Part shown: positions 1 to 64,000 of the stretch, piece after piece
Layout of the letters: each line of letters starts with the position of its first letter
How positions within the stretch are numbered: position 1 is the stretch's first letter
DNA from: Halichondria panicea
Taxonomy: Eukaryota > Porifera > Demospongiae > Suberitida > Halichondriidae
Length of the DNA stretch: 64,000 nucleotides
Assembly: GCF_963675165.1 (NCBI RefSeq)
Contig: NC_087390.1
Coordinates: 4,473,301-4,537,300, forward strand
Direction of reading: 5' to 3'
The notes under the pieces: model-generated
Database searches by the model: none
What the model was told of the DNA's origin: nothing
What the model saw: the letters and a program-made list of their open reading frames with translations, nothing else
Made by a program: the position numbers and the translations under genes

Positions 1-305
1 CACATAGGTACAGTACAGCAGAGGAAAAGGCTCGTCCACATCAAAGGCTCGTGGGAGGAGCCCAACAAACCACAACAACCATGAATGTCATTATGTGGGC
101 GTACCGCACGCTAGTGGTGCTATGAATATAATTAACTACTGGGGGGGTTAGGGCACATAGGTACAGTACAGCAGAGGAAAAGGCTCGTCCACATCAAAGG
201 CTCGTGGGAGGAGCGCAACAAACCACAACAACCATGAATATCAATATGTGGGCGTAATGCACGCGTGTGGTGCTATGAATATCATTAACAACTGGGGGTT
301 AGGGT
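1..305. repeat. 153-bp tandem duplication
   Basis: Two copies (1-153 and 154 to about 305) start CACATAGGTACAGTACAGCA and differ by a few bases. It is truncated by the window edge, so more copies may lie to the left. Confidence 0.85.
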
Positions 306-648
306 ACAGTACAGTACTGCAGTCAAGGCGACGCCAAAAAGAGGCTCACACAATGTAGGAGGAGCCACAAAAGGCATGCACATGACGCCTCCGCCAAAAA
401 GAGGCCACATATCGTTAGGGCATCACAATGCTGCCTCCCCAACCACTATTTAATGGTGCAATGACACAAACCTGAATCACTCTCCAGATCTGTCTCAAAA
501 TCGTCATCACTGGGCTCGTCATGGTCATAACAGACTTCCTGGTCCTCCTCAAGCTCTCTGACAGTGTGCTCAAGCTCGCTGACAGTGTCAAGGAGTCCAA
601 TCAGCTCCATTTGGATTCAAAAGTTTTGAAAATTAATGTACAGTGTAG

Positions 649-724
649 AGGGGTTTATGACGGTAAACCTCCCGACTACGAGGGCGTAAGCCCGAGGGAG
701 AGGTGTGGTTTACTGTCATAAACC
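649..724. repeat. Imperfect hairpin
   Basis: GGGTTTATGACGGTAAACC on the left pairs with GGTTTACTGTCATAAACCC on the right around a GC-richer loop. It is probably a small palindromic element. Confidence 0.6.
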
Positions 725-1176
725 CCGAGGCACTGTGCATTAACTGATATATGTCTCATCTGATTGGCTGACTGGTTGCTATGCATCCAGCTATATAAGC
801 TTGCGCATGGCTACCAAATAGAAACACTATTCAAACAAGAAGACAACTAGGAAAAAGAGAGCTCGTCCACACCACGTACCATGCAGGGCTCCAGTCCACA
901 CCTTGCGACAGAATAATATTATGAGTAGCCAGCCCCTCCCTCCAAAGCGACCGGTACAGAGCCACTCCCCCTCTCTGTGCAATTAGTCAGCCCCTCCCTC
1001 CATGCACCTAGTACTGCAGCACTGAACCAGCCAGAAAAAATAACACAGCTAGCTCTCTTTGGCTATGCCAGGCTAGTAAGCAAGCAAAGGTAAGCTTAAA
1101 ATAGCCACTCCTATATTATTATTAAACTGGCTTCTTTTTCTTTGAATACAGAAGCTGAGCAGACCTAGTTCAGTGC

Positions 1177-1584
1177 TAGTCTCATGAATCAGCCGCCGTT
1201 CTTTTGGAACCACCGTCTGAGCACTCTTGTCATCGTTTTATGTGCCAAGACGGAATTCCGTCTTGACCAATCAAATTGCAGAAGTCCAGTCAGGTGATGA
1301 ACTTGGAGGCAGCAAAGAACTGCACTTTGCTCAACGCATTTGGATAATCATTACGCATGCATTACGCATGGTAAACACTTCATACTTAGAAGCTGCTACG
1401 AAGCATAGAGATGCCTTCGCTTGGCAATTTGTATAACAATTAGGAAATATGTGTGGGCGTAAGATCACGATTTAATTACATTCCATTGGTTTTGTGAGCA
1501 ATCAACATTCCATTTTGAAATGACTTCATGACAAGAGTGCTCAGACGGTGGTTCCAAAAGAACGGCGGCTGATTCATGAGACTA
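1177..1584. mobile_element. Non-autonomous DNA transposon, 57-bp inverted ends
   Basis: 408 bases. The ends 1177-1233 and 1528-1584 are perfect inverted repeats beginning TAGTCTCATGAATCAGCC. Both flanks carry GTTCAGTGC (1168-1176 and 1585-1593), a 9-base target duplication. Long inverted ends plus a 9-base duplication resemble Mutator-like (MULE) elements. No transposase. Confidence 0.85.
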
Positions 1585-1665
1585 GTTCAGTGCGTGCAGT
1601 GCTAGTGAGCAAGTCTGCCTGAGCCAGCTAGTCTCCCGGAGTGTCTCTAAATCAGCTCCTTCTGC

Positions 1666-2755
1666 TAGCCTCGATCCCAGGCCGAGTTTTCGCTTTTATA
1701 ACGGTTAGGCGAACAACTGGGCCTGGTACTAGTTGTCTGCGCATGCGTCAAATTTTCATTGTATATTTGTGGTCGGCAAAAATATTTAATAAATCAATAA
1801 TAGAAATTTGTACACAGAAAATGCACAGAGTGAGTATACAAAAGATGCACATAGGGAGCTGCTTCACAAAGGCCTGGGGAGTTGCCAGTTGTGCTGCAGC
1901 ACAATTACAGTGACCCAGGGCAACTTCAGGATGATTGAATGCCTTCAAATTACGTTTCAAAAAGATTTAGCAGGCTGCTGGACTTCTCTGATTCTAGGCC
2001 CCAACTCGTAACTCATTGCTTGAGAAAACGTAGATTCTCTTGATGTCTCTGAGCTACCCAGCAACGCTCGAATGAGCAGGTCATACTCCAGTCCTGTGTC
2101 TGTGAGTATAGGACAATATTAAAAGAAACCAAAGACGGTTAAACCCTTACCTCAAACTGTCCAGTCTCGTCCGTTAGTATAGCCAAGAGGAGCACTGTTG
2201 GGACAGCTGGATATTAGCCATTGCTCCTGTACAGAGAAGTAGACATTTTAAATACGTGTAGAAATTTCTCGGTTATAGTGTCATTGTCGACGAGCTGATG
2301 ATGGCAGCACCAAGTTCTCTAGCTCACACTCTTCACTTGATCCACCATATTAATGATGAAACTATAGTCTACCTACACATCGGTAGATCTTGCCAAACAT
2401 GAACAAGACTTGATAGCATAGCCGGCCATAGGGCTAGGGCCCACACAAAAATATCTGACCTTAACAAGCTTGACAAAGCTTTATACCTCTTCCCTTGTTG
2501 TTCAGTCTTCAGAATAAGCTTCAGAGAAGAGAGAAGCTTCAGCTAAGAGCCATTCCAATCGATTCCAATAATGATAAAACGGGAACTGACTTCTAGTACA
2601 CGATAGTACACGAATATAAATGTCACGAAAGTGAACGAGAATATCCATTCGTCAGAATCTGACGAACGACTGACGCATGCGCAGACAACTAGTACCAGGC
2701 CCAGTTGTTCGCCTAACCGTTATAAAAGCGAAAACTCGGCCTGGGATCGAGGCTA
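1666..2755. mobile_element. Foldback DNA transposon, 85-bp perfect inverted ends
   Basis: 1090 bases. Ends 1666-1750 and 2671-2755 are perfect inverted repeats beginning TAGCCTCGATCCCAGG. The flanks CTCCTTCTGC (1656-1665 and 2756-2765) are an exact 10-base target duplication. No transposase-like frame inside. MULE-like by its structure. Confidence 0.9.
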
Positions 2756-3030
2756 CTCCTTCTGCAAGCACACAGCAGAATTTTTGATGAACTAGTCTTA
2801 CAGACTACACCCGACTCTATGTGTTTCATTTATGACATTTTGTTTCTCTTGCAAGACATTTCATTCATCTTCATTCATCGAAAACACCATTATTTTTATT
2901 TTAGTTGCATATGCTTGAGGTGCCAATTTATGAGCCATATTTTCCCTTGTAGCCCTGAGGTGCCAATTTATGACAGTTAAACCCCACTAGACTACATGGC
3001 AAAAGTGTAGTAGGTGGGAAATATATATAT

Positions 3031-3555
3031 AACAAGTGCAAAAAACATTTTGTGAAAAAATGGGGAAGAGTAGGGTTGGAAGAGCATGTGCACTGAAGTA
3101 ACAAAAAGTTCGAAAACAAGATTGTGGGTTGGTATAGTCTTGCATGCTCCAACTAGTTGAGGTGGGGCACGGTCTTTAACAGTTGGGTCCAGCACACTTC
3201 TCGTTACACCTCTTTCTTTATTTGAGACGCTCAATCACCTATTTGACCATCAACTTGCATGTGTTTCTACATAAGAATGACGTATTTGAATGAGGCTATT
3301 TCAAATTAACGTTTCTTTCTGTTACAGCACCGAAACACTAGGTGTAAAATTAATATTAAATTTGAGACTCTACAGATGAGTCCTGCCCACCCAAAACTCG
3401 AAGTAGTGCTGGACCCAACTGTTAAAGACAGTGCTGGAGCATGCAAGACTATACCAACCCACAATCTTGTTTTCGAACTTTTTGTTACTTCAGTGCACAT
3501 GCTCTTCCAACCCTACTCTTCCCCATTTTTTCACAAAATGTTTTTTGCACTTGTT
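3031..3555. repeat. Long inverted repeat, arms about 160 bp
   Basis: Left arm 3031-3195 and right arm about 3404-3555 are nearly identical in inverse orientation over most of their length, starting AACAAGTGCAAAAAACATTT, separated by about 200 bases. A transcript would form a long hairpin. Confidence 0.85.
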
Positions 3556-4555
3556 TGTAAAATTGTTTCACTGCATGCATGCGTTATTTTATAAATAGTC
3601 CTGGGAAACCACGTACAATATTATTTTAAGTAATTACGTTTTGTGTCTATTCTAATGGGCGTTTCTTTTAGGGTTACCCATTTTGTTCACATCCTTTTGA
3701 GCAGCTCATCCACATGCAACCCTACTTCTCACCATAATTTTTTCACAAATATTTTTTTACACTTGTTTGTATCTACACTTTTTTCTTCACAGGTACCATT
3801 TATCTATGGTGCTAGCTAGATCAAATATCTTCAGTAAGTGGCAATCCACCTTTACTATGATAAAAAAGAGCTAGATCTAGCTAACTGTACTGAATTTTTA
3901 TTTGCACTGTTGCAGTTTGTTCTGTTATGATAATTTTCATGAAGTTTTTTGGTCTTATGCTTGCAATAATTTATTATCACAAGCTAGCTCAGAGCAGGCG
4001 CGCTCAGAATGCAATGAAGAGCTTCACTTGCGAGCATTAACTGGAGCGGTAAGAATCGACAGTGCAAAACACTACTGTTGCTATAGACCTAACTGCTCAA
4101 GTGGTTGCTAAGATAAGAGGGGTGTGGCCATGCTGTCTGCTATGTCTGAGCATGCTCAGTAGGAAAACAATGGCGAACTGACCTCTGCACCTAATAAAGA
4201 AGCCATAACTTACACCCTAGCAAATTTAACTTCGAGGGAAAGCGATTAGTTCTGGACGTACCCAAGGTGCAGGTGACAGAGGACACTAATATGTGTCTAG
4301 TTTGTGCTGTGGAGCTACAGTTCTCTAGATTATCTCGCGGAAGAACGTGAGGAGAAGATGAACAAAAAGCTTATAACTTTTTCATACAATGTTCAATTCA
4401 GTTCATATTTCACACAAATGTCACAAATGATATGGGCAACAGATATATAAACTCAAAATAACTTTGTCTTGCTTCTTGGGTGAGATCCAGAGGGGGCCTT
4501 TTTGCTGTTTTCGACCCAACCCTACTATTAGCACTACCGTGCTAATGATTATACT

Positions 4556-5105
4556 ATCCGACTAGAAAAACATTTGCAATGTGAAAAATTGCTAGGATTG
4601 GCCAGGGGAACCACAAAAAAGCGTGGGAACAAGAAATCAGACGAGAGCATAACTCCAATCCGTTACAACGTCAATCACATGTATACTGGTAGTTTTCCCA
4701 TGTTTTCCCAGCCAATATGCCACGCAATTTTTACTGGTGGAGTGATGACCAATCCCTATATATATTTATTATACATTAGAATGTGGGGCACATAATCATG
4801 ATGATTTGTGATGAATTGATGTTCCTAATACATGTAGTGTAGAGCAAAGGTACACACAGTCCATCCATGCGTAGTAACATGCACGGACCGTACTGGTGAC
4901 TGCATGGAATGATGTGGTGGATGGAAGCTGATAGGTGGATCTGGAACACAGTCTATTATTTAATATACTATGTATTGTACACGTTCATGACGTTGTAACG
5001 GATTGGAGTTATGCTCTCGTCTGATTTCTTGTTCCCACGCTTTTTTGTGGTTCCCCTGGCCAATCCTAGCAATTTTTCACATTGCAAATGTTTTTCTAGT
5101 CGGAT
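4556..5105. mobile_element. Element with 118-bp inverted ends
   Basis: Left arm 4556-4673 and right arm 4988-5105 are perfect or near-perfect inverted repeats beginning ATCCGACTAGAAAAACATTT. I see no target duplication at the flanks. Confidence 0.85.
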
Positions 5106-5644
5106 TCCCTTTCTTTTTCAGTACAGTTTACGTATCATGACATACATAAGTGGAACGTCAAGAGGCAGTACAAGAAGAGAAGACAGGACTAATCAGATAT
5201 CTGGACTAATAATTATAGTATAATGAGTAATAATTTATTGCTTGATAATTATTTTGAATTTGCGAATCAGTATTAAATGACAGCCATTTTAAGAGCATGA
5301 TATCTAGCCAGTGCATATAGCATGCCTGTCAGAGAAAGGGAGCTAGAGCTGAACAGTGTGAAGAAAAGGAACACCTCAGGCTCTGGAAAAGCACTGCTGC
5401 ACTGATTTTAGGCGCACGGTTTATTAGCCACGCCTATCTATTATTATTGGCCACAACACAATTGCTGAGTCATTAAAGATGGCGGAATTGTCTAGGTAAG
5501 AGAAATAGAGACTGAGAGGTCTTCTGCCTCGTGGAAGCAATCGCAAATCTGAAGAAGCGCTTTGTAATCCAGGTTGTAGTCGTTTGGAAACCCTGTGCAG
5601 AATGTCCTGGAGATGGCTGTACTTGGAGTAAATGCTGGGCAAGA

Positions 5645-5694
5645 AACTTACTTACTTACTTACTTACTCACTTACTTACTTACTTACTTACTTA
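5645..5694. repeat. (ACTT)n microsatellite
   Basis: About 12 tetranucleotide units with one ACTC interruption. Confidence 0.9.
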
Positions 5695-6554
5695 GTCAGT
5701 CAGACAAAGAGCGGTGAAACGTCGAAATAGTGCAATTTTTAAAATGAAAACATTCATTCATTAAAATGTTTATGGATTATGAAATGAGAGATACAAAGAG
5801 AGAAAAGGCTAAATAAACTATCTGTTCAGCCAGTTTCTTGATGTGGCCTTTCCCTGCAGAGATAGAACAGTTTGAACATGAGTCAAAATAATTGAAATAT
5901 TGCTAAACACGGGCAAACCCACTGCCAATCCTATGTAAAACCTACTGGTTTTACTAATACCTTTAGCTTTTTTTTCCCGCCCTATAGGGTCAAAAGGTCA
6001 TATTAATCACATGCTTAGAGGAGTAAGAAGTCGAGATCACGTGCAAAAATATTACACGTACTAGCCTCGAATCCAGGCAGATTAATTGACTGTGACTGCA
6101 TGTGACTGTGTAGATACATGCAGGGGAGCTTTGAAGGCAGAGTGTAGATTCCAGTCGATTGAGTTCAGAGCAAGTGGTAGAATTCTCCAATGTGATAATT
6201 AGTGCATGTAGTGTATGTCTAGTATTCTGTGGAATGGCATGAATGTTCAAACATGCATGGATATACAGCCAAGTCATTGCTTGTATATCTTCCTCTGCAT
6301 GCAGGCTCAGACCCAACCCAGTGGCCGCTAGAACCAGAAGAGCTGGAATCTTCTTCCTTCCCTTCACACCTCAACTTATTTTGGACACAGTGCACAATAA
6401 TGTTGATCACTCTTGTTTTATTTACATGTACATGTAGTTGTGCCAACGAGATAATAATCACTATAATTATAGTTACTGCATGAGACTATAATAGTGCATG
6501 CATGAAATATAAAACATGACATAATAGATGATAATTATAGTACATTGTATGAAG

Positions 6555-7358
6555 CTAAAGTTTTGTTTTACTTAGTCTTGCCTGAAGTTTTTCCAGCCCC
6601 TTGATGTATGCCATCAGCTGTGGGTCACTCGTAGAAGACTCACCACCACCAGAACCAGGCAGAGACAGTGGATTCACACGTTTTGACTGTGTCTTCTGTC
6701 TATTTGGCTTAGCCATCTTAGTTGGTTGAGAGTCAGTTGTCGACTTAGAGTGAGATAATACACGTCGATGCTTTGATGACGTCACAATTTCTTCCGAATT
6801 TTTGGATGATCTATATTTTGAACTTCTGTTTGGCATAGGAATCCCCTCGGTTTGAACACTTTGCCCATGAGTAGTACTGCCGACAAAAGTCGGAGCCTGA
6901 GTCGATGTTTTTTTTAGGGGAGGTTGACCCGAGAACGGCAATAACTGTGGTTTGTATGCCCGAGAGCTGCTTATTTGATCCTTGATAGAAGTACGAGGTC
7001 CAACAGTGCTTTGAGGAGGTGAGAAACCATACGTGGTGGCTACAGATGGCGAGGCTGAGACTTTGCTCATCTTTGCCCGAAGGTATTCTATTTTTCTGCG
7101 CCTGACATACTGAAAGCGTAGAGTGGCCAACACAACTTTGGCGACAATTTTAAATCGAATGTAGGGACGGATGACTTTTGGACGGATGGCTGTAAATGAA
7201 GATACCTCTATAGGGGCACCCATATCCGCCATCATTTGCAGAGCTGCTTGCTGGGTCTGGTAGAAAGCATCAACTTGACAGAAAAGATATCGCTTTTGGA
7301 AAACAAGAGCTTTGCGGTGTGACTCTGCCTGTCGGTACTGGGCATAAAGACGAGCAAT
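6555..7358 (-). CDS. Terminal exon with PACT domain
   Basis: Residues about 2469-2735 of the predicted protein. The exon opens [20 protein letters not shown], then QKRYL and, after a short loop, [20 protein letters not shown] and FQYVRRRK. This matches the PACT pattern: an R-K-A-L-x-x-Q-K-R-Y-L helix followed by a basic and aromatic block with R-x-R-x-x-x-R-V-V-x-A-x-x-R. After PACT comes a serine-rich, probably disordered tail of about 150 residues and a short closing helix, [14 protein letters not shown]. Acceptor CTACAG|ATT at 7359. No clear AATAAA was seen just after the stop. Confidence 0.88.
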   Translation of the reverse strand: MARLYAQYRQAESHRKALVFQKRYLFCQVDAFYQTQQAALQMMADMGAPIEVSSFTAIRPKVIRPYIRFKIVAKVVLATLRFQYVRRRKIEYLRAKMSKVSASPSVATTYGFSPPQSTVGPRTSIKDQISSSRAYKPQLLPFSGQPPLKKTSTQAPTFVGSTTHGQSVQTEGIPMPNRSSKYRSSKNSEEIVTSSKHRRVLSHSKSTTDSQPTKMAKPNRQKTQSKRVNPLSLPGSGGGESSTSDPQLMAYIKGLEKLQARLSKTKL

Positions 7359-10300
7359 CTGTAGATATAATAATTATATGAAATTCAATTTTCACAGTCT
7401 TACTACAACAATTTCTGAAAGCTTAGAAAGAGACCTTTCAAATGGTGTTAATATTTGAGAGATAAAAGTATTTGTCAGACATCTATACCTTGGAGTTTGC
7501 TTGCTCAATTGACTGCTCATAGTTGGTGCCTATTTCAGATATCTGTAGTGGTTCAAGGATATAAACAACATTACCAATCAAGTGAAAACTGGTCACTGAT
7601 CCATAGTAATAAATATCTGTAACAGATTCACAAATGTTTTGCATGACTGTGCATGAGGGACCCTCTGGTGTACGAACAGTAGCGGTATGAATTTCCCGCT
7701 CCGTAGTATGTACATTGAATTGTTTTCGTCTTGTACCGTTGCTATGTTGCACATTACAAGTACGATTTTTTGCATTAGAAAGCACCGCGGGTGCTAATGC
7801 CTCGGTAGCTTTTACATGTGTATGAACAAGTTTTGCTACGGACTCTTCTGAAAAGGCTGCAATGCATTCCAAGTAAGCAAAACTAGGCATAACTCGAGAA
7901 CGAAGCTTTATTTTGCAAATCCACAAATACGAATCCAAGAAAACATGACTAGTATAGAAGCCTATAGAAACTCTTACTTGCACTTCGTTAATCCTTGAGC
8001 AGCTGTGATAGCTACACGCATGCACGCACGCACGCACACACACTACCGTATACCTCGCTCGCGCATGCGCACCGAGGCATAACTATTAGAAAACAGTACA
8101 AAGTGACAAAGCTAGCCACATCTAGCTTATGTAGATTGGTAATAAAGGCGCCACAAAAAAAATTCAAAGTTTGGGACACAAGTAGAACAGACAAAATACA
8201 GCCTCTATGTAGAGTGATGGCCACGTTGAAGTTGCAGGATAACTAGCTTTGATGGCACACAAAATAAGCCAAGAAAAATGAGATTGTTCAAATGGCACTA
8301 AGATTATAGAGTGGTGCCTTTATTAGACGTTTTACAGTAGCTATATATGTCTAGCTTACGAACTTAGAGTTTTAGATCTACAACAATCACAGGTTTCCAC
8401 TCAAATTATGATGCATGCCAGTCCAAATGTTGTTTGAGGTATGGAGCACTTATGATACAACAGAGCAGAGACACTTTGCCCAGTTTGTCACCGGCAGCCC
8501 CAGACTACCAGTTGGAGGTATATGCTGGATCAAGCATCTAATTTCAGATACTAAGGCCATGCAAAGTCAATTTGTAGTTTCTCAGGCCCTCGTGCTTGGA
8601 AATTGGCAGCTTTACAATATCACGTGACCTCAAATTAAAGGCACTAAAAGAAAAGAAAAGGATGGTTTTTTGGTCACGAATATGATTATGACAAAAATTA
8701 ATTAGTAAAAATTATGCACTTCCGCTTATTGAGGAAGTTAGGGGTGTGTTTTCAATTAAAATTCTATAAATATCATTATCATTAAAATCCACTTGCGGAA
8801 TAATAGCCTGAGAAACTACAAATTGACTTTGCATGGCCTAAGTAGCTCTTACTATCATAAGGTGTTGTGATTACATCAATTTCTGTATACATGTATGTCA
8901 AACGATCACTTGAGGCAGAGAAAGAATATTGGTACTTATTACTAGTTAGCTAGCTAGAATAATACGTGAAGATCTCAGAGTTCATAGAGACGGTAGAAGG
9001 GTTGTTTTGCGCCGTATCAGTACTCCGCACGTACTGTAAACGAAACGGAAACTTTATATTGACCGTTATACTCTACGTGGGTACACTGAGTGGATTTCTT
9101 ATAATATCAACTTACAGCCACATCACTGGTAGACCTCGGTGTGTGTGAACTTGGTTGACCAAGAGCACTAGAAACAGGTGTTCTTGCCAGGTGCTATAAT
9201 TATTATCACAAACACAGAAGTATTGGATTATTTGTTTATCAACAATATTATTGCCCTTTGCAGCTCACTTGGAAGTTTTTGGGCAATAGTAAATTGCAAA
9301 AAAACCACTTGAGATAATTGTAACAGTTTACATAAGTAAACCTCAATACTATAGAACAAGGTACAAAGTTTAAATTTTGGAACAGATCTTTATGTGGATA
9401 CATACATCTGGCTATACCTACAGTATATTCAGCATAAACTACTAGTTGGGTAACCAAGAAAAACTAATCCTTATTAAGAGGAGTTAAGTGGCGTATTAAG
9501 TGGCAGAGAATTGGAGACTGGTTCAGCAGCAGGCTGTTTCTCAGTCAACAATTTTAAGATCGTTTTAGTTTAGGTAAGTTATATCGTAATCAAGCTACCC
9601 CTAGAGCCCAAACTTTGTACCTTATAGATAGAGATCTGGCCAAGTTGTGGTTTAGCTGTAAACTGTTACACTTACCTCAAGTGGTTTTTTGCATTTTACA
9701 GTAATATACTATTTGCCAAAACTTCACGTGAGCTACAAAGAATCATGAGCGTGAAAAAACTACAACAACAAAACACAAAGATCTAGTCTATTCCAAAATT
9801 TAAACTTTTTTCCTTGTTCTATACATGTAGTATTGTGGTTTACTTATGTAAACTGTTACACTTATCTCAAGTGGTTTTTTTGCAATTTACTATTTGCCCT
9901 AAACTTCCAAGTGAGCTGCAAAGGGCAGTAAGTATGACTGTACAAATACCTTCCAATCATTGACTTCTTTCTTTAGTCCTCTAATCTCTCTTTCCAATTG
10001 TTCCTTATCAGCTTTCACAGCATCAAAAGATAAGAGATGCAATTGCTCCTGTGTGCAAGAATGAGACAGACGTGAAGTCGATAAATTCACTTGTCAATAA
10101 TTATGACGTTATTGCATGAGTATATGCCTGAGTGCAAAATTCCAGACCACTAATTACTACACTCAACACTACCTGTGGGAAGCTGCACGAGTGATAATGC
10201 AATAACTGTGATTTATTGCGTGAGTCACCGTGTAAGTATTTCATACATTGCAGGGTTTCTTCTAAGATGTTGCACACGCTGACTGGACTTGTTATCGGCA

Positions 10301-13300
10301 GGAAAAACTATGGCTTCACTGTGCAATATTTGCAATATGGGTTTCTTAGATATTTTACCAAACATGTAACAGGAGCTGATACATGTTTGCACCGTGCCAT
10401 AACTACGTAGCTAAATGTAGTCCAGATGCTTTCTGGAGATGCATTGCCCCACCCAATATTATCCTACTCTTTGTTGGCTTGATATTACAAGTTTCAATGC
10501 TATGCAACAGACTACATACATGCACGTACACGAAAATGTCAAAACAACTAATAGAAGTAGCTTACTTGCTGAAGGAGAGTTTCCATAAGCTCTCTAACGC
10601 CCGAACCCTCTGTCACCTGAAGCAGCAGGAAAATATGAAATGCTAACGAACAAAGATCACATAAAACTATGAACATAATTATGCTAACTGACTAAGGAAT
10701 TACCTTACGGACAGTAAAATAAAAAGCCGGATGATATCCCATAAATTAGATGTGGGTAAGCTCATGTACAAACCTGTTCACTATGAGTTGACCTGAGCAG
10801 CTTACTCCTCCTGAGCTGGTCTTGGAGAGAGGAAACCAACTGCCTATGATTAAGCTCTGCCTCTTGCCTCAAGCCATTCAAGTGAATCTGATCTTGTTCG
10901 TTCATCTGAAACATCAAAGGTAAAGTTTTCATGGATGCCGTAATTATAGAGAGTGTTCAAACAAGTATAAGAGGCAGTGTAAGATAGTTATTATCATGTA
11001 GAAACTATGTTGTGTAATGAGATATATCGATCTGTCTAACCTCTAGTTTTGACTGGAGGTTCCGATTGTCTCTCTGTAAAGTTGCTAGCTCCTCACTGAG
11101 GGTGCTCAGTTCAGCCAGTCTTTCCTGATATGACTCCAGCTCTCTCTGGTGGGTGGCCAGTCGGTCTTTGAAGGCTCGCACTTCTCTATTGGCTTGGGAT
11201 GATAACATCTTCTCCTGTGAATGTCAGAGAAAAAGGAATCTGGCTAAGCACAATATAACATTTCTACAACAAGAACACACACGTAGATCAAAAATATAGC
11301 ATGCAGGGAACCAAGATTAATTAATACTCCAAAGACGGCACACTACAATTTTGCTCCACTGAACCATAGATTGAAGAGTTAGAGGGATAGGAAACGGAGT
11401 GGTGCACGTGATGATTTTACATTGAATCTGCAGTGGAGCCTCGAAAATTATCCGCGCTACGCCCTATGAACGAGGCTATTAACCATATTTTTGCCGGGTA
11501 ACTCCCAAAGCTGTGTTTCCTCGAGACATCATCTCTTTCAGCAACTTATAACACGCCTAGTCCATGAGCCACGTGTAGTACTTGCTAATGACTGACCACA
11601 CCCAGTAAAAAGAGACTTTCCAATAAAGTTATATGTTCCCAAGGCTGTTTTAGAGCTATTGGAACATGTAACGTGTAAGCGTGCTGGTTATGACTACTAC
11701 AATAGGTATAGACCTTGAAATATAAGTGAGTTGCACGGACTAAGCACAGTTACTTGTAGTTTATTATGCACTGAGTGTAGAAATAGATATTGTTGTGATG
11801 GCCTCGATTAAACCGCAGCGTAGCGCGGATGTTACTCGAGATACCAACCGTTTCCTATCCCTCTAACTCTTCAATCTATGACTGAACCAACACACCATCT
11901 CATTATTTATTGACTCAACTATAAGAACATTGATATGATACTATAATATAAAATGATATTATGACTTTGTGCCAGAAATAATAAATAGTATTGACATTTT
12001 ATATTGACGGTAAATGTTACATGAGCGGACACCTAACAGCTACTGAGTAACAAGGTCCAGGAGCATTAGTTTCAGTTCGTTGACACTCGCACCAAAAGTG
12101 GCCACCATGGTGCTTGAGGGAAGATGATTCGATACTCTCCAGACCATGCGCTCTACGAGAACAGTGGTAGTCGAGAAGATAAGATCTCTGCATGTTACAC
12201 CGAGAAAGAACAAAGTTGAAATACTAGCATTTTGTAAAAATTCCCTATCACAGAGAATGATGCATTTACTATACGTATAGCTAAACCCTACAATACAATG
12301 CACACGTACATGCCTAAATTTGATAGTTAAGTGAGCATTTACCTCTACTTCAAGAGGAGAAGGATGGGTGGAGCAGAGGTCCGTAGCCTTATCACCATCC
12401 ATTGTGCTATTGCAAGTGGAGTTACGAATCTCAACTTCACAGTTATTGTAAGCAGTCACTGGGTGATGAACTTGGGAGCCAAGACTAACAATTTTAGACT
12501 GAATAACACTCATAGTTTAAACAATCTGTTGGATCTTAACTTCAATCAAATTCGTCACATTTTCAACTTCTCTCATCATGTGCAAAGAAATATTCTCGAC
12601 AGCTCTTTCATTGAGGTCTACTTGCTCACTGATGTTTTGAAGGCTTTCATTAACAAATTCCATTACATCATTTTCAGCTTTCTCCACTTCTTTCTTGCAA
12701 ACATCAACAATATTTTGTACATTCGTATCAACATAAGAAAATATCCGTGTGATAGCAATCTCAGTTTCAGACTGAAGAGCTATAATAGAATCTTGAGTTT
12801 TCGAGTCTACAGCAGCCACACTATTTGATGTGGTTAATTCCAGTTGCTCCAGACTATGCTTCAACATAACATTATCATCCTCCAGTGTTTTGATTTTTGC
12901 TGACATGTCATTGATAACAGTCGTTTGATAAGCATTCAACGAAATATCTAACACCACAACAAGAGACAGTGTCAGTATTGCAGCAGTTACTGCAACATAT
13001 AGGCATCTGGGGGAGTGGCGTTTCTCGTTGAGTGAGCAGTATTCGTACGATTTCTGATCCATTTTTGAGTCCAGTCTGATACCAACTACTTGCAGCACTC
13101 TTTATATAGTAGCATTTGCTGAGCACACTGCATGTGAACTGTTTATTTATACATGTGAGTTTTAGCTGGGAATTCCCTGGGAATTTACTGCATGACTGCA
13201 TGTGCTTCATGACAACACATAACTACATTCATGAATGCACACTTAATTATTATTACAGCAGGCTTGTTTTATACCGTGACAACACTTAACTACATTCATG

Positions 13301-16300
13301 AATGCACACTTAATTATTGTTACAGCGGTTGTCATATCTAAAAGCAAGACACAGTAGATTATTTATTGTTCCATTCTAAAAAGTGGCAAAACAAAATAAT
13401 AGAAACATCATTTTGAGCATACTACACACTCCAGTTCCTTTTCACTATCGTAGGGGGGACAAGGCAAACTGGCGCAGCTAGCTTCAGTGTGCCATAAGTC
13501 AGAGGCCTCCATATGACCAGAAGAGCCAGGAATAGATTCCATACCTGCATCGACACAGATGTACATCGTGCGATAATTTGCAGTTCCTTCAGACATAAGA
13601 TAGCCAATGTATTCTCTAGACCAGTCGGTAGGGCAAGATGTCTTAGCAGGAATCATGATGACTTCAGCACGTGTAGATACTGAGCAAACAGCACAGGGCA
13701 CATTTTCGTTAACAGTGCCGAGAAATACAGATTCGTATTCAGCTCCATACATCAAACTAGCTCCCTGGACGCCAGCCTCAAATGGGAGCGTGTACTCTGG
13801 ATCAGTAGGCATACACAGATGGTTGGAGCCACCACCTTGTAGCATGAAACTATTGCCACCAACATAGCCACTGTAAACTAGAGTAGTTCCATTCATATCA
13901 GGGCATGAACTGTTTCCCCATCGAACATATGTTGTACGCTGACTACTAGAAATCTGATCAGTGAGTTTGTTCTGATTTTCGGTAATCCGTGATTCAAGGT
14001 TCTGAACGTCAACTATCGTTTGAGTTAGCTGTTGATCATCATTCGATAACAGCTCCTGAAATGAGAGTAGGGCAGACTCACTACTGTTAAACTGCACTCT
14101 TAATTCGGACATTCCTTTTTCAAGAAAAGCAATGCGATCTTCAGCAATTCTGTAATAAACCACCCCAAATACAATGATAGCTACGAGACACAGCACAGAA
14201 ATCAGTGTAGGTATAAACACCAATGCCCATCGTACACACTTTGCACACACAACAGACGTGCTTGACTTGCCACTAAAAGTAACATTTGATTCGTCGATTC
14301 CAAAAAAGTCTTCCTTTTCAGAACCCATGGGTTAGAGAGAGAATTAGCAGCTACGTATTAGCAAAACAACATGCAGACACACCCATGACACCCACACTCC
14401 CCCATAATACATATATGTTTATTGTTAACTAGTCCATGTCCATGATTACTGTTATACATGCATGCAATCTCAAGAGTGCATGTGCTGCTTACACCATAGG
14501 ACATACACAAAGCTAACTGGTAAACTACCAGCTACGAACATAAAAGCACTACAACTAATAAGTACATGCATGCAGTTCGTGTGATGCTACTCACAATGGA
14601 CACGACACTTAACGCTACTACTTTGAGCACACTACACACCCTAGTTCCTGTTCATCATTGTAGGGAGGACAAGGCAAACTGGCACAGTTGGCTTCGGTGT
14701 TCCACAAGTCAGTAGAATCCATATGATCAAAAGAGTTAGGAACAAAACCCATACTCGTATCGACACAGATATACATCGTGCGATAATTGGTAGTTCTTTC
14801 AGACATGATATAGCCAATGTACTCATTTGTCCAATCGGCAGGGCAAGATGTTTTTGCAGGAATCATAATGACTTCAGCACGTGTAGACACTGAGCAAACA
14901 GCACACACAGCATTCCGGTTGGCAGTACCGAGAAACACAGATTCGTATTCAGCACCATTTATGTTACTAGCTCCCTGGATGCCAGCCTCAAATGGGAGCG
15001 TGTATTCCGGATCAGTAGGCATACAGAGATGGTTGGAGGCACCACCTTGATTCCCAAACCAATTACCACCAGTATAGCCACTGTAAACTAGGGTAGTTCC
15101 ATTCACATCTGGGCACGAACCGCTTCCCCAACGAACGTATGTCGCACGCTGACTTGTGGATACTCGATCAGAGATGTCACTCATACCCTGTACAAAGTCA
15201 GCTCGTGTTTCATCGATCTGTTCTTGAATCACAGTTGGTACAGTAGTTGACATCTGTTCCTGAACAGAAGATAACATGGACTGGGTCTTGTTGATTTGAG
15301 CATCCAATTTAGCAGCACTTGACATCTGTGCCTCAACAGAAGATATTAACATGGATTGAGTCTTATTGAGTTGAGCTTCCAATTCAGCAACTCTTTCCGC
15401 AAGATCTCCCACACTTTCAGTAATAACCAGTCGGTAATAGAGCACTCCAAAAACAACCACAGCAGCTACACATAACAGGGCAATGAAAACAGCCAGAAGC
15501 ATCACAAGACATTGGCAACACTTTGAACAGCGGCTCTTGGATTTACCGTTGAATTTACTGTTGAAAGTCACATTTGTCTCGTCAATTCCAAAAATTTGTT
15601 CTTTGTCAGACACATCCATGGTTCAAAGTTAGAGATACAACATCTACACAACTTGCAACACTGACACACCCATACACATGTACATATAAACAATTCATGA
15701 TTTAGTAGAGACAACATGCAGACAGACAGACACACTTCATGATTATCATTAACATGCAGGTGTCAATAGGGGTGGTTAAATTACAAAAATTACAATTGTA
15801 CTTGACACATTTAACAAAACAATTAATAAAAAAGTTCACATGCATCAACCATACAAAATTATTTCGTTCGTATCATTGAGCAATTAACCATCTTAAGCAC
15901 ACAACAGTGTGGCTGGTCACATGTTCGGTAGCCACTCAATGTGCAGTCACAAGATACTTCGTTGCTCTCGATTTGAGTCGCATTTGTCAGTACAATAGAA
16001 GTACCATCACGTATCAATTCACAAGAATACTCAAAATTCTAGAAAACAAAGTGAAAAAGCAATAAGATATGACACCTAGCTGTTAGAATCACTCGGGTGC
16101 GACTATTAAACAGTATAAGCTAACACATAATGGACATACAATTATGTGAACGAATGCACTGTGCCTATAGTCTCCGTGGTAACACAAAATAGGGGTTCTC
16201 TATATATATCGTATTTGCGTGATCAGAGGCCGTGGCTACTAAATGTTTCATTTTGCTGGAAAAGAGCTACAGTATGAGAGAGGCGTTTATTACTTGCACC

Positions 16301-19300
16301 CCGGCAAATTCATACACCTTTAGGTTGAATTTAGGTTGCATCAAAACTTCTTTCTTACTTGCACAAAGTAATAGTACCTATAGCTATGTAAATGTATCAA
16401 TAATTATGGCTGCCATGTGAGGGTCAGAGTTCACTGAGGCTACTATTTGACAGCAGTTTCTATTGCACTGCTATTCTGATCAAGCAAATACGGTTTTGGC
16501 ACATATCAGAAAATGTAGGAGATTGAACTATATCTCTATAGTTATTATGATCAGGGAACAGCACAGCGGTAACATATTATACGATTTGGACACATAAATA
16601 TGCACACCTTATTCCATTGAACCTTTTTAGTACTGCAGATGGGAAACTCCCCACGTGTTTGTCTTGACGGAGCTGTGCAGTTAGATTCATTGTATCGAGT
16701 TTGCTCACAAGACACATTTTCTAATTTAGAAGTTGCTTTGCTATCTTCCAAAACGTTAGCACTGTCCACATTTGATTCGACGACATGCGATTTTAAATTT
16801 GATTGTCTGTCCTGAACTGGAGCCGCAGTAACAATAGCAACAAACAACAATGCCCAAATAATAGTTCTAGTCGATACGTAATGATGACATGCCATTGCTA
16901 ACAATCGATGAACAACTTGTTGTGAGAGGCACAATACTATTCAAACTCTTTCTGCTGACTAACTTTCAAGCACCAATTATGGACTTTGCTTCCGTTGAAA
17001 GAGCTTATAAAGCAATGCATTCTGAAAAATCTTCCATAGCTTGCAAAACAAGTACCTGGGAATCACCCTCCAAATAGTTCCAATTGCACAGCAAGTGGGT
17101 ATCTACCTCTTGTACACAGTCAGTATTAAAGGAGAACTGCTTAGTTAGCTATATGAAGGCATTTGGGACATTCCTTAACAGAACAGACATTCACGATTCC
17201 CGGTATAATTGCCCTTGCATAATTATTATCAATAAATTATGTGCAAGCGCACATAATTAAAACTACAAAAGTGGTGCCAATCTTATAGTTAAAGCTATAT
17301 AATTATCTGGCAGTAACAATAGTTATTATGTAACAAACAGAGATGACAAATTGCGTAATACCGTATAGTGCGAAATTTTCGAAGGGCTTAATTTTCGTGG
17401 ATTTCGTGGGTTAGAATTCTACACGAAAATTAATTCTATGAAATTGTTCTTTAATTAGAATTACCTGCTATAACATGCAAAGATTTAAAGGCGTGGCTTC
17501 CGGTAAGCAGTCATTCTGCGAACATTGTGCAACGAAATGGCTTTTAGAGACCAATCCACAAAATATAAGTGCCTCGAAAATTTCGTGCTATACGGTATAG
17601 AACATCGATCCAGCGTTTTTTCATTTCGAAAAAGACAGTCATGTCATGACAAGCAGGACTGGTATAAACGATATACTCTCCTAAGTTAAAATTAATATGG
17701 AACAGTCATAGTCACAATGACTACATTGTCAAGTTAAACAGTTTTCTATCAAACTTTTCTTTTAAAAGCACATGTAGGATCAACCAGTGCCAAAAATCCA
17801 ATCCAAAAATCCAATTGAATATTCATCGTTATACCAATGATAAAACCGTGGAATAGAAGTGACCAGAAAAAAAACTTGATAAGCTTGAAACAACGGCACT
17901 CATTTTCAATGAAAACCGAGACAAGAGAGCAGATGAACAGCAGCACAATAACCAGATGCCATATTAACATCCCAGACACAAAGAGAATACCATAATAATT
18001 GTAATAATTATTACAAATATTATGGTATTTATTGTTGCGCAGCATCGCAGGAAAACAAAATAATTACCAGAGAATGGAAGTCAACATTCCAACTGTCTGC
18101 TTACGATTGTTGCAAACTCTGAAACACATTTAGTCTGATACATGTGACTATAGCCGATATACATCATAACTCAAAGAGAGTTTGACAATAAATTGGAATA
18201 TGTGATGTGCTTGCATAAGCTAAATTACAGGTCATGAATATCAAACTTGATTTATTCTGTGACGTTATTATAATTATATGAATAAGCCTTTAAGAACACG
18301 TGCATGTGCACATGCATGCACATTTCACAATTGCTATCTACAATGAATAATAGTCAGGTAACAGGTGCCAGTGAAGTCCCCAGCAATAGCCCGCTGTCTG
18401 TCTCCGTCTTCGCCAGGAAAGGTGACATCACAGTCACACCACACATGGTCACTATCCTCCTGTAGCGTCAGACTCTCTTGGTACTCGCTGAACCTCCCCA
18501 ACGGCTGAAAGGAACATTCACGCGAGAGAATAACCTTCCCCTACAATGAACGGAAGTATTGATATAGTGCATACATGGCCTCAGAAAAACAAATAGCATG
18601 GCATATACAATGTAAGTACATAAGAAATTATGCACGTATATTAATCTTCTTATATGCATTATAAATGTACTGCACTATACAGGCATTAGGTAATGATAAC
18701 ATATAGATTGATAGAATAATTATGTTCTATCTAACTGACTAAGTACTCACCACTTCCTTTATTAAAGTTGTTGGTGTTCGACAAGACTTCCAGTATTGCC
18801 CTTGTCTGGACGAGGGCACTGTACAGCTCTGTCTATGAGTAGAGCAAAGGTTGCTCAAGCTGACGCCATTGCTTTCAGACTGATGTCCTTTAATGTGTTC
18901 CTGAAGTTGCTCGCCCAAAGTATTCAAGCCTTTATACGAATTATCAGCAAATGATTTAACTGACTTAACCGTGGTTTGAGTTTGGTGCAATTCAATAGCC
19001 AGCTTCTCTACAGAATTCTGCATCACTTGAGTCTCATTTGAACCAGAATTAGATTGAAAGTGAACCAATTTTGATGCTTCCAATTCTTTTCGCAAACTAG
19101 CTAACATATTTTCCAGTTTATCCATTCTTTCAGAGTCGCTTAAAACCTGATCGTTTCCTTCAAAAGCTTTACGATTTTCCTGTAAGCTAGAATTTATTCC
19201 AGTAACCATTCCTTTGATGGAAAGATTCAGTTTTCGAAAGGCGTATCTCAACTGATCAGCTTCCATACGAGAGTTTAGAGCTTCTTCATTCAGTTGCTCA

Positions 19301-22300
19301 ATCTCATGATTCCGTACGTGATTAGTCCAGAGTTCATAAAGAAAGACTACAGCCAATGCACCTCCGACCACCAAAAGTAAAAGCAACATGGCATTGTCCC
19401 TCATTCTAACAGCTCTCACAGTCTTCATAATTATATTATCAGGCCTCTCACTGTATGCGCACACGTTACTGCTACTTCTATTTTATACCCTATAAGCACA
19501 CCCCCTCTTTGGCAGCGTATCACATATGTACACATCAGCTACAGGTATATAACCATTGCAACATAATTATTGCTTGATTGCAAAATAGGTACCATGGACA
19601 GAAATCCCCTGGGAAAGTTCCTTGGATTCTGTGATAGGATTAGAACTATAGTATGACATCATCAAAAATTCATTCATACTGAAGTACTAATGGCATTCAT
19701 GTGTGCCCAAGTATTTGAGGGGAATCCCCAGGGATAATCCCTTATAATTATATATAAATTGTTTTTAGATCAGTCCCATGATGTCAGTAAGAAGGACCTG
19801 AATAAAATTCTGCATGCTGAATCCGCGAACATAATTATGATCGTGAATCGGGACTGATCTTGAATCTATAAAGCAATGGTTAGAAAACTGTTTTTGGTCG
19901 CCTTTGAAGATTGCCTACAAGTTTCGGATCAAGTGGCATATGCGGCACCGAATGTAATTTTGAAAGGGTTCGGGGTTCAGGTTAGCTAGGGTGTTTCCAC
20001 ATCCGGTGCACATCCGGTGCCGTATAAGCCACTTGATCCCAAGTTTCAACTATAACTAGCCTATTATTATCAGTTAAAGCAGTCCATAAAAGTGTCTTGT
20101 TCGCTCAAACAGCTCATTTTTGTGTCCTAACCCAAACACACACACCAATCACTCTACTCCTGCTGCACGCTGCACACACACACACGAGGTAATTACTGCA
20201 ATGTTGATGTACATGCAAACATCTTTGCATGGTAAAACAGTGGTGTAAACAAGTGCACATGCATGCAGGAAGCTACTATCATAACAAAAACAATGCTATG
20301 CATGACTACATAATGCACCTCTGATGGGCAGAGCCCAGAGAAAGGATTATGCCACTACAGTCTTTAACTTCTAATTGTCCAGTACACCAGAATGAAATGT
20401 GTTTCATTCCTGCCGTGCATGACTGTTTCTAGGTAACATTTGATGACAAGTAATATCCTATGTGATTGAAACTATATGTACATCCAACACAAGGTTTCGT
20501 TATGTTCTTTTTGCTGACTATTATTGGCACAATTAGCTTTTGTTGAAAGAGCCTACATATTTATTACTATGTATCTGTCACTTTGTCTGCTCACCTGGAT
20601 GCCAAAGTAGTGCGTTTACAGCATTGATAGGCTCAACATAATTATGTGTAACTATGCAGATATTAGTTTTGTTTGTGGCAGTTTTTCTCTTGTAGTCAAA
20701 TAAAAACGATCAAAGCTAAGAAGCTTGAATTGGCACGTTAGATAAACTAGCTACCCGACTTTGATTTGAGACATCAACATGCGCACTCTATACCACGTTG
20801 AGCCCATCCATGTGCTTTGCAATCATAATTATGAAGACTGGTTTAACGAAGATCTTCAATGACAGAATATTCTGTTGGTGAAAATGCTGTTCTCAAACCG
20901 AAGTCCTTGCCCTGGATGTGGGGTTGAGAAAAGTAGCTACCCTACATTAGCTAAGCCAAAAAGCTGCGAACAATTGTAGCACTCTATACTATAGTAGTAA
21001 GAAAACTAGAAAGTGAGTAGCGTAGTCATACTTAAAACAATGAGCCAGAAATTTAGATTATAAATAATCACAAACTTTAAGTGTTGCTGCACTACATAGG
21101 TTTTATGTGTCTTTGATTCCTGTCTTGATGTAGCAGGTATATATAGCAATGATGTAATTTTAAACTACTACGATTCAGGATATGTACTCAATAGGTCAAT
21201 GCTAGAGAGCGAGTGCTGACTCAGTGGGTTGGATATGTTTCGAGTTTCATATACATGTATAAGTGACCCTTAATTAATCCTGGCAACCTCCTCTGCAGGT
21301 ACATGTGTATGCAGTATTACCAGGGAACTATACCTAATATGAGTTGCTATGTGGACATTCCCTAACAGATCAATATTCAGTCAAAATTCCCGTATACGTG
21401 CCAACACTTCCTAAGTGAGAAAACAAGCAGACAAACGTAAACATGTATTGGGAACACAGGTAGACGCAAGCCAAAAAATTCCCTAAATTACGTAATTGGA
21501 GGGAAGTTATAAATGTGCTAACATCATTATCAGAGCAGTTTATTTGTCAACTAATGACTTTTAACCTAGACTGGCTTTTGAATAGCCTGTCTTTACTCTT
21601 TATTCATGCTGTGCACACAAAGTACACAAAACTACGTATAGTACCTATCATAAATGTAATGGTTTTTAGTGGATAGACCGAATGAAAAGTTACATATGCT
21701 TATTATCATCGCAGCGATGATATAACTTTAAGGGAAGTGAACCGTTAGTTACCGAGAAAAGATTACAAACAACACAAGTTAACCAGATACTATTAAAAAC
21801 TTTACTAATCAGTTAGTTTCGAAACATGAACTCAGCAACTGCACTATAACCAATAAACAATAACCAAAGTGATGTAGCTTTACTGAAGTTTTTATTCTCT
21901 AAGATACATAACTTAGAATTTTCGTCCATTAGTCGAGAGAAACAGCATCGTAATTCCAGAAAATTAGTCGAATACCAAGTAGGAATAGCACTGTCTCTTA
22001 CGGCATAATCACTCGAGCAGATATGCCGAACACAACTCCATAACAGCAGTATTAATGGTGAAGAGTCCCAAAATAGAACAGACACGATACGTAACATTTC
22101 CAGCATAAAGTCACCAATTTCCTGAATTGTTTCCATGATTTGCACAATTGTGACAGTAGTGAGATTGCAGTTAAACTTGGCTGTGGCTATTTAGCTTTTA
22201 TACAATACCTACAATGTACTATACATCATAACACGTACATCAGCATGCATACATACATTCAGCGTAGAATGTGCTGAGTGTACGGGAGTTGTTGCTATAG

Positions 22301-25300
22301 GATCGAGATTATAACAAAGAAACAACAATACACATTAAATGTTAGTCTCTGGAACGTATGAATATTCTTGGGAGCTCAAAAAATGTACATGTATGAATGT
22401 ACTCATCTAAATTCTAAGTAAATTAAACAGTAACTATACAGATACTAGCTACTGTATATAGCGGGTAATTTTCGTGGGGTAAAATATTTGTGGTTTTCGT
22501 GGTTGGAGGTCTGACCACAAATATTTTACCCACGAATGAAGCGACCTTTCCTACCTTTACCTGCAGTGCAAGCAGCAACCACGAAAATATTACCCACGAA
22601 ATGTCTCAATATTGCTGAACCACGAATATTTTGTCCCCCGAAAATTACCCACTATACGGTATATAGGCAACCTATATAGAATGCATGGTACAAGGAGCAG
22701 TCATTTTCAACTTCTAGTATGTACATATATATATAGGAATCCATCACAGTAGAAACATAATTTTTTTTATATTATGTAGTAATTATATATAATTTTACTT
22801 ACAACCGAATTGATTATAAAACGGGGTGATACTGTATAATTATTATACATCTACACATATCACACAACAAAAACAAGGTCAATAAGAACAGAGTTTGTCA
22901 GAGTTAACTAATCTACATAGATATCTAATCCACAAATACGTGGCATACATATGCATGTGCATGTGCACACAGCAGTGACGCTCACTTAAAAAGCTTCTCT
23001 TAAGAACTTCAACACCTTTACAATCCCATCCGATGCTCCAAGTCAAAATGTTTCTTCTTCCCAATACCAAACTCTTACACCTGACAGGCAAATGGATATT
23101 ACAAATTGACAAAAATTCCTCAGTGTTTTGTGAATACTACAGCAGCATCCCAGTGTAAAAAACATGATTATCACCAAGTACCACAAGACAACTCCAATGA
23201 CAATCAAGATATCTAGAATACTCATTATAACTGTCTGCACGACTTTACAAATACAAAAACTGACTTGTGACTATAACATATAAGGGTGTGGCACATACAC
23301 AACTATAATTATGCTGATGTGCGTATGCATGCAGCCTTATGAATAATGTAATGGTTGGTGTGTGCACACAAGATCAGATAAACTTCAGCCAAAGAGATCA
23401 ATTCTTATAAGAACGAAACTTCACATGCAACTACTGTCAGTCGATCAATTCTCACTGTATTCTTATCATCATGAAATGTTTTAAATTGCCAATAGCCGCT
23501 CAGTATGCTTGAAAGTTGGAGCTACACCGAACAATGCTTAAAGTGCATATGCCACGAAAGTCATTATCAATGGAGCGTTGCCTATCACTATTTTCTCCAG
23601 GGAATGTGACATCACAGTCACACCACACACTATTTCCGTCCACTTGAGGAGTAAGACTCTCTTGATAGTTTCTGAATTGTATTGGCGAGTGGAACGAACA
23701 TCTATAATCAAGGGTGATCTTGTCCTGTACAAGAAACATGATAATAGCTATAGCATCAAATTGCATGTACATGTACTGTCGCCCTTACCGGTAAATTAAG
23801 CGTTACTTTAGACGTTTGACAAGATTTCCAATACGATCCTTGCTTTGAAGACGGTGCAGTACATTGCACACTTTCTGTTGAACAGTGATCAGCTAAGTTA
23901 ATGGTTGGATGCTGTTTTATAAGGTCCTGGAATTGCTCGCCCAAAGTATTGAGACCCTTGTAAGTATTTTGGGCATACGATTCAACAGCGTCCACTTTTG
24001 TTTGTGTCTGTTGCATGCCCAGCTTTGTTTCAGTCAGCTCTTTTTCCACTACAACAATATATTCAGAAATATTTGTGAGCTTTCTAGTCGCTTTCATTTC
24101 GAAGGATGCATGGTCTCCATTCAATTTCTTTAGTGAAGAATCCAGTGTGGTGATTGTACCATCAGTAGAGTTTTTAAACTCTCCAAAAAAATATTTTTGT
24201 TGATCAGCACCAAAGCGGAGATGTTGTGCTTTTAGTTTCAGCTGCTCAATTTCGTGGCTCAATACATAGTTAGTCCAGACGCTGTACAGAAAAACTGCAA
24301 CCAATGCACCTACTGTTACCAGTAGTCCGAGTGACATCCAGCTATTCCGCCTTTTAGCAGCTCTTACTGGCTTCATATTTATTGTCAGTGCAATAATACA
24401 TACAGTAACATAGCACTAGTGGGTCTGCTGTATGTTTTATACTCTGTAAGCATGCATCGTTGCTAAGTGTATATGCCAGCAGCTGGGCTGTGGGCTAATG
24501 AATATTGAATTACCCTGAACTATATAAAGGATTCCCCAGGGAAACTCCTGCAGAATTTCCCTACAATACTATTTTTAGTTGGTACAACTATGACATAACC
24601 CATGCAGAGTACTGCATGTTGCTAAATACACACAGTGTATTTGCACTTAGGGAAATCCCGGGGATAGTCCCTAAATAAACTGGCAAAGATCACCACTCAA
24701 ATTGGTGGTGGAATGACAGTACAATGGTGCACGGCACTATTGTTGCAACTACATGTATTATCGGCAGAACTTGCGTCAACGTTCAGATGTAGCTGTAAAC
24801 GAGCCAGTCAAACCACATGCGCTAAAGTGCAGCAATGTACACACATGCAGGATTTCAGGGTATAAGAAGCCCAAACCGACTTATGCAGGTAAAAACTCAT
24901 ACAGTTGTTAACGGTACTAAAAAATACACAGCAAACGTAGCAGCCAGCATGATTAAGTACTGTACTGTTTTCATGCCCAGACACACTTTACGTACAATGT
25001 ATAGACTCAAAACAAACAAGGCTGCACATACATGCATCTAAGTTACTCACCTGGAGCAGTTTATCAGTAGTCTGAGTGAGCCGTTCCTCCTTGGCTTGCA
25101 GCACCGACCTCAGAGTGGAAAGCTCCTGCTCAAGACCGGACAAACCGTCTGTCTCTGCTATTTTATCTTGTCTTAAATGCTCAAGAGCTTCATTGGCTTC
25201 ATCTAGTTGAGCCTGTGAAAACAAAAGTAACAAGATAAAAAACTTTATAGCAAAAGCTGTAAAAACTATTGATACTGTATAGTGGGAAATGTTCGTGAGG

Positions 25301-28300
25301 TGCAAAATTTAACGTTTTTTGAGGCCAGAGCAGTTGACGCGAAAATTAAAACTGGGATACACTCTCACGCACCGGTATTTTACATACAAAGCTATTGGTG
25401 GGTGTGGTTTCCTGGCATTGAAACGTGAATATTAGAACCTACCAACATTTCTGCTGAGGGCTTTGGAGCCAAATAGCGAAAATTTCCCGCTATACGGTAG
25501 TCACATTTCTACCACACCCTAGGATAATTCAATCAATTAACTTAGCTGATCACAGTTAAACTGTGTGTGTGTAACCGGAATTGAAGTCATGGGATTACAA
25601 TCACAGCTAGAAGGATTTATGACACAAATTGGGATGCTACAGAGTCAATTTGATGCTTTTGGGTCTACAGAGCAGGCAAATAATGACCTACAAGATCAAG
25701 TGAACACTGCTAACCAACAACTTCAGACACTGCAAGTATTTCGAACTCAACAAATTCACGGGCATTGCTTAGTGACATCGATATCTACAGACTCTAAAGT
25801 TGTTTCATCCTGGCATTACTATGGATAATCCAGCTACATTGTACATGTAGCTCTTGCAGTGATAATGGACATTCTGGAATGTACCGGATTTAATTTAGCA
25901 GTACTAGCTCTCCTGTTTAGGTCTACTGTAACATGAATCGAACAAACTGTAGTTGCAGCTCTACAGGCGGGACATGACTGACCCCAACCAGAACTGTCCA
26001 AGGAAATCCACAAAGGCCTTGAAATACACTGAGTTGTATGTCTACCACTTACTCAACATACGGTGTAGCCTCGATCCCAGGCTGAGTTTTCGCTTTTACA
26101 ACGGTTAGGCGAACAACTAACCGTTATAAAAGTGAAACTCGGCCTGGGATCGACATAATTATGGTGTGGAGTTCACAAGTATGTGGTCGAATCATAGCCT
26201 ATCAACTTGATACAACGGATGGCTTTCAACACTATCAGAGCAATAATTCGCTAACAATAGACTCAAGTTAGTGGGTACGGAAATCACCACGGCAACACAT
26301 AAAATTATGGACATTTGCTTCAACTTTCAATGAAGGAGCAATGGACGCGTTGATATGTCCCTGCATTCGGTATTTAGTCTAGTATTATGTAATGACCGCA
26401 CTCGTATTTTAATCACATTTCTACACATCCAAATTTAACGTGCTGATCAACAACTGTGCATAGAGCTACAGTAGAGAAGTTTCTGTTCTGTTTGCATACC
26501 GTATAGAGGGCACATTTTCGAGGGTATAAACTTTTGCGGAATGACCGTTAGAAAGGATTTAGCGGAATAGCAGCCTTTTTGCAGCATGCATGCGATACTA
26601 AATTCGTGGGTATAAATGTTCGCGTTACATGCTTAATCAGCAAAAACCACGACCATTCATATCTTCGAAATATACCCGCTATCACAGCATAACACGTGCG
26701 TAGGCGCCTTTGCGTGCAATCTATTGAGCTTACTACGCAAATGGAATAGAAAGTTTAATTTGGCCTGTAGGCTAGTTTATTTTCTGATCAACAAATGCCA
26801 TTAATATATAGGTAAATAATACAAGAAACAACAAGTTACATGTAATTAGCACTACATATACATGCGTACACCAAAATTAATGTTCTCTAAGACACAAAAC
26901 TTAAAATAGTTTGTCCCAAATGCCGAGAGAGAGCAAGTCTGAATCCCAGAAATAAAATCGAATTAAAAGTAGAACGATACCAAGAAAATACCGGATCATA
27001 TGGCGAAGAACATTCTCCCCTGTAGAACAATTGCTCAAGCAGTATCGAATAATATTCCACAAGATCAGTATAACAGGTGAAAGGTCCCAACATGAAACAA
27101 AAAAAGTACGAATGCAGTTCTCTATCCAGTTGCCATTGTTTTGAGCTGTTTCCATGACTTGTATACAAATGTAGCAGTAGAGTAATAAGTTTCAATTAAA
27201 CAATGAAGACCTCTCAGACCTTGAGATACACAGCAGCAAGCTTCACTATATAGTTAGTTAGTTAGTAGTTTTGTGGCTGGCTATAAAGCTGGTATATGTT
27301 CAGTAAATCTACAAACTGCCAATACGTACACAAAAGCTTACTATTACGTCAGCTTGGAATGTGCTAAGTAAGTAAGTTGTTTCTAAACAAGGTTTAGTCC
27401 CTGGTGTATATACAGTGCTTTCAGCTTTGATTTAACCACAGAGTGAGTAGTTGTACTTAAATGTATCTCAAGATTGGAACCGCATTTCTAAGAAAGGTGA
27501 ATAAATAAGCTACAACCTTATTTGAAAATATTTCCCCAAAAGTTGTTGTAGTGGGAAATCATTTTAGGTAAAAATGTGGGTGATCGTAAAATATATGTGT
27601 AACATAAAATATCTCCGGAACTAAAGTATTTCTGGACAACTTTTTTGTATCAAAAGACAGAAAATTTATTAACAATTAATGTGCAAAAACAATTAGACCT
27701 TAGCCGACAAATTTGCTTGAGTTCCAATCGCTAAGCGAAAAGGCACCTAAAACATCCCATAATTGAGTATTAATCAGTACGTGTACTTATGTAAGCTATA
27801 CGTAATCATGCATATGTTAGCTAAACTATTCAGGAATGTTGTGCCAAAGTTCCATACCTTAGCCGAAAACAATTGGTCTTTTCCATCGCTAAGCGATTGT
27901 CCACTATAGAAAAATGTTGGTGTTTTATAAACCACCACATACCCACCACCTTTGGTTGCCATGGAAATACTTTTGGATATGTTTTAGATAATTTGTTCAC
28001 CAACACAATGGTATTATCATCATATTTTCTTAGAAATGTTCCAATCTCAAAATATGTACTAACACGTACCAAATTGCGTTTATTTACTCTATAGACTAAA
28101 GTAAAGGCACTGTACATGAATGTTATTGACGTCATGAATGCATGCATGTACAAAATTAAAAAGCAGAGATGTTGTGCTTTTAGTTCAACTGCTCAATTTC
28201 GTGGCTCAATATATAGTTAGTCCAGACGCTGTACAGAAAGACTGCAACCAATGGCACCTATTGTTACCAGTAGTCCAAGTGACATCTAGCTATTCTGCAT

Positions 28301-31300
28301 TTTCGTAGCTCTTACTAGCTTCATATTGTCAGCGCAATAACCACATACGTAGCACTAGTGCATGGGTGTATGTTTTATACTGTAAGTATGCATCGTTGCT
28401 GGTGCATAGCTGGGCTTTGGGTTAATTAATACAACCAGTAGGTTGTACATAGGATTGGCAATACTAGTGCTATTGTTTGCATGTGTTTTCAATTATTACC
28501 CAAGGCCGTACCGCCGCCAGTGGGTATATAGCAGTCCGTTGGTTTGTTTGTTTGTTTGTGTATTCGGAGTCTACTCAGCTGGATATCATAGCGCTGCATT
28601 TACAGCATGGATAGCCTTCACATAACAAGTTATAATAGTGGCAGATTTTAATGCATATGTATAGCTTCATTGTCGAATAAAAGCTAAGAAGCTTGAACTT
28701 GCACGTTGAGCTAGCTACACTGTGGTCCTTATTCGAGGCACTGACTTGCAGCTGAAGTGATCCCGTACCAGGAACAATGGAAAAGGGTCACTAAAGTAGA
28801 AAGCTAGAATTGTGACTGGTTTGTTGTCTTTGGAGGTTTCTTTGCTGACTCTGGATCCTAGCACCAATGAGCCATACTTCTCTAAGAATCCAGGCTTCTT
28901 TGCTGCATTTGTGATCCTAGTCCACAGTCCATTCTCTTGTACCACTAAAACTCTGTTCTCAAATGTTTCAGCATGCCTCCTGAGTCCACTCTGGATTGTT
29001 ATTGCTCCTGAATTGCTGTGCTAGACAGCTCAGTCATATATACATATACTACATGCACTAGATTATATCACGTACTCCTCTGATTTCATCATGTCACCAG
29101 CCGAGGGTTTGCACTTTAGTGCTCTCGTTTGAATATTGAATATTAAATTACAGTACTATACAGTAGTCGTTCTAATCACAGAACCGCCCTAATACAAGCA
29201 TATACTGTCGAATTTATGTTCTAATCAAGAATCGTTTCGAAATGTTAATTACTGTGTTGGGTGCCTAGCTAATTAGAATGCACATGTACTGTATTCTCCC
29301 AATGGCCTCAAGAAGTTCTTTAAAGCAGTAAACATTCAGAAGGAAATGCCATGGGAAGCTATAAATGTACTATCATAACAAAAACAATGCCATGCATGGC
29401 TAGCATACTCAAAGAAAGTGCTACGCCATCAGCAAATGTGACAGAACTGTATTATACAAAAACAATGCCATGCATGACTAGCATACTCAAAGAAAGTGCT
29501 ACGCCATCAGGAAATGTGACAGAACTGTATTATACATGTACATGACTTATATAAAGAGAGAATTAAGACTCACTTTTGAGACAAATTTTGGGTAAATCAA
29601 TTTACTACAATGTAACAAGATATCCAAGTGAACGGTAAAATCTACACCTAGCAAACATTTCCTTGTACAAAAGTAGGAAGTGCAGTATAATACCCTTTCA
29701 GAGTACATGTATGCATGGTTTCCTATAGCGGTTACAGAAAAAGAATGAAAAGTTAAATCATGTACACCAATCACCCATACGTAACAGAGGACATTGGCAC
29801 ATGCATGTAAGCTATAGCAACAGTTGTGAATAATCATAATCTTAATTGTGGTGCATGGTAATTACATGTATCAACACAATGAAGGGTATTCCAAACAACT
29901 TGTTCCACTAGCATCATGCACCACGAAAATTGCTAATTATGCACAACCAATTTTTGACCCAATTATATGCATGCGCAATTGTGGGCGCTTCTACGATTGC
30001 AATTAGGCCTCTACAGGACTTTCAGGCAAAAATAGGGGGTGGGCGATTCGACGATAATTATATGTACGTAACATAATTATATACCTTCATGAAAATTGAA
30101 TAGGCTTTCTAACTGAGTATTCTGTACTCTGATTATGAAGATTATGAACGTACATTTCAAACAATAAATGAGCCGTCTGGTAACAGACAAAAATCGTAGT
30201 AAAGAGAAGCCTTTCCCTGAAGGAAAAGGAATCAACTACACTGTACGTACTTAGCGAGTGAGATCATAGCTCTCAGAAATAAACACAAAAACCATACACA
30301 CATGAGTATGTGCTATTAATGAACAGAAAGTGTCCTGGGTATGTACGTATATGCGGAAACGTTCATTGATGGCATTAACTACATGTATAGTGAAACACGA
30401 GTACATCCCACACATTCCACAGGCAGCTTTAAGACACAAGCAGTTAACGACGGATAGATCAGCTAGTATAAACGTACGGAATGTAAAGCTTGTTAACGAT
30501 AATGCCAATGCTGCTATGAGTACTCTGAAAGGAATCTCCCCACATAATGATCAGAAAGTGCATGTCCTGAGTGTGTATGCAGAAACGTTCATTGATGGCA
30601 TCAACTATAATAGTGAAAAACGAGTATGCACATCCCACACATTCCACATATGCACACTATAATAGCAGCTTTAAGACACAAGCAGTTAACGACGAATAGA
30701 TCAGCTAGTTGAAACGTACGGAGTGTAAAGCTTGTTAACGATGGCAGAGTCCGTAATTACTAATGACAATGCTGCGTATGCTGCTAGGGAAACTCAACGC
30801 AATGCGTATTCGAATGTTGAACACACTACGTTTGCAATCAACCAGAATAATGCTTATATTACTGTTAACAGACAAGAAGAGAACGAGTACTCTGAAGTGC
30901 AGAAGAATCCGTTTGAGTGCAGTGTGAACACAGCCTACGACACTAACAGAACAGAGGGAACTGGCATGTATGCTCTACCGAACTTGCAAGAGAACAGAGA
31001 TGTGACTGACTGCTGGGGCCAGACGGAGACAGGTAGCTGTCTACGAGATGCCTGACCTAAAGAGAAATTCCGAAGATAAACTAACCCTAAAGAGGCCATC
31101 TAAATGTGACGAGAAAACAGATGAGAAGCAAATGAATTGCTGTTGTGGTGTTTTTCTAGCTCTAGTGATTGGTGTCTTCGCTCTCATGGTGGCTGCAGCA
31201 GCAATCAGCTACTCTGTGATACAGATCTTAGAATTGCAGGCTCAGCTAAACAACGATAACAAAGCACTTCAAATGTTGCAAGTTCAACTAGAAACTTCTA

Positions 31301-34300
31301 ACCAACAGATTCAAATCTTGGAAACAAAGCTAAACAGTTCTCTCAAACAGACCGGAATTGAAGTCATGGGATTACCATCACAGCTAGAAGAATTTATGAC
31401 ACAACTTGGGATGCTACAGAGCCAATTTGATGCTTTTGGTTCTACAGAACAGCCAAATAATGACCTACAAGATCAAGTGAACACTGCTAACCAACAGCTT
31501 CAGACACTGCAAGTATTTCAAACTCAACAAGAAAACATTTCACAGGCGTTGCTTAGTGACATCGATACCTTGCAGTCAAACGTACAGACTCTAAAGTTGT
31601 TTTATCCTGGTATTACTATGGATAATCCAGCTAGCTCTTGCGGTGATAACGGACCTTCTGGAATGTACTGGATTCAAACTAGCAGTACTAGCTCTCCTGT
31701 TCAGGTCTACTGTGACATGAATCGAACAAGCTGTAGTTGCAGCTCTACAGGCGGATGGTTGCGGATAGCCAACCTTGACATGACTGACCCCAACCAGAAC
31801 TGTCCGAATGAATTAAATTTCTTTGGCCAGGGAAATCCACGAACAATACGTACTTGTGGTAGGCCTGGAAATACACTAGGTTGTGTGTCTACCACTTATT
31901 CAACATATGGTGTGGAGTACTCCCAAGTATGTGGTCGAATCATAGCCTATCAACTTGATACAACGGATGGCTTTCAACCCTATCAGAGCAATAATTCGCT
32001 AACGATAGACTCAAGTTACGTTGACGGTGTTAGTTTGACGTACGGACAATCACCCCGGCAACACATATGGACGTTTGCTTCAGCTTTCAATGAAGGAGCA
32101 ATGGACGCGTTGATATGTCCCTGCATTCGATCTAATTTTACAGGCACTGTTCCTCCCTTTATTAATCAAGACTACTTTTGTGACACAGCCGGTGGTGAGG
32201 GGATTAATCGATTCAATTCCTTTGATCCGCTATGGGACGCAATGGGGTGTGGGGGTGAAAGCACTTGCTGTGAGTTCAACAATCCACCGTGGTTCTGCAG
32301 GCAACTCCCTCAGCCAACCACAGAAGATATCGAGCTGAGGATTTGTGGAAGTGAGACTACTGGTAGTGAAGACACACCTCTCGAGCAAGTGGAACTCTAT
32401 GTACGCTAATTGCTACAGTGCATGTAAGTACCGCTATAGTCAATACTGAACGTAAATATATAGATCTCAATGTCAGTTGTATAACTTCCATTAGTCGAAT
32501 ATTGTACGTATTTCATGACTGCAGTATTTTATTATCATTTTTATACATTATTATACAATTTAATGCGCTGATTTATCCTAATCTTTTTATTTTTATGTAG
32601 CAACATAATTGTTTGCATCCTCAAGGAATTAATATGACATCTCAATCAGCGAGAGAAGAAACATAAGATGGCATGAAACTAACTACAGTAGCAAAACGTT
32701 CCCGTACCGTTCCCGTAGTACGTTAACAAGCATATCGTTTTAGCAACGTTTCACTGTACCGTTTTTCGCATGTGGAAGTATGGCGTTGTAATGGGAACTG
32801 CCCAAAGAAACACTCAAGTACCTCAGGCAGCAGTTAAAAAATATGAAGGTATTCATAATTGACGAGGTGTACGTATTTTACTCGAGATGACTAGGATTGT
32901 TGCTTTGTTCAACTGCTTCAAACACAACGCCATACTTGTAAAGTGCAACAGTTAGCAATATGGTACGATAAATTTCAACGCTATTAATGTGCTGTCAAGA
33001 CGAAATTAATGCTTCAAACGAAATACATGTACAGTGTACATGCGTACGTGCTACGTAAACAATATAGGGAACAACTTTATATTGACCGCTACTACATGTA
33101 ATTGGCATGCATCATCTCTCTATAGGGTTTATTATAGGTTAAGGGAGGGGAAACAAAAGATGCTATATACTGTACATTTATTGTTGCTCATCCTTGGAGA
33201 AGCAAACACATTTGAAGGGGGGGAGAACGAAATGCCCCTTTTGTCCCCACCTGAAAGAAACCCGGAATTCTCCCACCTTACAAGCAATCATACTGACACA
33301 GCCCACCTGTAACTGCACTGCCATTGCCTGTGAAGCTCCACCCTCCTGCTTAGCCCTCTCATTCAGCCTGTCATTGAGCTGCTGGTTGATTGTTTTCTCC
33401 CCCAACAGGGACCCTCGCAGTTGAGCAGACAAGGCCTTTTCTCTAGAGCACTCGCCCCTGAGTGTGGTCTCAATTTCTCTCAGTACAATCAGCTCCTACA
33501 TGTATGGTAGGAACGTACATTCATTGCATGGAATCAAACTCACTTCCACTAATTCATTACTTTATGGTACCCAGTGAGTCAATATCAAATTATCACTCAT
33601 AAAAAAAATTGCCAAAGACTCTCATACATAATAATATGATATGAATTTGTGATTACTCGTAATTAGTTACCAAATACTGACCTGCTTCAGAGCTCCTAGC
33701 TCAGACATTGCACTGGATAGAGCACCCTCCATCTCGACTACCTTCTGTCTGGACACACCCACTTCCTCCTCTGCCCTCCTCTTACTGTCCTCGGCTTCGT
33801 TAACCCTTCTCAATACTCTCTCAAACTCTTGACCCTTTGATGCAAACTCTCTGTCCTTTTTGGCTATATCTCGACTCGTTTGTTCTAACTCATGGGTCTT
33901 ATTTCCAGTCTCAGTGACTTTATTGGCTAGATTCTGCTTTGTATTGGCCAGTTCTTGCTCTAAGAGTGATAGTTTGGCAAGTGTGGATTGTAGCTGCTGC
34001 AGTAAGGTGGTGTCGGTTGGATGTTGGGAGTTTGCTTGGAGCTGTGCCAAAAGATCTCGATTCTGTGAAAGTTAAATTTATAAGGTTATGCAATTGTGAC
34101 AGATGTACAGTATACAAGCTATGCACACAATAATTATTGTGCGTGACAAAGGAATAGCTTAAATTTTAAAGGTATACATATCTTCATAATTATGGATACC
34201 GTATAGCGGGTTACTTTTGTACGGTGGAAATGTTCGTATTGTAGGAAAATTCGAAATTATTCTACCACAATAGGTTCTCCTGAGCTGTACCAATATTTCA

Positions 34301-37300
34301 TTCGAAAATTTGCACCAACAAAAATTACCCGCTATATATATACAGTAATTCTCAATTCCATGTACACTACAATTGGTATACATGTAGTAGCTAGGTCATA
34401 ATTATTATACTCTACCTGTTGCCTTTGCTCGTTCCTCATGGACTCTAGAGTGGCTCTCAGTGCCCGGATCTCCGCCAGTAAGGATTCACGATCGGCAGAG
34501 TGCAGCTGTTGAACTAGGGCACTGTGCTGGGAGAGCTGTGGGTGGGGGGACTAAAATAAAAAGATGGCACCAACTATAATTATAGCACTACAAACACACC
34601 AGGAAGCTTATGTACTACAGCATGTATAAATACCCCCTGTATAATTATGAATAATGTTTTTTATATAATTATGATAATAGAGACAAAGAAAGAACCAAAG
34701 CCTAAGAAACACAACATCATCTCACTATACAATTACGTATGCCTTTGGCGCAAAGCATATAACCCCTTCTTTCTACAATAAAAACGCTCATTACCCACCT
34801 GGTCTTGCAGCATTTGCTGGACCTCAGTACCGTCCTCCTCCCCCTGTAGGGCGGAGGCCGTGAGGGTAGTGGCTAGGACCCCCCGCTGGTGTTCCAACAG
34901 ACCCCCCACAGCTGCCAGTAAGTCTCGGCGCCAGTCCTCAACACCACTAGTGTCCTACGAAAAGAAAGGAGCTCTAAGATACATGTACACTGTGGAAACT
35001 CAATACCGAAAAATGGGAGGAACATACGTATATATACATATACCTACATGTACAAGCATTTTTGTTATTTCAGCATGTATACTGTATGATTATACGCAAT
35101 GTATTTGGTGCACCTCCACATTCAATGCAATATATATGTACATGTATGTATGTACTGTACGTGTTAACAACAGGCACACAGCATGCATGTACGAGTTTAC
35201 AAGAGGCACACAGCATGCATGTACATGTTTACAAGAGGCACACAGCATGCATGTACATGTTTACAAGAGGCACACAGCATGCATGTACATGTTTACAAGA
35301 GGCACACAGCATGCATGTACGTGTTACATGTACATGTACGGTGTACGCTGCTTCAGTACAAACATATAAAATACCATCTTGGAAGTTGGAAAATCAATTA
35401 AACGTGTGATCAAAAGAGGACAATTTGCCTCCCCCCAACCACACCTTGGCTGCTCCAATATCCTGTACCACTTCTCTCAGTCTCTCTACAAGAGCCTCCA
35501 AAGACGAAGTTTGACCAATGGAGTCCGGCTGGTCAACACCGACTGTGGACATTCGACTGGAGAAACATACGGTAATGTGATATCTCATAGTACATACCAC
35601 AAAAGAGGAAGTACAGGCGCAATGGAGATCTAGCAATTAGTCTGTGATTGAAACTAATTAATCTAAATTACGCTAACATGTTGTGTTATTGCTGAGTCAG
35701 GTAATTCATAACTATTGTGTATAGCTAATACTGGAAAACAGGCAAAACTTCCAGAGATCACTGCTAGTTCTGTAAGGTCTCAGAGCATTCATGCCGTCTC
35801 TATATAATGCTTGATTAGCTGACTCAGTATAAAACACACAAATGTAATCGCAGTTTTTCAATCAGAGGCTAATTGCTACAGCTGCACTGTGCCTGTTGTA
35901 CCTTTCCCTGGTACCGTAACTCTATATGCATGCTTGTGATAACACTTAATTACACTGCTCTGGTCATAACCTGAACGAGTGACATCAAGGCTGTGGCCAT
36001 AATTTCAGACCGTGCATGATTGTACAATTGAGTTACTCACTCAAAACTTTATATAGCAGCCAGGGCCATGATAAGAAATGAGTTTGAGTGGCATATTCAA
36101 ATTCAAACACAACCACTTTGCTGACTATAAATTATGAAGAAGGAGCTTACGTCATGTACATGTACATCCAATTAATGTAAGAGGCTTGTTTCGAGTAAGT
36201 ACATTTCAGTACATTCATTGAATACGAATGATAAATAACACGCTGAACAAATCACTTACTGTCCAGTCCGTTTGCAGAGGTCATTCACCTCTTGAGCCTC
36301 CCTAGCAAGTACGGGGGCCAGCTCCTGTATGGTGGTGGAAGTGATACAATATATGTTAGTGCATGTGTGGGGGGGTGGTGGAAGGGGTATGTGAGTGCAT
36401 GTGTATAGGGGGTGAAGGGGGTAAAATGTAGACCTGATCTAACAAGTGTGCACTTACATGTAAGATGCTCATGTACGTGTACAGTGCGTGCTGTGAACAT
36501 TGCTCTTCACACGTACATGTACTATACATGTAGTGCAAATAAAATTTATAGGTAACTCTAAAACAATCTAGTTATTGAGAAATATGAATTTCTATGCTCT
36601 ATACCAGTACCTACATGTATCACACAATATGATTGACTCACAGCAATCTTGAGTAAGAGGGAGTGACCCCCCACATCAGTGATGTCATCAGTACCTCCTG
36701 CATTGTCCAGAGACAGTAGTAGAGAGTGGTGCTCAGAACTCAGTTGCTCAATCTGACAGAAAGTAGTGTGGTAATACACATACAAGGTCTGTAATGTAAG
36801 CACATTGTACAACCAAATGAATCCCTAAAAACACTTACATGTACATCTTAGCAAACTCTTTTGTGCATACGTACTGTACATGTGTATGCAGTTATCTATT
36901 CTACAGCCTAGTATGAAATTATGCCAGCTTTCCTACTGCCACTGTCTGCAGAAGCCTACAGGGATATTTCCTAAAGACATATGTGACAGGCTCTGGGAAA
37001 ACCAGACATTTGGAACAGACTAAAATTTCGTTGATTAATGTACCAAGTGATAGAGCAGAGCATTGCCTACATAATGATATGCTTAGTGTTCACATACCTA
37101 GTTTCATACCCGAGTTATGCGCGTTAGAAACTTGAAGCTGTAAAATGTAGTATCAAGAAAAACGCCTCTCAAAGATTGCTCAATTAGGAAAAATAAGGTA
37201 ATAGCGAAAGTTTGCATGAGGCGCTTCGATGGAAAGATTTAGATTTAGAGCATCAGATTTTACAGAGAGGTAGTAGAAGGACTATAGATACTTATACACC

Positions 37301-40300
37301 AATAACATTTTATTTTAGATTTTACACTGTAGGCACAAATTTAGCTATAGCTCAATACCAAATTCTGCTCCAAATGCCAGAGCCTGTCACATATACATAA
37401 TATATTATGCTATAACTATGGCTACAAAAGAACTGCTGGTTGTGTGTATAAGGCGAAAGCATGCAACCTAGATTCACATCAATACAGTGTCTTGAAAGAC
37501 TACTTAGAATAAGTTATGAACCTGGAGTACTTATTAAGGTGATACGTATATAATAATTATACGTACGGTGAGACGTCATCACTTGCGGAGTATAGCCATC
37601 ATGCACACACTCACCTCCTCCCTGTGTCTTGTTTGAAGGTCATCCAACTGCTCCTGATGGTGAAGCTTGATAAACGCTCTCTCCCCAGTGTGTTTGGCAT
37701 CCACCTCTGCCCTCTGACGATGGAGGGCCTCAAGATGAGCCAACTGCAGTTCGTTGAGCTAGAAAAAGATTATCATAATAATTTATAATGTTGTACAGAG
37801 TTTACATGTCAGTATCTTAATCTCTGAAAATACAACATGTAAACAAACCCAATAATCGAACGTTAACAGTAAGTGACAGATTAGTTTGGTAACGGTGCAT
37901 ATGATACATGTACATGTATGTCAATGTACGTATATAGATCGATCACTGCACATACATTTACTGTAGGACCACTTGATCACTCTACATGTACATGTATAAT
38001 GATATGCAATTGTGAAAGATACAAATTATTACACACATGCATCAGGCTGGCTAACCTTCTGAGCATGCTCGGTGACAATGGTTTGCATTTCCTGCTCATG
38101 TTTGGACTCGACCTCCGCTAGTACTTGCTCCTGTGATCTCTGACCCCTCTCGATATCACCCCTGAGGGCAGCCACCTCTTGTTGCAGTGAGTCTCTTAAC
38201 CTAGACTCCAGTGAGAGCTTATCTGTCAGCTCACTGACAACCTAAGCAGAGGACATAAATTATAGCATGCATTCTAGTAAGTGTATCAAGCATTTTCTAC
38301 AGGATGGCAAATGGTAACTGTCAGCCTTAGGAATATGTACATCATGTACATGTCGACCATTTACATGATGTAGAAATGCTACAGCCCATTTGATATAGGG
38401 TGTACTTCAATCACTAATTTAAAAGTATTATACACTGTACGTACATGTAAGTGTCATTTTGGAATCATTTTGGATTAGTTGATCTTTACCGTAAAAGAAT
38501 GGCAAATGGTAACTGTCAGCCTTAGGGGAATACATGTATGTACATGTACATTGTACATATGCATTTCAACACTTCAGGTTGCGATGTGTAGCTTTGTATA
38601 ATCATGATCGACCATTTACATGTGTATACATGTATAAAAATCAAATACTTTGGAGATTTAAGTACACTAGCTACCCTACAATATCAACGTCCCACTATAA
38701 CAATACGATCCCATATCAACATATGCACCAAATGCCACGCTGCACCTGCTGTTGATCCTCCTTATCCCTCAACTCTTGCTCCAACGCTGCCACTCTGCTC
38801 TCTAGCTGAGCACTCACGCGTTTCTCCTCTTCAACTGCAGATACTTCCCCAGGTCCGCCCACACTCAGCCCCTCCCCTTCTTGGGAGGCATCATCCTGTA
38901 CACCGAGATTACCAGACATGGTGGAGGCTTGGCTTTCTGATGCCTGTATGACATGTGAGTCTATCGTAAGCAACATAGTTTTTACGCAGCTTATAAAATC
39001 ACCGAGATGTACATGTACACTGTACGTTGTAAATTGTACATGTAGAGTGTGCTATGTGCTACATGTACATGTATGCATTCAACTATGCATGCAAAATAAG
39101 ACAATATCATTATTATGTCGTATTTTTGTGGGCAACCGAAAAATTTCCTCACAAAAAACCTTGGCATGGTTTACCGCAACGCATGCAGCACAACAGATAC
39201 AGTTGTGGATACAGTGAGTACATGTGCTAGGGGCAGAATCCAACGCAGCTGCATCAATTGATAACTAGCTAGCCTGTACATGTACATGTAGCTATACGTA
39301 TGTACATGTAATAAAGTGTAGCCACTCAGTAGCAGCTGCTAGCCACAGTATGTAATGGCGTAGACTATGACCTGACATGCAGAAGCATGCCATCTATCGT
39401 CCTCGTGCACATGCTCCATCCAACGAGATGAAGTCATAATCAGACACATTTTTTACTCACAAATATCACCATGCACCTTCAGGAAACAACATTTTTTCAC
39501 AGCGAAAATAACCTGCTATAAATAGCCTAGAGTGGAGTGGCTAACAACTAAACCCTCATAATTATTATAGCAAATAGGATGGCAATTAAAGCAGATAGAT
39601 CACACACATACGGTACATATACGCACATGTAGAAATTAAACTTTTTTTCTAACCGTTTCCAAATGATCTCTCTGTTCCGTTGCCATCCTCAACTCTTCCT
39701 TTACTGCCTCCAGCTCTTCCTGACACGACTGCACTCGCCCCTCAAGAGCAGCTTTCTCAGCCAGTGTGTTTGTGGCCAAACCCTCCCTTCGTTGCAACTC
39801 TTGTCTGAGTTGTTGCAGCTCTGTTTGCAGTTGTGTCCTGACAGTGGAGGATTGCACGTACTGCTGTTGGACAACTTGATGAGATGACTGCGTCTCTTTA
39901 AGTCTGAGTGTAAAGAGAATCAAATCATAATTCTTGGCATAATGTGGTCATACATGTAAACGTTCCATGCATACATAATTATACATGTACAATAACGGAT
40001 GCACGATAATGCATATACAATGTACATTACACTCTGACTCACTTTACAGTACCATTTGCGTAATGTATACATTTTATGCCCAAAGGTTTATTCATGCACT
40101 TTCAAAGTGATATCTAGCAATAAAATACTTTGTGATTAATTGCATGTATGCATATAATAACACTTTATACATTGATGGGTACATGTATTCCACGCATGAA
40201 TGCACTGACCTTGCTCTGAGTGTCTCACACAGCTCCCCCTGGCTCTCAAGCTGAGCTACCAGTCGCTGTTCCTTCTCTCCCACCTGCCCCTCTACCCTCC

Positions 40301-43300
40301 CCTGCTCAGCCTGAGTTGCCAGCTGGTGCTCTGCAATGCTTAGACGATTCATGAGATCTTCTTTCTCTAGTAACAGGTTCTCTAATTCTTCCTCTCTGGC
40401 TGAGATACGATCCCGGATGTCTAGAAGTTCGCTGAGCTCTTGTTGCATTTGTTTAAGCTGCGACTCATAGATGGATTTCTGTTCAATTAAGTTTTCCTCA
40501 GTGGAACATTGTCTAAAGTCTGCTTGCTCCTGTCTTTCTCTCAGCTGTCGATTTACCTATAGATACAAAGAAAATTTGATGGTATTGCACACACAGCTTC
40601 TCCGTGGCTTTTGTAAGAATATACTGAGCCTAACTCCTGATTTTTTCTGTACTGTACAGTATAATTACAGTGCCAGCTCAAACTAAACGCAATGTTTGAG
40701 GCCCTGAGTAATTAATGCTGACATGCAGGTGTTAATTCAGGCCTGTAGTTAGGGTTAGGGTTTTACCTTTTATAGCCAATTAAAGCAAACAAAATGAAAC
40801 TAAAGCTTCCATGCATGTACATGTACGTACATGTACCTGTTTGAGAGCTTGGTTCTCCTGCCTTAACTGGAGTGCCTCTGAGCTGGATTGGAGTAGAGCA
40901 GTCTCTTTCTCCTCCATCGTAGAGCACACCTCTTTCACCTAACAAGGGGAGAAAAAATTAGGATTTACATGTGACTGTACACTAGTGCACATCATGTAAG
41001 TATTACATGGGTTGATAGAACGTTGTGGTATCAATTTTCTACACAATCGAAAGAACTTCGCATTCAAAACACGACATATACGGTAGATCACGACAAATTT
41101 TTCTTAAACCCGAAGGATCAACAGGTATACATGTATAACTAATACCCAATAAAAGAAACGCTCTGTACCTTATCAGTCAGTGATGTTCTCTCAGCTGAGA
41201 GTTGTTCCAGTATCCTTCCCCTCTCTGAAAGCTGCTTCTCTGAGGCAGATAACTGTTCCACGAGCCCCTCCTCACGACTTTCCCCTGCTGTGAGGTTCTC
41301 ACGATGTTCTTGTCTCTCGTCTGCAAGCTCTTGCTCTAGCCTGTTGTCACGACCCTCCAATTGCTGAACCAAGGTCTGGAAACAGGGAAAAATGCAGGGT
41401 AATTGAGTGGTACACAGACTATACACCATGTAAGTCATGCGTGTACAATGTAATCCAAAAAAATGCACAGTAATTGAGTGGCACACAGACTTATACACTA
41501 TGCCCTGCGGATACAATGCAATCCAACGGAGCAGTAACATTGCAGTCAGACTGTACGAATTTCCTCATGCACCTGTAACAGCAGGAATTCATTTGATCTC
41601 ACGAAGTTTTCTAGAGTACTTATGGTAGATGTTTACATGTATATAAGTACATGTATGTATGCTAGTATGAATTTTCGTCATTTCCTAGCTTCCTGCAGAA
41701 ACCAATTAGGATATTCCTTAACGACGAGTAAGTGTGAAGAACAGGAAATTAGTGTACGTATGGTATTAACATACCCGAGCATATAAAAAGGGAGAGGCAA
41801 CAATTCTCATTAATGTACGTACATCTAAAAGTTGCATGACTATTATAAAGAAAAGCCATGGCCGCACAATCACATCGCTTGAGGTGATACAAAGTGTAAA
41901 ACCAACATGGTGGTTGTTTGTGTTCATTAATATTATTGAATTGATTGAAAAAATGACGAGACAAAGCCAAAAGCTGGATTTACTAAAATCAACAAAGACC
42001 TCTGCTCTGGGACAGGCATATTCAATGTGTACCTGTGTTACAGTACCACAGTGGGAACAGATGAAATCACTGGGCTACAAGTGGAAGCCGTACGTAGGAA
42101 ATGCAACCCTTACGGTATTCCCCCGGGCTATACCAAAGTAGAAGGTGATCTAAACAAAGGGGCTGGCGGAAAGTACATCTACAATGTACACTAAAAATGA
42201 GGAAATAGGAAAACCTAGCTATTATCGAATTGATGTCCTTGTCATGATTGTAGGCTTGTCTGGCCCGAGGCACCGTTCATTCGAATCAATCAAGACTGCA
42301 ACGAAGGAGCTTTGGGAAGTATGTCTACATTGTCTATAAAAAAGCAGCTGCTGCATAATTTATTATCTTGCAGTAAAACTGTTGCCATTTGATAACTAAT
42401 GAACAATAATTATGCATACGGTTGTAATATACAGTGTCGCCCCCTTGTGTCAGTGCTTGAATCTATCATAAACCTTTTTCAGTTATTTCTTGTGTGAGAT
42501 AAGAACACTGAAGTACACAATCTCTCACCTTAATCTTGTCCAGTGCAGAGTCCAGTTGTTCTCGTGTCTCTGTCACTTCTCTCCTGAGATGCATCACCTC
42601 CCCCTCTCCATCCCTTCGTGAGTCCTCCATTTGTCCCTGTAGCTGGCCGTGGAATTGTCTCATGGTGTCCAGTTGAGATTGGAGCTGTGTCACTAGTGCC
42701 TGAGAGTCACCTGATTTTCCCTCGACCTGAGATACATGTACCTGCATGTGCACCGTACCGGGAGTGTTATCAACCAAAAGTAATTATACTGGCATCGATA
42801 ACAATGACTATAATAATACTTACATGTAAGCTCTATAATATACCACGTATAATTAAGAGGATTTATTCGCCCCAAAAAAATGTGTGCTCTACACATAAAG
42901 CGCATGTACGTAATATACAAATAAGCAAATTGTGCACGTATGCAGTGCTTAACACTATAATTATTAAGAAATTAATATGGAAGGTATAAAAAACGAATGC
43001 AGTTGCTATAATTATCCATGGATTGAAGGTTAATTCAACAAGCATGAGCACTCACCACAGTAGCGTATTGTTGCACCAGGTTGCTGATAGATCCGTGGAA
43101 CATGGTGAGTTGTGAGTGAAGAAGAGAGAGATCCGGTAGAACAAACCCAACTTGACCACTGTTGGCTGGCTCCATGTGGTGTGAGGAAGCGTCCAATGGG
43201 ATTGCACCACTCTGGTCGGTAGATGGTGGTAGCAAGTGGTTAGGGATAGCGTCCAATGGGATTGCAGCATTGTGGTCAGCTGACAGACTGGTGGTCATGA

Positions 43301-46300
43301 AGACAGTGCTTGAGTCCAATGGTAGTACACTAAGGTCAATGAGCGGCTGAGCGTGGAAAAGAATACACATAATTTACACACAAACACAAGACATATATAA
43401 TTTATGGCTAAATTAAAGAGGCGGATATAATTATATTTGGTGAGCACAAGAGATTGAATAGACCCTTGCCCATATACATGTACATGTGTATAATTGGGAA
43501 AAAAAGCATGTAAAAAATGTAACAACTCCTCTTGCAGTTATTCATTAGTCAGCACTTTCACATAATTAGAAATCTATAGGATATACACATACGTATACTG
43601 TTGTGGCTAACCCTATTGTGGGTGAACTCATTTGCAGGGCTTTTGCTTACATGTATTATACAGTACGCATGCATGTACATCGGATACATATACTTTACCA
43701 CTTCCTGCCTTACTATGACTGTGCTAAAACGATCCCTTTTAGGTTGTACGTACACTAAGATTTAAGTACTCTGCACCCTTTCTTATGCAGTGACACAATT
43801 TCAACTACAACTTGACACAAAAGAAAATGCACATTCTATATAAAGGGCCTAATTACAATACCAGCTGCGTAGTTACAGTACATGCATTGCCGTGGTAGAT
43901 TATTGCGGATGTTGAGTCTGATCATGAGGGCTAGTATCTAATTGATTAATTGATTACGCTCAAGAAGGAAAGGTGAAAAATTCAGAAAGCAACACTCTGT
44001 CCACGCACATGTTGAGGTGATCGACCATGGAGGTATACCATAATTATACCATTATTATATAATTATAATTATTGGCTGCAAACTTCAAAAGGGGCTGATG
44101 TACTATAGGCAAGCATAATTATAATGATTATAATTATGTTAAACTGGAAACAGATCTGCATGTACATGTACATTGAACAAAATAAATACAAAGATTCACA
44201 CGATGCGATGCTGGTATACCTAAGCTGTGACATTGATATGCTAAAAGTGATTTCTGAATCAATACAAGGCATGTACATGTATCTTGTCGGAAGATATGTG
44301 TCACTGTCCATGTTATAATTATGAACCTCTGTAAAGTGAGGAATAAGATATACATAAAATATAATAATGGCATGCCGGATTCTACATGTCACTGTCCATG
44401 TACAGAAAGAACAGCAGAAGCAACAATATTCACAACTCATGATCATACGTGTAGATACATCTACACGATAATATTATAGGCTTTGGCACGTACATCAGGC
44501 GCAGCGTATATAACAAGTATACGTAAATGCATTAAAGCAGCTACATACCATCAGAAAGCAGACATTGGACTTGCTGATCGAACTTCAAGAAAAAGTTAAA
44601 AATTGGAACAATGAAGCTCTGCATTGCAGTTATTCTGCTAATAGCTATTGTGCGAAATTCGTCAGCCAGGATTGGAGGAGTGGTGTACACAAGATGGGGA
44701 AGCAGCACTTGCCCTTATACATCCACACGTGTCTATTCAGGAGCAATGGCAGGAACCAGCTACCAGTTTAGAGGAGGTGCATCCAACATGCTTTGCATGC
44801 CATTCAACCCCGACTATTACTATACACGTTCTGGGACACAAGGTCACAGCTACCTGAATGGTGCAGAATATGCACAGCCTCTACATGTACGTTACAGTTC
44901 TCCAGAGCTCAATGCACCCTGTGCTGTGTGCACTGTTTACACACGAAGTCAAGTCCTTATGATTCCAGGAAAAATCTACTGTCCATCTTCGTGGACAAGA
45001 GAGTACTTTGGCTATCTCATGTCCGAGAGCGCAAATGAGTATCGCAGTACATTTACTTGTATTGACAAATACCAAGAGGGTTTGGCAGGCAGTAGAGGTC
45101 ATTCCCCCGCAAGTGATCTATGGCATGTCGAGGCAAGTTGCTCCGGGTTGAAGTGCCCACCTTACAGTCCAAGCAAGGAGCTCACTTGTGTTGTGTGCAC
45201 AAAGTAAAAAAAACAGAGAAACAGCATAAACTTGTAACAGTATAATATAGCTACATGTATGACAATTTGTCTACAATCAATTCTTGATGGAAAGTCAGCG
45301 CAAAAAGTTAAAGGCTAAAATATTTAACGATTATTACTTTGTAATTATTATATATATTATATATGTACGTAAGCATGAAATAAATCCCCCCCTGAAAAAT
45401 GCTGAGTATGTACAGGTGTATATAACACTGTCCATCAGTGAGTGAATGGGCCATTAGCAGGTACGTTGTTAGCCTCCTTCACTAGCCTCCCCTGAAGAGA
45501 AGGCCTGCTACTGACTGCTTGCGCATGCGCAACATTATTGGATATTTTTTCCCGTAAAATGTCTTATAATACTGAATTTATCACGAAAATATTCTGACAA
45601 GTAAGTATTGAAAGTCACAGAGCTATTTTATACTATTTAGCTACATGTAGCTAGCTAGCTAGAGACAAAGCTGTAGTTTTATTGCACAGCTATGTACAGC
45701 TATTTTCTTTCTGATAGAGTCAGTAGCAGTAGTATAGTAGACTTTCACTATTATGGGCTATTGTCAGCTTTCACTCCGTTCAGACGATTGTCATCCACAC
45801 TGTTGCAGGCTGTGGGTCTTCTGTTAGCATAGCAGGCTACGGGTAGCTATCAGCTCTTTCTCAGATGGGCTAGAAACCTTCAATCGAACTTTCTATCTAC
45901 TTCCTTCAATCCACTTCCGTTCGTTGTGACGTCATTGTTTTACTGAGCATACACGTTGTTATCCTGCGTTAGCCGGTATCTGGCTAATGGTTAGCGCATG
46001 CGCGAGCACTCGATACCAGGCCCTAAAATAAATGTTCATGTCCATGCACTAACTGTAAGAATCCGATCGGATCACTCTCACAACGTACTAGCCTCGATTC
46101 CAAACCGCTCTTCCTCGAAGAGAGGGCCTGGTATCGACTGCTCGCGCATGCATACATGCATGTATACTGCATAACTAGAAAATTTGCCAGGTATTATAAT
46201 GTGGAAAATGAGCCATTTGAATCGACTTGGCATTTTTTTTATTTGGCGTCTACACACACACAGACACACAAACACACTACCGTATACCTCGCTTGCGCAT

Positions 46301-49300
46301 GCGCACCGAGGCATAAAAAGGCATCCCATGCATGCAGGCTACTCACCTGGTCATATATACTTTGTTGTGTGTGATCATGGTCCCCTGGGCTGATAGGGTC
46401 AGGACCCCCCACAGTGTGGGTGGGGGAGCCAGTAGGGGTCATCAGGGACACTGAGAGGAATGAGTGAGCTGTGTCATCAAAGTCCTGGATATGGAGAGAG
46501 AAGTAGTTAGTATACAAGATCAAGAACATACAATAACTGGTATAAACGCTACATGTACATGCAATCTACAAACAATGAATGGGAATCAACAAATATGCCA
46601 TTGTAGTGTACACAGTTTTTCAACAGTTAGGATTGAAGTCTCTTTAACTACATGTACAAGTCAACTCTCATCTCACTCCAGTACACACCTCAGAGGTGCT
46701 GTGGTGGGTGTGGCTAGTGAATGGGGCGGTGGTGTCCAGGGGGACAATGGAGAGGGTGGACATGCCCTCCGAGAGGGGGGTGGTCCCAGTCATATTGTTC
46801 GGCGTGCCGACAAGTGTACTCGCTATGAGGACAGTGCAGTAAAGTGTTTAGAACGCCAATATGAGGATTCAACTGGGCTAGCTGTAAATTGTACATGCAG
46901 GCATACACTGTTACGTGTATACACATACAAATGTATGCATGTATATACGTACATGTAAGTAACAAAAAGTTTAGTTTTGAGGTTATGCATGCTTCAAAAC
47001 TAAAGTTACTGCTAGTGCTGCCTATACAGTGCACACAAAAACCACAGTCATACGAAGTATGTACCTTCACTTTGTAGAGCACTGGCCTGTTGACTGATGA
47101 TCCCACTGTCCACACTGGGAGTCTGAAGGAGAGAATAACACAGACATCTTTATAACAAAAACAGACACAAATTGTCTTGTGCGTAACCATTAATTTTGTG
47201 AAAATGTTTCATAGACATCCTACAGAAGCAACCAACCAACCAATTCCTATACTGAATGTGAAATCAAATGGAACCCACTGTTCACCGTAGAGTAATAAAA
47301 GTCTACTGCAAAGATAAAAATTGAGTGACGTCCGCATTGTACGATATACATGGTTGTAGCTATAACATGCAGTGTTACAGTAGCAGTGCGTACCAGCTTC
47401 ATTAGGGTCCAGTCAGAGGACTGTTTAGAAGATGCACTGCCGCCCGTGGCCGCGCTGTGTGGCGCTGCGAGGCCATAAGGGGTGTGTAGGGGGTGTGGCT
47501 GTATGGGTGAGGACACGGTGGAGTGGGAAAAGTCACTATCACTTGGTGACACTACTGCAAAGGGAAAAATAAATACATACAGTTCATGTACATAGACCTT
47601 AAAAATAAGTATAATATCATACTGTAACGTGTCTATTTTCACATTATTATGTGTACATGTACACCATCAGTATCGTCCCGATCAATGATCCAACAAGCAG
47701 CTTTAGCTATCGACTATTTAACTTCGTAAATAATCATTCACTCCGTAAATAGAGGAAGAGTGACTTTCACTCTCTATCTATTGTTTATGGCATACCTGGC
47801 ATGTGTATATGCATGTACACTGGTACATGTGCACAAGAGGTACACACTGTACAGTACATCTGCTCACATACACACCAAGGCTGCATTGAGGGGGGGGGGG
47901 GGTGAGGGGGGTAATTCGCCCCCCTAGGATCGGGCAGGTTCATTAATAGGCATTTTGTACTGCTTTTAACCAGAATCACCCTAAGGCCCTCAAGCGCAAG
48001 CAAACACTTGGTGAGAGTGCTACAGGTGTTCGGTATGGTTCGACCCCCTTCGAACCAAATATCCACATACGCCGCGGGGCTTCCACATGGTAATAAATAT
48101 TTTTCTCACCTTGCTGTGCTATTAGTCTCTCGGACAGTCTGGACTCAATATCACCATGGTTGCTATGGGAGCCATCGAGCCCATCAGGGTGGGTGTGGCC
48201 TAACACTGATTGGACGACAGTGGAGAGCTCGAGGCAGTTACTCACTGCTGCATACAGAGCGGTCACAGTGGAGCGTAGGAGGTCCCTATGGTGGGGGTGG
48301 ATTGATCAATTAACCAAGTTGCTTATACAATGTTATTGTAGTATATCATGCTGCATGTATGGCATTATTAATAAATATCTCGTGGGACTGAGTATCAAAC
48401 TAAATTTAAACACAAACGGATAATGTACATGTACATGTAACAGGCAACAGGACTACATGTACATGTACATGCGCTGCACGAGGCACAACATACCTTTCAG
48501 CATGCAAAGTCCTAATCTCTGCAGCCAGTCTTTCTTTATCACCATTCGTCTCATTATCTTCTGCTTTTCTAAGCTGTCTCTCAGTCTGTAACTGTTCAGT
48601 TAGTGCGGCTTCTCTCTCTGTGTACTGTAAGGTCAGGGCGGCTTCTCTCTCCCTGTACTGCTCGGTTAGGGCGGATTCTCTCTCTGTGTACTGCTTGTTC
48701 AGGGCGGCTTCTCTCTCGCTGTATTGCTGTCTATCTGTTACTAATGCTTGCAGCTGCTTGTTCAGGGCATTTTCTCTCTCCCTGTACTGCTCGGTTAGGG
48801 CAGTTTCTCTCTCTTTGCACTGCTGTGTCTCTGTCACTAATGCTTGCAGCTGCTTGTTCAGGGCGGCTTCTCTCTCTATATACTGCTCAGTTTGGGCAGT
48901 TTCTCTCTCTTTGCACTGCTGTCTATCTGTTACTAATGCTTGCAGCTGCTTGTTCAGGGCATTTTCTCTCTCCCTGTACTGCTCGGTTAGGGCAGTTTCT
49001 CTCTCCTTGCACTGCTGTGTCTCTGTCACTAATGCTTGCAGCTGCTTGTTCAGGGCGGCTTCTCTCTCTGTGTACTGCTGTCTCTCAGTCTCTAGTTGTT
49101 GCAGCTGCTTGGTCAGAGCTGCTTCTCTCTCCCTGTACTGCTGTCTCTCAGTCTCTAGTTGCTGTAGTTTGGTCTCTAGATCATTGTTCAGTCGAGATAG
49201 TTCTTGCCTTTGTGTGTAGAAACGAAAAAGTGCATGTGACATGTGATGCACTGAACATGTGTGTGTAAATCTGTACTCATGCATCTAAAATGATCTACAT

Positions 49301-51919
49301 GTAACAAGCAACAAGGTGACCCTTAAGAATCAAATTTTCTCTAGATGAGAAGACAGTTTTATGTACAGTGGGACAAAATATACACGTACAATGTATTTAT
49401 ACGTACACCTGCAGTGCTATTATACATGTAGTGGTAACCCATGGGCATACTAATGTGAAGCACATGCAGTTGAACGGTTTGGATGGAGCTTAAATGCATG
49501 TATATCCTGATTGAAGGGTGACAAAATATAGAAAGGGTTTGGGTCCTACATGTACATCAAGGTGGCGACAAATACGCTGGTTTCATATTATACAGTATAT
49601 GTATATGCACACAAACTAAATATTGGACCTTGGACCATACCTAACATTGAGCTCCAGTTGGTCACTCTGGTCATCCTGAACCTCCTGTTGGGCCAACTGC
49701 TCCTCACATCTCTCCTGGATAGTCTTCATCTCTTTCTTGTGAGCCTCCACAATGGCTGCTATCTCTCGTTCACGTTCGGAGTCCAATTCTCCTTTTAGCA
49801 TCTGTATATTATGCTCTTGTGACGACACAAGATCGACGTTTTCCTGCCTGAGGGCATTGACCTCCCCTTCATGCAACTGCTGCAGCTTGTTAGTCATTAC
49901 TTTGAACTTGGCCATGTGATCTTGTTTCAGTTGCTCACGAAGTTCATTCATTTTCAACCCTTGTTCGGACTTGAGAGATGCAATTTGCATTTGTAGAGAC
50001 TCGATTTCTGTGTCATATTGTGCAGCTTGTAGTTCAAGCTCAGTTGAATATTGTCCTTGAATTGTATCAAGTTCCATGGATGTCGATTTCTCTTTACACT
50101 CACCAGTCAAGGTTTCCAGTTTCAAGCAATGTTCGGTGTTAATTCTTTCCAGCTCAGCTTTATGCGATAATTGTAGCTCAGATATTTGCTTCTGGTGTGC
50201 AAGTTCAAGCTCTTGTCTGGTAACATCCATTCCTCTGTCTTTATCAACCAAACACTCTGCTACAGCTTCTTCAGTGTGTCGGAAATGTTCGTCTTCCAAC
50301 TGTGCTCGAATCTTCGTTTCAAGTTCTACTCTTTCTGTCCCATACTTTTTCTCGATATCAGCCAAGTCTCTTTCATGTTTTTTCTTGAGAAGATTAACTT
50401 GTGTCTTTCTTTCAGTCACCATTTTTTCTTCGAGTTTGGTAAGTTTCAGTTCATACTCTGCTTTTAATTTGGATGGAGATTCAGGTCGCTTTTGAGGTGA
50501 TTTTGGAGGAGGGGTTTTTTCTCGGCGCTCAGTTAAAGCTTGCTCTCTTTGCTGTGAGAATCGATCTCTGATTCGTTGAATCTTGGATGGACTGAATAGT
50601 GTGGACTCACTTTGTACTATGTCTACTAAATCCTCCTCTCTCATATTGGGTCGCGATCGGGATGTGTGCGCATCACTTGCCGACTGGGGGCGAGGGGAGC
50701 TGAACACTTTGAGTGCTTTAGGCCTCGGCTCTGAGTGTGTACGTAGGTCACTCATCTCGGACTGGTGCTGGACAATAAGTTCATCTTTTTCGAGTTGGTG
50801 GCTTCGAAGCAGTTCTTCTGCGTTTTGTTCGTGAGCAAGCAAAAGCTCATCTTCTTTTTGCAAATGCTCTTTTTGGAGGTTTTCAAATTCCTTTGCATGA
50901 ATAGCCTGAGCTTCTAATAACCTTCGTTCACAGTGTGATTGAATGGCTGCCACCTTGTCTCTTTGTTGGGCTTCAATCGCTAGTATCTGTTGATAGTGGG
51001 TCTCCTCAAGTTCGGACTTATTGTCCGCTACTTCACGCTCAATTGATTCCAATTCTGACTCCAGTGCTGTAATTTTCGATTCATAGTCGACTCGAAGTGT
51101 GGTTTCTGTTTGGGAATGAACAGCTTTCAAGAGAGCGAGCTGTGATTGGTGGTAAGCTTGAATTTCCAATTCCTTGTCCTGCAGTGCTTGCTTGTAAGAA
51201 GCTGCCATGTCTTCAGTAGAAACCTGCTTGTTTAGTTGCTCTTCAAGCCGTTTAATGCGATCTTGAAACAATTCAATTTCCTGCTGTTTTTCTGCATAAC
51301 TGGCTTTCCTTGAATCTTCAAAGTCCGCTATCATCTTCTCAATCTCCTGCTGATGCGATTTCTTGCTGTCAATTTCAAGAGACGTCATTTGTTCAGCAAG
51401 TTGCTTGCGAAGAACCTCGCACTCTTGTACCGTTGAGTCATATTCAACTTGATGCAGTTCTTTTAGTGCCTCCATTTGCGCTTGATGAGCGATTCTATTT
51501 GCCTTGAGTGCATTTTCCATTTCTTCAGAATGAACAACTTTTATCTGCTCAATTTCAAGATTGTGCTTTTCAGTCATTTCTAAACGACAATTCTCTAAAC
51601 AATCTTTTAGTTTTGCCTCCCAAGAGAGATTGTTTGCATCCATCTTTAGTTCGAACTGGCTTAGCAGCTCTCTTTCTTTGGCACTTAAGGTCTCTGCCAA
51701 TTCTTGATCTTGCTCGAAGCGTATCTTAGCATTCTGCAACTGCCTAGTCAGCTCGTCTTTGACAAATGGTTGAAAGAACAGCTCCGTTGGATGCTCCGGA
51801 TCAGTTAATATCGAGGCTTCAAGGTCCTGGGGTTTTTGTGGCCGTTCACTTTCCTGATACCTAGGTGAATTATCCTGTGAGAGGGGTGGGTCTCTCAGAA
51901 TAGCTGGATGCTCAGCCAT
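6555..51919 (-). CDS. Pericentrin/AKAP9-like centrosomal coiled-coil protein with C-terminal PACT domain, 30 exons
   Basis: Exons, 5' to 3' on the minus strand: 51919-49641, 49207-48494, 48285-48110, 47554-47394, 47122-47065, 46822-46689, 46484-46347, 43346-43056, 42726-42529, 41375-41169, 40938-40837, 40556-40210, 39903-39654, 38943-38746, 38241-38056, 37758-37615, 36752-36642, 36324-36260, 35556-35445, 34954-34799, 34550-34416, 34062-33682, 33495-33307, 25212-25051, 11214-11041, 10905-10774, 10616-10566, 10048-9950, 7542-7489, 7358-6555. All have GT-AG borders and agreeing phases, giving about 2735 aa. Almost the whole protein is coiled coil rich in E, Q, K and L. One exon (34550-34416) reads [20 protein letters not shown], resembling a conserved stretch of vertebrate pericentrin. 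The last exon carries a PACT domain, which in AKAP9 and pericentrin targets the centrosome and binds calmodulin. The start is the ATG at 51919 because an in-frame TAA directly precedes it. Introns at 11215-25050, 25213-33306 and 43347-46346 contain other genes. Small exons could have been missed. Confidence 0.85.
7780..8086 (-). mobile_element. Dispersed repeat beginning TATGCCTCGGTGCGCATGCG
   Basis: On the minus strand it starts TATGCCTCGGTGCGCATGCG and ends ACCGAGGCATTAGCACCCGC followed by GGTGCTTTC. About 200 internal bases match 59300-59510, and the ends recur at 46275-46316, 58850-58890 and 59795-59835. Part of the sequence is an open frame running into the exon at 7489-7542. Confidence 0.75.
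8550..8844. mobile_element. Small element with about 38-bp inverted ends
   Basis: The left end reads AGGCCATGCAAAGTCAATTT and continues GTAGTTTCTCAGGC; the right end (about 8803-8840) is its inverse complement. Lies in an intron of the PACT gene. Confidence 0.7.
9252..9927. mobile_element. Element with about 130-bp inverted ends beside an exon
   Basis: Left end starts TGCCCTTTGCAGCTCACTTG, and the right end (about 9780-9927) is its inverse with small changes. A further partial copy lies inside at 9600-9720. The right tip is about 23 bases from the splice donor of the exon at 9950-10048. A solo end lies at 63582. Confidence 0.75.
11365..11880. mobile_element. 516-bp element, 33-bp inverted ends, 7-bp target duplication
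   Basis: Ends start CATAGATTGAAGAGTTAGAG. ACTGAAC lies on both sides (11358-11364 and 11881-11887). Related copies are at 61851-62728 and 63099-63579. Confidence 0.88.
12017..13062 (-). pseudogene. Type II membrane coiled-coil protein with WC-x-C module, interrupted by an in-frame TAA
   Basis: Exon 1 is 13062-12343 and exon 2 is 12187-12017, with good GT-AG borders in phase 0. The start [14 protein letters not shown] is preferred over an upstream ATG at 13098 because the TATA box lies only a few bases before the latter. Order: short cytoplasmic tail, one membrane segment ([20 protein letters not shown]), a coiled-coil stalk, then NST-glycosylation sites and cysteines. At 12517-12519 a TAA replaces codon 182, yet the frame stays open for another 58 codons to the donor. 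Exon 2 encodes [10 protein letters not shown]...FWCECQ...[10 protein letters not shown], the same module as in the two genes at 18.3 and 23.5 kb. It could be a fresh pseudogene, a nonsense allele, a sequence error, or a truncated product. Confidence 0.7.
13101..13108 (-). promoter_or_regulatory. TATA box of the 13.06 kb gene
   Basis: TATATAAA on the minus strand, about 40 bases upstream of the preferred ATG at 13062. Confidence 0.55.
13372..13377 (-). terminator. Polyadenylation signal
   Basis: AATAAA on the minus strand, 31 bases beyond the stop codon of the 13.4 kb collagen-C4-like gene. Confidence 0.6.
13408..14328 (-). CDS. Type II membrane protein with coiled-coil stalk and collagen-C4-like (spongin-type) head
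   Basis: Single-exon gene of 306 aa. A cytoplasmic tail of about 30 residues holds [10 protein letters not shown], shared with the neighbour at 14.6 kb. A membrane segment follows (about residues 35-58), then a coiled coil to about residue 130, then a head starting [20 protein letters not shown] and ending LECVVCSK. The head has ten cysteines in the spacing of sponge short-chain collagen C4-like proteins ([38 protein letters not shown]). No Gly-X-Y collagen repeat is present, so it is a non-collagenous head on a membrane stalk, probably extracellular. An AATAAA on the minus strand lies 31 bases after the stop (13372-13377). The gene lies inside an intron of the PACT gene, on the same strand. 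Confidence 0.88.
   Translation of the reverse strand: MGSEKEDFFGIDESNVTFSGKSSTSVVCAKCVRWALVFIPTLISVLCLVAIIVFGVVYYRIAEDRIAFLEKGMSELRVQFNSSESALLSFQELLSNDDQQLTQTIVDVQNLESRITENQNKLTDQISSSQRTTYVRWGNSSCPDMNGTTLVYSGYVGGNSFMLQGGGSNHLCMPTDPEYTLPFEAGVQGASLMYGAEYESVFLGTVNENVPCAVCSVSTRAEVIMIPAKTSCPTDWSREYIGYLMSEGTANYRTMYICVDAGMESIPGSSGHMEASDLWHTEASCASLPCPPYDSEKELECVVCSK
14618..15619 (-). CDS. Type II membrane protein with coiled-coil stalk and collagen-C4-like head (paralogue)
   Basis: Single-exon gene of 333 aa, a tandem paralogue of the gene at 13.4 kb. The tail has [10 protein letters not shown], then a cysteine-rich juxtamembrane patch (RCSKCCQC), a membrane segment (about residues 40-62), and a longer coiled coil containing a repeated [16 protein letters not shown] / [15 protein letters not shown] unit. 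The head starts [20 protein letters not shown] and keeps all ten cysteines. The heads are much more alike than the stalks, suggesting selection on the head with free stalk length. NKT and NGT sequons fit an extracellular location. No TATA box was evident before the ATG at 15619. Confidence 0.88.
   Translation of the reverse strand: MDVSDKEQIFGIDETNVTFNSKFNGKSKSRCSKCCQCLVMLLAVFIALLCVAAVVVFGVLYYRLVITESVGDLAERVAELEAQLNKTQSMLISSVEAQMSSAAKLDAQINKTQSMLSSVQEQMSTTVPTVIQEQIDETRADFVQGMSDISDRVSTSQRATYVRWGSGSCPDVNGTTLVYSGYTGGNWFGNQGGASNHLCMPTDPEYTLPFEAGIQGASNINGAEYESVFLGTANRNAVCAVCSVSTRAEVIMIPAKTSCPADWTNEYIGYIMSERTTNYRTMYICVDTSMGFVPNSFDHMDSTDLWNTEANCASLPCPPYNDEQELGCVVCSK
15859..16895 (-). CDS. Secreted small cysteine-rich protein, divergent WC-x-C family member
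   Basis: Exon 1 is 16895-16608 and exon 2 is 16038-15859, joined in phase 0, giving about 155 aa. The start [20 protein letters not shown] gives a signal peptide ending near VTAAP; an in-frame ATG 13 codons upstream is possible but weakens the signal. Exon 1 ends with [20 protein letters not shown]...[10 protein letters not shown], alignable to [20 protein letters not shown] in the 24.4 kb gene. Exon 2 reads [12 protein letters not shown]...[13 protein letters not shown]...VLKMVNC, the same cysteine pattern as the other second exons but with S for W. Unlike its relatives it lacks a membrane anchor and coiled coil, so it may be a soluble partner or antagonist; that is inference. Confidence 0.72.
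17359..17597. mobile_element. MITE of the TACCGTATAGYG family
   Basis: Starts TACCGTATAGTGCGAAATTT and ends with the inverse, GCTATACGGTA, with TA at each edge. Other copies are at 22450, 25273, 26497, 34197 and 58485. Confidence 0.75.
17749..18045 (-). CDS. Small hydrophobic membrane protein, unrecognised
   Basis: An open frame of up to 98 codons with two or three membrane segments ([39 protein letters not shown]). The N-terminal 20 residues are low-complexity and probably not coding, so the true start may be the M of MLIWHLV or lie in another exon. The core V-x-G-x-x-x-W-x-L-V-I resembles [13 protein letters not shown] in the frame at 23.0 kb, suggesting paralogues. It lies between two WC-x-C genes on the same strand. 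Function unknown. Confidence 0.4.
   Translation of the reverse strand: MLRNNKYHNICNNYYNYYGILFVSGMLIWHLVIVLLFICSLVSVFIENECRCFKLIKFFFWSLLFHGFIIGITMNIQLDFWIGFLALVDPTCAFKRKV
18334..19428 (-). CDS. Type II membrane coiled-coil protein with C-terminal WC-x-C module
   Basis: Exon 1 is 19428-18751 and exon 2 is 18540-18334, phase 0, about 294 aa. The start [16 protein letters not shown] aligns with [16 protein letters not shown] of the 24.4 kb gene, which decides it over an ATG 12 codons earlier. A short basic tail leads to one membrane segment (residues about 14-35), then a coiled-coil stalk of about 150 residues, and the motif [20 protein letters not shown] shared with the paralogue. Exon 1 ends [23 protein letters not shown]. 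Exon 2 has [20 protein letters not shown], then [19 protein letters not shown] and [11 protein letters not shown]. Nine cysteines in the ectodomain are conserved with the paralogue. I do not recognise the domain. A TATA box lies at 19481-19488. Confidence 0.82.
19481..19488 (-). promoter_or_regulatory. TATA box
   Basis: GTATAAAA on the minus strand, 53-60 bases before the ATG at 19428. The same octamer stands at about the same distance in the genes starting at 22136 and 24376. Confidence 0.6.
19490..21812. other. Intronic DNA without a supported gene
   Basis: AT-rich, with two small palindromic elements. Short stretches near 20277-20320 and 20600-20750 are similar to sequence around 28590-28715 and 29370, a sign of old local duplication. 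Confidence 0.5.
19767..20042. repeat. Two small palindromic elements side by side
   Basis: 19767-19862 is bounded by GATCAGTCCC and GGGACTGATC. About 19926-20042 is bounded by GGATCAAGTGGC and GCCACTTGATCC. Confidence 0.6.
21813..22136 (-). CDS. Small membrane protein, METxQ family, unrecognised
   Basis: 107 codons from [20 protein letters not shown] (an ATG three codons earlier is possible). A hydrophobic segment, [20 protein letters not shown], aligns with [20 protein letters not shown] of the frame at 26.9 kb, as does the METxQ start, so the two are paralogues. A second hydrophobic stretch near the C-terminus ([18 protein letters not shown]) may be another membrane segment. A GTATAAAA box lies 60-67 bases upstream. 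Possibly multi-exon. Function unknown. Confidence 0.55.
   Translation of the reverse strand: METIQEIGDFMLEMLRIVSVLFWDSSPLILLLWSCVRHICSSDYAVRDSAIPTWYSTNFLELRCCFSRLMDENSKLCILENKNFSKATSLWLLFIGYSAVAEFMFRN
22196..22203 (-). promoter_or_regulatory. TATA box
   Basis: GTATAAAA on the minus strand, about 60 bases before the ATG at 22136. Confidence 0.55.
22450..22661. mobile_element. MITE of the TACCGTATAGYG family
   Basis: Starts TACTGTATATAGCGGGTAAT and ends ATTACCCACTATACGGTA. The inner part is palindromic. Confidence 0.75.
23043..23240 (-). CDS. Small single-pass membrane protein, unrecognised
   Basis: An open frame of 65 aa: [20 protein letters not shown], then [18 protein letters not shown] and a polar tail. 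One strong membrane segment is followed by a triple cysteine, a possible palmitoylation site. The core resembles part of the frame at 17.7 kb. It sits between the small gene at 22 kb and the WC-x-C gene at 23.5 kb on the same strand. The C-terminus may be spliced. Low certainty that it is a gene. Confidence 0.4.
   Translation of the reverse strand: MQTVIMSILDILIVIGVVLWYLVIIMFFTLGCCCSIHKTLRNFCQFVISICLSGVRVWYWEEETF
23500..24376 (-). CDS. Type II membrane coiled-coil protein with C-terminal WC-x-C module (paralogue)
   Basis: Exon 1 is 24376-23789 and exon 2 is 23724-23500, phase 0, about 270 aa. Basic tail, membrane segment ([20 protein letters not shown]), coiled-coil stalk with NST and NIS sequons, then [19 protein letters not shown] and the cysteine stretch [23 protein letters not shown]. 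Exon 2 gives [20 protein letters not shown], then [19 protein letters not shown] and [11 protein letters not shown]. It is about as long as the 18.3 kb paralogue and shares exon layout, TATA box and stalk end. The module looks extracellular and disulphide-bonded. A fragment of its 5' end is duplicated at 28.2-28.4 kb. Confidence 0.82.
24435..24442 (-). promoter_or_regulatory. TATA box
   Basis: GTATAAAA on the minus strand, about 60 bases before the ATG at 24376. It is also present in the duplicated fragment near 28.37 kb. Confidence 0.6.
25273..25499. mobile_element. MITE of the TACCGTATAGYG family
   Basis: Starts TACTGTATAGTGGGAAATGT and ends ATTTCCCGCTATACGGTA. Lies just upstream of the exon at 25051-25212. 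Confidence 0.75.
25575..26370 (+). pseudogene. Decayed copy of the fibrinogen-like receptor gene
   Basis: The stretch matches 31351-32132 of the intact gene nearby, starting at GIEVMG and running through the coiled coil ([20 protein letters not shown]), the fibrinogen-like core and the [15 protein letters not shown] region. It has lost the tail, membrane segment and C-terminus, has several frameshifts and deletions, and is split by a foldback insertion at about 26067-26152. It is a non-functional duplicate. Confidence 0.88.
26067..26152. mobile_element. Short foldback element inserted in the pseudogene
   Basis: Two arms of the family seen at 1666-2755 meet head to head: it starts TAGCCTCGATCCCAGG and ends CCTGGGATCGA. 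The flanks, CATACGGTG on the left and CATAATTATGGTG on the right, look like a worn 9-10 base target duplication of the site that reads CATATGGTG in the intact gene. Confidence 0.75.
26497..26690. mobile_element. MITE of the TACCGTATAGYG family
   Basis: Starts TACCGTATAGAGGGCACATT; the right end is degenerate (TATACCCGCTAT). Inner part resembles 63640-63750. Confidence 0.65.
26901..27155 (-). CDS. Small membrane protein, METxQ family, unrecognised
   Basis: 84 aa: [20 protein letters not shown], then [20 protein letters not shown], a polar loop, and a second membrane segment ([15 protein letters not shown]). Alignment of METxQ and C/FWD-x-SP-x-ILxLW with the gene at 21.8 kb supports a real paralogous pair, and the bases just before both ATGs are similar. 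Function unknown; further exons are possible. Confidence 0.5.
   Translation of the reverse strand: METAQNNGNWIENCIRTFFVSCWDLSPVILILWNIIRYCLSNCSTGENVLRHMIRYFLGIVLLLIRFYFWDSDLLSLGIWDKLF
28160..28400 (-). pseudogene. Fragment of a WC-x-C gene 5' end
   Basis: This stretch repeats about 24205-24460, including the TATA box, start region, membrane segment and the first coil residues of the 24.4 kb gene. Frameshifts break the reading frame and no further exon follows, so it is a relic of duplication. Confidence 0.75.
28715..29015 (-). other. Unassigned open frame, possible exon
   Basis: About 98 codons are open, including the conserved-looking stretches [20 protein letters not shown] and [20 protein letters not shown], with an amino-acid balance that looks protein-like rather than random. 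The listed ATG is at 28945, but the frame extends upstream to about 29015. No membrane segment. I do not recognise it, and it could be an exon, a transposon relic or chance. Confidence 0.3.
29378..29533. repeat. 78-bp tandem duplication
   Basis: Two copies (29378-29455 and 29456-29533) begin ACAAAAACAATGCCATGCAT. A related single stretch lies at 20283. Confidence 0.85.
30320..30745. repeat. Tandem duplication of the receptor gene's upstream region
   Basis: About 30320-30515 and 30547-30745 are diverged copies sharing ACGTTCATTGATGGCAT, CACATCCCACACATTCCACA and AAGCTTGTTAACGAT. The second copy contains the start codon at 30741; the first reads ATAATG... at the matching place. Promoter elements may therefore be doubled. 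Confidence 0.8.
30741..32409 (+). CDS. Type II membrane receptor with tyrosine-motif tail, coiled-coil stalk and fibrinogen-like ectodomain
   Basis: Two overlapping frames: 30741-31055 (104 aa) and 31048-32409 (453 aa). The second can stand alone: a tail of about 30 residues, a membrane segment (about 32-58, after CCCG), a coiled coil to about residue 180, then a head starting [20 protein letters not shown] with [20 protein letters not shown] and [16 protein letters not shown], and ending in a cysteine-rich block ([43 protein letters not shown]). GMYWIQT and VQVYCDM are typical of the N-terminal part of fibrinogen-related domains; the C-terminal block is not classical fibrinogen. The first frame carries tyrosine motifs (AYSNV, AYITV, EYSEV, GMYALP) and would add a longer cytoplasmic tail if a one-base shift near 31020-31050 is an error or is spliced out. 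Extracellular recognition or adhesion is inference. Confidence 0.8.
34197..34347. mobile_element. MITE of the TACCGTATAGYG family
   Basis: Starts TACCGTATAGCGGGTTACTT and ends near ATTACCCGCTATATATA, inside an intron. Confidence 0.7.
35172..35331. repeat. 32-bp minisatellite, five copies
   Basis: Units begin AGGCACACAGCATGCATGTA at 35172, 35204, 35236, 35268 and 35300. The open frames read through it are artefacts. Confidence 0.9.
36979..37394. mobile_element. Element with 18-bp inverted ends
   Basis: Bounded by ATATGTGACAGGCTCTGG and CCAGAGCCTGTCACATAT, inside an intron. Confidence 0.65.
41397..41530. repeat. Diverged tandem duplication, about 70 bp
   Basis: TAATTGAGTGGTACACAGAC and TAATTGAGTGGCACACAGAC start two copies ending CAATGTAATCCAA / CAATGCAATCCAA. 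Confidence 0.7.
44507..44513 (+). promoter_or_regulatory. TATA box of the nested plus-strand gene
   Basis: TATATAA about 100 bases before the ATG at 44611. Confidence 0.5.
44611..45207 (+). CDS. Secreted collagen-C4-like (spongin-type) protein
   Basis: Single-exon gene of 198 aa. A signal peptide ([19 protein letters not shown]) is followed directly by the ten-cysteine head: [81 protein letters not shown]. Cysteines lie at residues 34, 62, 104, 107, 124, 150, 177, 182, 193 and 196. There is no Gly-X-Y repeat, coil or membrane anchor, unlike the two genes at 13-15.6 kb. The gene lies wholly inside an intron (43347-46346) of the PACT gene, on the opposite strand. TATATAA lies about 100 bases upstream and AATAAA about 170 bases after the stop. 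Probably an extracellular-matrix or surface component. Confidence 0.9.
   Translation: MKLCIAVILLIAIVRNSSARIGGVVYTRWGSSTCPYTSTRVYSGAMAGTSYQFRGGASNMLCMPFNPDYYYTRSGTQGHSYLNGAEYAQPLHVRYSSPELNAPCAVCTVYTRSQVLMIPGKIYCPSSWTREYFGYLMSESANEYRSTFTCIDKYQEGLAGSRGHSPASDLWHVEASCSGLKCPPYSPSKELTCVVCTK
45379..45384 (+). terminator. Polyadenylation signal
   Basis: AATAAA about 170 bases after the stop of the secreted collagen-C4-like gene. Confidence 0.6.
45483..46020. mobile_element. Probable MULE-like element with GCGCATGCGC ends
   Basis: The left end (AAGGCCTGCTACTGACTGCT, TGCGCATGCGC) and right end (GCGCATGCGCGAGCACTCGA, TACCAGGCC) are imperfect inverse copies. A further solo end stands at 46089-46153. Confidence 0.5.
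47889..47902. repeat. G homopolymer tract
   Basis: A run of about 13 G in a GC-rich stretch; a likely spot for sequence-length error. Intronic. Confidence 0.8.
48494..49207 (-). CDS. Second exon of the PACT gene, a repetitive coiled-coil minisatellite
   Basis: The exon codes for 238 residues of highly repetitive coil built from units such as [11 protein letters not shown] and [12 protein letters not shown]. The repeats are visible in DNA as recurring blocks along 48594-49180. The antisense strand is open over the same stretch, a by-product of the biased codons. Borders are acceptor AAAG|GCAAG at 49208 and donor GAAAG|GTATG at 48493, phase 2 at both ends. Repeat number is likely to vary between alleles, and assembly across it may be unreliable. 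Confidence 0.85.
49641..51919 (-). CDS. First coding exon of the PACT gene
   Basis: This exon encodes residues 1-759 plus two bases of the next codon, all coiled coil. It begins [12 protein letters not shown] with a short proline-rich lead before the first heptads. A serine/proline-rich, low-complexity linker around residues 400-485 interrupts the coil ([12 protein letters not shown], then [16 protein letters not shown]). The donor is AG|GTATGG at 49640. The in-frame TAA just before the ATG means a transcript coming from the upstream AKAP9-like gene could not read into this ATG through an upstream acceptor, so the exon probably has its own promoter. No other domain was recognised. Confidence 0.85.
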
Positions 51920-52573
51920 TTAATCTACTTCGAATCAGCACCGTAGCCCAAATCAGAGTAGAGTAGAATGATTCGTTCGCTTTTCCTAATGTGTTAAGAT
52001 AGAATGTGCTGAACGTGTTTGACTAACATTTTTTGGTCTATACCTACTCAGTAGATTTTACTAGCTACTATATGCATTCATACCAAACAGGACAAGACAA
52101 AGTGCTATAAATAGATCTATTTGAAAACAAACACAATGGGCTCTATTTGAACATAAAATCAGCGTACCTTCAGTGGTCCAATAATCGATAGTCTAATCTT
52201 GAACCAGGATCCACTCAAGACTTTGTCACAAAGAAAGAAATTAAAGTCCAGATTGGAATATCCTACATTTATGTCATGGGAACCAGTGGTGCCTGCACCA
52301 AACAGCTACACCCACATTTTCCTGTACACAACCGCCACTTTGGACAAAACAAACAAGCGATCTTTACCAGATATAAAAGCTATCTTTACCAATAAAGTGC
52401 ACCTCTGCATGCATAATAATTATGGTGCAGACTTATAATTACAGCAAGAGTACATGATTATCGACAATAATTATAATGCCAAACAGTAATCAGATCTATA
52501 CAAGTAACACACAAATTGAAAGATAATATACATGTAGTTCCCTGGACTCCTAAAATACATTTACCAAATAAAA
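51920..52573. other. Gap between AKAP9-like and PACT genes
   Basis: About 650 bases lie between the stop of the N-terminal gene and the ATG of the PACT gene. No long reading frame was seen. Several AT-rich tracts are present. By position it should hold the 3' end of the upstream unit and the promoter of the downstream one; no clear AATAAA was seen on the minus strand, and I could not fix a TATA box. Confidence 0.5.
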
Positions 52574-55500
52574 CTATTTCTTGTGCCTAGCAGTTTTCTT
52601 TTTTGGTCCCCTTGCCTTCACTTTTCCACCCTTATCTTCACTGTATTCTGTTTCTTTCAGTTTCATTTTGGACTCAATAGTTTCAAGTTCGTTTTTAAGC
52701 TGCTCTTTCTGATTCTGCAACTCTTGCTCGAAGCGGCTCTTTTCCACGAGTACTTCCTCTAGGCGTTGTTTTTCAGAGAGTCTTCGCTCAAGCTCGGTAC
52801 GATGGAGAGATAATTCTTTCTCAAGAGTAGATCGCTCAGCAAGCTTGTCAGTCAGTGCTTGTTTGGCCTTAGTGAGTGTCTCTTCCAGCGAGCTCCTGTC
52901 TTTACCCACGTTACCTTTAGAGGGTGTCAAATTTTGACTGTTTCGAAGCGACTTCTCTCTAAGTTCAGATTCTTTCAATTTTTGAGTAAACTCGCTGTAG
53001 CTAACGGACAATTCTGATTCTTTATCAGCCAGCTGTGTTTGCAACTCTTGCACATTTTTCTCCAACTGTTCCACCTTCTCCTGCCAACTTGTATTCTGTT
53101 GATCCAAAAATGCAACCTTCTCATTAGCAGTAGAAACTTCAGCAGCCTGATGGGCTTTTTCTTGGCACACTTTTTCGAAATCTTCTCTCAATTGCTCGTA
53201 ACGTTCTTTATGCTTGTCCTCAGACGCTGTACGTAATACTTCCTGCGTGTCATTAAGCTCTCCTTCCAATCGTGTGTTTTGCTCTTGAAACTCGTTGACT
53301 TTGTCAACAGTTTGGCCGAGTTGAGATTGCAGGCTCTGAATGGTAGTAGTCTGTTCAGCAACTAACTCTTCTTTTTCTTGGAGTTTTGTGGACAGTGTTT
53401 CTAGCTTTAGTTCAAACTCAGCAATCATTCGCTGTATTTCCTTTTCTTGACCTTCTTTCATGGATTGCAGGCTCTGAATGGTAGTGGTCTGTTCAGCAAC
53501 TAACTCTTCTTTTTCTTGAAGTTTTGTGGACAGTGTTTCTAGTTTTAGTTCAAACTCAGCAATCATTCGCTGTATTTCCTTTTCTTGACCTTCTTTCATG
53601 GCTACTTTCTGTTGTAAAGTGTCCATTTCTTTTGCAGTTTCAGCAATCGTTTGATCCAGTTGCATACGTCGAGTATTAGAATCAGTAACGTATTGCGTAG
53701 CTTGTTCAAGTTGTGCTTGCAGTGACATTACAGCTTCATCTTTAGACTTAAACGTGTCTTCGAGCATTTCAATTTTCTCTTTCAAACCAGCCGCCTCGTC
53801 TTTAAAGGGAACAAGTTCGGCAATTTGTTGCTTGAGTGATTCGATCTCTTCGTTTGCTCCCCAGCTAGTTTCCAACTGTTCTTGTACCGAATGCGATTTC
53901 TCGACCAATTTCTGACATTTCTGAGTAAGTGAGAACACTTCAGTATTGAGAGAGTCGTTCTGAGCTTGTAAGTCAGCAATAGCAACATTCTTACACGCCA
54001 AATCATTTGTGAGTCGAGCCAGCAATTCTTCGTTCCCAGTACTTGCAATTTGTGATTGTCTCACTTCTCCTAGCTCGGTCTCCAAAGCCTCGGTCTTAGC
54101 TCCCACTTCATCCAACTCTTGCTGTAACGCACTCAGCCGCAACTTATCTTGTTCGTGGGAACTCTGAGAAATGCTCAAGTCCACTTCAAGCGACTTGCTT
54201 TTGTTCTGATATCGATCACAGTCTTGTGATAGTCGTTCCATCTCAGTGTTAGTCCTTTGGAGAGTTTGGTTTGAGTCGCGAATCTGACGTTGAGCTAGTT
54301 CTAGTTGAGAGAGCAGGTCTTTACGCATGGCCTCCAATTTAGAGCACTCGTCTTTTAAAGCTGTCATTTTGCTCTCCAACTGAATAATTCGTTCATTCGA
54401 TTTTGTGGAAATGTCATCAGCATCAGATTTTGTGGCTTTCTCAATCAATACTTTGTACTCGTCCATGAGTTGTTGAATCTCAGCTTGTTTTATTGCTTCA
54501 ATCTCGAGCAGTTGTTGAGCTTTCTCAGCCTCTAACTTCTTAGTCCATTCTTCTCTCAGTTTTGACATCTCTTGGGTGTGATTTAGCGTGAGACTTTCAA
54601 TTTCATTAGAGTGACTGTTCTCCAACTGTTCGTGAAGATTTTTCAAAGCTTTCTCGTGTATAGTTTCTAATTCAGATATCCTTTTTTTGTGTCTAACTTT
54701 CAGCAGTTCGATTTTCTCATGACGTCTTCTCTCAGTGTCTCCAGATTCAACAGAGGCAGTAAAACTAGCGAGCTCCTCTTCAAGTGACTTAATATGCGAG
54801 TCTAATCTTGCTGTAGCCTGCTCAACTTGATGGCTTTTCTCTCTCTCAATCTGCTGACGATACAATTCGATCCCATCTCTGTACTGCCTTTCTTTTTCGT
54901 CCAACTGATTCTGAAAACTTATCTCCTGTTTGCGATAGTTTTCGAGTTGTTTCTGTAGACCACTCATATGCTCCTCGGCAGCTTCAAGACTGCCTCTCTC
55001 GGCGTTAGACTCTCGAATGCTCTGGTTCAAAGTGTCAACCTCTACGCTATAGTCTTGTTTGAGCTGCTCAAGTTGTTCTTGGTGACTTTTTGTTATGCTC
55101 TCGACAGTAACACTCTTTTCTGTTTCGGCTTGGAGAAATTTGCGGTGATAATCGTCGGCCATTTGTTGCAACGATCTCAATCGTTCTCCATAATCCTCTC
55201 TTATTTTGCTCAGTGTGGCCTCGTTTTGTTCACGTAGACTGTCTAGATCACTTTGCGATTCTGATTCAGATTTGTGCAGTATGGCCTCAAGTTTGGACGC
55301 CTTTTCTTTCCAATCGTTGAGTCGATTTTCAAAGCTGTTTGAATCGTGTCTTGCTTTCTCCAGTTCGTCAAGGTGGGACTCAGACAGTTGGTCATAGCGT
55401 GCTTGAATCTCGTCTTTTGCTTGACGTAAATTAGAATGGTCAATTTGTGATTGGTTTAGCTTGAAACTCAGTTCTTGTGCGAGTGCATCACTTTCATTTT

Positions 55501-57798
55501 TCTGTTCCAGCAGAGCTTGATGTGCAGACATGAATTGGGCATGGACTTCCTGCAACTTGGTGTTTGCTAATTGTTCAGTTTGACAACGATAGTCTTCAAG
55601 TTGTTTTTGGGTACTTTGCTGCATAGTGGTCTTCTCTTGTTGGTGTTCAACTAGCATTTGATTTTTCTCTGCTGCAAACATTTCAAGCATTTTCGTCTTG
55701 ATCATTTTCAGTCTTTCAGCTTCTTGTTCATCAATATCTTTCGGCCCCTCGTTATCTTCCATTTGACTGGTAAATTTATCAGTAAGTCTTGCAACATGCT
55801 CAGCGTGTTTCTGGTCTTTCTCAGCTAGAAGTGTTGCTTGAATTTCTTCTTGCTTCTTGAGAATGTTCTCAACTTCTAGTGAGTGTGATGAAGAGACGTC
55901 TGCTAATTTTCTCTCAAGCTCTTGGTGAGCCGATTCTGATTGCATGAGTGAATGTTGGAGATTGGCAATTTGTGACACGTACGAATTAGCAACTTCTCGT
56001 TTTGCTATTTCGATTGAATTATCTTGATTTTTCCTGATCTGAAGTATCTCGTGCTGCGATTGATGTTGTTGGTCAAGGACAGTGTTTAGTTCATTCTGAA
56101 GTTGTTGTTTTGAGTCGAAAACTGCAGACAGTTGTTGCTCTAGCTCTGTAATTCGAGGAGAGGGGTTAATGTGCAACGACGTTGTCGTAGCGACAGTTCC
56201 ATTGGGGTTATCGCCCGAAATATGTTCTGGTTCGAGTGGGGGATCAAAGGAGGTGGTCTGTAGGTTGGGCATCTGTAGAAATAAGAAGTGGTACATGTAT
56301 GTGTACATTGACATTCTATGTGTGTGTACATGTACATTATGCGCATAGAATTCAAGTGATACATGTACTTAGTACATGCACTGTGATGGGACAATCATGT
56401 ACATGTTCATGTATTTGAAGACAGCTAGCTACATGTGTACATATATATTACCACAATCAACAGAAGTACAATGCTGCACAAGAATATTATGGAGTGTAAA
56501 CAAAGCAACCACTTCTGTACACGTAAATGTACTTGCAAGCCATAAATTACCACGGAAATACAAGAAGATCGATGTAACAAAAACAAGGCAACCACTTAAC
56601 GTTATAAGATTGCACATCAAACAAGTAACCATAAGCCATACAATGAACTTGCAGGAAATTACCAAGACTGGATTTACAATCAATATCACTACTATAATAG
56701 TAACTGTTATAGTGCAATTTGCAACATTGTACATTACACTGCAATCTATTGTACAGAACTGCATGAGCCTTACAGTCACATCAGTACACGTGCACTATCA
56801 AAACCACACAGTACTCACAATGGGTAGCGAGGTGGACATCCTGGACAATGGATCTGGTGGAAGGTTCAAGTCATCCTCGAAAGACGTTAGTCCGAAATCA
56901 TCCCATGGAATCGGTGATTCCTTGCCCCCCAGGGAGTCCAACGGCCCGGTCATCTCACCCCCTGTGGTAAGGTTAGGGGGCTCACTGCAAACACTCATGT
57001 CTGCTTCACTGACTGCATCGGTGCTTTTCTTAGGACGAACCTTCTTTTTCTTTTTCTTTTGCTGGAAGGCTTTCAACTGCAAGGGGAGAAAATAATTTAT
57101 GCTGGTAAAATACGGAGTATACATGTAAGACCACATAAATAATTATTGGCCAGGGAAAGCACCACAAAGTAGAAACAAGCAACAAGCGGGGGAGAGCGTC
57201 CATCTTTATTCATGTACAAATGCACACAAGCCTAACACCACCTAATGTATAGTGTAACACAAGTACCATCCTGGTGCTAGATAATGATGATTACTGACAT
57301 TACGTGCCCTACATGTAGGCATTTAATAGGCGCTATGGTGATAATTAGTGGCAATCGACTTAATTGTTCATCTCACACTTAATGATGTATGCATACCTAC
57401 ATGTATATATGTACGCAAAAATGTACAATCACAGCTCAATTAATACATCAAGTCATGACATGCACATAATTATGTTTGTCGACAATAATCTTATAAGTAG
57501 GTAAAAATGTATGTACTATACTGTAAATACTACTCCTGATATCTTATACAAAATCGATCAAAGTCTTAGTAGACGTTTACTTACGGTATAGGAATTAACA
57601 GGAAATCACACAAAACACACATACACGTACGTACGTACCTATCAAACTTATACCGTTTTATATAATACATTTTACGCTTTTATAAGTACATTAAAATAAC
57701 GCGTAAAATAAAGCCTAGGGATTGTAGGTAAAGAAAGAGAATTTATTTACCGCCTCTCTTCCAGCTTGGAGTTTGGTCTGTCGCTCTTGGTCGTCCAT
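52574..57798 (-). CDS. AKAP9-like coiled-coil protein, N-terminal part without PACT
   Basis: Three exons: 57798-57751 (MDDQERQTKLQAGREA), 57076-56819 and 56272-52574, with consistent phases, coding for about 1334 aa. The first 30 residues, MDDQERQTKLQAGREALKAF followed by a lysine run, match the conserved start of vertebrate AKAP9 and pericentrin (acidic-ERQ-K-L-x-A-G-x-x-L-x-x-F-x-x-K). A disordered linker (residues about 40-110) follows, then roughly 1200 residues of coiled coil. The C-terminus is basic (GPKKKTARHKK) and ends at a TAG, so no PACT domain is reached. A 46-residue segment is tandemly duplicated at about residues 994-1085. In AKAP9 the N-terminal portion alone is made as the short isoform yotiao; a similar role for this product is inference. 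The ATG at 57798 sits in a good context (GGCCATGG). Confidence 0.85.
53324..53599 (-). repeat. 138-bp in-frame tandem duplication inside the AKAP9-like coil
   Basis: Two nearly identical 138-base copies (53462-53599 and 53324-53461) each code for 46 residues beginning MKEGQEKEIQRMIAEFELKL and ending IQSLQS. DNA differences are few, suggesting a recent duplication. At 46 residues the unit is not a whole number of heptads (6.6), so it shifts coil register unless a skip is present. Confidence 0.9.
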
Positions 57799-58484
57799 GG
57801 CCGGCTAGGCTCAGTGGTAGGTAGCTACGTTCCTAAGCCAGTGATCAGTACCACCTTTTACCTGTGTACGTGGAGGTTGTATTTAATATTAAACCACACC
57901 ATGTACAATAGGTTGTTGTGTCATAGAATAGATCACGTGTCTACTTTACCATACAAGCAAGAAAACCTCTGTTCTTGATCTTGCTGGCCGGCTCAATTCA
58001 CTCAGGAAGGCTGCTTTAAGGAGTACGTGCAAGACAGACTATATTAAAAGGCAAGTGATCGATGTGATGATTGTTGAATTAGCAATCAAACTGTATAGAT
58101 CTACTGCACTGACATGACAGTAAAGTCATATAGCTATTATTATTATGTTCATTGCAAGTACATGCACAAGTAGTTCTGATCAGAAAACTTTCTGAAATCA
58201 CCTCTAAAAATGAGTACGGGTAGACATATACATTTATAGCATTATGTACTGAGGCTTCCACAGTAACGTATATATGAGTTCGAGTACGTGTGTACGTGTG
58301 TGTACGCCCACATTTAAATGTTAATAGGATCTAATTGCTGTTATGGGATTATGTGGGAGATTTAGTTGCTATCGGCTGAATAGTTTAACATTCACCGTGT
58401 TTCTAAAGTCAAATGTATTAGCATACATTATTTGTGCCTCGATGTGTGCATGCACAGCTGGCCGACCAGGTACGTACCATATAG

Positions 58485-58653
58485 CGGGTATATTTTGAGG
58501 GATAAAATGTTGCGTTTTTTGCTGATTAAGCATGTACCGCGGACATTTTATACCCTCGAATATTGAATGCATGCACCAAAAGGCTGATAAGTCTACCAAA
58601 ATTAAATCCGCGAAAGTTTATACCCTTGATTTATACCCTCTATAATTATGGTA
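58485..58653. mobile_element. MITE of the TACCGTATAGYG family
   Basis: Starts TACCATATAGCGGGTATATT and ends TACCCTCTATAATTATGGTA. Confidence 0.65.
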
Positions 58654-59261
58654 GTGTATTGTGTGTGTGTGTATGTGTGTGTATCACCACTTTTATAGCT
58701 GCTTGGCAGTTACAATTAAAGTACAGATAAGAGCTAATAATTATAGGCTTTTAGCCATTTGTGGATTTGCAAATAGAGCTTCGTTTTCGAGTTTTGGCTA
58801 GTTTTGCTTACCTTGATGGCCATTGCCATTGTTGTCTCGTGCACAGCTGTCCACCGAGGTATCAACACCCGCAGAGCTTTCATTATTTAAGGTTGACCTT
58901 TGAGTAAGAAGTTAATACTCATGTATGTCAATTTGAAGACTGGGAAATTTTAGTTTGTTTAGTGTCACTGTATAAATGTGTTTATATAAATTGCACTCGT
59001 ACTTCACAAATAACGTATGTGAACATGTGATGATGCATCAATATGACAGCCTTCAGTTTCAGTTTAGGGCTAAATTGTGTACCATAATTATTACAAATAC
59101 TGTGTTTTGTAAAGTATACCCTAAATTGTTGCATGTTTGGCTTTCACTGCATGCTTATGGGAGTATAATTATGTCAGCCATATAGCAACGTAATTATCTC
59201 GAGACGAACGAGTGATATATTGAGTGTGTGCATAGCAATCAAGTTTACGTTTGTATAATTA

Positions 59262-59835
59262 TGCCTCGGTGCGCATGCGTAAGCGAGGTATACGGTAGTG
59301 TGTGCGTGTAGACTGTTTCAGCTGCTCAAGGATCAATGAAGTGCAAGTAAGAGTTTCTATAGGCTTCTAGTCATGTTTTCTTGGCTTGGTATTTGTGGAT
59401 TTTCAAAATAAAGCTTCGTTCTCGAGTTATGCCTAGTTTTGCTTACTTGGAATGCCATTGCAGCCTTTTCAGAAGAGTCTGTAGCAAAACTTGTTCACCG
59501 AGTGTTGCTACTCTACTTAGTAGTTAGCTCTGCACTAGAACGCCAGCTATTGGTAGCTGCAAGAGTGAGAAGAGAGCTGCAAGGCTCTGCTGACTTGCAG
59601 CCCAGCATTAATTTTAGACTTGAACTTTTGGCATCGATCGTTATTAACAACAATCATCATCGATCATTACCCACTCTTTAAGTTTCCCTGTTATTCTGGA
59701 TTCTGCATGCAGCAAAATTAAAAATGTTTATCATGATAATTATAATCAATGTGTGTATAAAAGCTAGCTATTAGTAGCTTTATGTTATGTAGCTTTGGCA
59801 CCTCCACCGAGGCATCAGCACCTGCGGTGCTTTCA
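59262..59835 (+). mobile_element. Dispersed repeat, second copy
   Basis: Starts TATGCCTCGGTGCGCATGCG and ends near CCGAGGCATCAGCACCTGCG. It matches the copy at 7780-8086 over about 200 bases, with an extra unmatched stretch before its right end. Confidence 0.65.
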
Positions 59836-60083
59836 TTAATGTACATTAAAAATGCACAATGTTCTCCCCAATTATCCACTAGTCGTGTGACCATAATCCC
59901 AGGCTTCAAGTATTATTGATCAGTGTAACTGCATGTACTGTACATACAATACACATTGTACATGCATATATATATGTATATATAATATATTATGTGTACA
60001 ATGTATAGTTTAACTTATTATTTAATATAATGACGCCATCACTATTGCTATTCACACACACACACACAGATATTCCCTTGAGG

Positions 60084-61514
60084 ATGGCCATGGAAGGGTT
60101 GGAGTCCATCCCCCACATCAGTGAGAGAATTAAGAGCGATAAACTACCCGTCAAGTACGAGTACAAACGTCCCGTTTTCCTCGAGATATCGCAACAAGAA
60201 GCCGATCAATCGACGGATCACGGCCTACGAATTATCCTCACCCCCCACAATGTTTTACAAATGCCGTGGCACTCGGGGTACGCTGAAACGATAAATTCTG
60301 GGAAAAGTCTTTACTCTAATGAGGATCAAGCTGCGATGCACGTCACACATCTTACTTTTCACGACACGGACAAAGACCAGGCTATGACAATCCCGTATGT
60401 TTTCTTTGGGATATTTGACGGTCATGCTGGTACCGGTGCTGCTCTGACAACGGCTAACACGATTCATTGTCACATCAAGGACAGGCTCACTGCAATCCGC
60501 CACTTTCTTGCGCGTGAAACAGCCAATGTGGTAGCTGAAGACGACCCTGGACTAGGGTTTATTACAGAGGCTATACCAACTGAATCTTTGGTAATCGGTG
60601 CTATGGAAGAGGCTTTTACGGAGATGGATGATCAAATACGACGGGAGAGAGAGACGTATCGTATCAAAGGAGGTTGTACGGCCATTGTTGCTCTGTATCT
60701 ACAGAGTAAGCTCTATGTAGCAAACGCTGGAGATTGTCGGTGTATTTTATTGACGGAAAATTGCACCAAGATAACGGAGCTATCAATGGATTTCACACCG
60801 GAGACAGATAGAAAACGACTTCAAACTTTGGGCTACCTACAACCACAGCTCCTTGGCAAGTATTTTGGTCGAATTGAGTACCAGCGACGATTGAGAAAGA
60901 AGGATATTGGTCAGCGAGTGTTGTACCGAGATCGTCACATGGCTGGGTGGGGCTATCGCACAGTTTCAGAGGACGACGTCAATCGTGTTCCCATGATTAT
61001 TGGCCATGGTAAACGAGCTCGACTCATGGCTACTATTGGGACCACTAGAGGATTTGGAGACCATGATTTGGAGGCTCCTGGAGGACAGTGGATTAAACCA
61101 TTTCTAACCCCGGTGCCAGAAGTTCGAGTGCATGATTTGTCCGAGCATGACTACAAACCAAATGATGTAATGATATTAGCTTCCGACGGTCTTTGGGAGC
61201 GAATCACAAACGAAGAAGCTCAGGAAATTGCACAAGAGACGCTCGAAAAACATCCGATAGATGAGAAGATTTACACGAACATTGCACACGGTCTCATCCA
61301 CGCTGCTAGGGGCACAATTGGCAAGAAGGGGTGGCGAACAAAGAAGGATCAAATCGCCAGTGGTGACGACATAACTGTTTTCGTAGTCCCGTTGAACTGT
61401 CATAGAACAGTACCGGAATCTGGTTGCCTAGGAGAGATGTACGACAATCCGTTAGAGTCGAACCCCATCACTTACGCGTCTGGGTCAGTGGAGGAGAGTG
61501 TTTCTAAGCAGTAG
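60084..61514 (+). CDS. PP2C-family serine/threonine phosphatase, PPM1H/J/M type
   Basis: 476 aa from ATG 60084 (MAMEGLESIPHISERI). The frame is open 18 codons further upstream, but that part is a CA-repeat followed by a good splice acceptor (CACACAG|ATATTC), so a 5' leader intron is likely. PP2C motifs in order: GYAETINSGKSLYSNEDQ (acidic E80/D81), FFGIFDGHAG (D112, G113), KGGCTAIVALYLQSKLYVAN with AGDCR (about 196-219), ATIGTTRGFGDHDL (317-329), VMILASDGLWE (D368) and SGDDITVFVV (D428/D429). GYAE-x-INxGKSxxNEDQ and the long insert before the GDHDL motif are features of the PPM1H, PPM1J and PPM1M group. Metal-binding acids are all present, so it should be active. It is intronless over its coding length and faces away from the AKAP9-like gene, 2.3 kb apart. 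Confidence 0.92.
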   Translation: MAMEGLESIPHISERIKSDKLPVKYEYKRPVFLEISQQEADQSTDHGLRIILTPHNVLQMPWHSGYAETINSGKSLYSNEDQAAMHVTHLTFHDTDKDQAMTIPYVFFGIFDGHAGTGAALTTANTIHCHIKDRLTAIRHFLARETANVVAEDDPGLGFITEAIPTESLVIGAMEEAFTEMDDQIRRERETYRIKGGCTAIVALYLQSKLYVANAGDCRCILLTENCTKITELSMDFTPETDRKRLQTLGYLQPQLLGKYFGRIEYQRRLRKKDIGQRVLYRDRHMAGWGYRTVSEDDVNRVPMIIGHGKRARLMATIGTTRGFGDHDLEAPGGQWIKPFLTPVPEVRVHDLSEHDYKPNDVMILASDGLWERITNEEAQEIAQETLEKHPIDEKIYTNIAHGLIHAARGTIGKKGWRTKKDQIASGDDITVFVVPLNCHRTVPESGCLGEMYDNPLESNPITYASGSVEESVSKQ

Positions 61515-61850
61515 GATAATTCACTGGTTTAGTATTTTTGTATACAGGTGTATGTTTGAGTTGAGTTGTGTATATTGTATATTAATTTGGTTAATTGTGT
61601 ATACTTGTGTATACAAATTATAATGTGTGGTACAGGGTTCACATAATTATAGAGGTCTTCTTAAGAGTAGAGACAAGGAGCTAGCGGATCTGCTCCTAGT
61701 ATGTATATATATGTACATGTATGTAGAGCCTATAGATGCATGCCCCCGCCATCTCAGCTATATATACAATGTAAGTGGCCAGAGGCCAGAGTTCGAATAG
61801 TGGTACATGTACGTTTCAGCGATTTCTATGGCCACCGAGTTACGTCTAAC

Positions 61851-62728
61851 CATAGATATAAGAGGGAGAGGGATGGGAATCACTACGTAAATAGCATTGA
61901 CAATCCGCGTTTCGGTCAATGTTTTCTTCTTTATTTCCTCCAACCCATGCTTTTAGCTAGTACTAGGCTATAAACTAGCTATTGAGCTCCATGTATTAGC
62001 AATGGCTAGTGGAACAGTCACAACAAGGTAGCAGCAATAGTTAGTGAGACCCTCCAAGCAGTAAAAAGCAGCTTGGACAGCAAATTCTTGAGAGGAGCTC
62101 TGTCAGTACCGTTGAGTATTCCAGTACAGTCACAGACATGATAGAGAATTATGGAAATGTAGCAAAGTTCTGTCGTAAATTACTGTGCCGATACGATGAA
62201 CCAACTATCAATGAATACAAAGAGACATGTACTTACATTCAATCATTGATGTAACTTTCTAAATGGGTACCCAAAAGTCTGCTTTTAAAAACCAGCTTAC
62301 TAAGACAAAAATGAACATTACTTACCAACCTAAAGCCAAGTGGCTTTGATTTTACTTGCATACAATGCCCAGCTACTTAAGAAAGAGGGAATCATTAATA
62401 TGTTGGGCTGTAGTCACAGCCTCTCCTTGTAGAAGGTACACAAAGCCACTAGATAGAGCCGAAACGATAATACAACACTCAAAAAACTGCCTTTGAAAGT
62501 TTTCAAGCTCTTGGTGAGATACACAACGCTTCTATATGATGCACAGTAGGCGTGGATGCTCAGCACAGGACTAAGAGTCCCAGTGGGGAGCTGTGAATGA
62601 TAGTAATAACATTTCCCGCTGGGTTGGCGGGGTGTCTAGAGCCGAAACGCGGATCAACTTTTGGCATTACACAGAAGTGATTGTGCGCACGTGCTCCGTT
62701 TCCCATCCCTCTCCCTCTTATATCTATG
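61851..62728. mobile_element. 878-bp element, 7-bp target duplication
   Basis: Ends begin CATAGATATAAGAGGGAGAG (about 29 bases). GTCTAAC lies on both sides (61844-61850 and 62729-62735). Inverted-end sequence is related to the 11365-11880 element. No transposase frame. Confidence 0.85.
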
Positions 62729-63098
62729 GTCTAACTGAAAGCACAATGCTTTCTTTTTACTTTCTGATTTTATTGTGAGTTACCAACGTATAGCCACATC
62801 ACACACAATAAATAAGATAAATTCTTATACCATACCACGTACGCATGTACCATGGTTTAGTTCTACATATGTAAACCACCTAGCCTCCGGGCGTATTAAT
62901 AAACCCCTCTATAATATCACTATGGTATATACGTACATGGTATAGTTTATATCCTCCCCCAGGCACTTCGGGTACCAGTGTCACTGTGAGTGCGAAAGTG
63001 GTGAAAGACCGTTAAGTGGTGTGATAACTTGCCCTTTGTAAGTTAATTACCGTACTTCTAAAAGAGGCGCCGCTTTCAATATGAGCTAGGGCTATACT

Positions 63099-63579
63099 CA
63101 TAGATTGAAGAGTTAGAGGGATAGAAAACGGTTGGTGTCTCGGGTAACATCCGAGCTACGCTGCGGTTTAATCGAGGCCATCACAGCAATACCTATTTCT
63201 ACACCCAGTGCATAATAAACTACAAGTAACAGTGCTTAGTCCATGCAACTCACTTATATTTCAAGGTCTATACCTATTGTACTAGTCATAACCAGCACGC
63301 TTACACGTTACATGTTCCTAAAACAGCCTTGGGAACTTATAACTATATTGGAAAGTCTCTTTTTACTGGGTATGGTCAGTCAGCAAGTACTACATGTGGC
63401 TCATGGACTAGGCGTGTTATAAAATTGCTGAAAGAGATATGATGTCTCGAGGAAACACTTATTTTTAGGGAGTTACCCGGCTTAATATATAGCCTCGTTC
63501 ATAGGGCGTAACGCGGATAGTTTTCGAGGCTTCACTGCAGATTCAATGTAAAATCATCACGTGCATCACTCCGTTTCCT
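63099..63579. mobile_element. Truncated copy of the 11365-11880 element
   Basis: Inverse-oriented, closely similar over its length, but the far inverted end is cut at about 63579, where a solo end of the 9252-9927 family begins (63582-63640). Confidence 0.85.
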
Positions 63580-64000
63580 GCTGCCTTTGCAGCTCACTTG
63601 GAAGTTTGGGGCTAATAGTAAATTGCAAAAAACCACTTTCTGCAAACTTTTGTTACGGAATGACTGTTAGAAAAGTTTTTGCAGATTTACATGTAATTTT
63701 CGCGGAATAGCAGCCTTTCTGCAGCATGCATGCATGCGAATTAATGTTTGCGATACATGCCCCAGGCCTTACTTTTTCTTGCTGTTGTCACTGTTCATCC
63801 ATAAATCATAAGAAAGACATAGTGAGGCAGCAAAGAAAGAAATGGGCGTACAGTTAAGAAAAAGTAAGGCCTAGTTTGGGAAATCGCGTGATCCACAAGG
63901 ATTTTTATGAACGTGGGCGATATGTAGCCCACAATTGTGACGTAAGGTATTCTCCCACGCATTCAGAGTTTTAATAAGACTGTACTGAGACAACCACCAA

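Follow-up and report, generated by a model that had tools for sequence, protein, structure and literature searches.

Two large introns of a PACT-domain gene in the sponge Halichondria panicea hold genes for predicted secreted or membrane-anchored proteins, raising the question of whether these form a recognition or adhesion cluster of their own or belong to something wider. The window analysed is the whole stretch of 64,000 nucleotides. We lean towards reading the intron genes as independent units and an outpost of three families of surface or matrix proteins, distinguished by their C4-like, WC and fibrinogen-like heads, with candidate roles in recognition or adhesion.

The host gene and its nested genes

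We searched for phase-0 exons using a codon model fitted to two long ORFs of the host, and obtained a predicted chain of coiled-coil exons running on the minus strand from 57076 to 10774, upstream of the PACT exon. The chain takes in the three exons that flank the two introns (Table 1), with no exon between them; it stops short of the PACT exon and skips a coiled-coil ORF at 48406-49284. The initial annotation had placed the cluster in two large introns of the PACT gene, and had named as refuting evidence separate transcripts for the coiled-coil exons at 25051-25212 and 9.9-11.2 kb. Both fit one predicted transcript, and the nesting was borne out by splice sites, the exon chain and the gene models, in which whole nested genes sit inside single host introns. 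An assembly artefact or a mis-joining of gene fragments is extremely improbable: nothing was found in its favour, the host chain runs in order and in phase across both introns, and what lies in them matches families that have full-length members elsewhere.

The introns contain four genes with WC heads, two with C4-like heads and one with a fibrinogen-like head, along with two relics and two small ORFs, nine of these features on the host strand and two on the other, in line with the majority that had been claimed for the host strand. The relics and local duplication described earlier were also found, as the WC relic, the broken fibrinogen-like copy and the paralogue pairs. The related small ORFs, putative coding genes, had no further match anywhere in the genome at E <= 1.

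Table 1. Positions of the host gene, its introns and the nested or neighbouring features
Feature	Positions	Strand	Description
Host ORF with PACT domain	6555-7373	minus	PF10495, E 7.2e-13
Host intron, first of two	25213-33306	minus	flanked by exons 33495-33307 and 25212-25051; phase-0 splice sites, exon chain
Host intron, second of two	11215-25050	minus	flanked by exons 25212-25051 and 11214-11041; phase-0 splice sites, exon chain
WC1	24376-23500	minus	14-residue tail, membrane span, coiled coil, WC head; exons 24376-23789, 23724-23500
WC2	19428-18334	minus	WC1 paralogue; exons 19428-18751, 18540-18334
WC3	16895-15859	minus	signal-like N-terminus, no coil; head exons 16895-16608, 16038-15859
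WC4	13062-12017	minus	tail, membrane span, coil, in-frame TAA, then head exons
WC1-like relic	28160-28431	minus	TATA region upstream, tail and membrane span, broken frame
C4a	13408-14331	minus	single-exon type II protein, C4-like head
C4b	14618-15622	minus	C4a paralogue; membrane span and coil, C4-like head
Secreted-type C4-like gene	44578-45207	plus	between predicted host exons 49862 and 42684; outside the interval of the two introns
Fibrinogen-like gene	31006-32409	plus	membrane span, coil, 271-residue head
Upstream ORF	30741-31022	plus	possible tail of the fibrinogen-like gene; tyrosine motifs
Fibrinogen-like gene, broken copy	25574-26369	plus	disrupted duplicate of the gene at 31006-32409
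Small ORF, pair member 1	21813-22190	minus	related to pair member 2
Small ORF, pair member 2	26901-27191	minus	related to pair member 1

In the gene models the nested genes have their own starts, stops and introns. A TATAWA element lay 40-75 bases upstream of the ATG at four of the six minus-strand starts tested, with about 0.063 expected at each (binomial 0.0002, for a range picked after viewing the data). The distance to the ATG was 65 bases in WC1 and 59 in WC2; no TATA box was found upstream of C4a or C4b, or within 90 bases upstream of WC3. The nested genes are probably independent transcription units rather than host exons. That the nested ORFs are alternative host exons, or that host and nested genes are co-regulated, is very unlikely: nine of the 11 features do share the host strand, but they come with starts and stops, with TATA boxes and with N-termini that direct to the membrane, all of their own, and relatives exist outside any PACT gene.

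Clustered nesting has precedents. In the available text of PMC4394429, NF1 (OMG, EVI2A, EVI2B) and MOB2 (KRTAP5 paralogues) likewise hold in their introns several unrelated protein-coding genes, for surface proteins or as tandem paralogues. The genes inside NF1 are on the strand opposite to their host, whereas those of the PACT introns mostly share the host's strand and come from three families with large numbers or arrays elsewhere. Excerpts from work on sponges and ctenophores give 12.4% of genes as nested in introns in the glass sponge Aphrocallistes, thousands of nested genes in the Amphimedon and Sycon annotations, and instances of parallel nested genes (PMC10282587, PMC8527503). The arrangement is common there, while a multi-family surface-protein cluster is not described in those excerpts. 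Given how often animal genes are nested, and given the precedents for clusters, nesting is ordinary. By itself it changes little, and we see the placement in the host gene as permissive, without a function of its own. The less expected part is the WC family outside the window.

Three head families across the genome

No relation among the three head types was detectable, in agreement with the earlier description of unrelated heads. The tail-membrane-coil-head plan that they had been said to share was present in WC1, WC2, C4a, C4b, the fibrinogen-like gene and, before its stop codon, WC4; it did not extend to WC3. C4-like heads matched 116 places across the genome and fibrinogen-like heads 96, so the three families consist of scattered genome members and are not local inventions.

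The WC head is an eight-cysteine domain with seven cysteine columns invariant across the four window heads, and had no Pfam match at cutoff among the proteins scanned. Exon 1 of WC1 and WC2 is 40% identical, and the WC relic matches 24212-24504 at 83% identity. WC3, in which no later membrane span was seen, had no other genome match at E <= 1 when used as a query, so its membership rests on its cysteine plan and intron position. A family unique to the PACT locus had been considered after a whole-protein search gave two genes only; head searches overturned this. Two arrays on the same contig as the window, A and B, which lie at C14:5.93-5.97 and 6.27-6.37 Mb, hold 11 and 13 exon-1 heads in genes with the same cysteine plan and an intron at the same place as the window WC genes, and a second locus, on C9, holds WC and C4-like genes within 10 kb of each other. 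The arrays are larger and more uniform than the intron set.

An alignment of 12 of the 116 C4-like heads had 22 invariant columns and represents the same C-terminal domain as in the genome's short-chain collagens. One paralogue, on C3, has a collagen triple helix (PF01391, E 3e-13), and several others have Gly-X-Y stretches. C4a and C4b share the C-terminal domain with the spongin-type short-chain collagens, but a membrane span and coil take the place of the triple helix. The label 'collagen-C4-like' fits only if read as short-chain collagen of sponge type: the 12-head profile found no collagen IV structure in PDB sequences, and none of the 12 heads matched the collagen IV NC1 (C4) domain in Pfam. 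In a tree built from 16 of these 116 places the three window copies do not group together, although a single clade of them was not rejected (p-AU 0.129); one local radiation of the window C4-like genes was not retained as a reading. The membrane-anchored members (C4a, C4b and two on C10) share one side of a branch with support 82/91, which is not decisive. AlphaFold gave a mean pLDDT of 30.6 with a three-row C4-like alignment.

The window's fibrinogen-like head scored 14.2 bits against Fibrinogen_C in Pfam, below the curated cutoff of 22 and over 39 residues only; five of six family members matched Fibrinogen_C or COLFI at E <= 1. Against fibrinogen beta in the PDB the start of the head gave E 0.33 as a single protein and 0.03 as a six-row profile; the likeness to fibrinogen-related proteins is weak and partial, covering the first ~45 residues, and most of the head had no match. 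AlphaFold gave a mean pLDDT of 33.2 for the head alone. The possible tail ORF would be in frame with the body only if the 31 bases at 31002-31032, bounded by GT and AG, were an intron. A response of fibrinogen-domain genes to microbial signals is reported from the sponge Dysidea avara (excerpt of PMC6208332).

Constraint, tails and possible roles

The initial annotation likened the contents of the introns to a birth-and-death recognition or adhesion cluster. The relics, the local duplicates and the copy with a stop codon fit such a process, but dN/dS was 0.32 for the C4a/C4b heads and 0.14 for WC1/WC2 over the tail and membrane span. Head dS of WC1/WC2 was saturated, so this pair is old rather than recent, and the bigger, more uniform WC arrays sit elsewhere. 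The intron copies look constrained in the two pairs tested, and the WC1 and WC2 tails are short (12-14 residues) and without tyrosine. We consider a fast-evolving recognition cluster at the PACT introns themselves unlikely and did not retain it.

The WC proteins elsewhere differ in their tails: at least one cytoplasmic YxxPhi motif per tail was present in 15 of the 16 array or cluster WC proteins examined. Seven representatives (four WC, three fibrinogen-like) contained 12 such motifs where shuffled tails averaged 4.9, and eight of 5000 shuffles reached that count. YxxPhi also serves quite generally as a signal for endocytic sorting. Several of the motifs have the form YEEV or YEEI, and the best Src SH2 ligand described in the available text of PMC7337045 is pYEEI. 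The inhibitory-type motif [SIVLT]xYxx[ILV] was found in all six array B tails, in one of eight from array A, in the C9 protein and in one fibrinogen-like protein, and in none of the window proteins examined. Median dN in array B was 0.047 for the tail and 0.236 and 0.186 for the two head exons, leaving the tails near-constant and the heads varied. Here dN exceeded dS only within the first head exon, which is short, and did so in 10 of 15 pairs that are not independent; in array A this was so for none of 28 pairs. Gene conversion acting on the 5' part could account for the quicker divergence of array B heads.

These tails bear on a further reading, that of a matrix role, in which the proteins are structural. 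The C4-like heads would then be the C-terminal domain found in short-chain collagens, the anchored copies would attach cells to the matrix, proteins with the other heads would act likewise, and recognition would play no part. The triple-helix paralogue and Gly-X-Y stretches, the constrained window C4 pair and the presence of short-chain collagens in sponges and other invertebrates (as given in part of PMC5395295) speak for it, but it leaves unexplained the tyrosine-bearing tails of the WC and fibrinogen-like families and the head divergence of array B. We regard it as possible but somewhat doubtful.

Under the outpost reading, the nested proteins would present a disulphide-rich head, mostly at the tip of a coiled coil that an N-terminal membrane span anchors, or would be secreted. 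The type II topology, oligomer formation, binding and signalling of these proteins are predictions, as is their use by cells in recognition or adhesion. Array WC tails, once phosphorylated, could dock Src-type SH2 domains, and the short-tailed intron copies may be ligands, decoys or adhesion molecules rather than signalling receptors. The predicted plan resembles that of the vertebrate natural-killer gene complex, with its type II receptors and linked CLEC2 ligands (PMC3679072), in the type II arrangement, in paralogues lying on one chromosome and in tails of which some have tyrosine motifs and others none; unlike there, the heads are unrelated and carry no C-type lectin domain, for which the proteins scanned had no Pfam match. 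The unnamed WC family, often with signalling-type tails, is a candidate recognition system: in its arrays the tyrosine tails hardly change while the heads vary, and its other members have short tails or are predicted to be secreted. If real and expressed, it would offer a defined gene set for self/non-self recognition in an early animal lineage, where such receptors are poorly known, and would also be a case of one anchor set bearing unrelated heads.

Possible shared anchors and co-location

Each head type occurs on several carriers: C4-like heads with a collagen stalk, with a membrane span or alone, fibrinogen-like heads in secreted or membrane-anchored form, and WC heads with a long tyrosine tail, a short tail or a signal-like N-terminus. 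The head swapping proposed earlier is hence supported at the level of the genome, as a mixing of heads and anchors, rather than within the window itself. We compared 88 cross-head pairs of N-termini, scored against segment-wise shuffles, and the best joined an array A WC protein (5962771) to a fibrinogen-like protein of C13 (z 7.0). A genome search with the 5962771 N-terminus returned two fibrinogen-like N-termini among four non-self matches (E 0.05 and 0.09), and this N-terminus still aligns to its array A neighbours, chiefly in the coil. Some same-head pairs scored as low as z 1.7-1.9, so fast divergence of N-termini is general. These alignments are suggestive of anchors common to different heads.

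A bolder proposal, which we hold improbable, is that the tyrosine-tailed array WC receptors recognise WC and C4-like ligands, secreted or with short tails, that are encoded in the PACT introns and at the locus on C9, and that exchange of exons or modules has given unrelated heads a common set of anchors and tails. Co-location was assessed on typed representatives (44 of the 116 C4-like places, 46 of the 96 fibrinogen-like places and 17 WC places), and nothing above chance was found for WC with fibrinogen-like or C4-like with fibrinogen-like genes. Two of eight WC clusters lay within 10 kb of a C4-like cluster, against 0.08 expected, one of the two being the starting window; leaving out the window, the count was one of seven against 0.069 expected (P 0.067).

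Genes nested in the introns of the PACT-domain gene

The assembly searched comprised 131 Mb in 39 contigs, with the window at G000:C14:4473301-4537300. The abundance of collagenous C4-like proteins, together with the size of the genome, is suggestive of a sponge. A phase-0 exon search, in which codon usage was modelled on two long ORFs of the host, gave an ordered exon chain for the minus-strand host gene from 57076 to 10774, a prediction that is confined to phase-0 exons, stops short of the PACT exon and omits the coiled-coil ORF at 48406-49284 (minus). Because exons 33495-33307, 25212-25051 and 11214-11041 were all members of the predicted chain, the two introns holding the nested genes were placed as listed in the table. 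This matches the two-intron placement in the initial annotation, whose observation of a nested cluster was right and careful. The omitted coiled-coil ORF is built of near-identical internal repeats, a minisatellite-like short tandem repeat with open frames (34978-35409, plus) sits between host exons, and a PP2C phosphatase gene (60009-61514, plus; PF00481, E 4e-32) lies past the end of the chain. At the start of the window (1-360, plus), a repeated stretch reading HRYSTAEEKARPHQRL was present at about 3-125 and 132-257.

Features of the host gene, its introns and the WC arrays (window coordinates unless prefixed by contig)
Feature	Coordinates	Strand	Details
Host ORF with PACT domain	6555-7373	minus	PF10495, E 7e-13, above cutoff
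First host intron	25213-33306	minus	8,094 bases
Second host intron	11215-25050	minus	13,836 bases
Fibrinogen-like relic	25574-26369		first intron
WC relic including promoter region	28160-28431		first intron
WC array A	C14:5.94-5.965 Mb	minus	11 exon-1 heads, 10 with second exon
WC array B	C14:6.324-6.370 Mb		13 exon-1 heads, 10 with second exon, 1 of these doubtful

Four minus-strand genes with an eight-cysteine 'WC' head (WC1 to WC4) had in common a two-exon head with a phase-0 intron at the identical place, and seven cysteine columns were invariant across these heads. WC1 and WC2 were paralogous (40% identity in exon 1), the N-terminus of WC3 was signal-like, and in WC4 the coil and the head were separated by an in-frame stop. 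The two genes with C4-like heads, C4a and C4b, were predicted single-exon membrane proteins with 77% head identity. Since their DNA identity was higher in the head (about 77-92%) than in the coil, where it was lower and patchier, head conversion and stronger head constraint are both possible. A secreted-type C4-like gene (44578-45207, plus), with a head 47% identical to that of C4b, lay in a different intron of the same host.

The fibrinogen-like gene was on the plus strand, and a possible tail ORF (YSNV, YITV, YSEV) reads in another frame; a genome search with this ORF found no relative at E <= 1. Two small minus-strand ORFs, at 22 and 27 kb, were alike (40% over 45 residues), with no further resemblance found across the genome; for this putatively coding pair, dN/dS came to 0.60 over the full comparison and to 1.11 when restricted to the first 45 codons. 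The short ORFs 17749-18063 and 23043-23270 showed weak mutual resemblance, and the former matched nothing else across the genome at E <= 1.

Between C4a and C4b, dN/dS was 0.32 in the heads and 0.35 in the tail and membrane span, and between WC1 and WC2 it was 0.14 in the tail and membrane span, with synonymous change saturated in coil and head. A TATAWA element 40-75 bases upstream of the start, a range picked after inspection, was present in 4/6 of the tested starts on the minus strand, namely those of WC1, WC2, WC4 and the small ORF at 22 kb (expectation 0.063 per start), and absent from that range for WC3 and the 27 kb small ORF; none preceded C4a or C4b in the stretch examined. Among array and cluster WC genes it occurred in 5/16 (0.06-0.13 expected). 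Taken together, the dN/dS values and TATAWA positions point to the nested ORFs as independent units.

The nested arrangement is already known because nested genes are typically 5-10% of genes and 12.4% in Aphrocallistes, a figure affected by annotation method (PMC10282587), a ctenophore commonly carries nested genes in parallel orientation (PMC8527503), and nested-gene clusters are hosted by NF1 and MOB2 (PMC4394429). Nesting itself is ordinary.

Distribution of the heads and their carriers

C4-like heads matched at least 116 places in the genome and fibrinogen-like heads at least 96, both lower bounds, with 91 of 256 candidates scored in the fibrinogen-like search. In addition to arrays A and B, the stretches examined contained two WC heads on C9 and one on C4, a count that leaves out one unrelated pattern hit, and further WC places were found on C14 at 3.06, 4.57, 5.83, 5.92, 6.28 and 6.30 Mb and at C9:2.326 Mb. 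A tree of 23 WC heads (4 from the window and 19 two-exon array or cluster heads, of 23 from a stricter pattern) grouped array B (100/99), array A (65/72) and the window heads (85/79), with the caveat that WC3 and WC4, both on long branches, join each other. Pfam assigned no family at cutoff to the WC proteins searched (one spliced window head, two array ORFs and the window exon-1 ORFs), and the WC family was undescribed in the titles and abstract starts of the open-access literature searched, which is not proof of unpublished status.

Plus-strand ORFs flanked array A on both sides (C14:5938645-5939250 and 5965778-5967454), with an fn3 domain at one side and NDNDN-ending repeats at the other; array A, too, may sit inside a host gene. 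At C9:2309262-2326561, WC and C4-like genes were at most 10 kb apart, as in the window. Two C4-like match pairs of equal scores and spacing were found at C9:443345-447738, suggesting a recent segmental copy within the C4-like array there.

C4-like heads occurred after a collagen triple helix or Gly-X-Y stretches, after a membrane span (window and C10) and, at 44578-45207, after a signal-like N-terminus alone. Fibrinogen-like heads were secreted at C5:0.92 Mb, as judged by eye, and membrane-anchored at C5:1.298 Mb and on C13 and C17, and WC heads were carried by a long tyrosine-bearing tail, by a short tail or by a signal-like N-terminus. Since each head type was found on several carriers, it appears that heads and carriers have been recombined, or anchors gained and lost, many times; direct evidence for a single anchor beneath two head types is suggestive only. 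In one array A gene (C14:5962771-5962147), the tail and membrane span differed from those of its neighbours and the coil end and head were the same; the best non-self matches of its N-terminus were fibrinogen-like genes, with weak E-values.

Selection and tyrosine motifs in the WC arrays

Across the 15 pairs formed by the 6 genes of array B, median dN was 0.047 in the tail and membrane span, 0.091 in the coil, 0.236 in the first head exon and 0.186 in the second; dN was above dS in 10/15 pairs when the first head exon was compared and in 1/15 when the second was. In array A (8 genes, 28 pairs), the ratios for the same regions were 0.63, 0.48, 0.47 and 0.71; in the first head exon none of the 28 pairs had dN above dS, and in the second 8 of 20 usable pairs did. 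In both arrays the pairs are non-independent, the regions are short and gene conversion could contribute, and the array B values are compatible with head diversification, no more.

The favoured reading of the intronic site is that it is an outpost of large families of surface and matrix proteins, and that it is old and constrained instead of fast-evolving. What merits work is the WC family, whose arrayed members have tyrosine tails.

At least one YxxPhi motif, the tyrosine motif sought in cytoplasmic tails, was present in 15/16 array and cluster WC proteins, the exception being an ORF without a clear membrane span. Seven representatives (4 WC, 3 fibrinogen-like) held 12 such motifs against a shuffled mean of 4.9, with 12 or more reached in 8/5000 shuffles, and none was found in the C4-like membrane proteins examined (three from C10 and two from the window). 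The tails of WC1 (14 residues) and WC2 (12 residues) were tyrosine-free. Typical tail motifs were PVYEEV, PVYEEI, ELYEHV and SHYMTI, and the WC4 tail carried YCSL.
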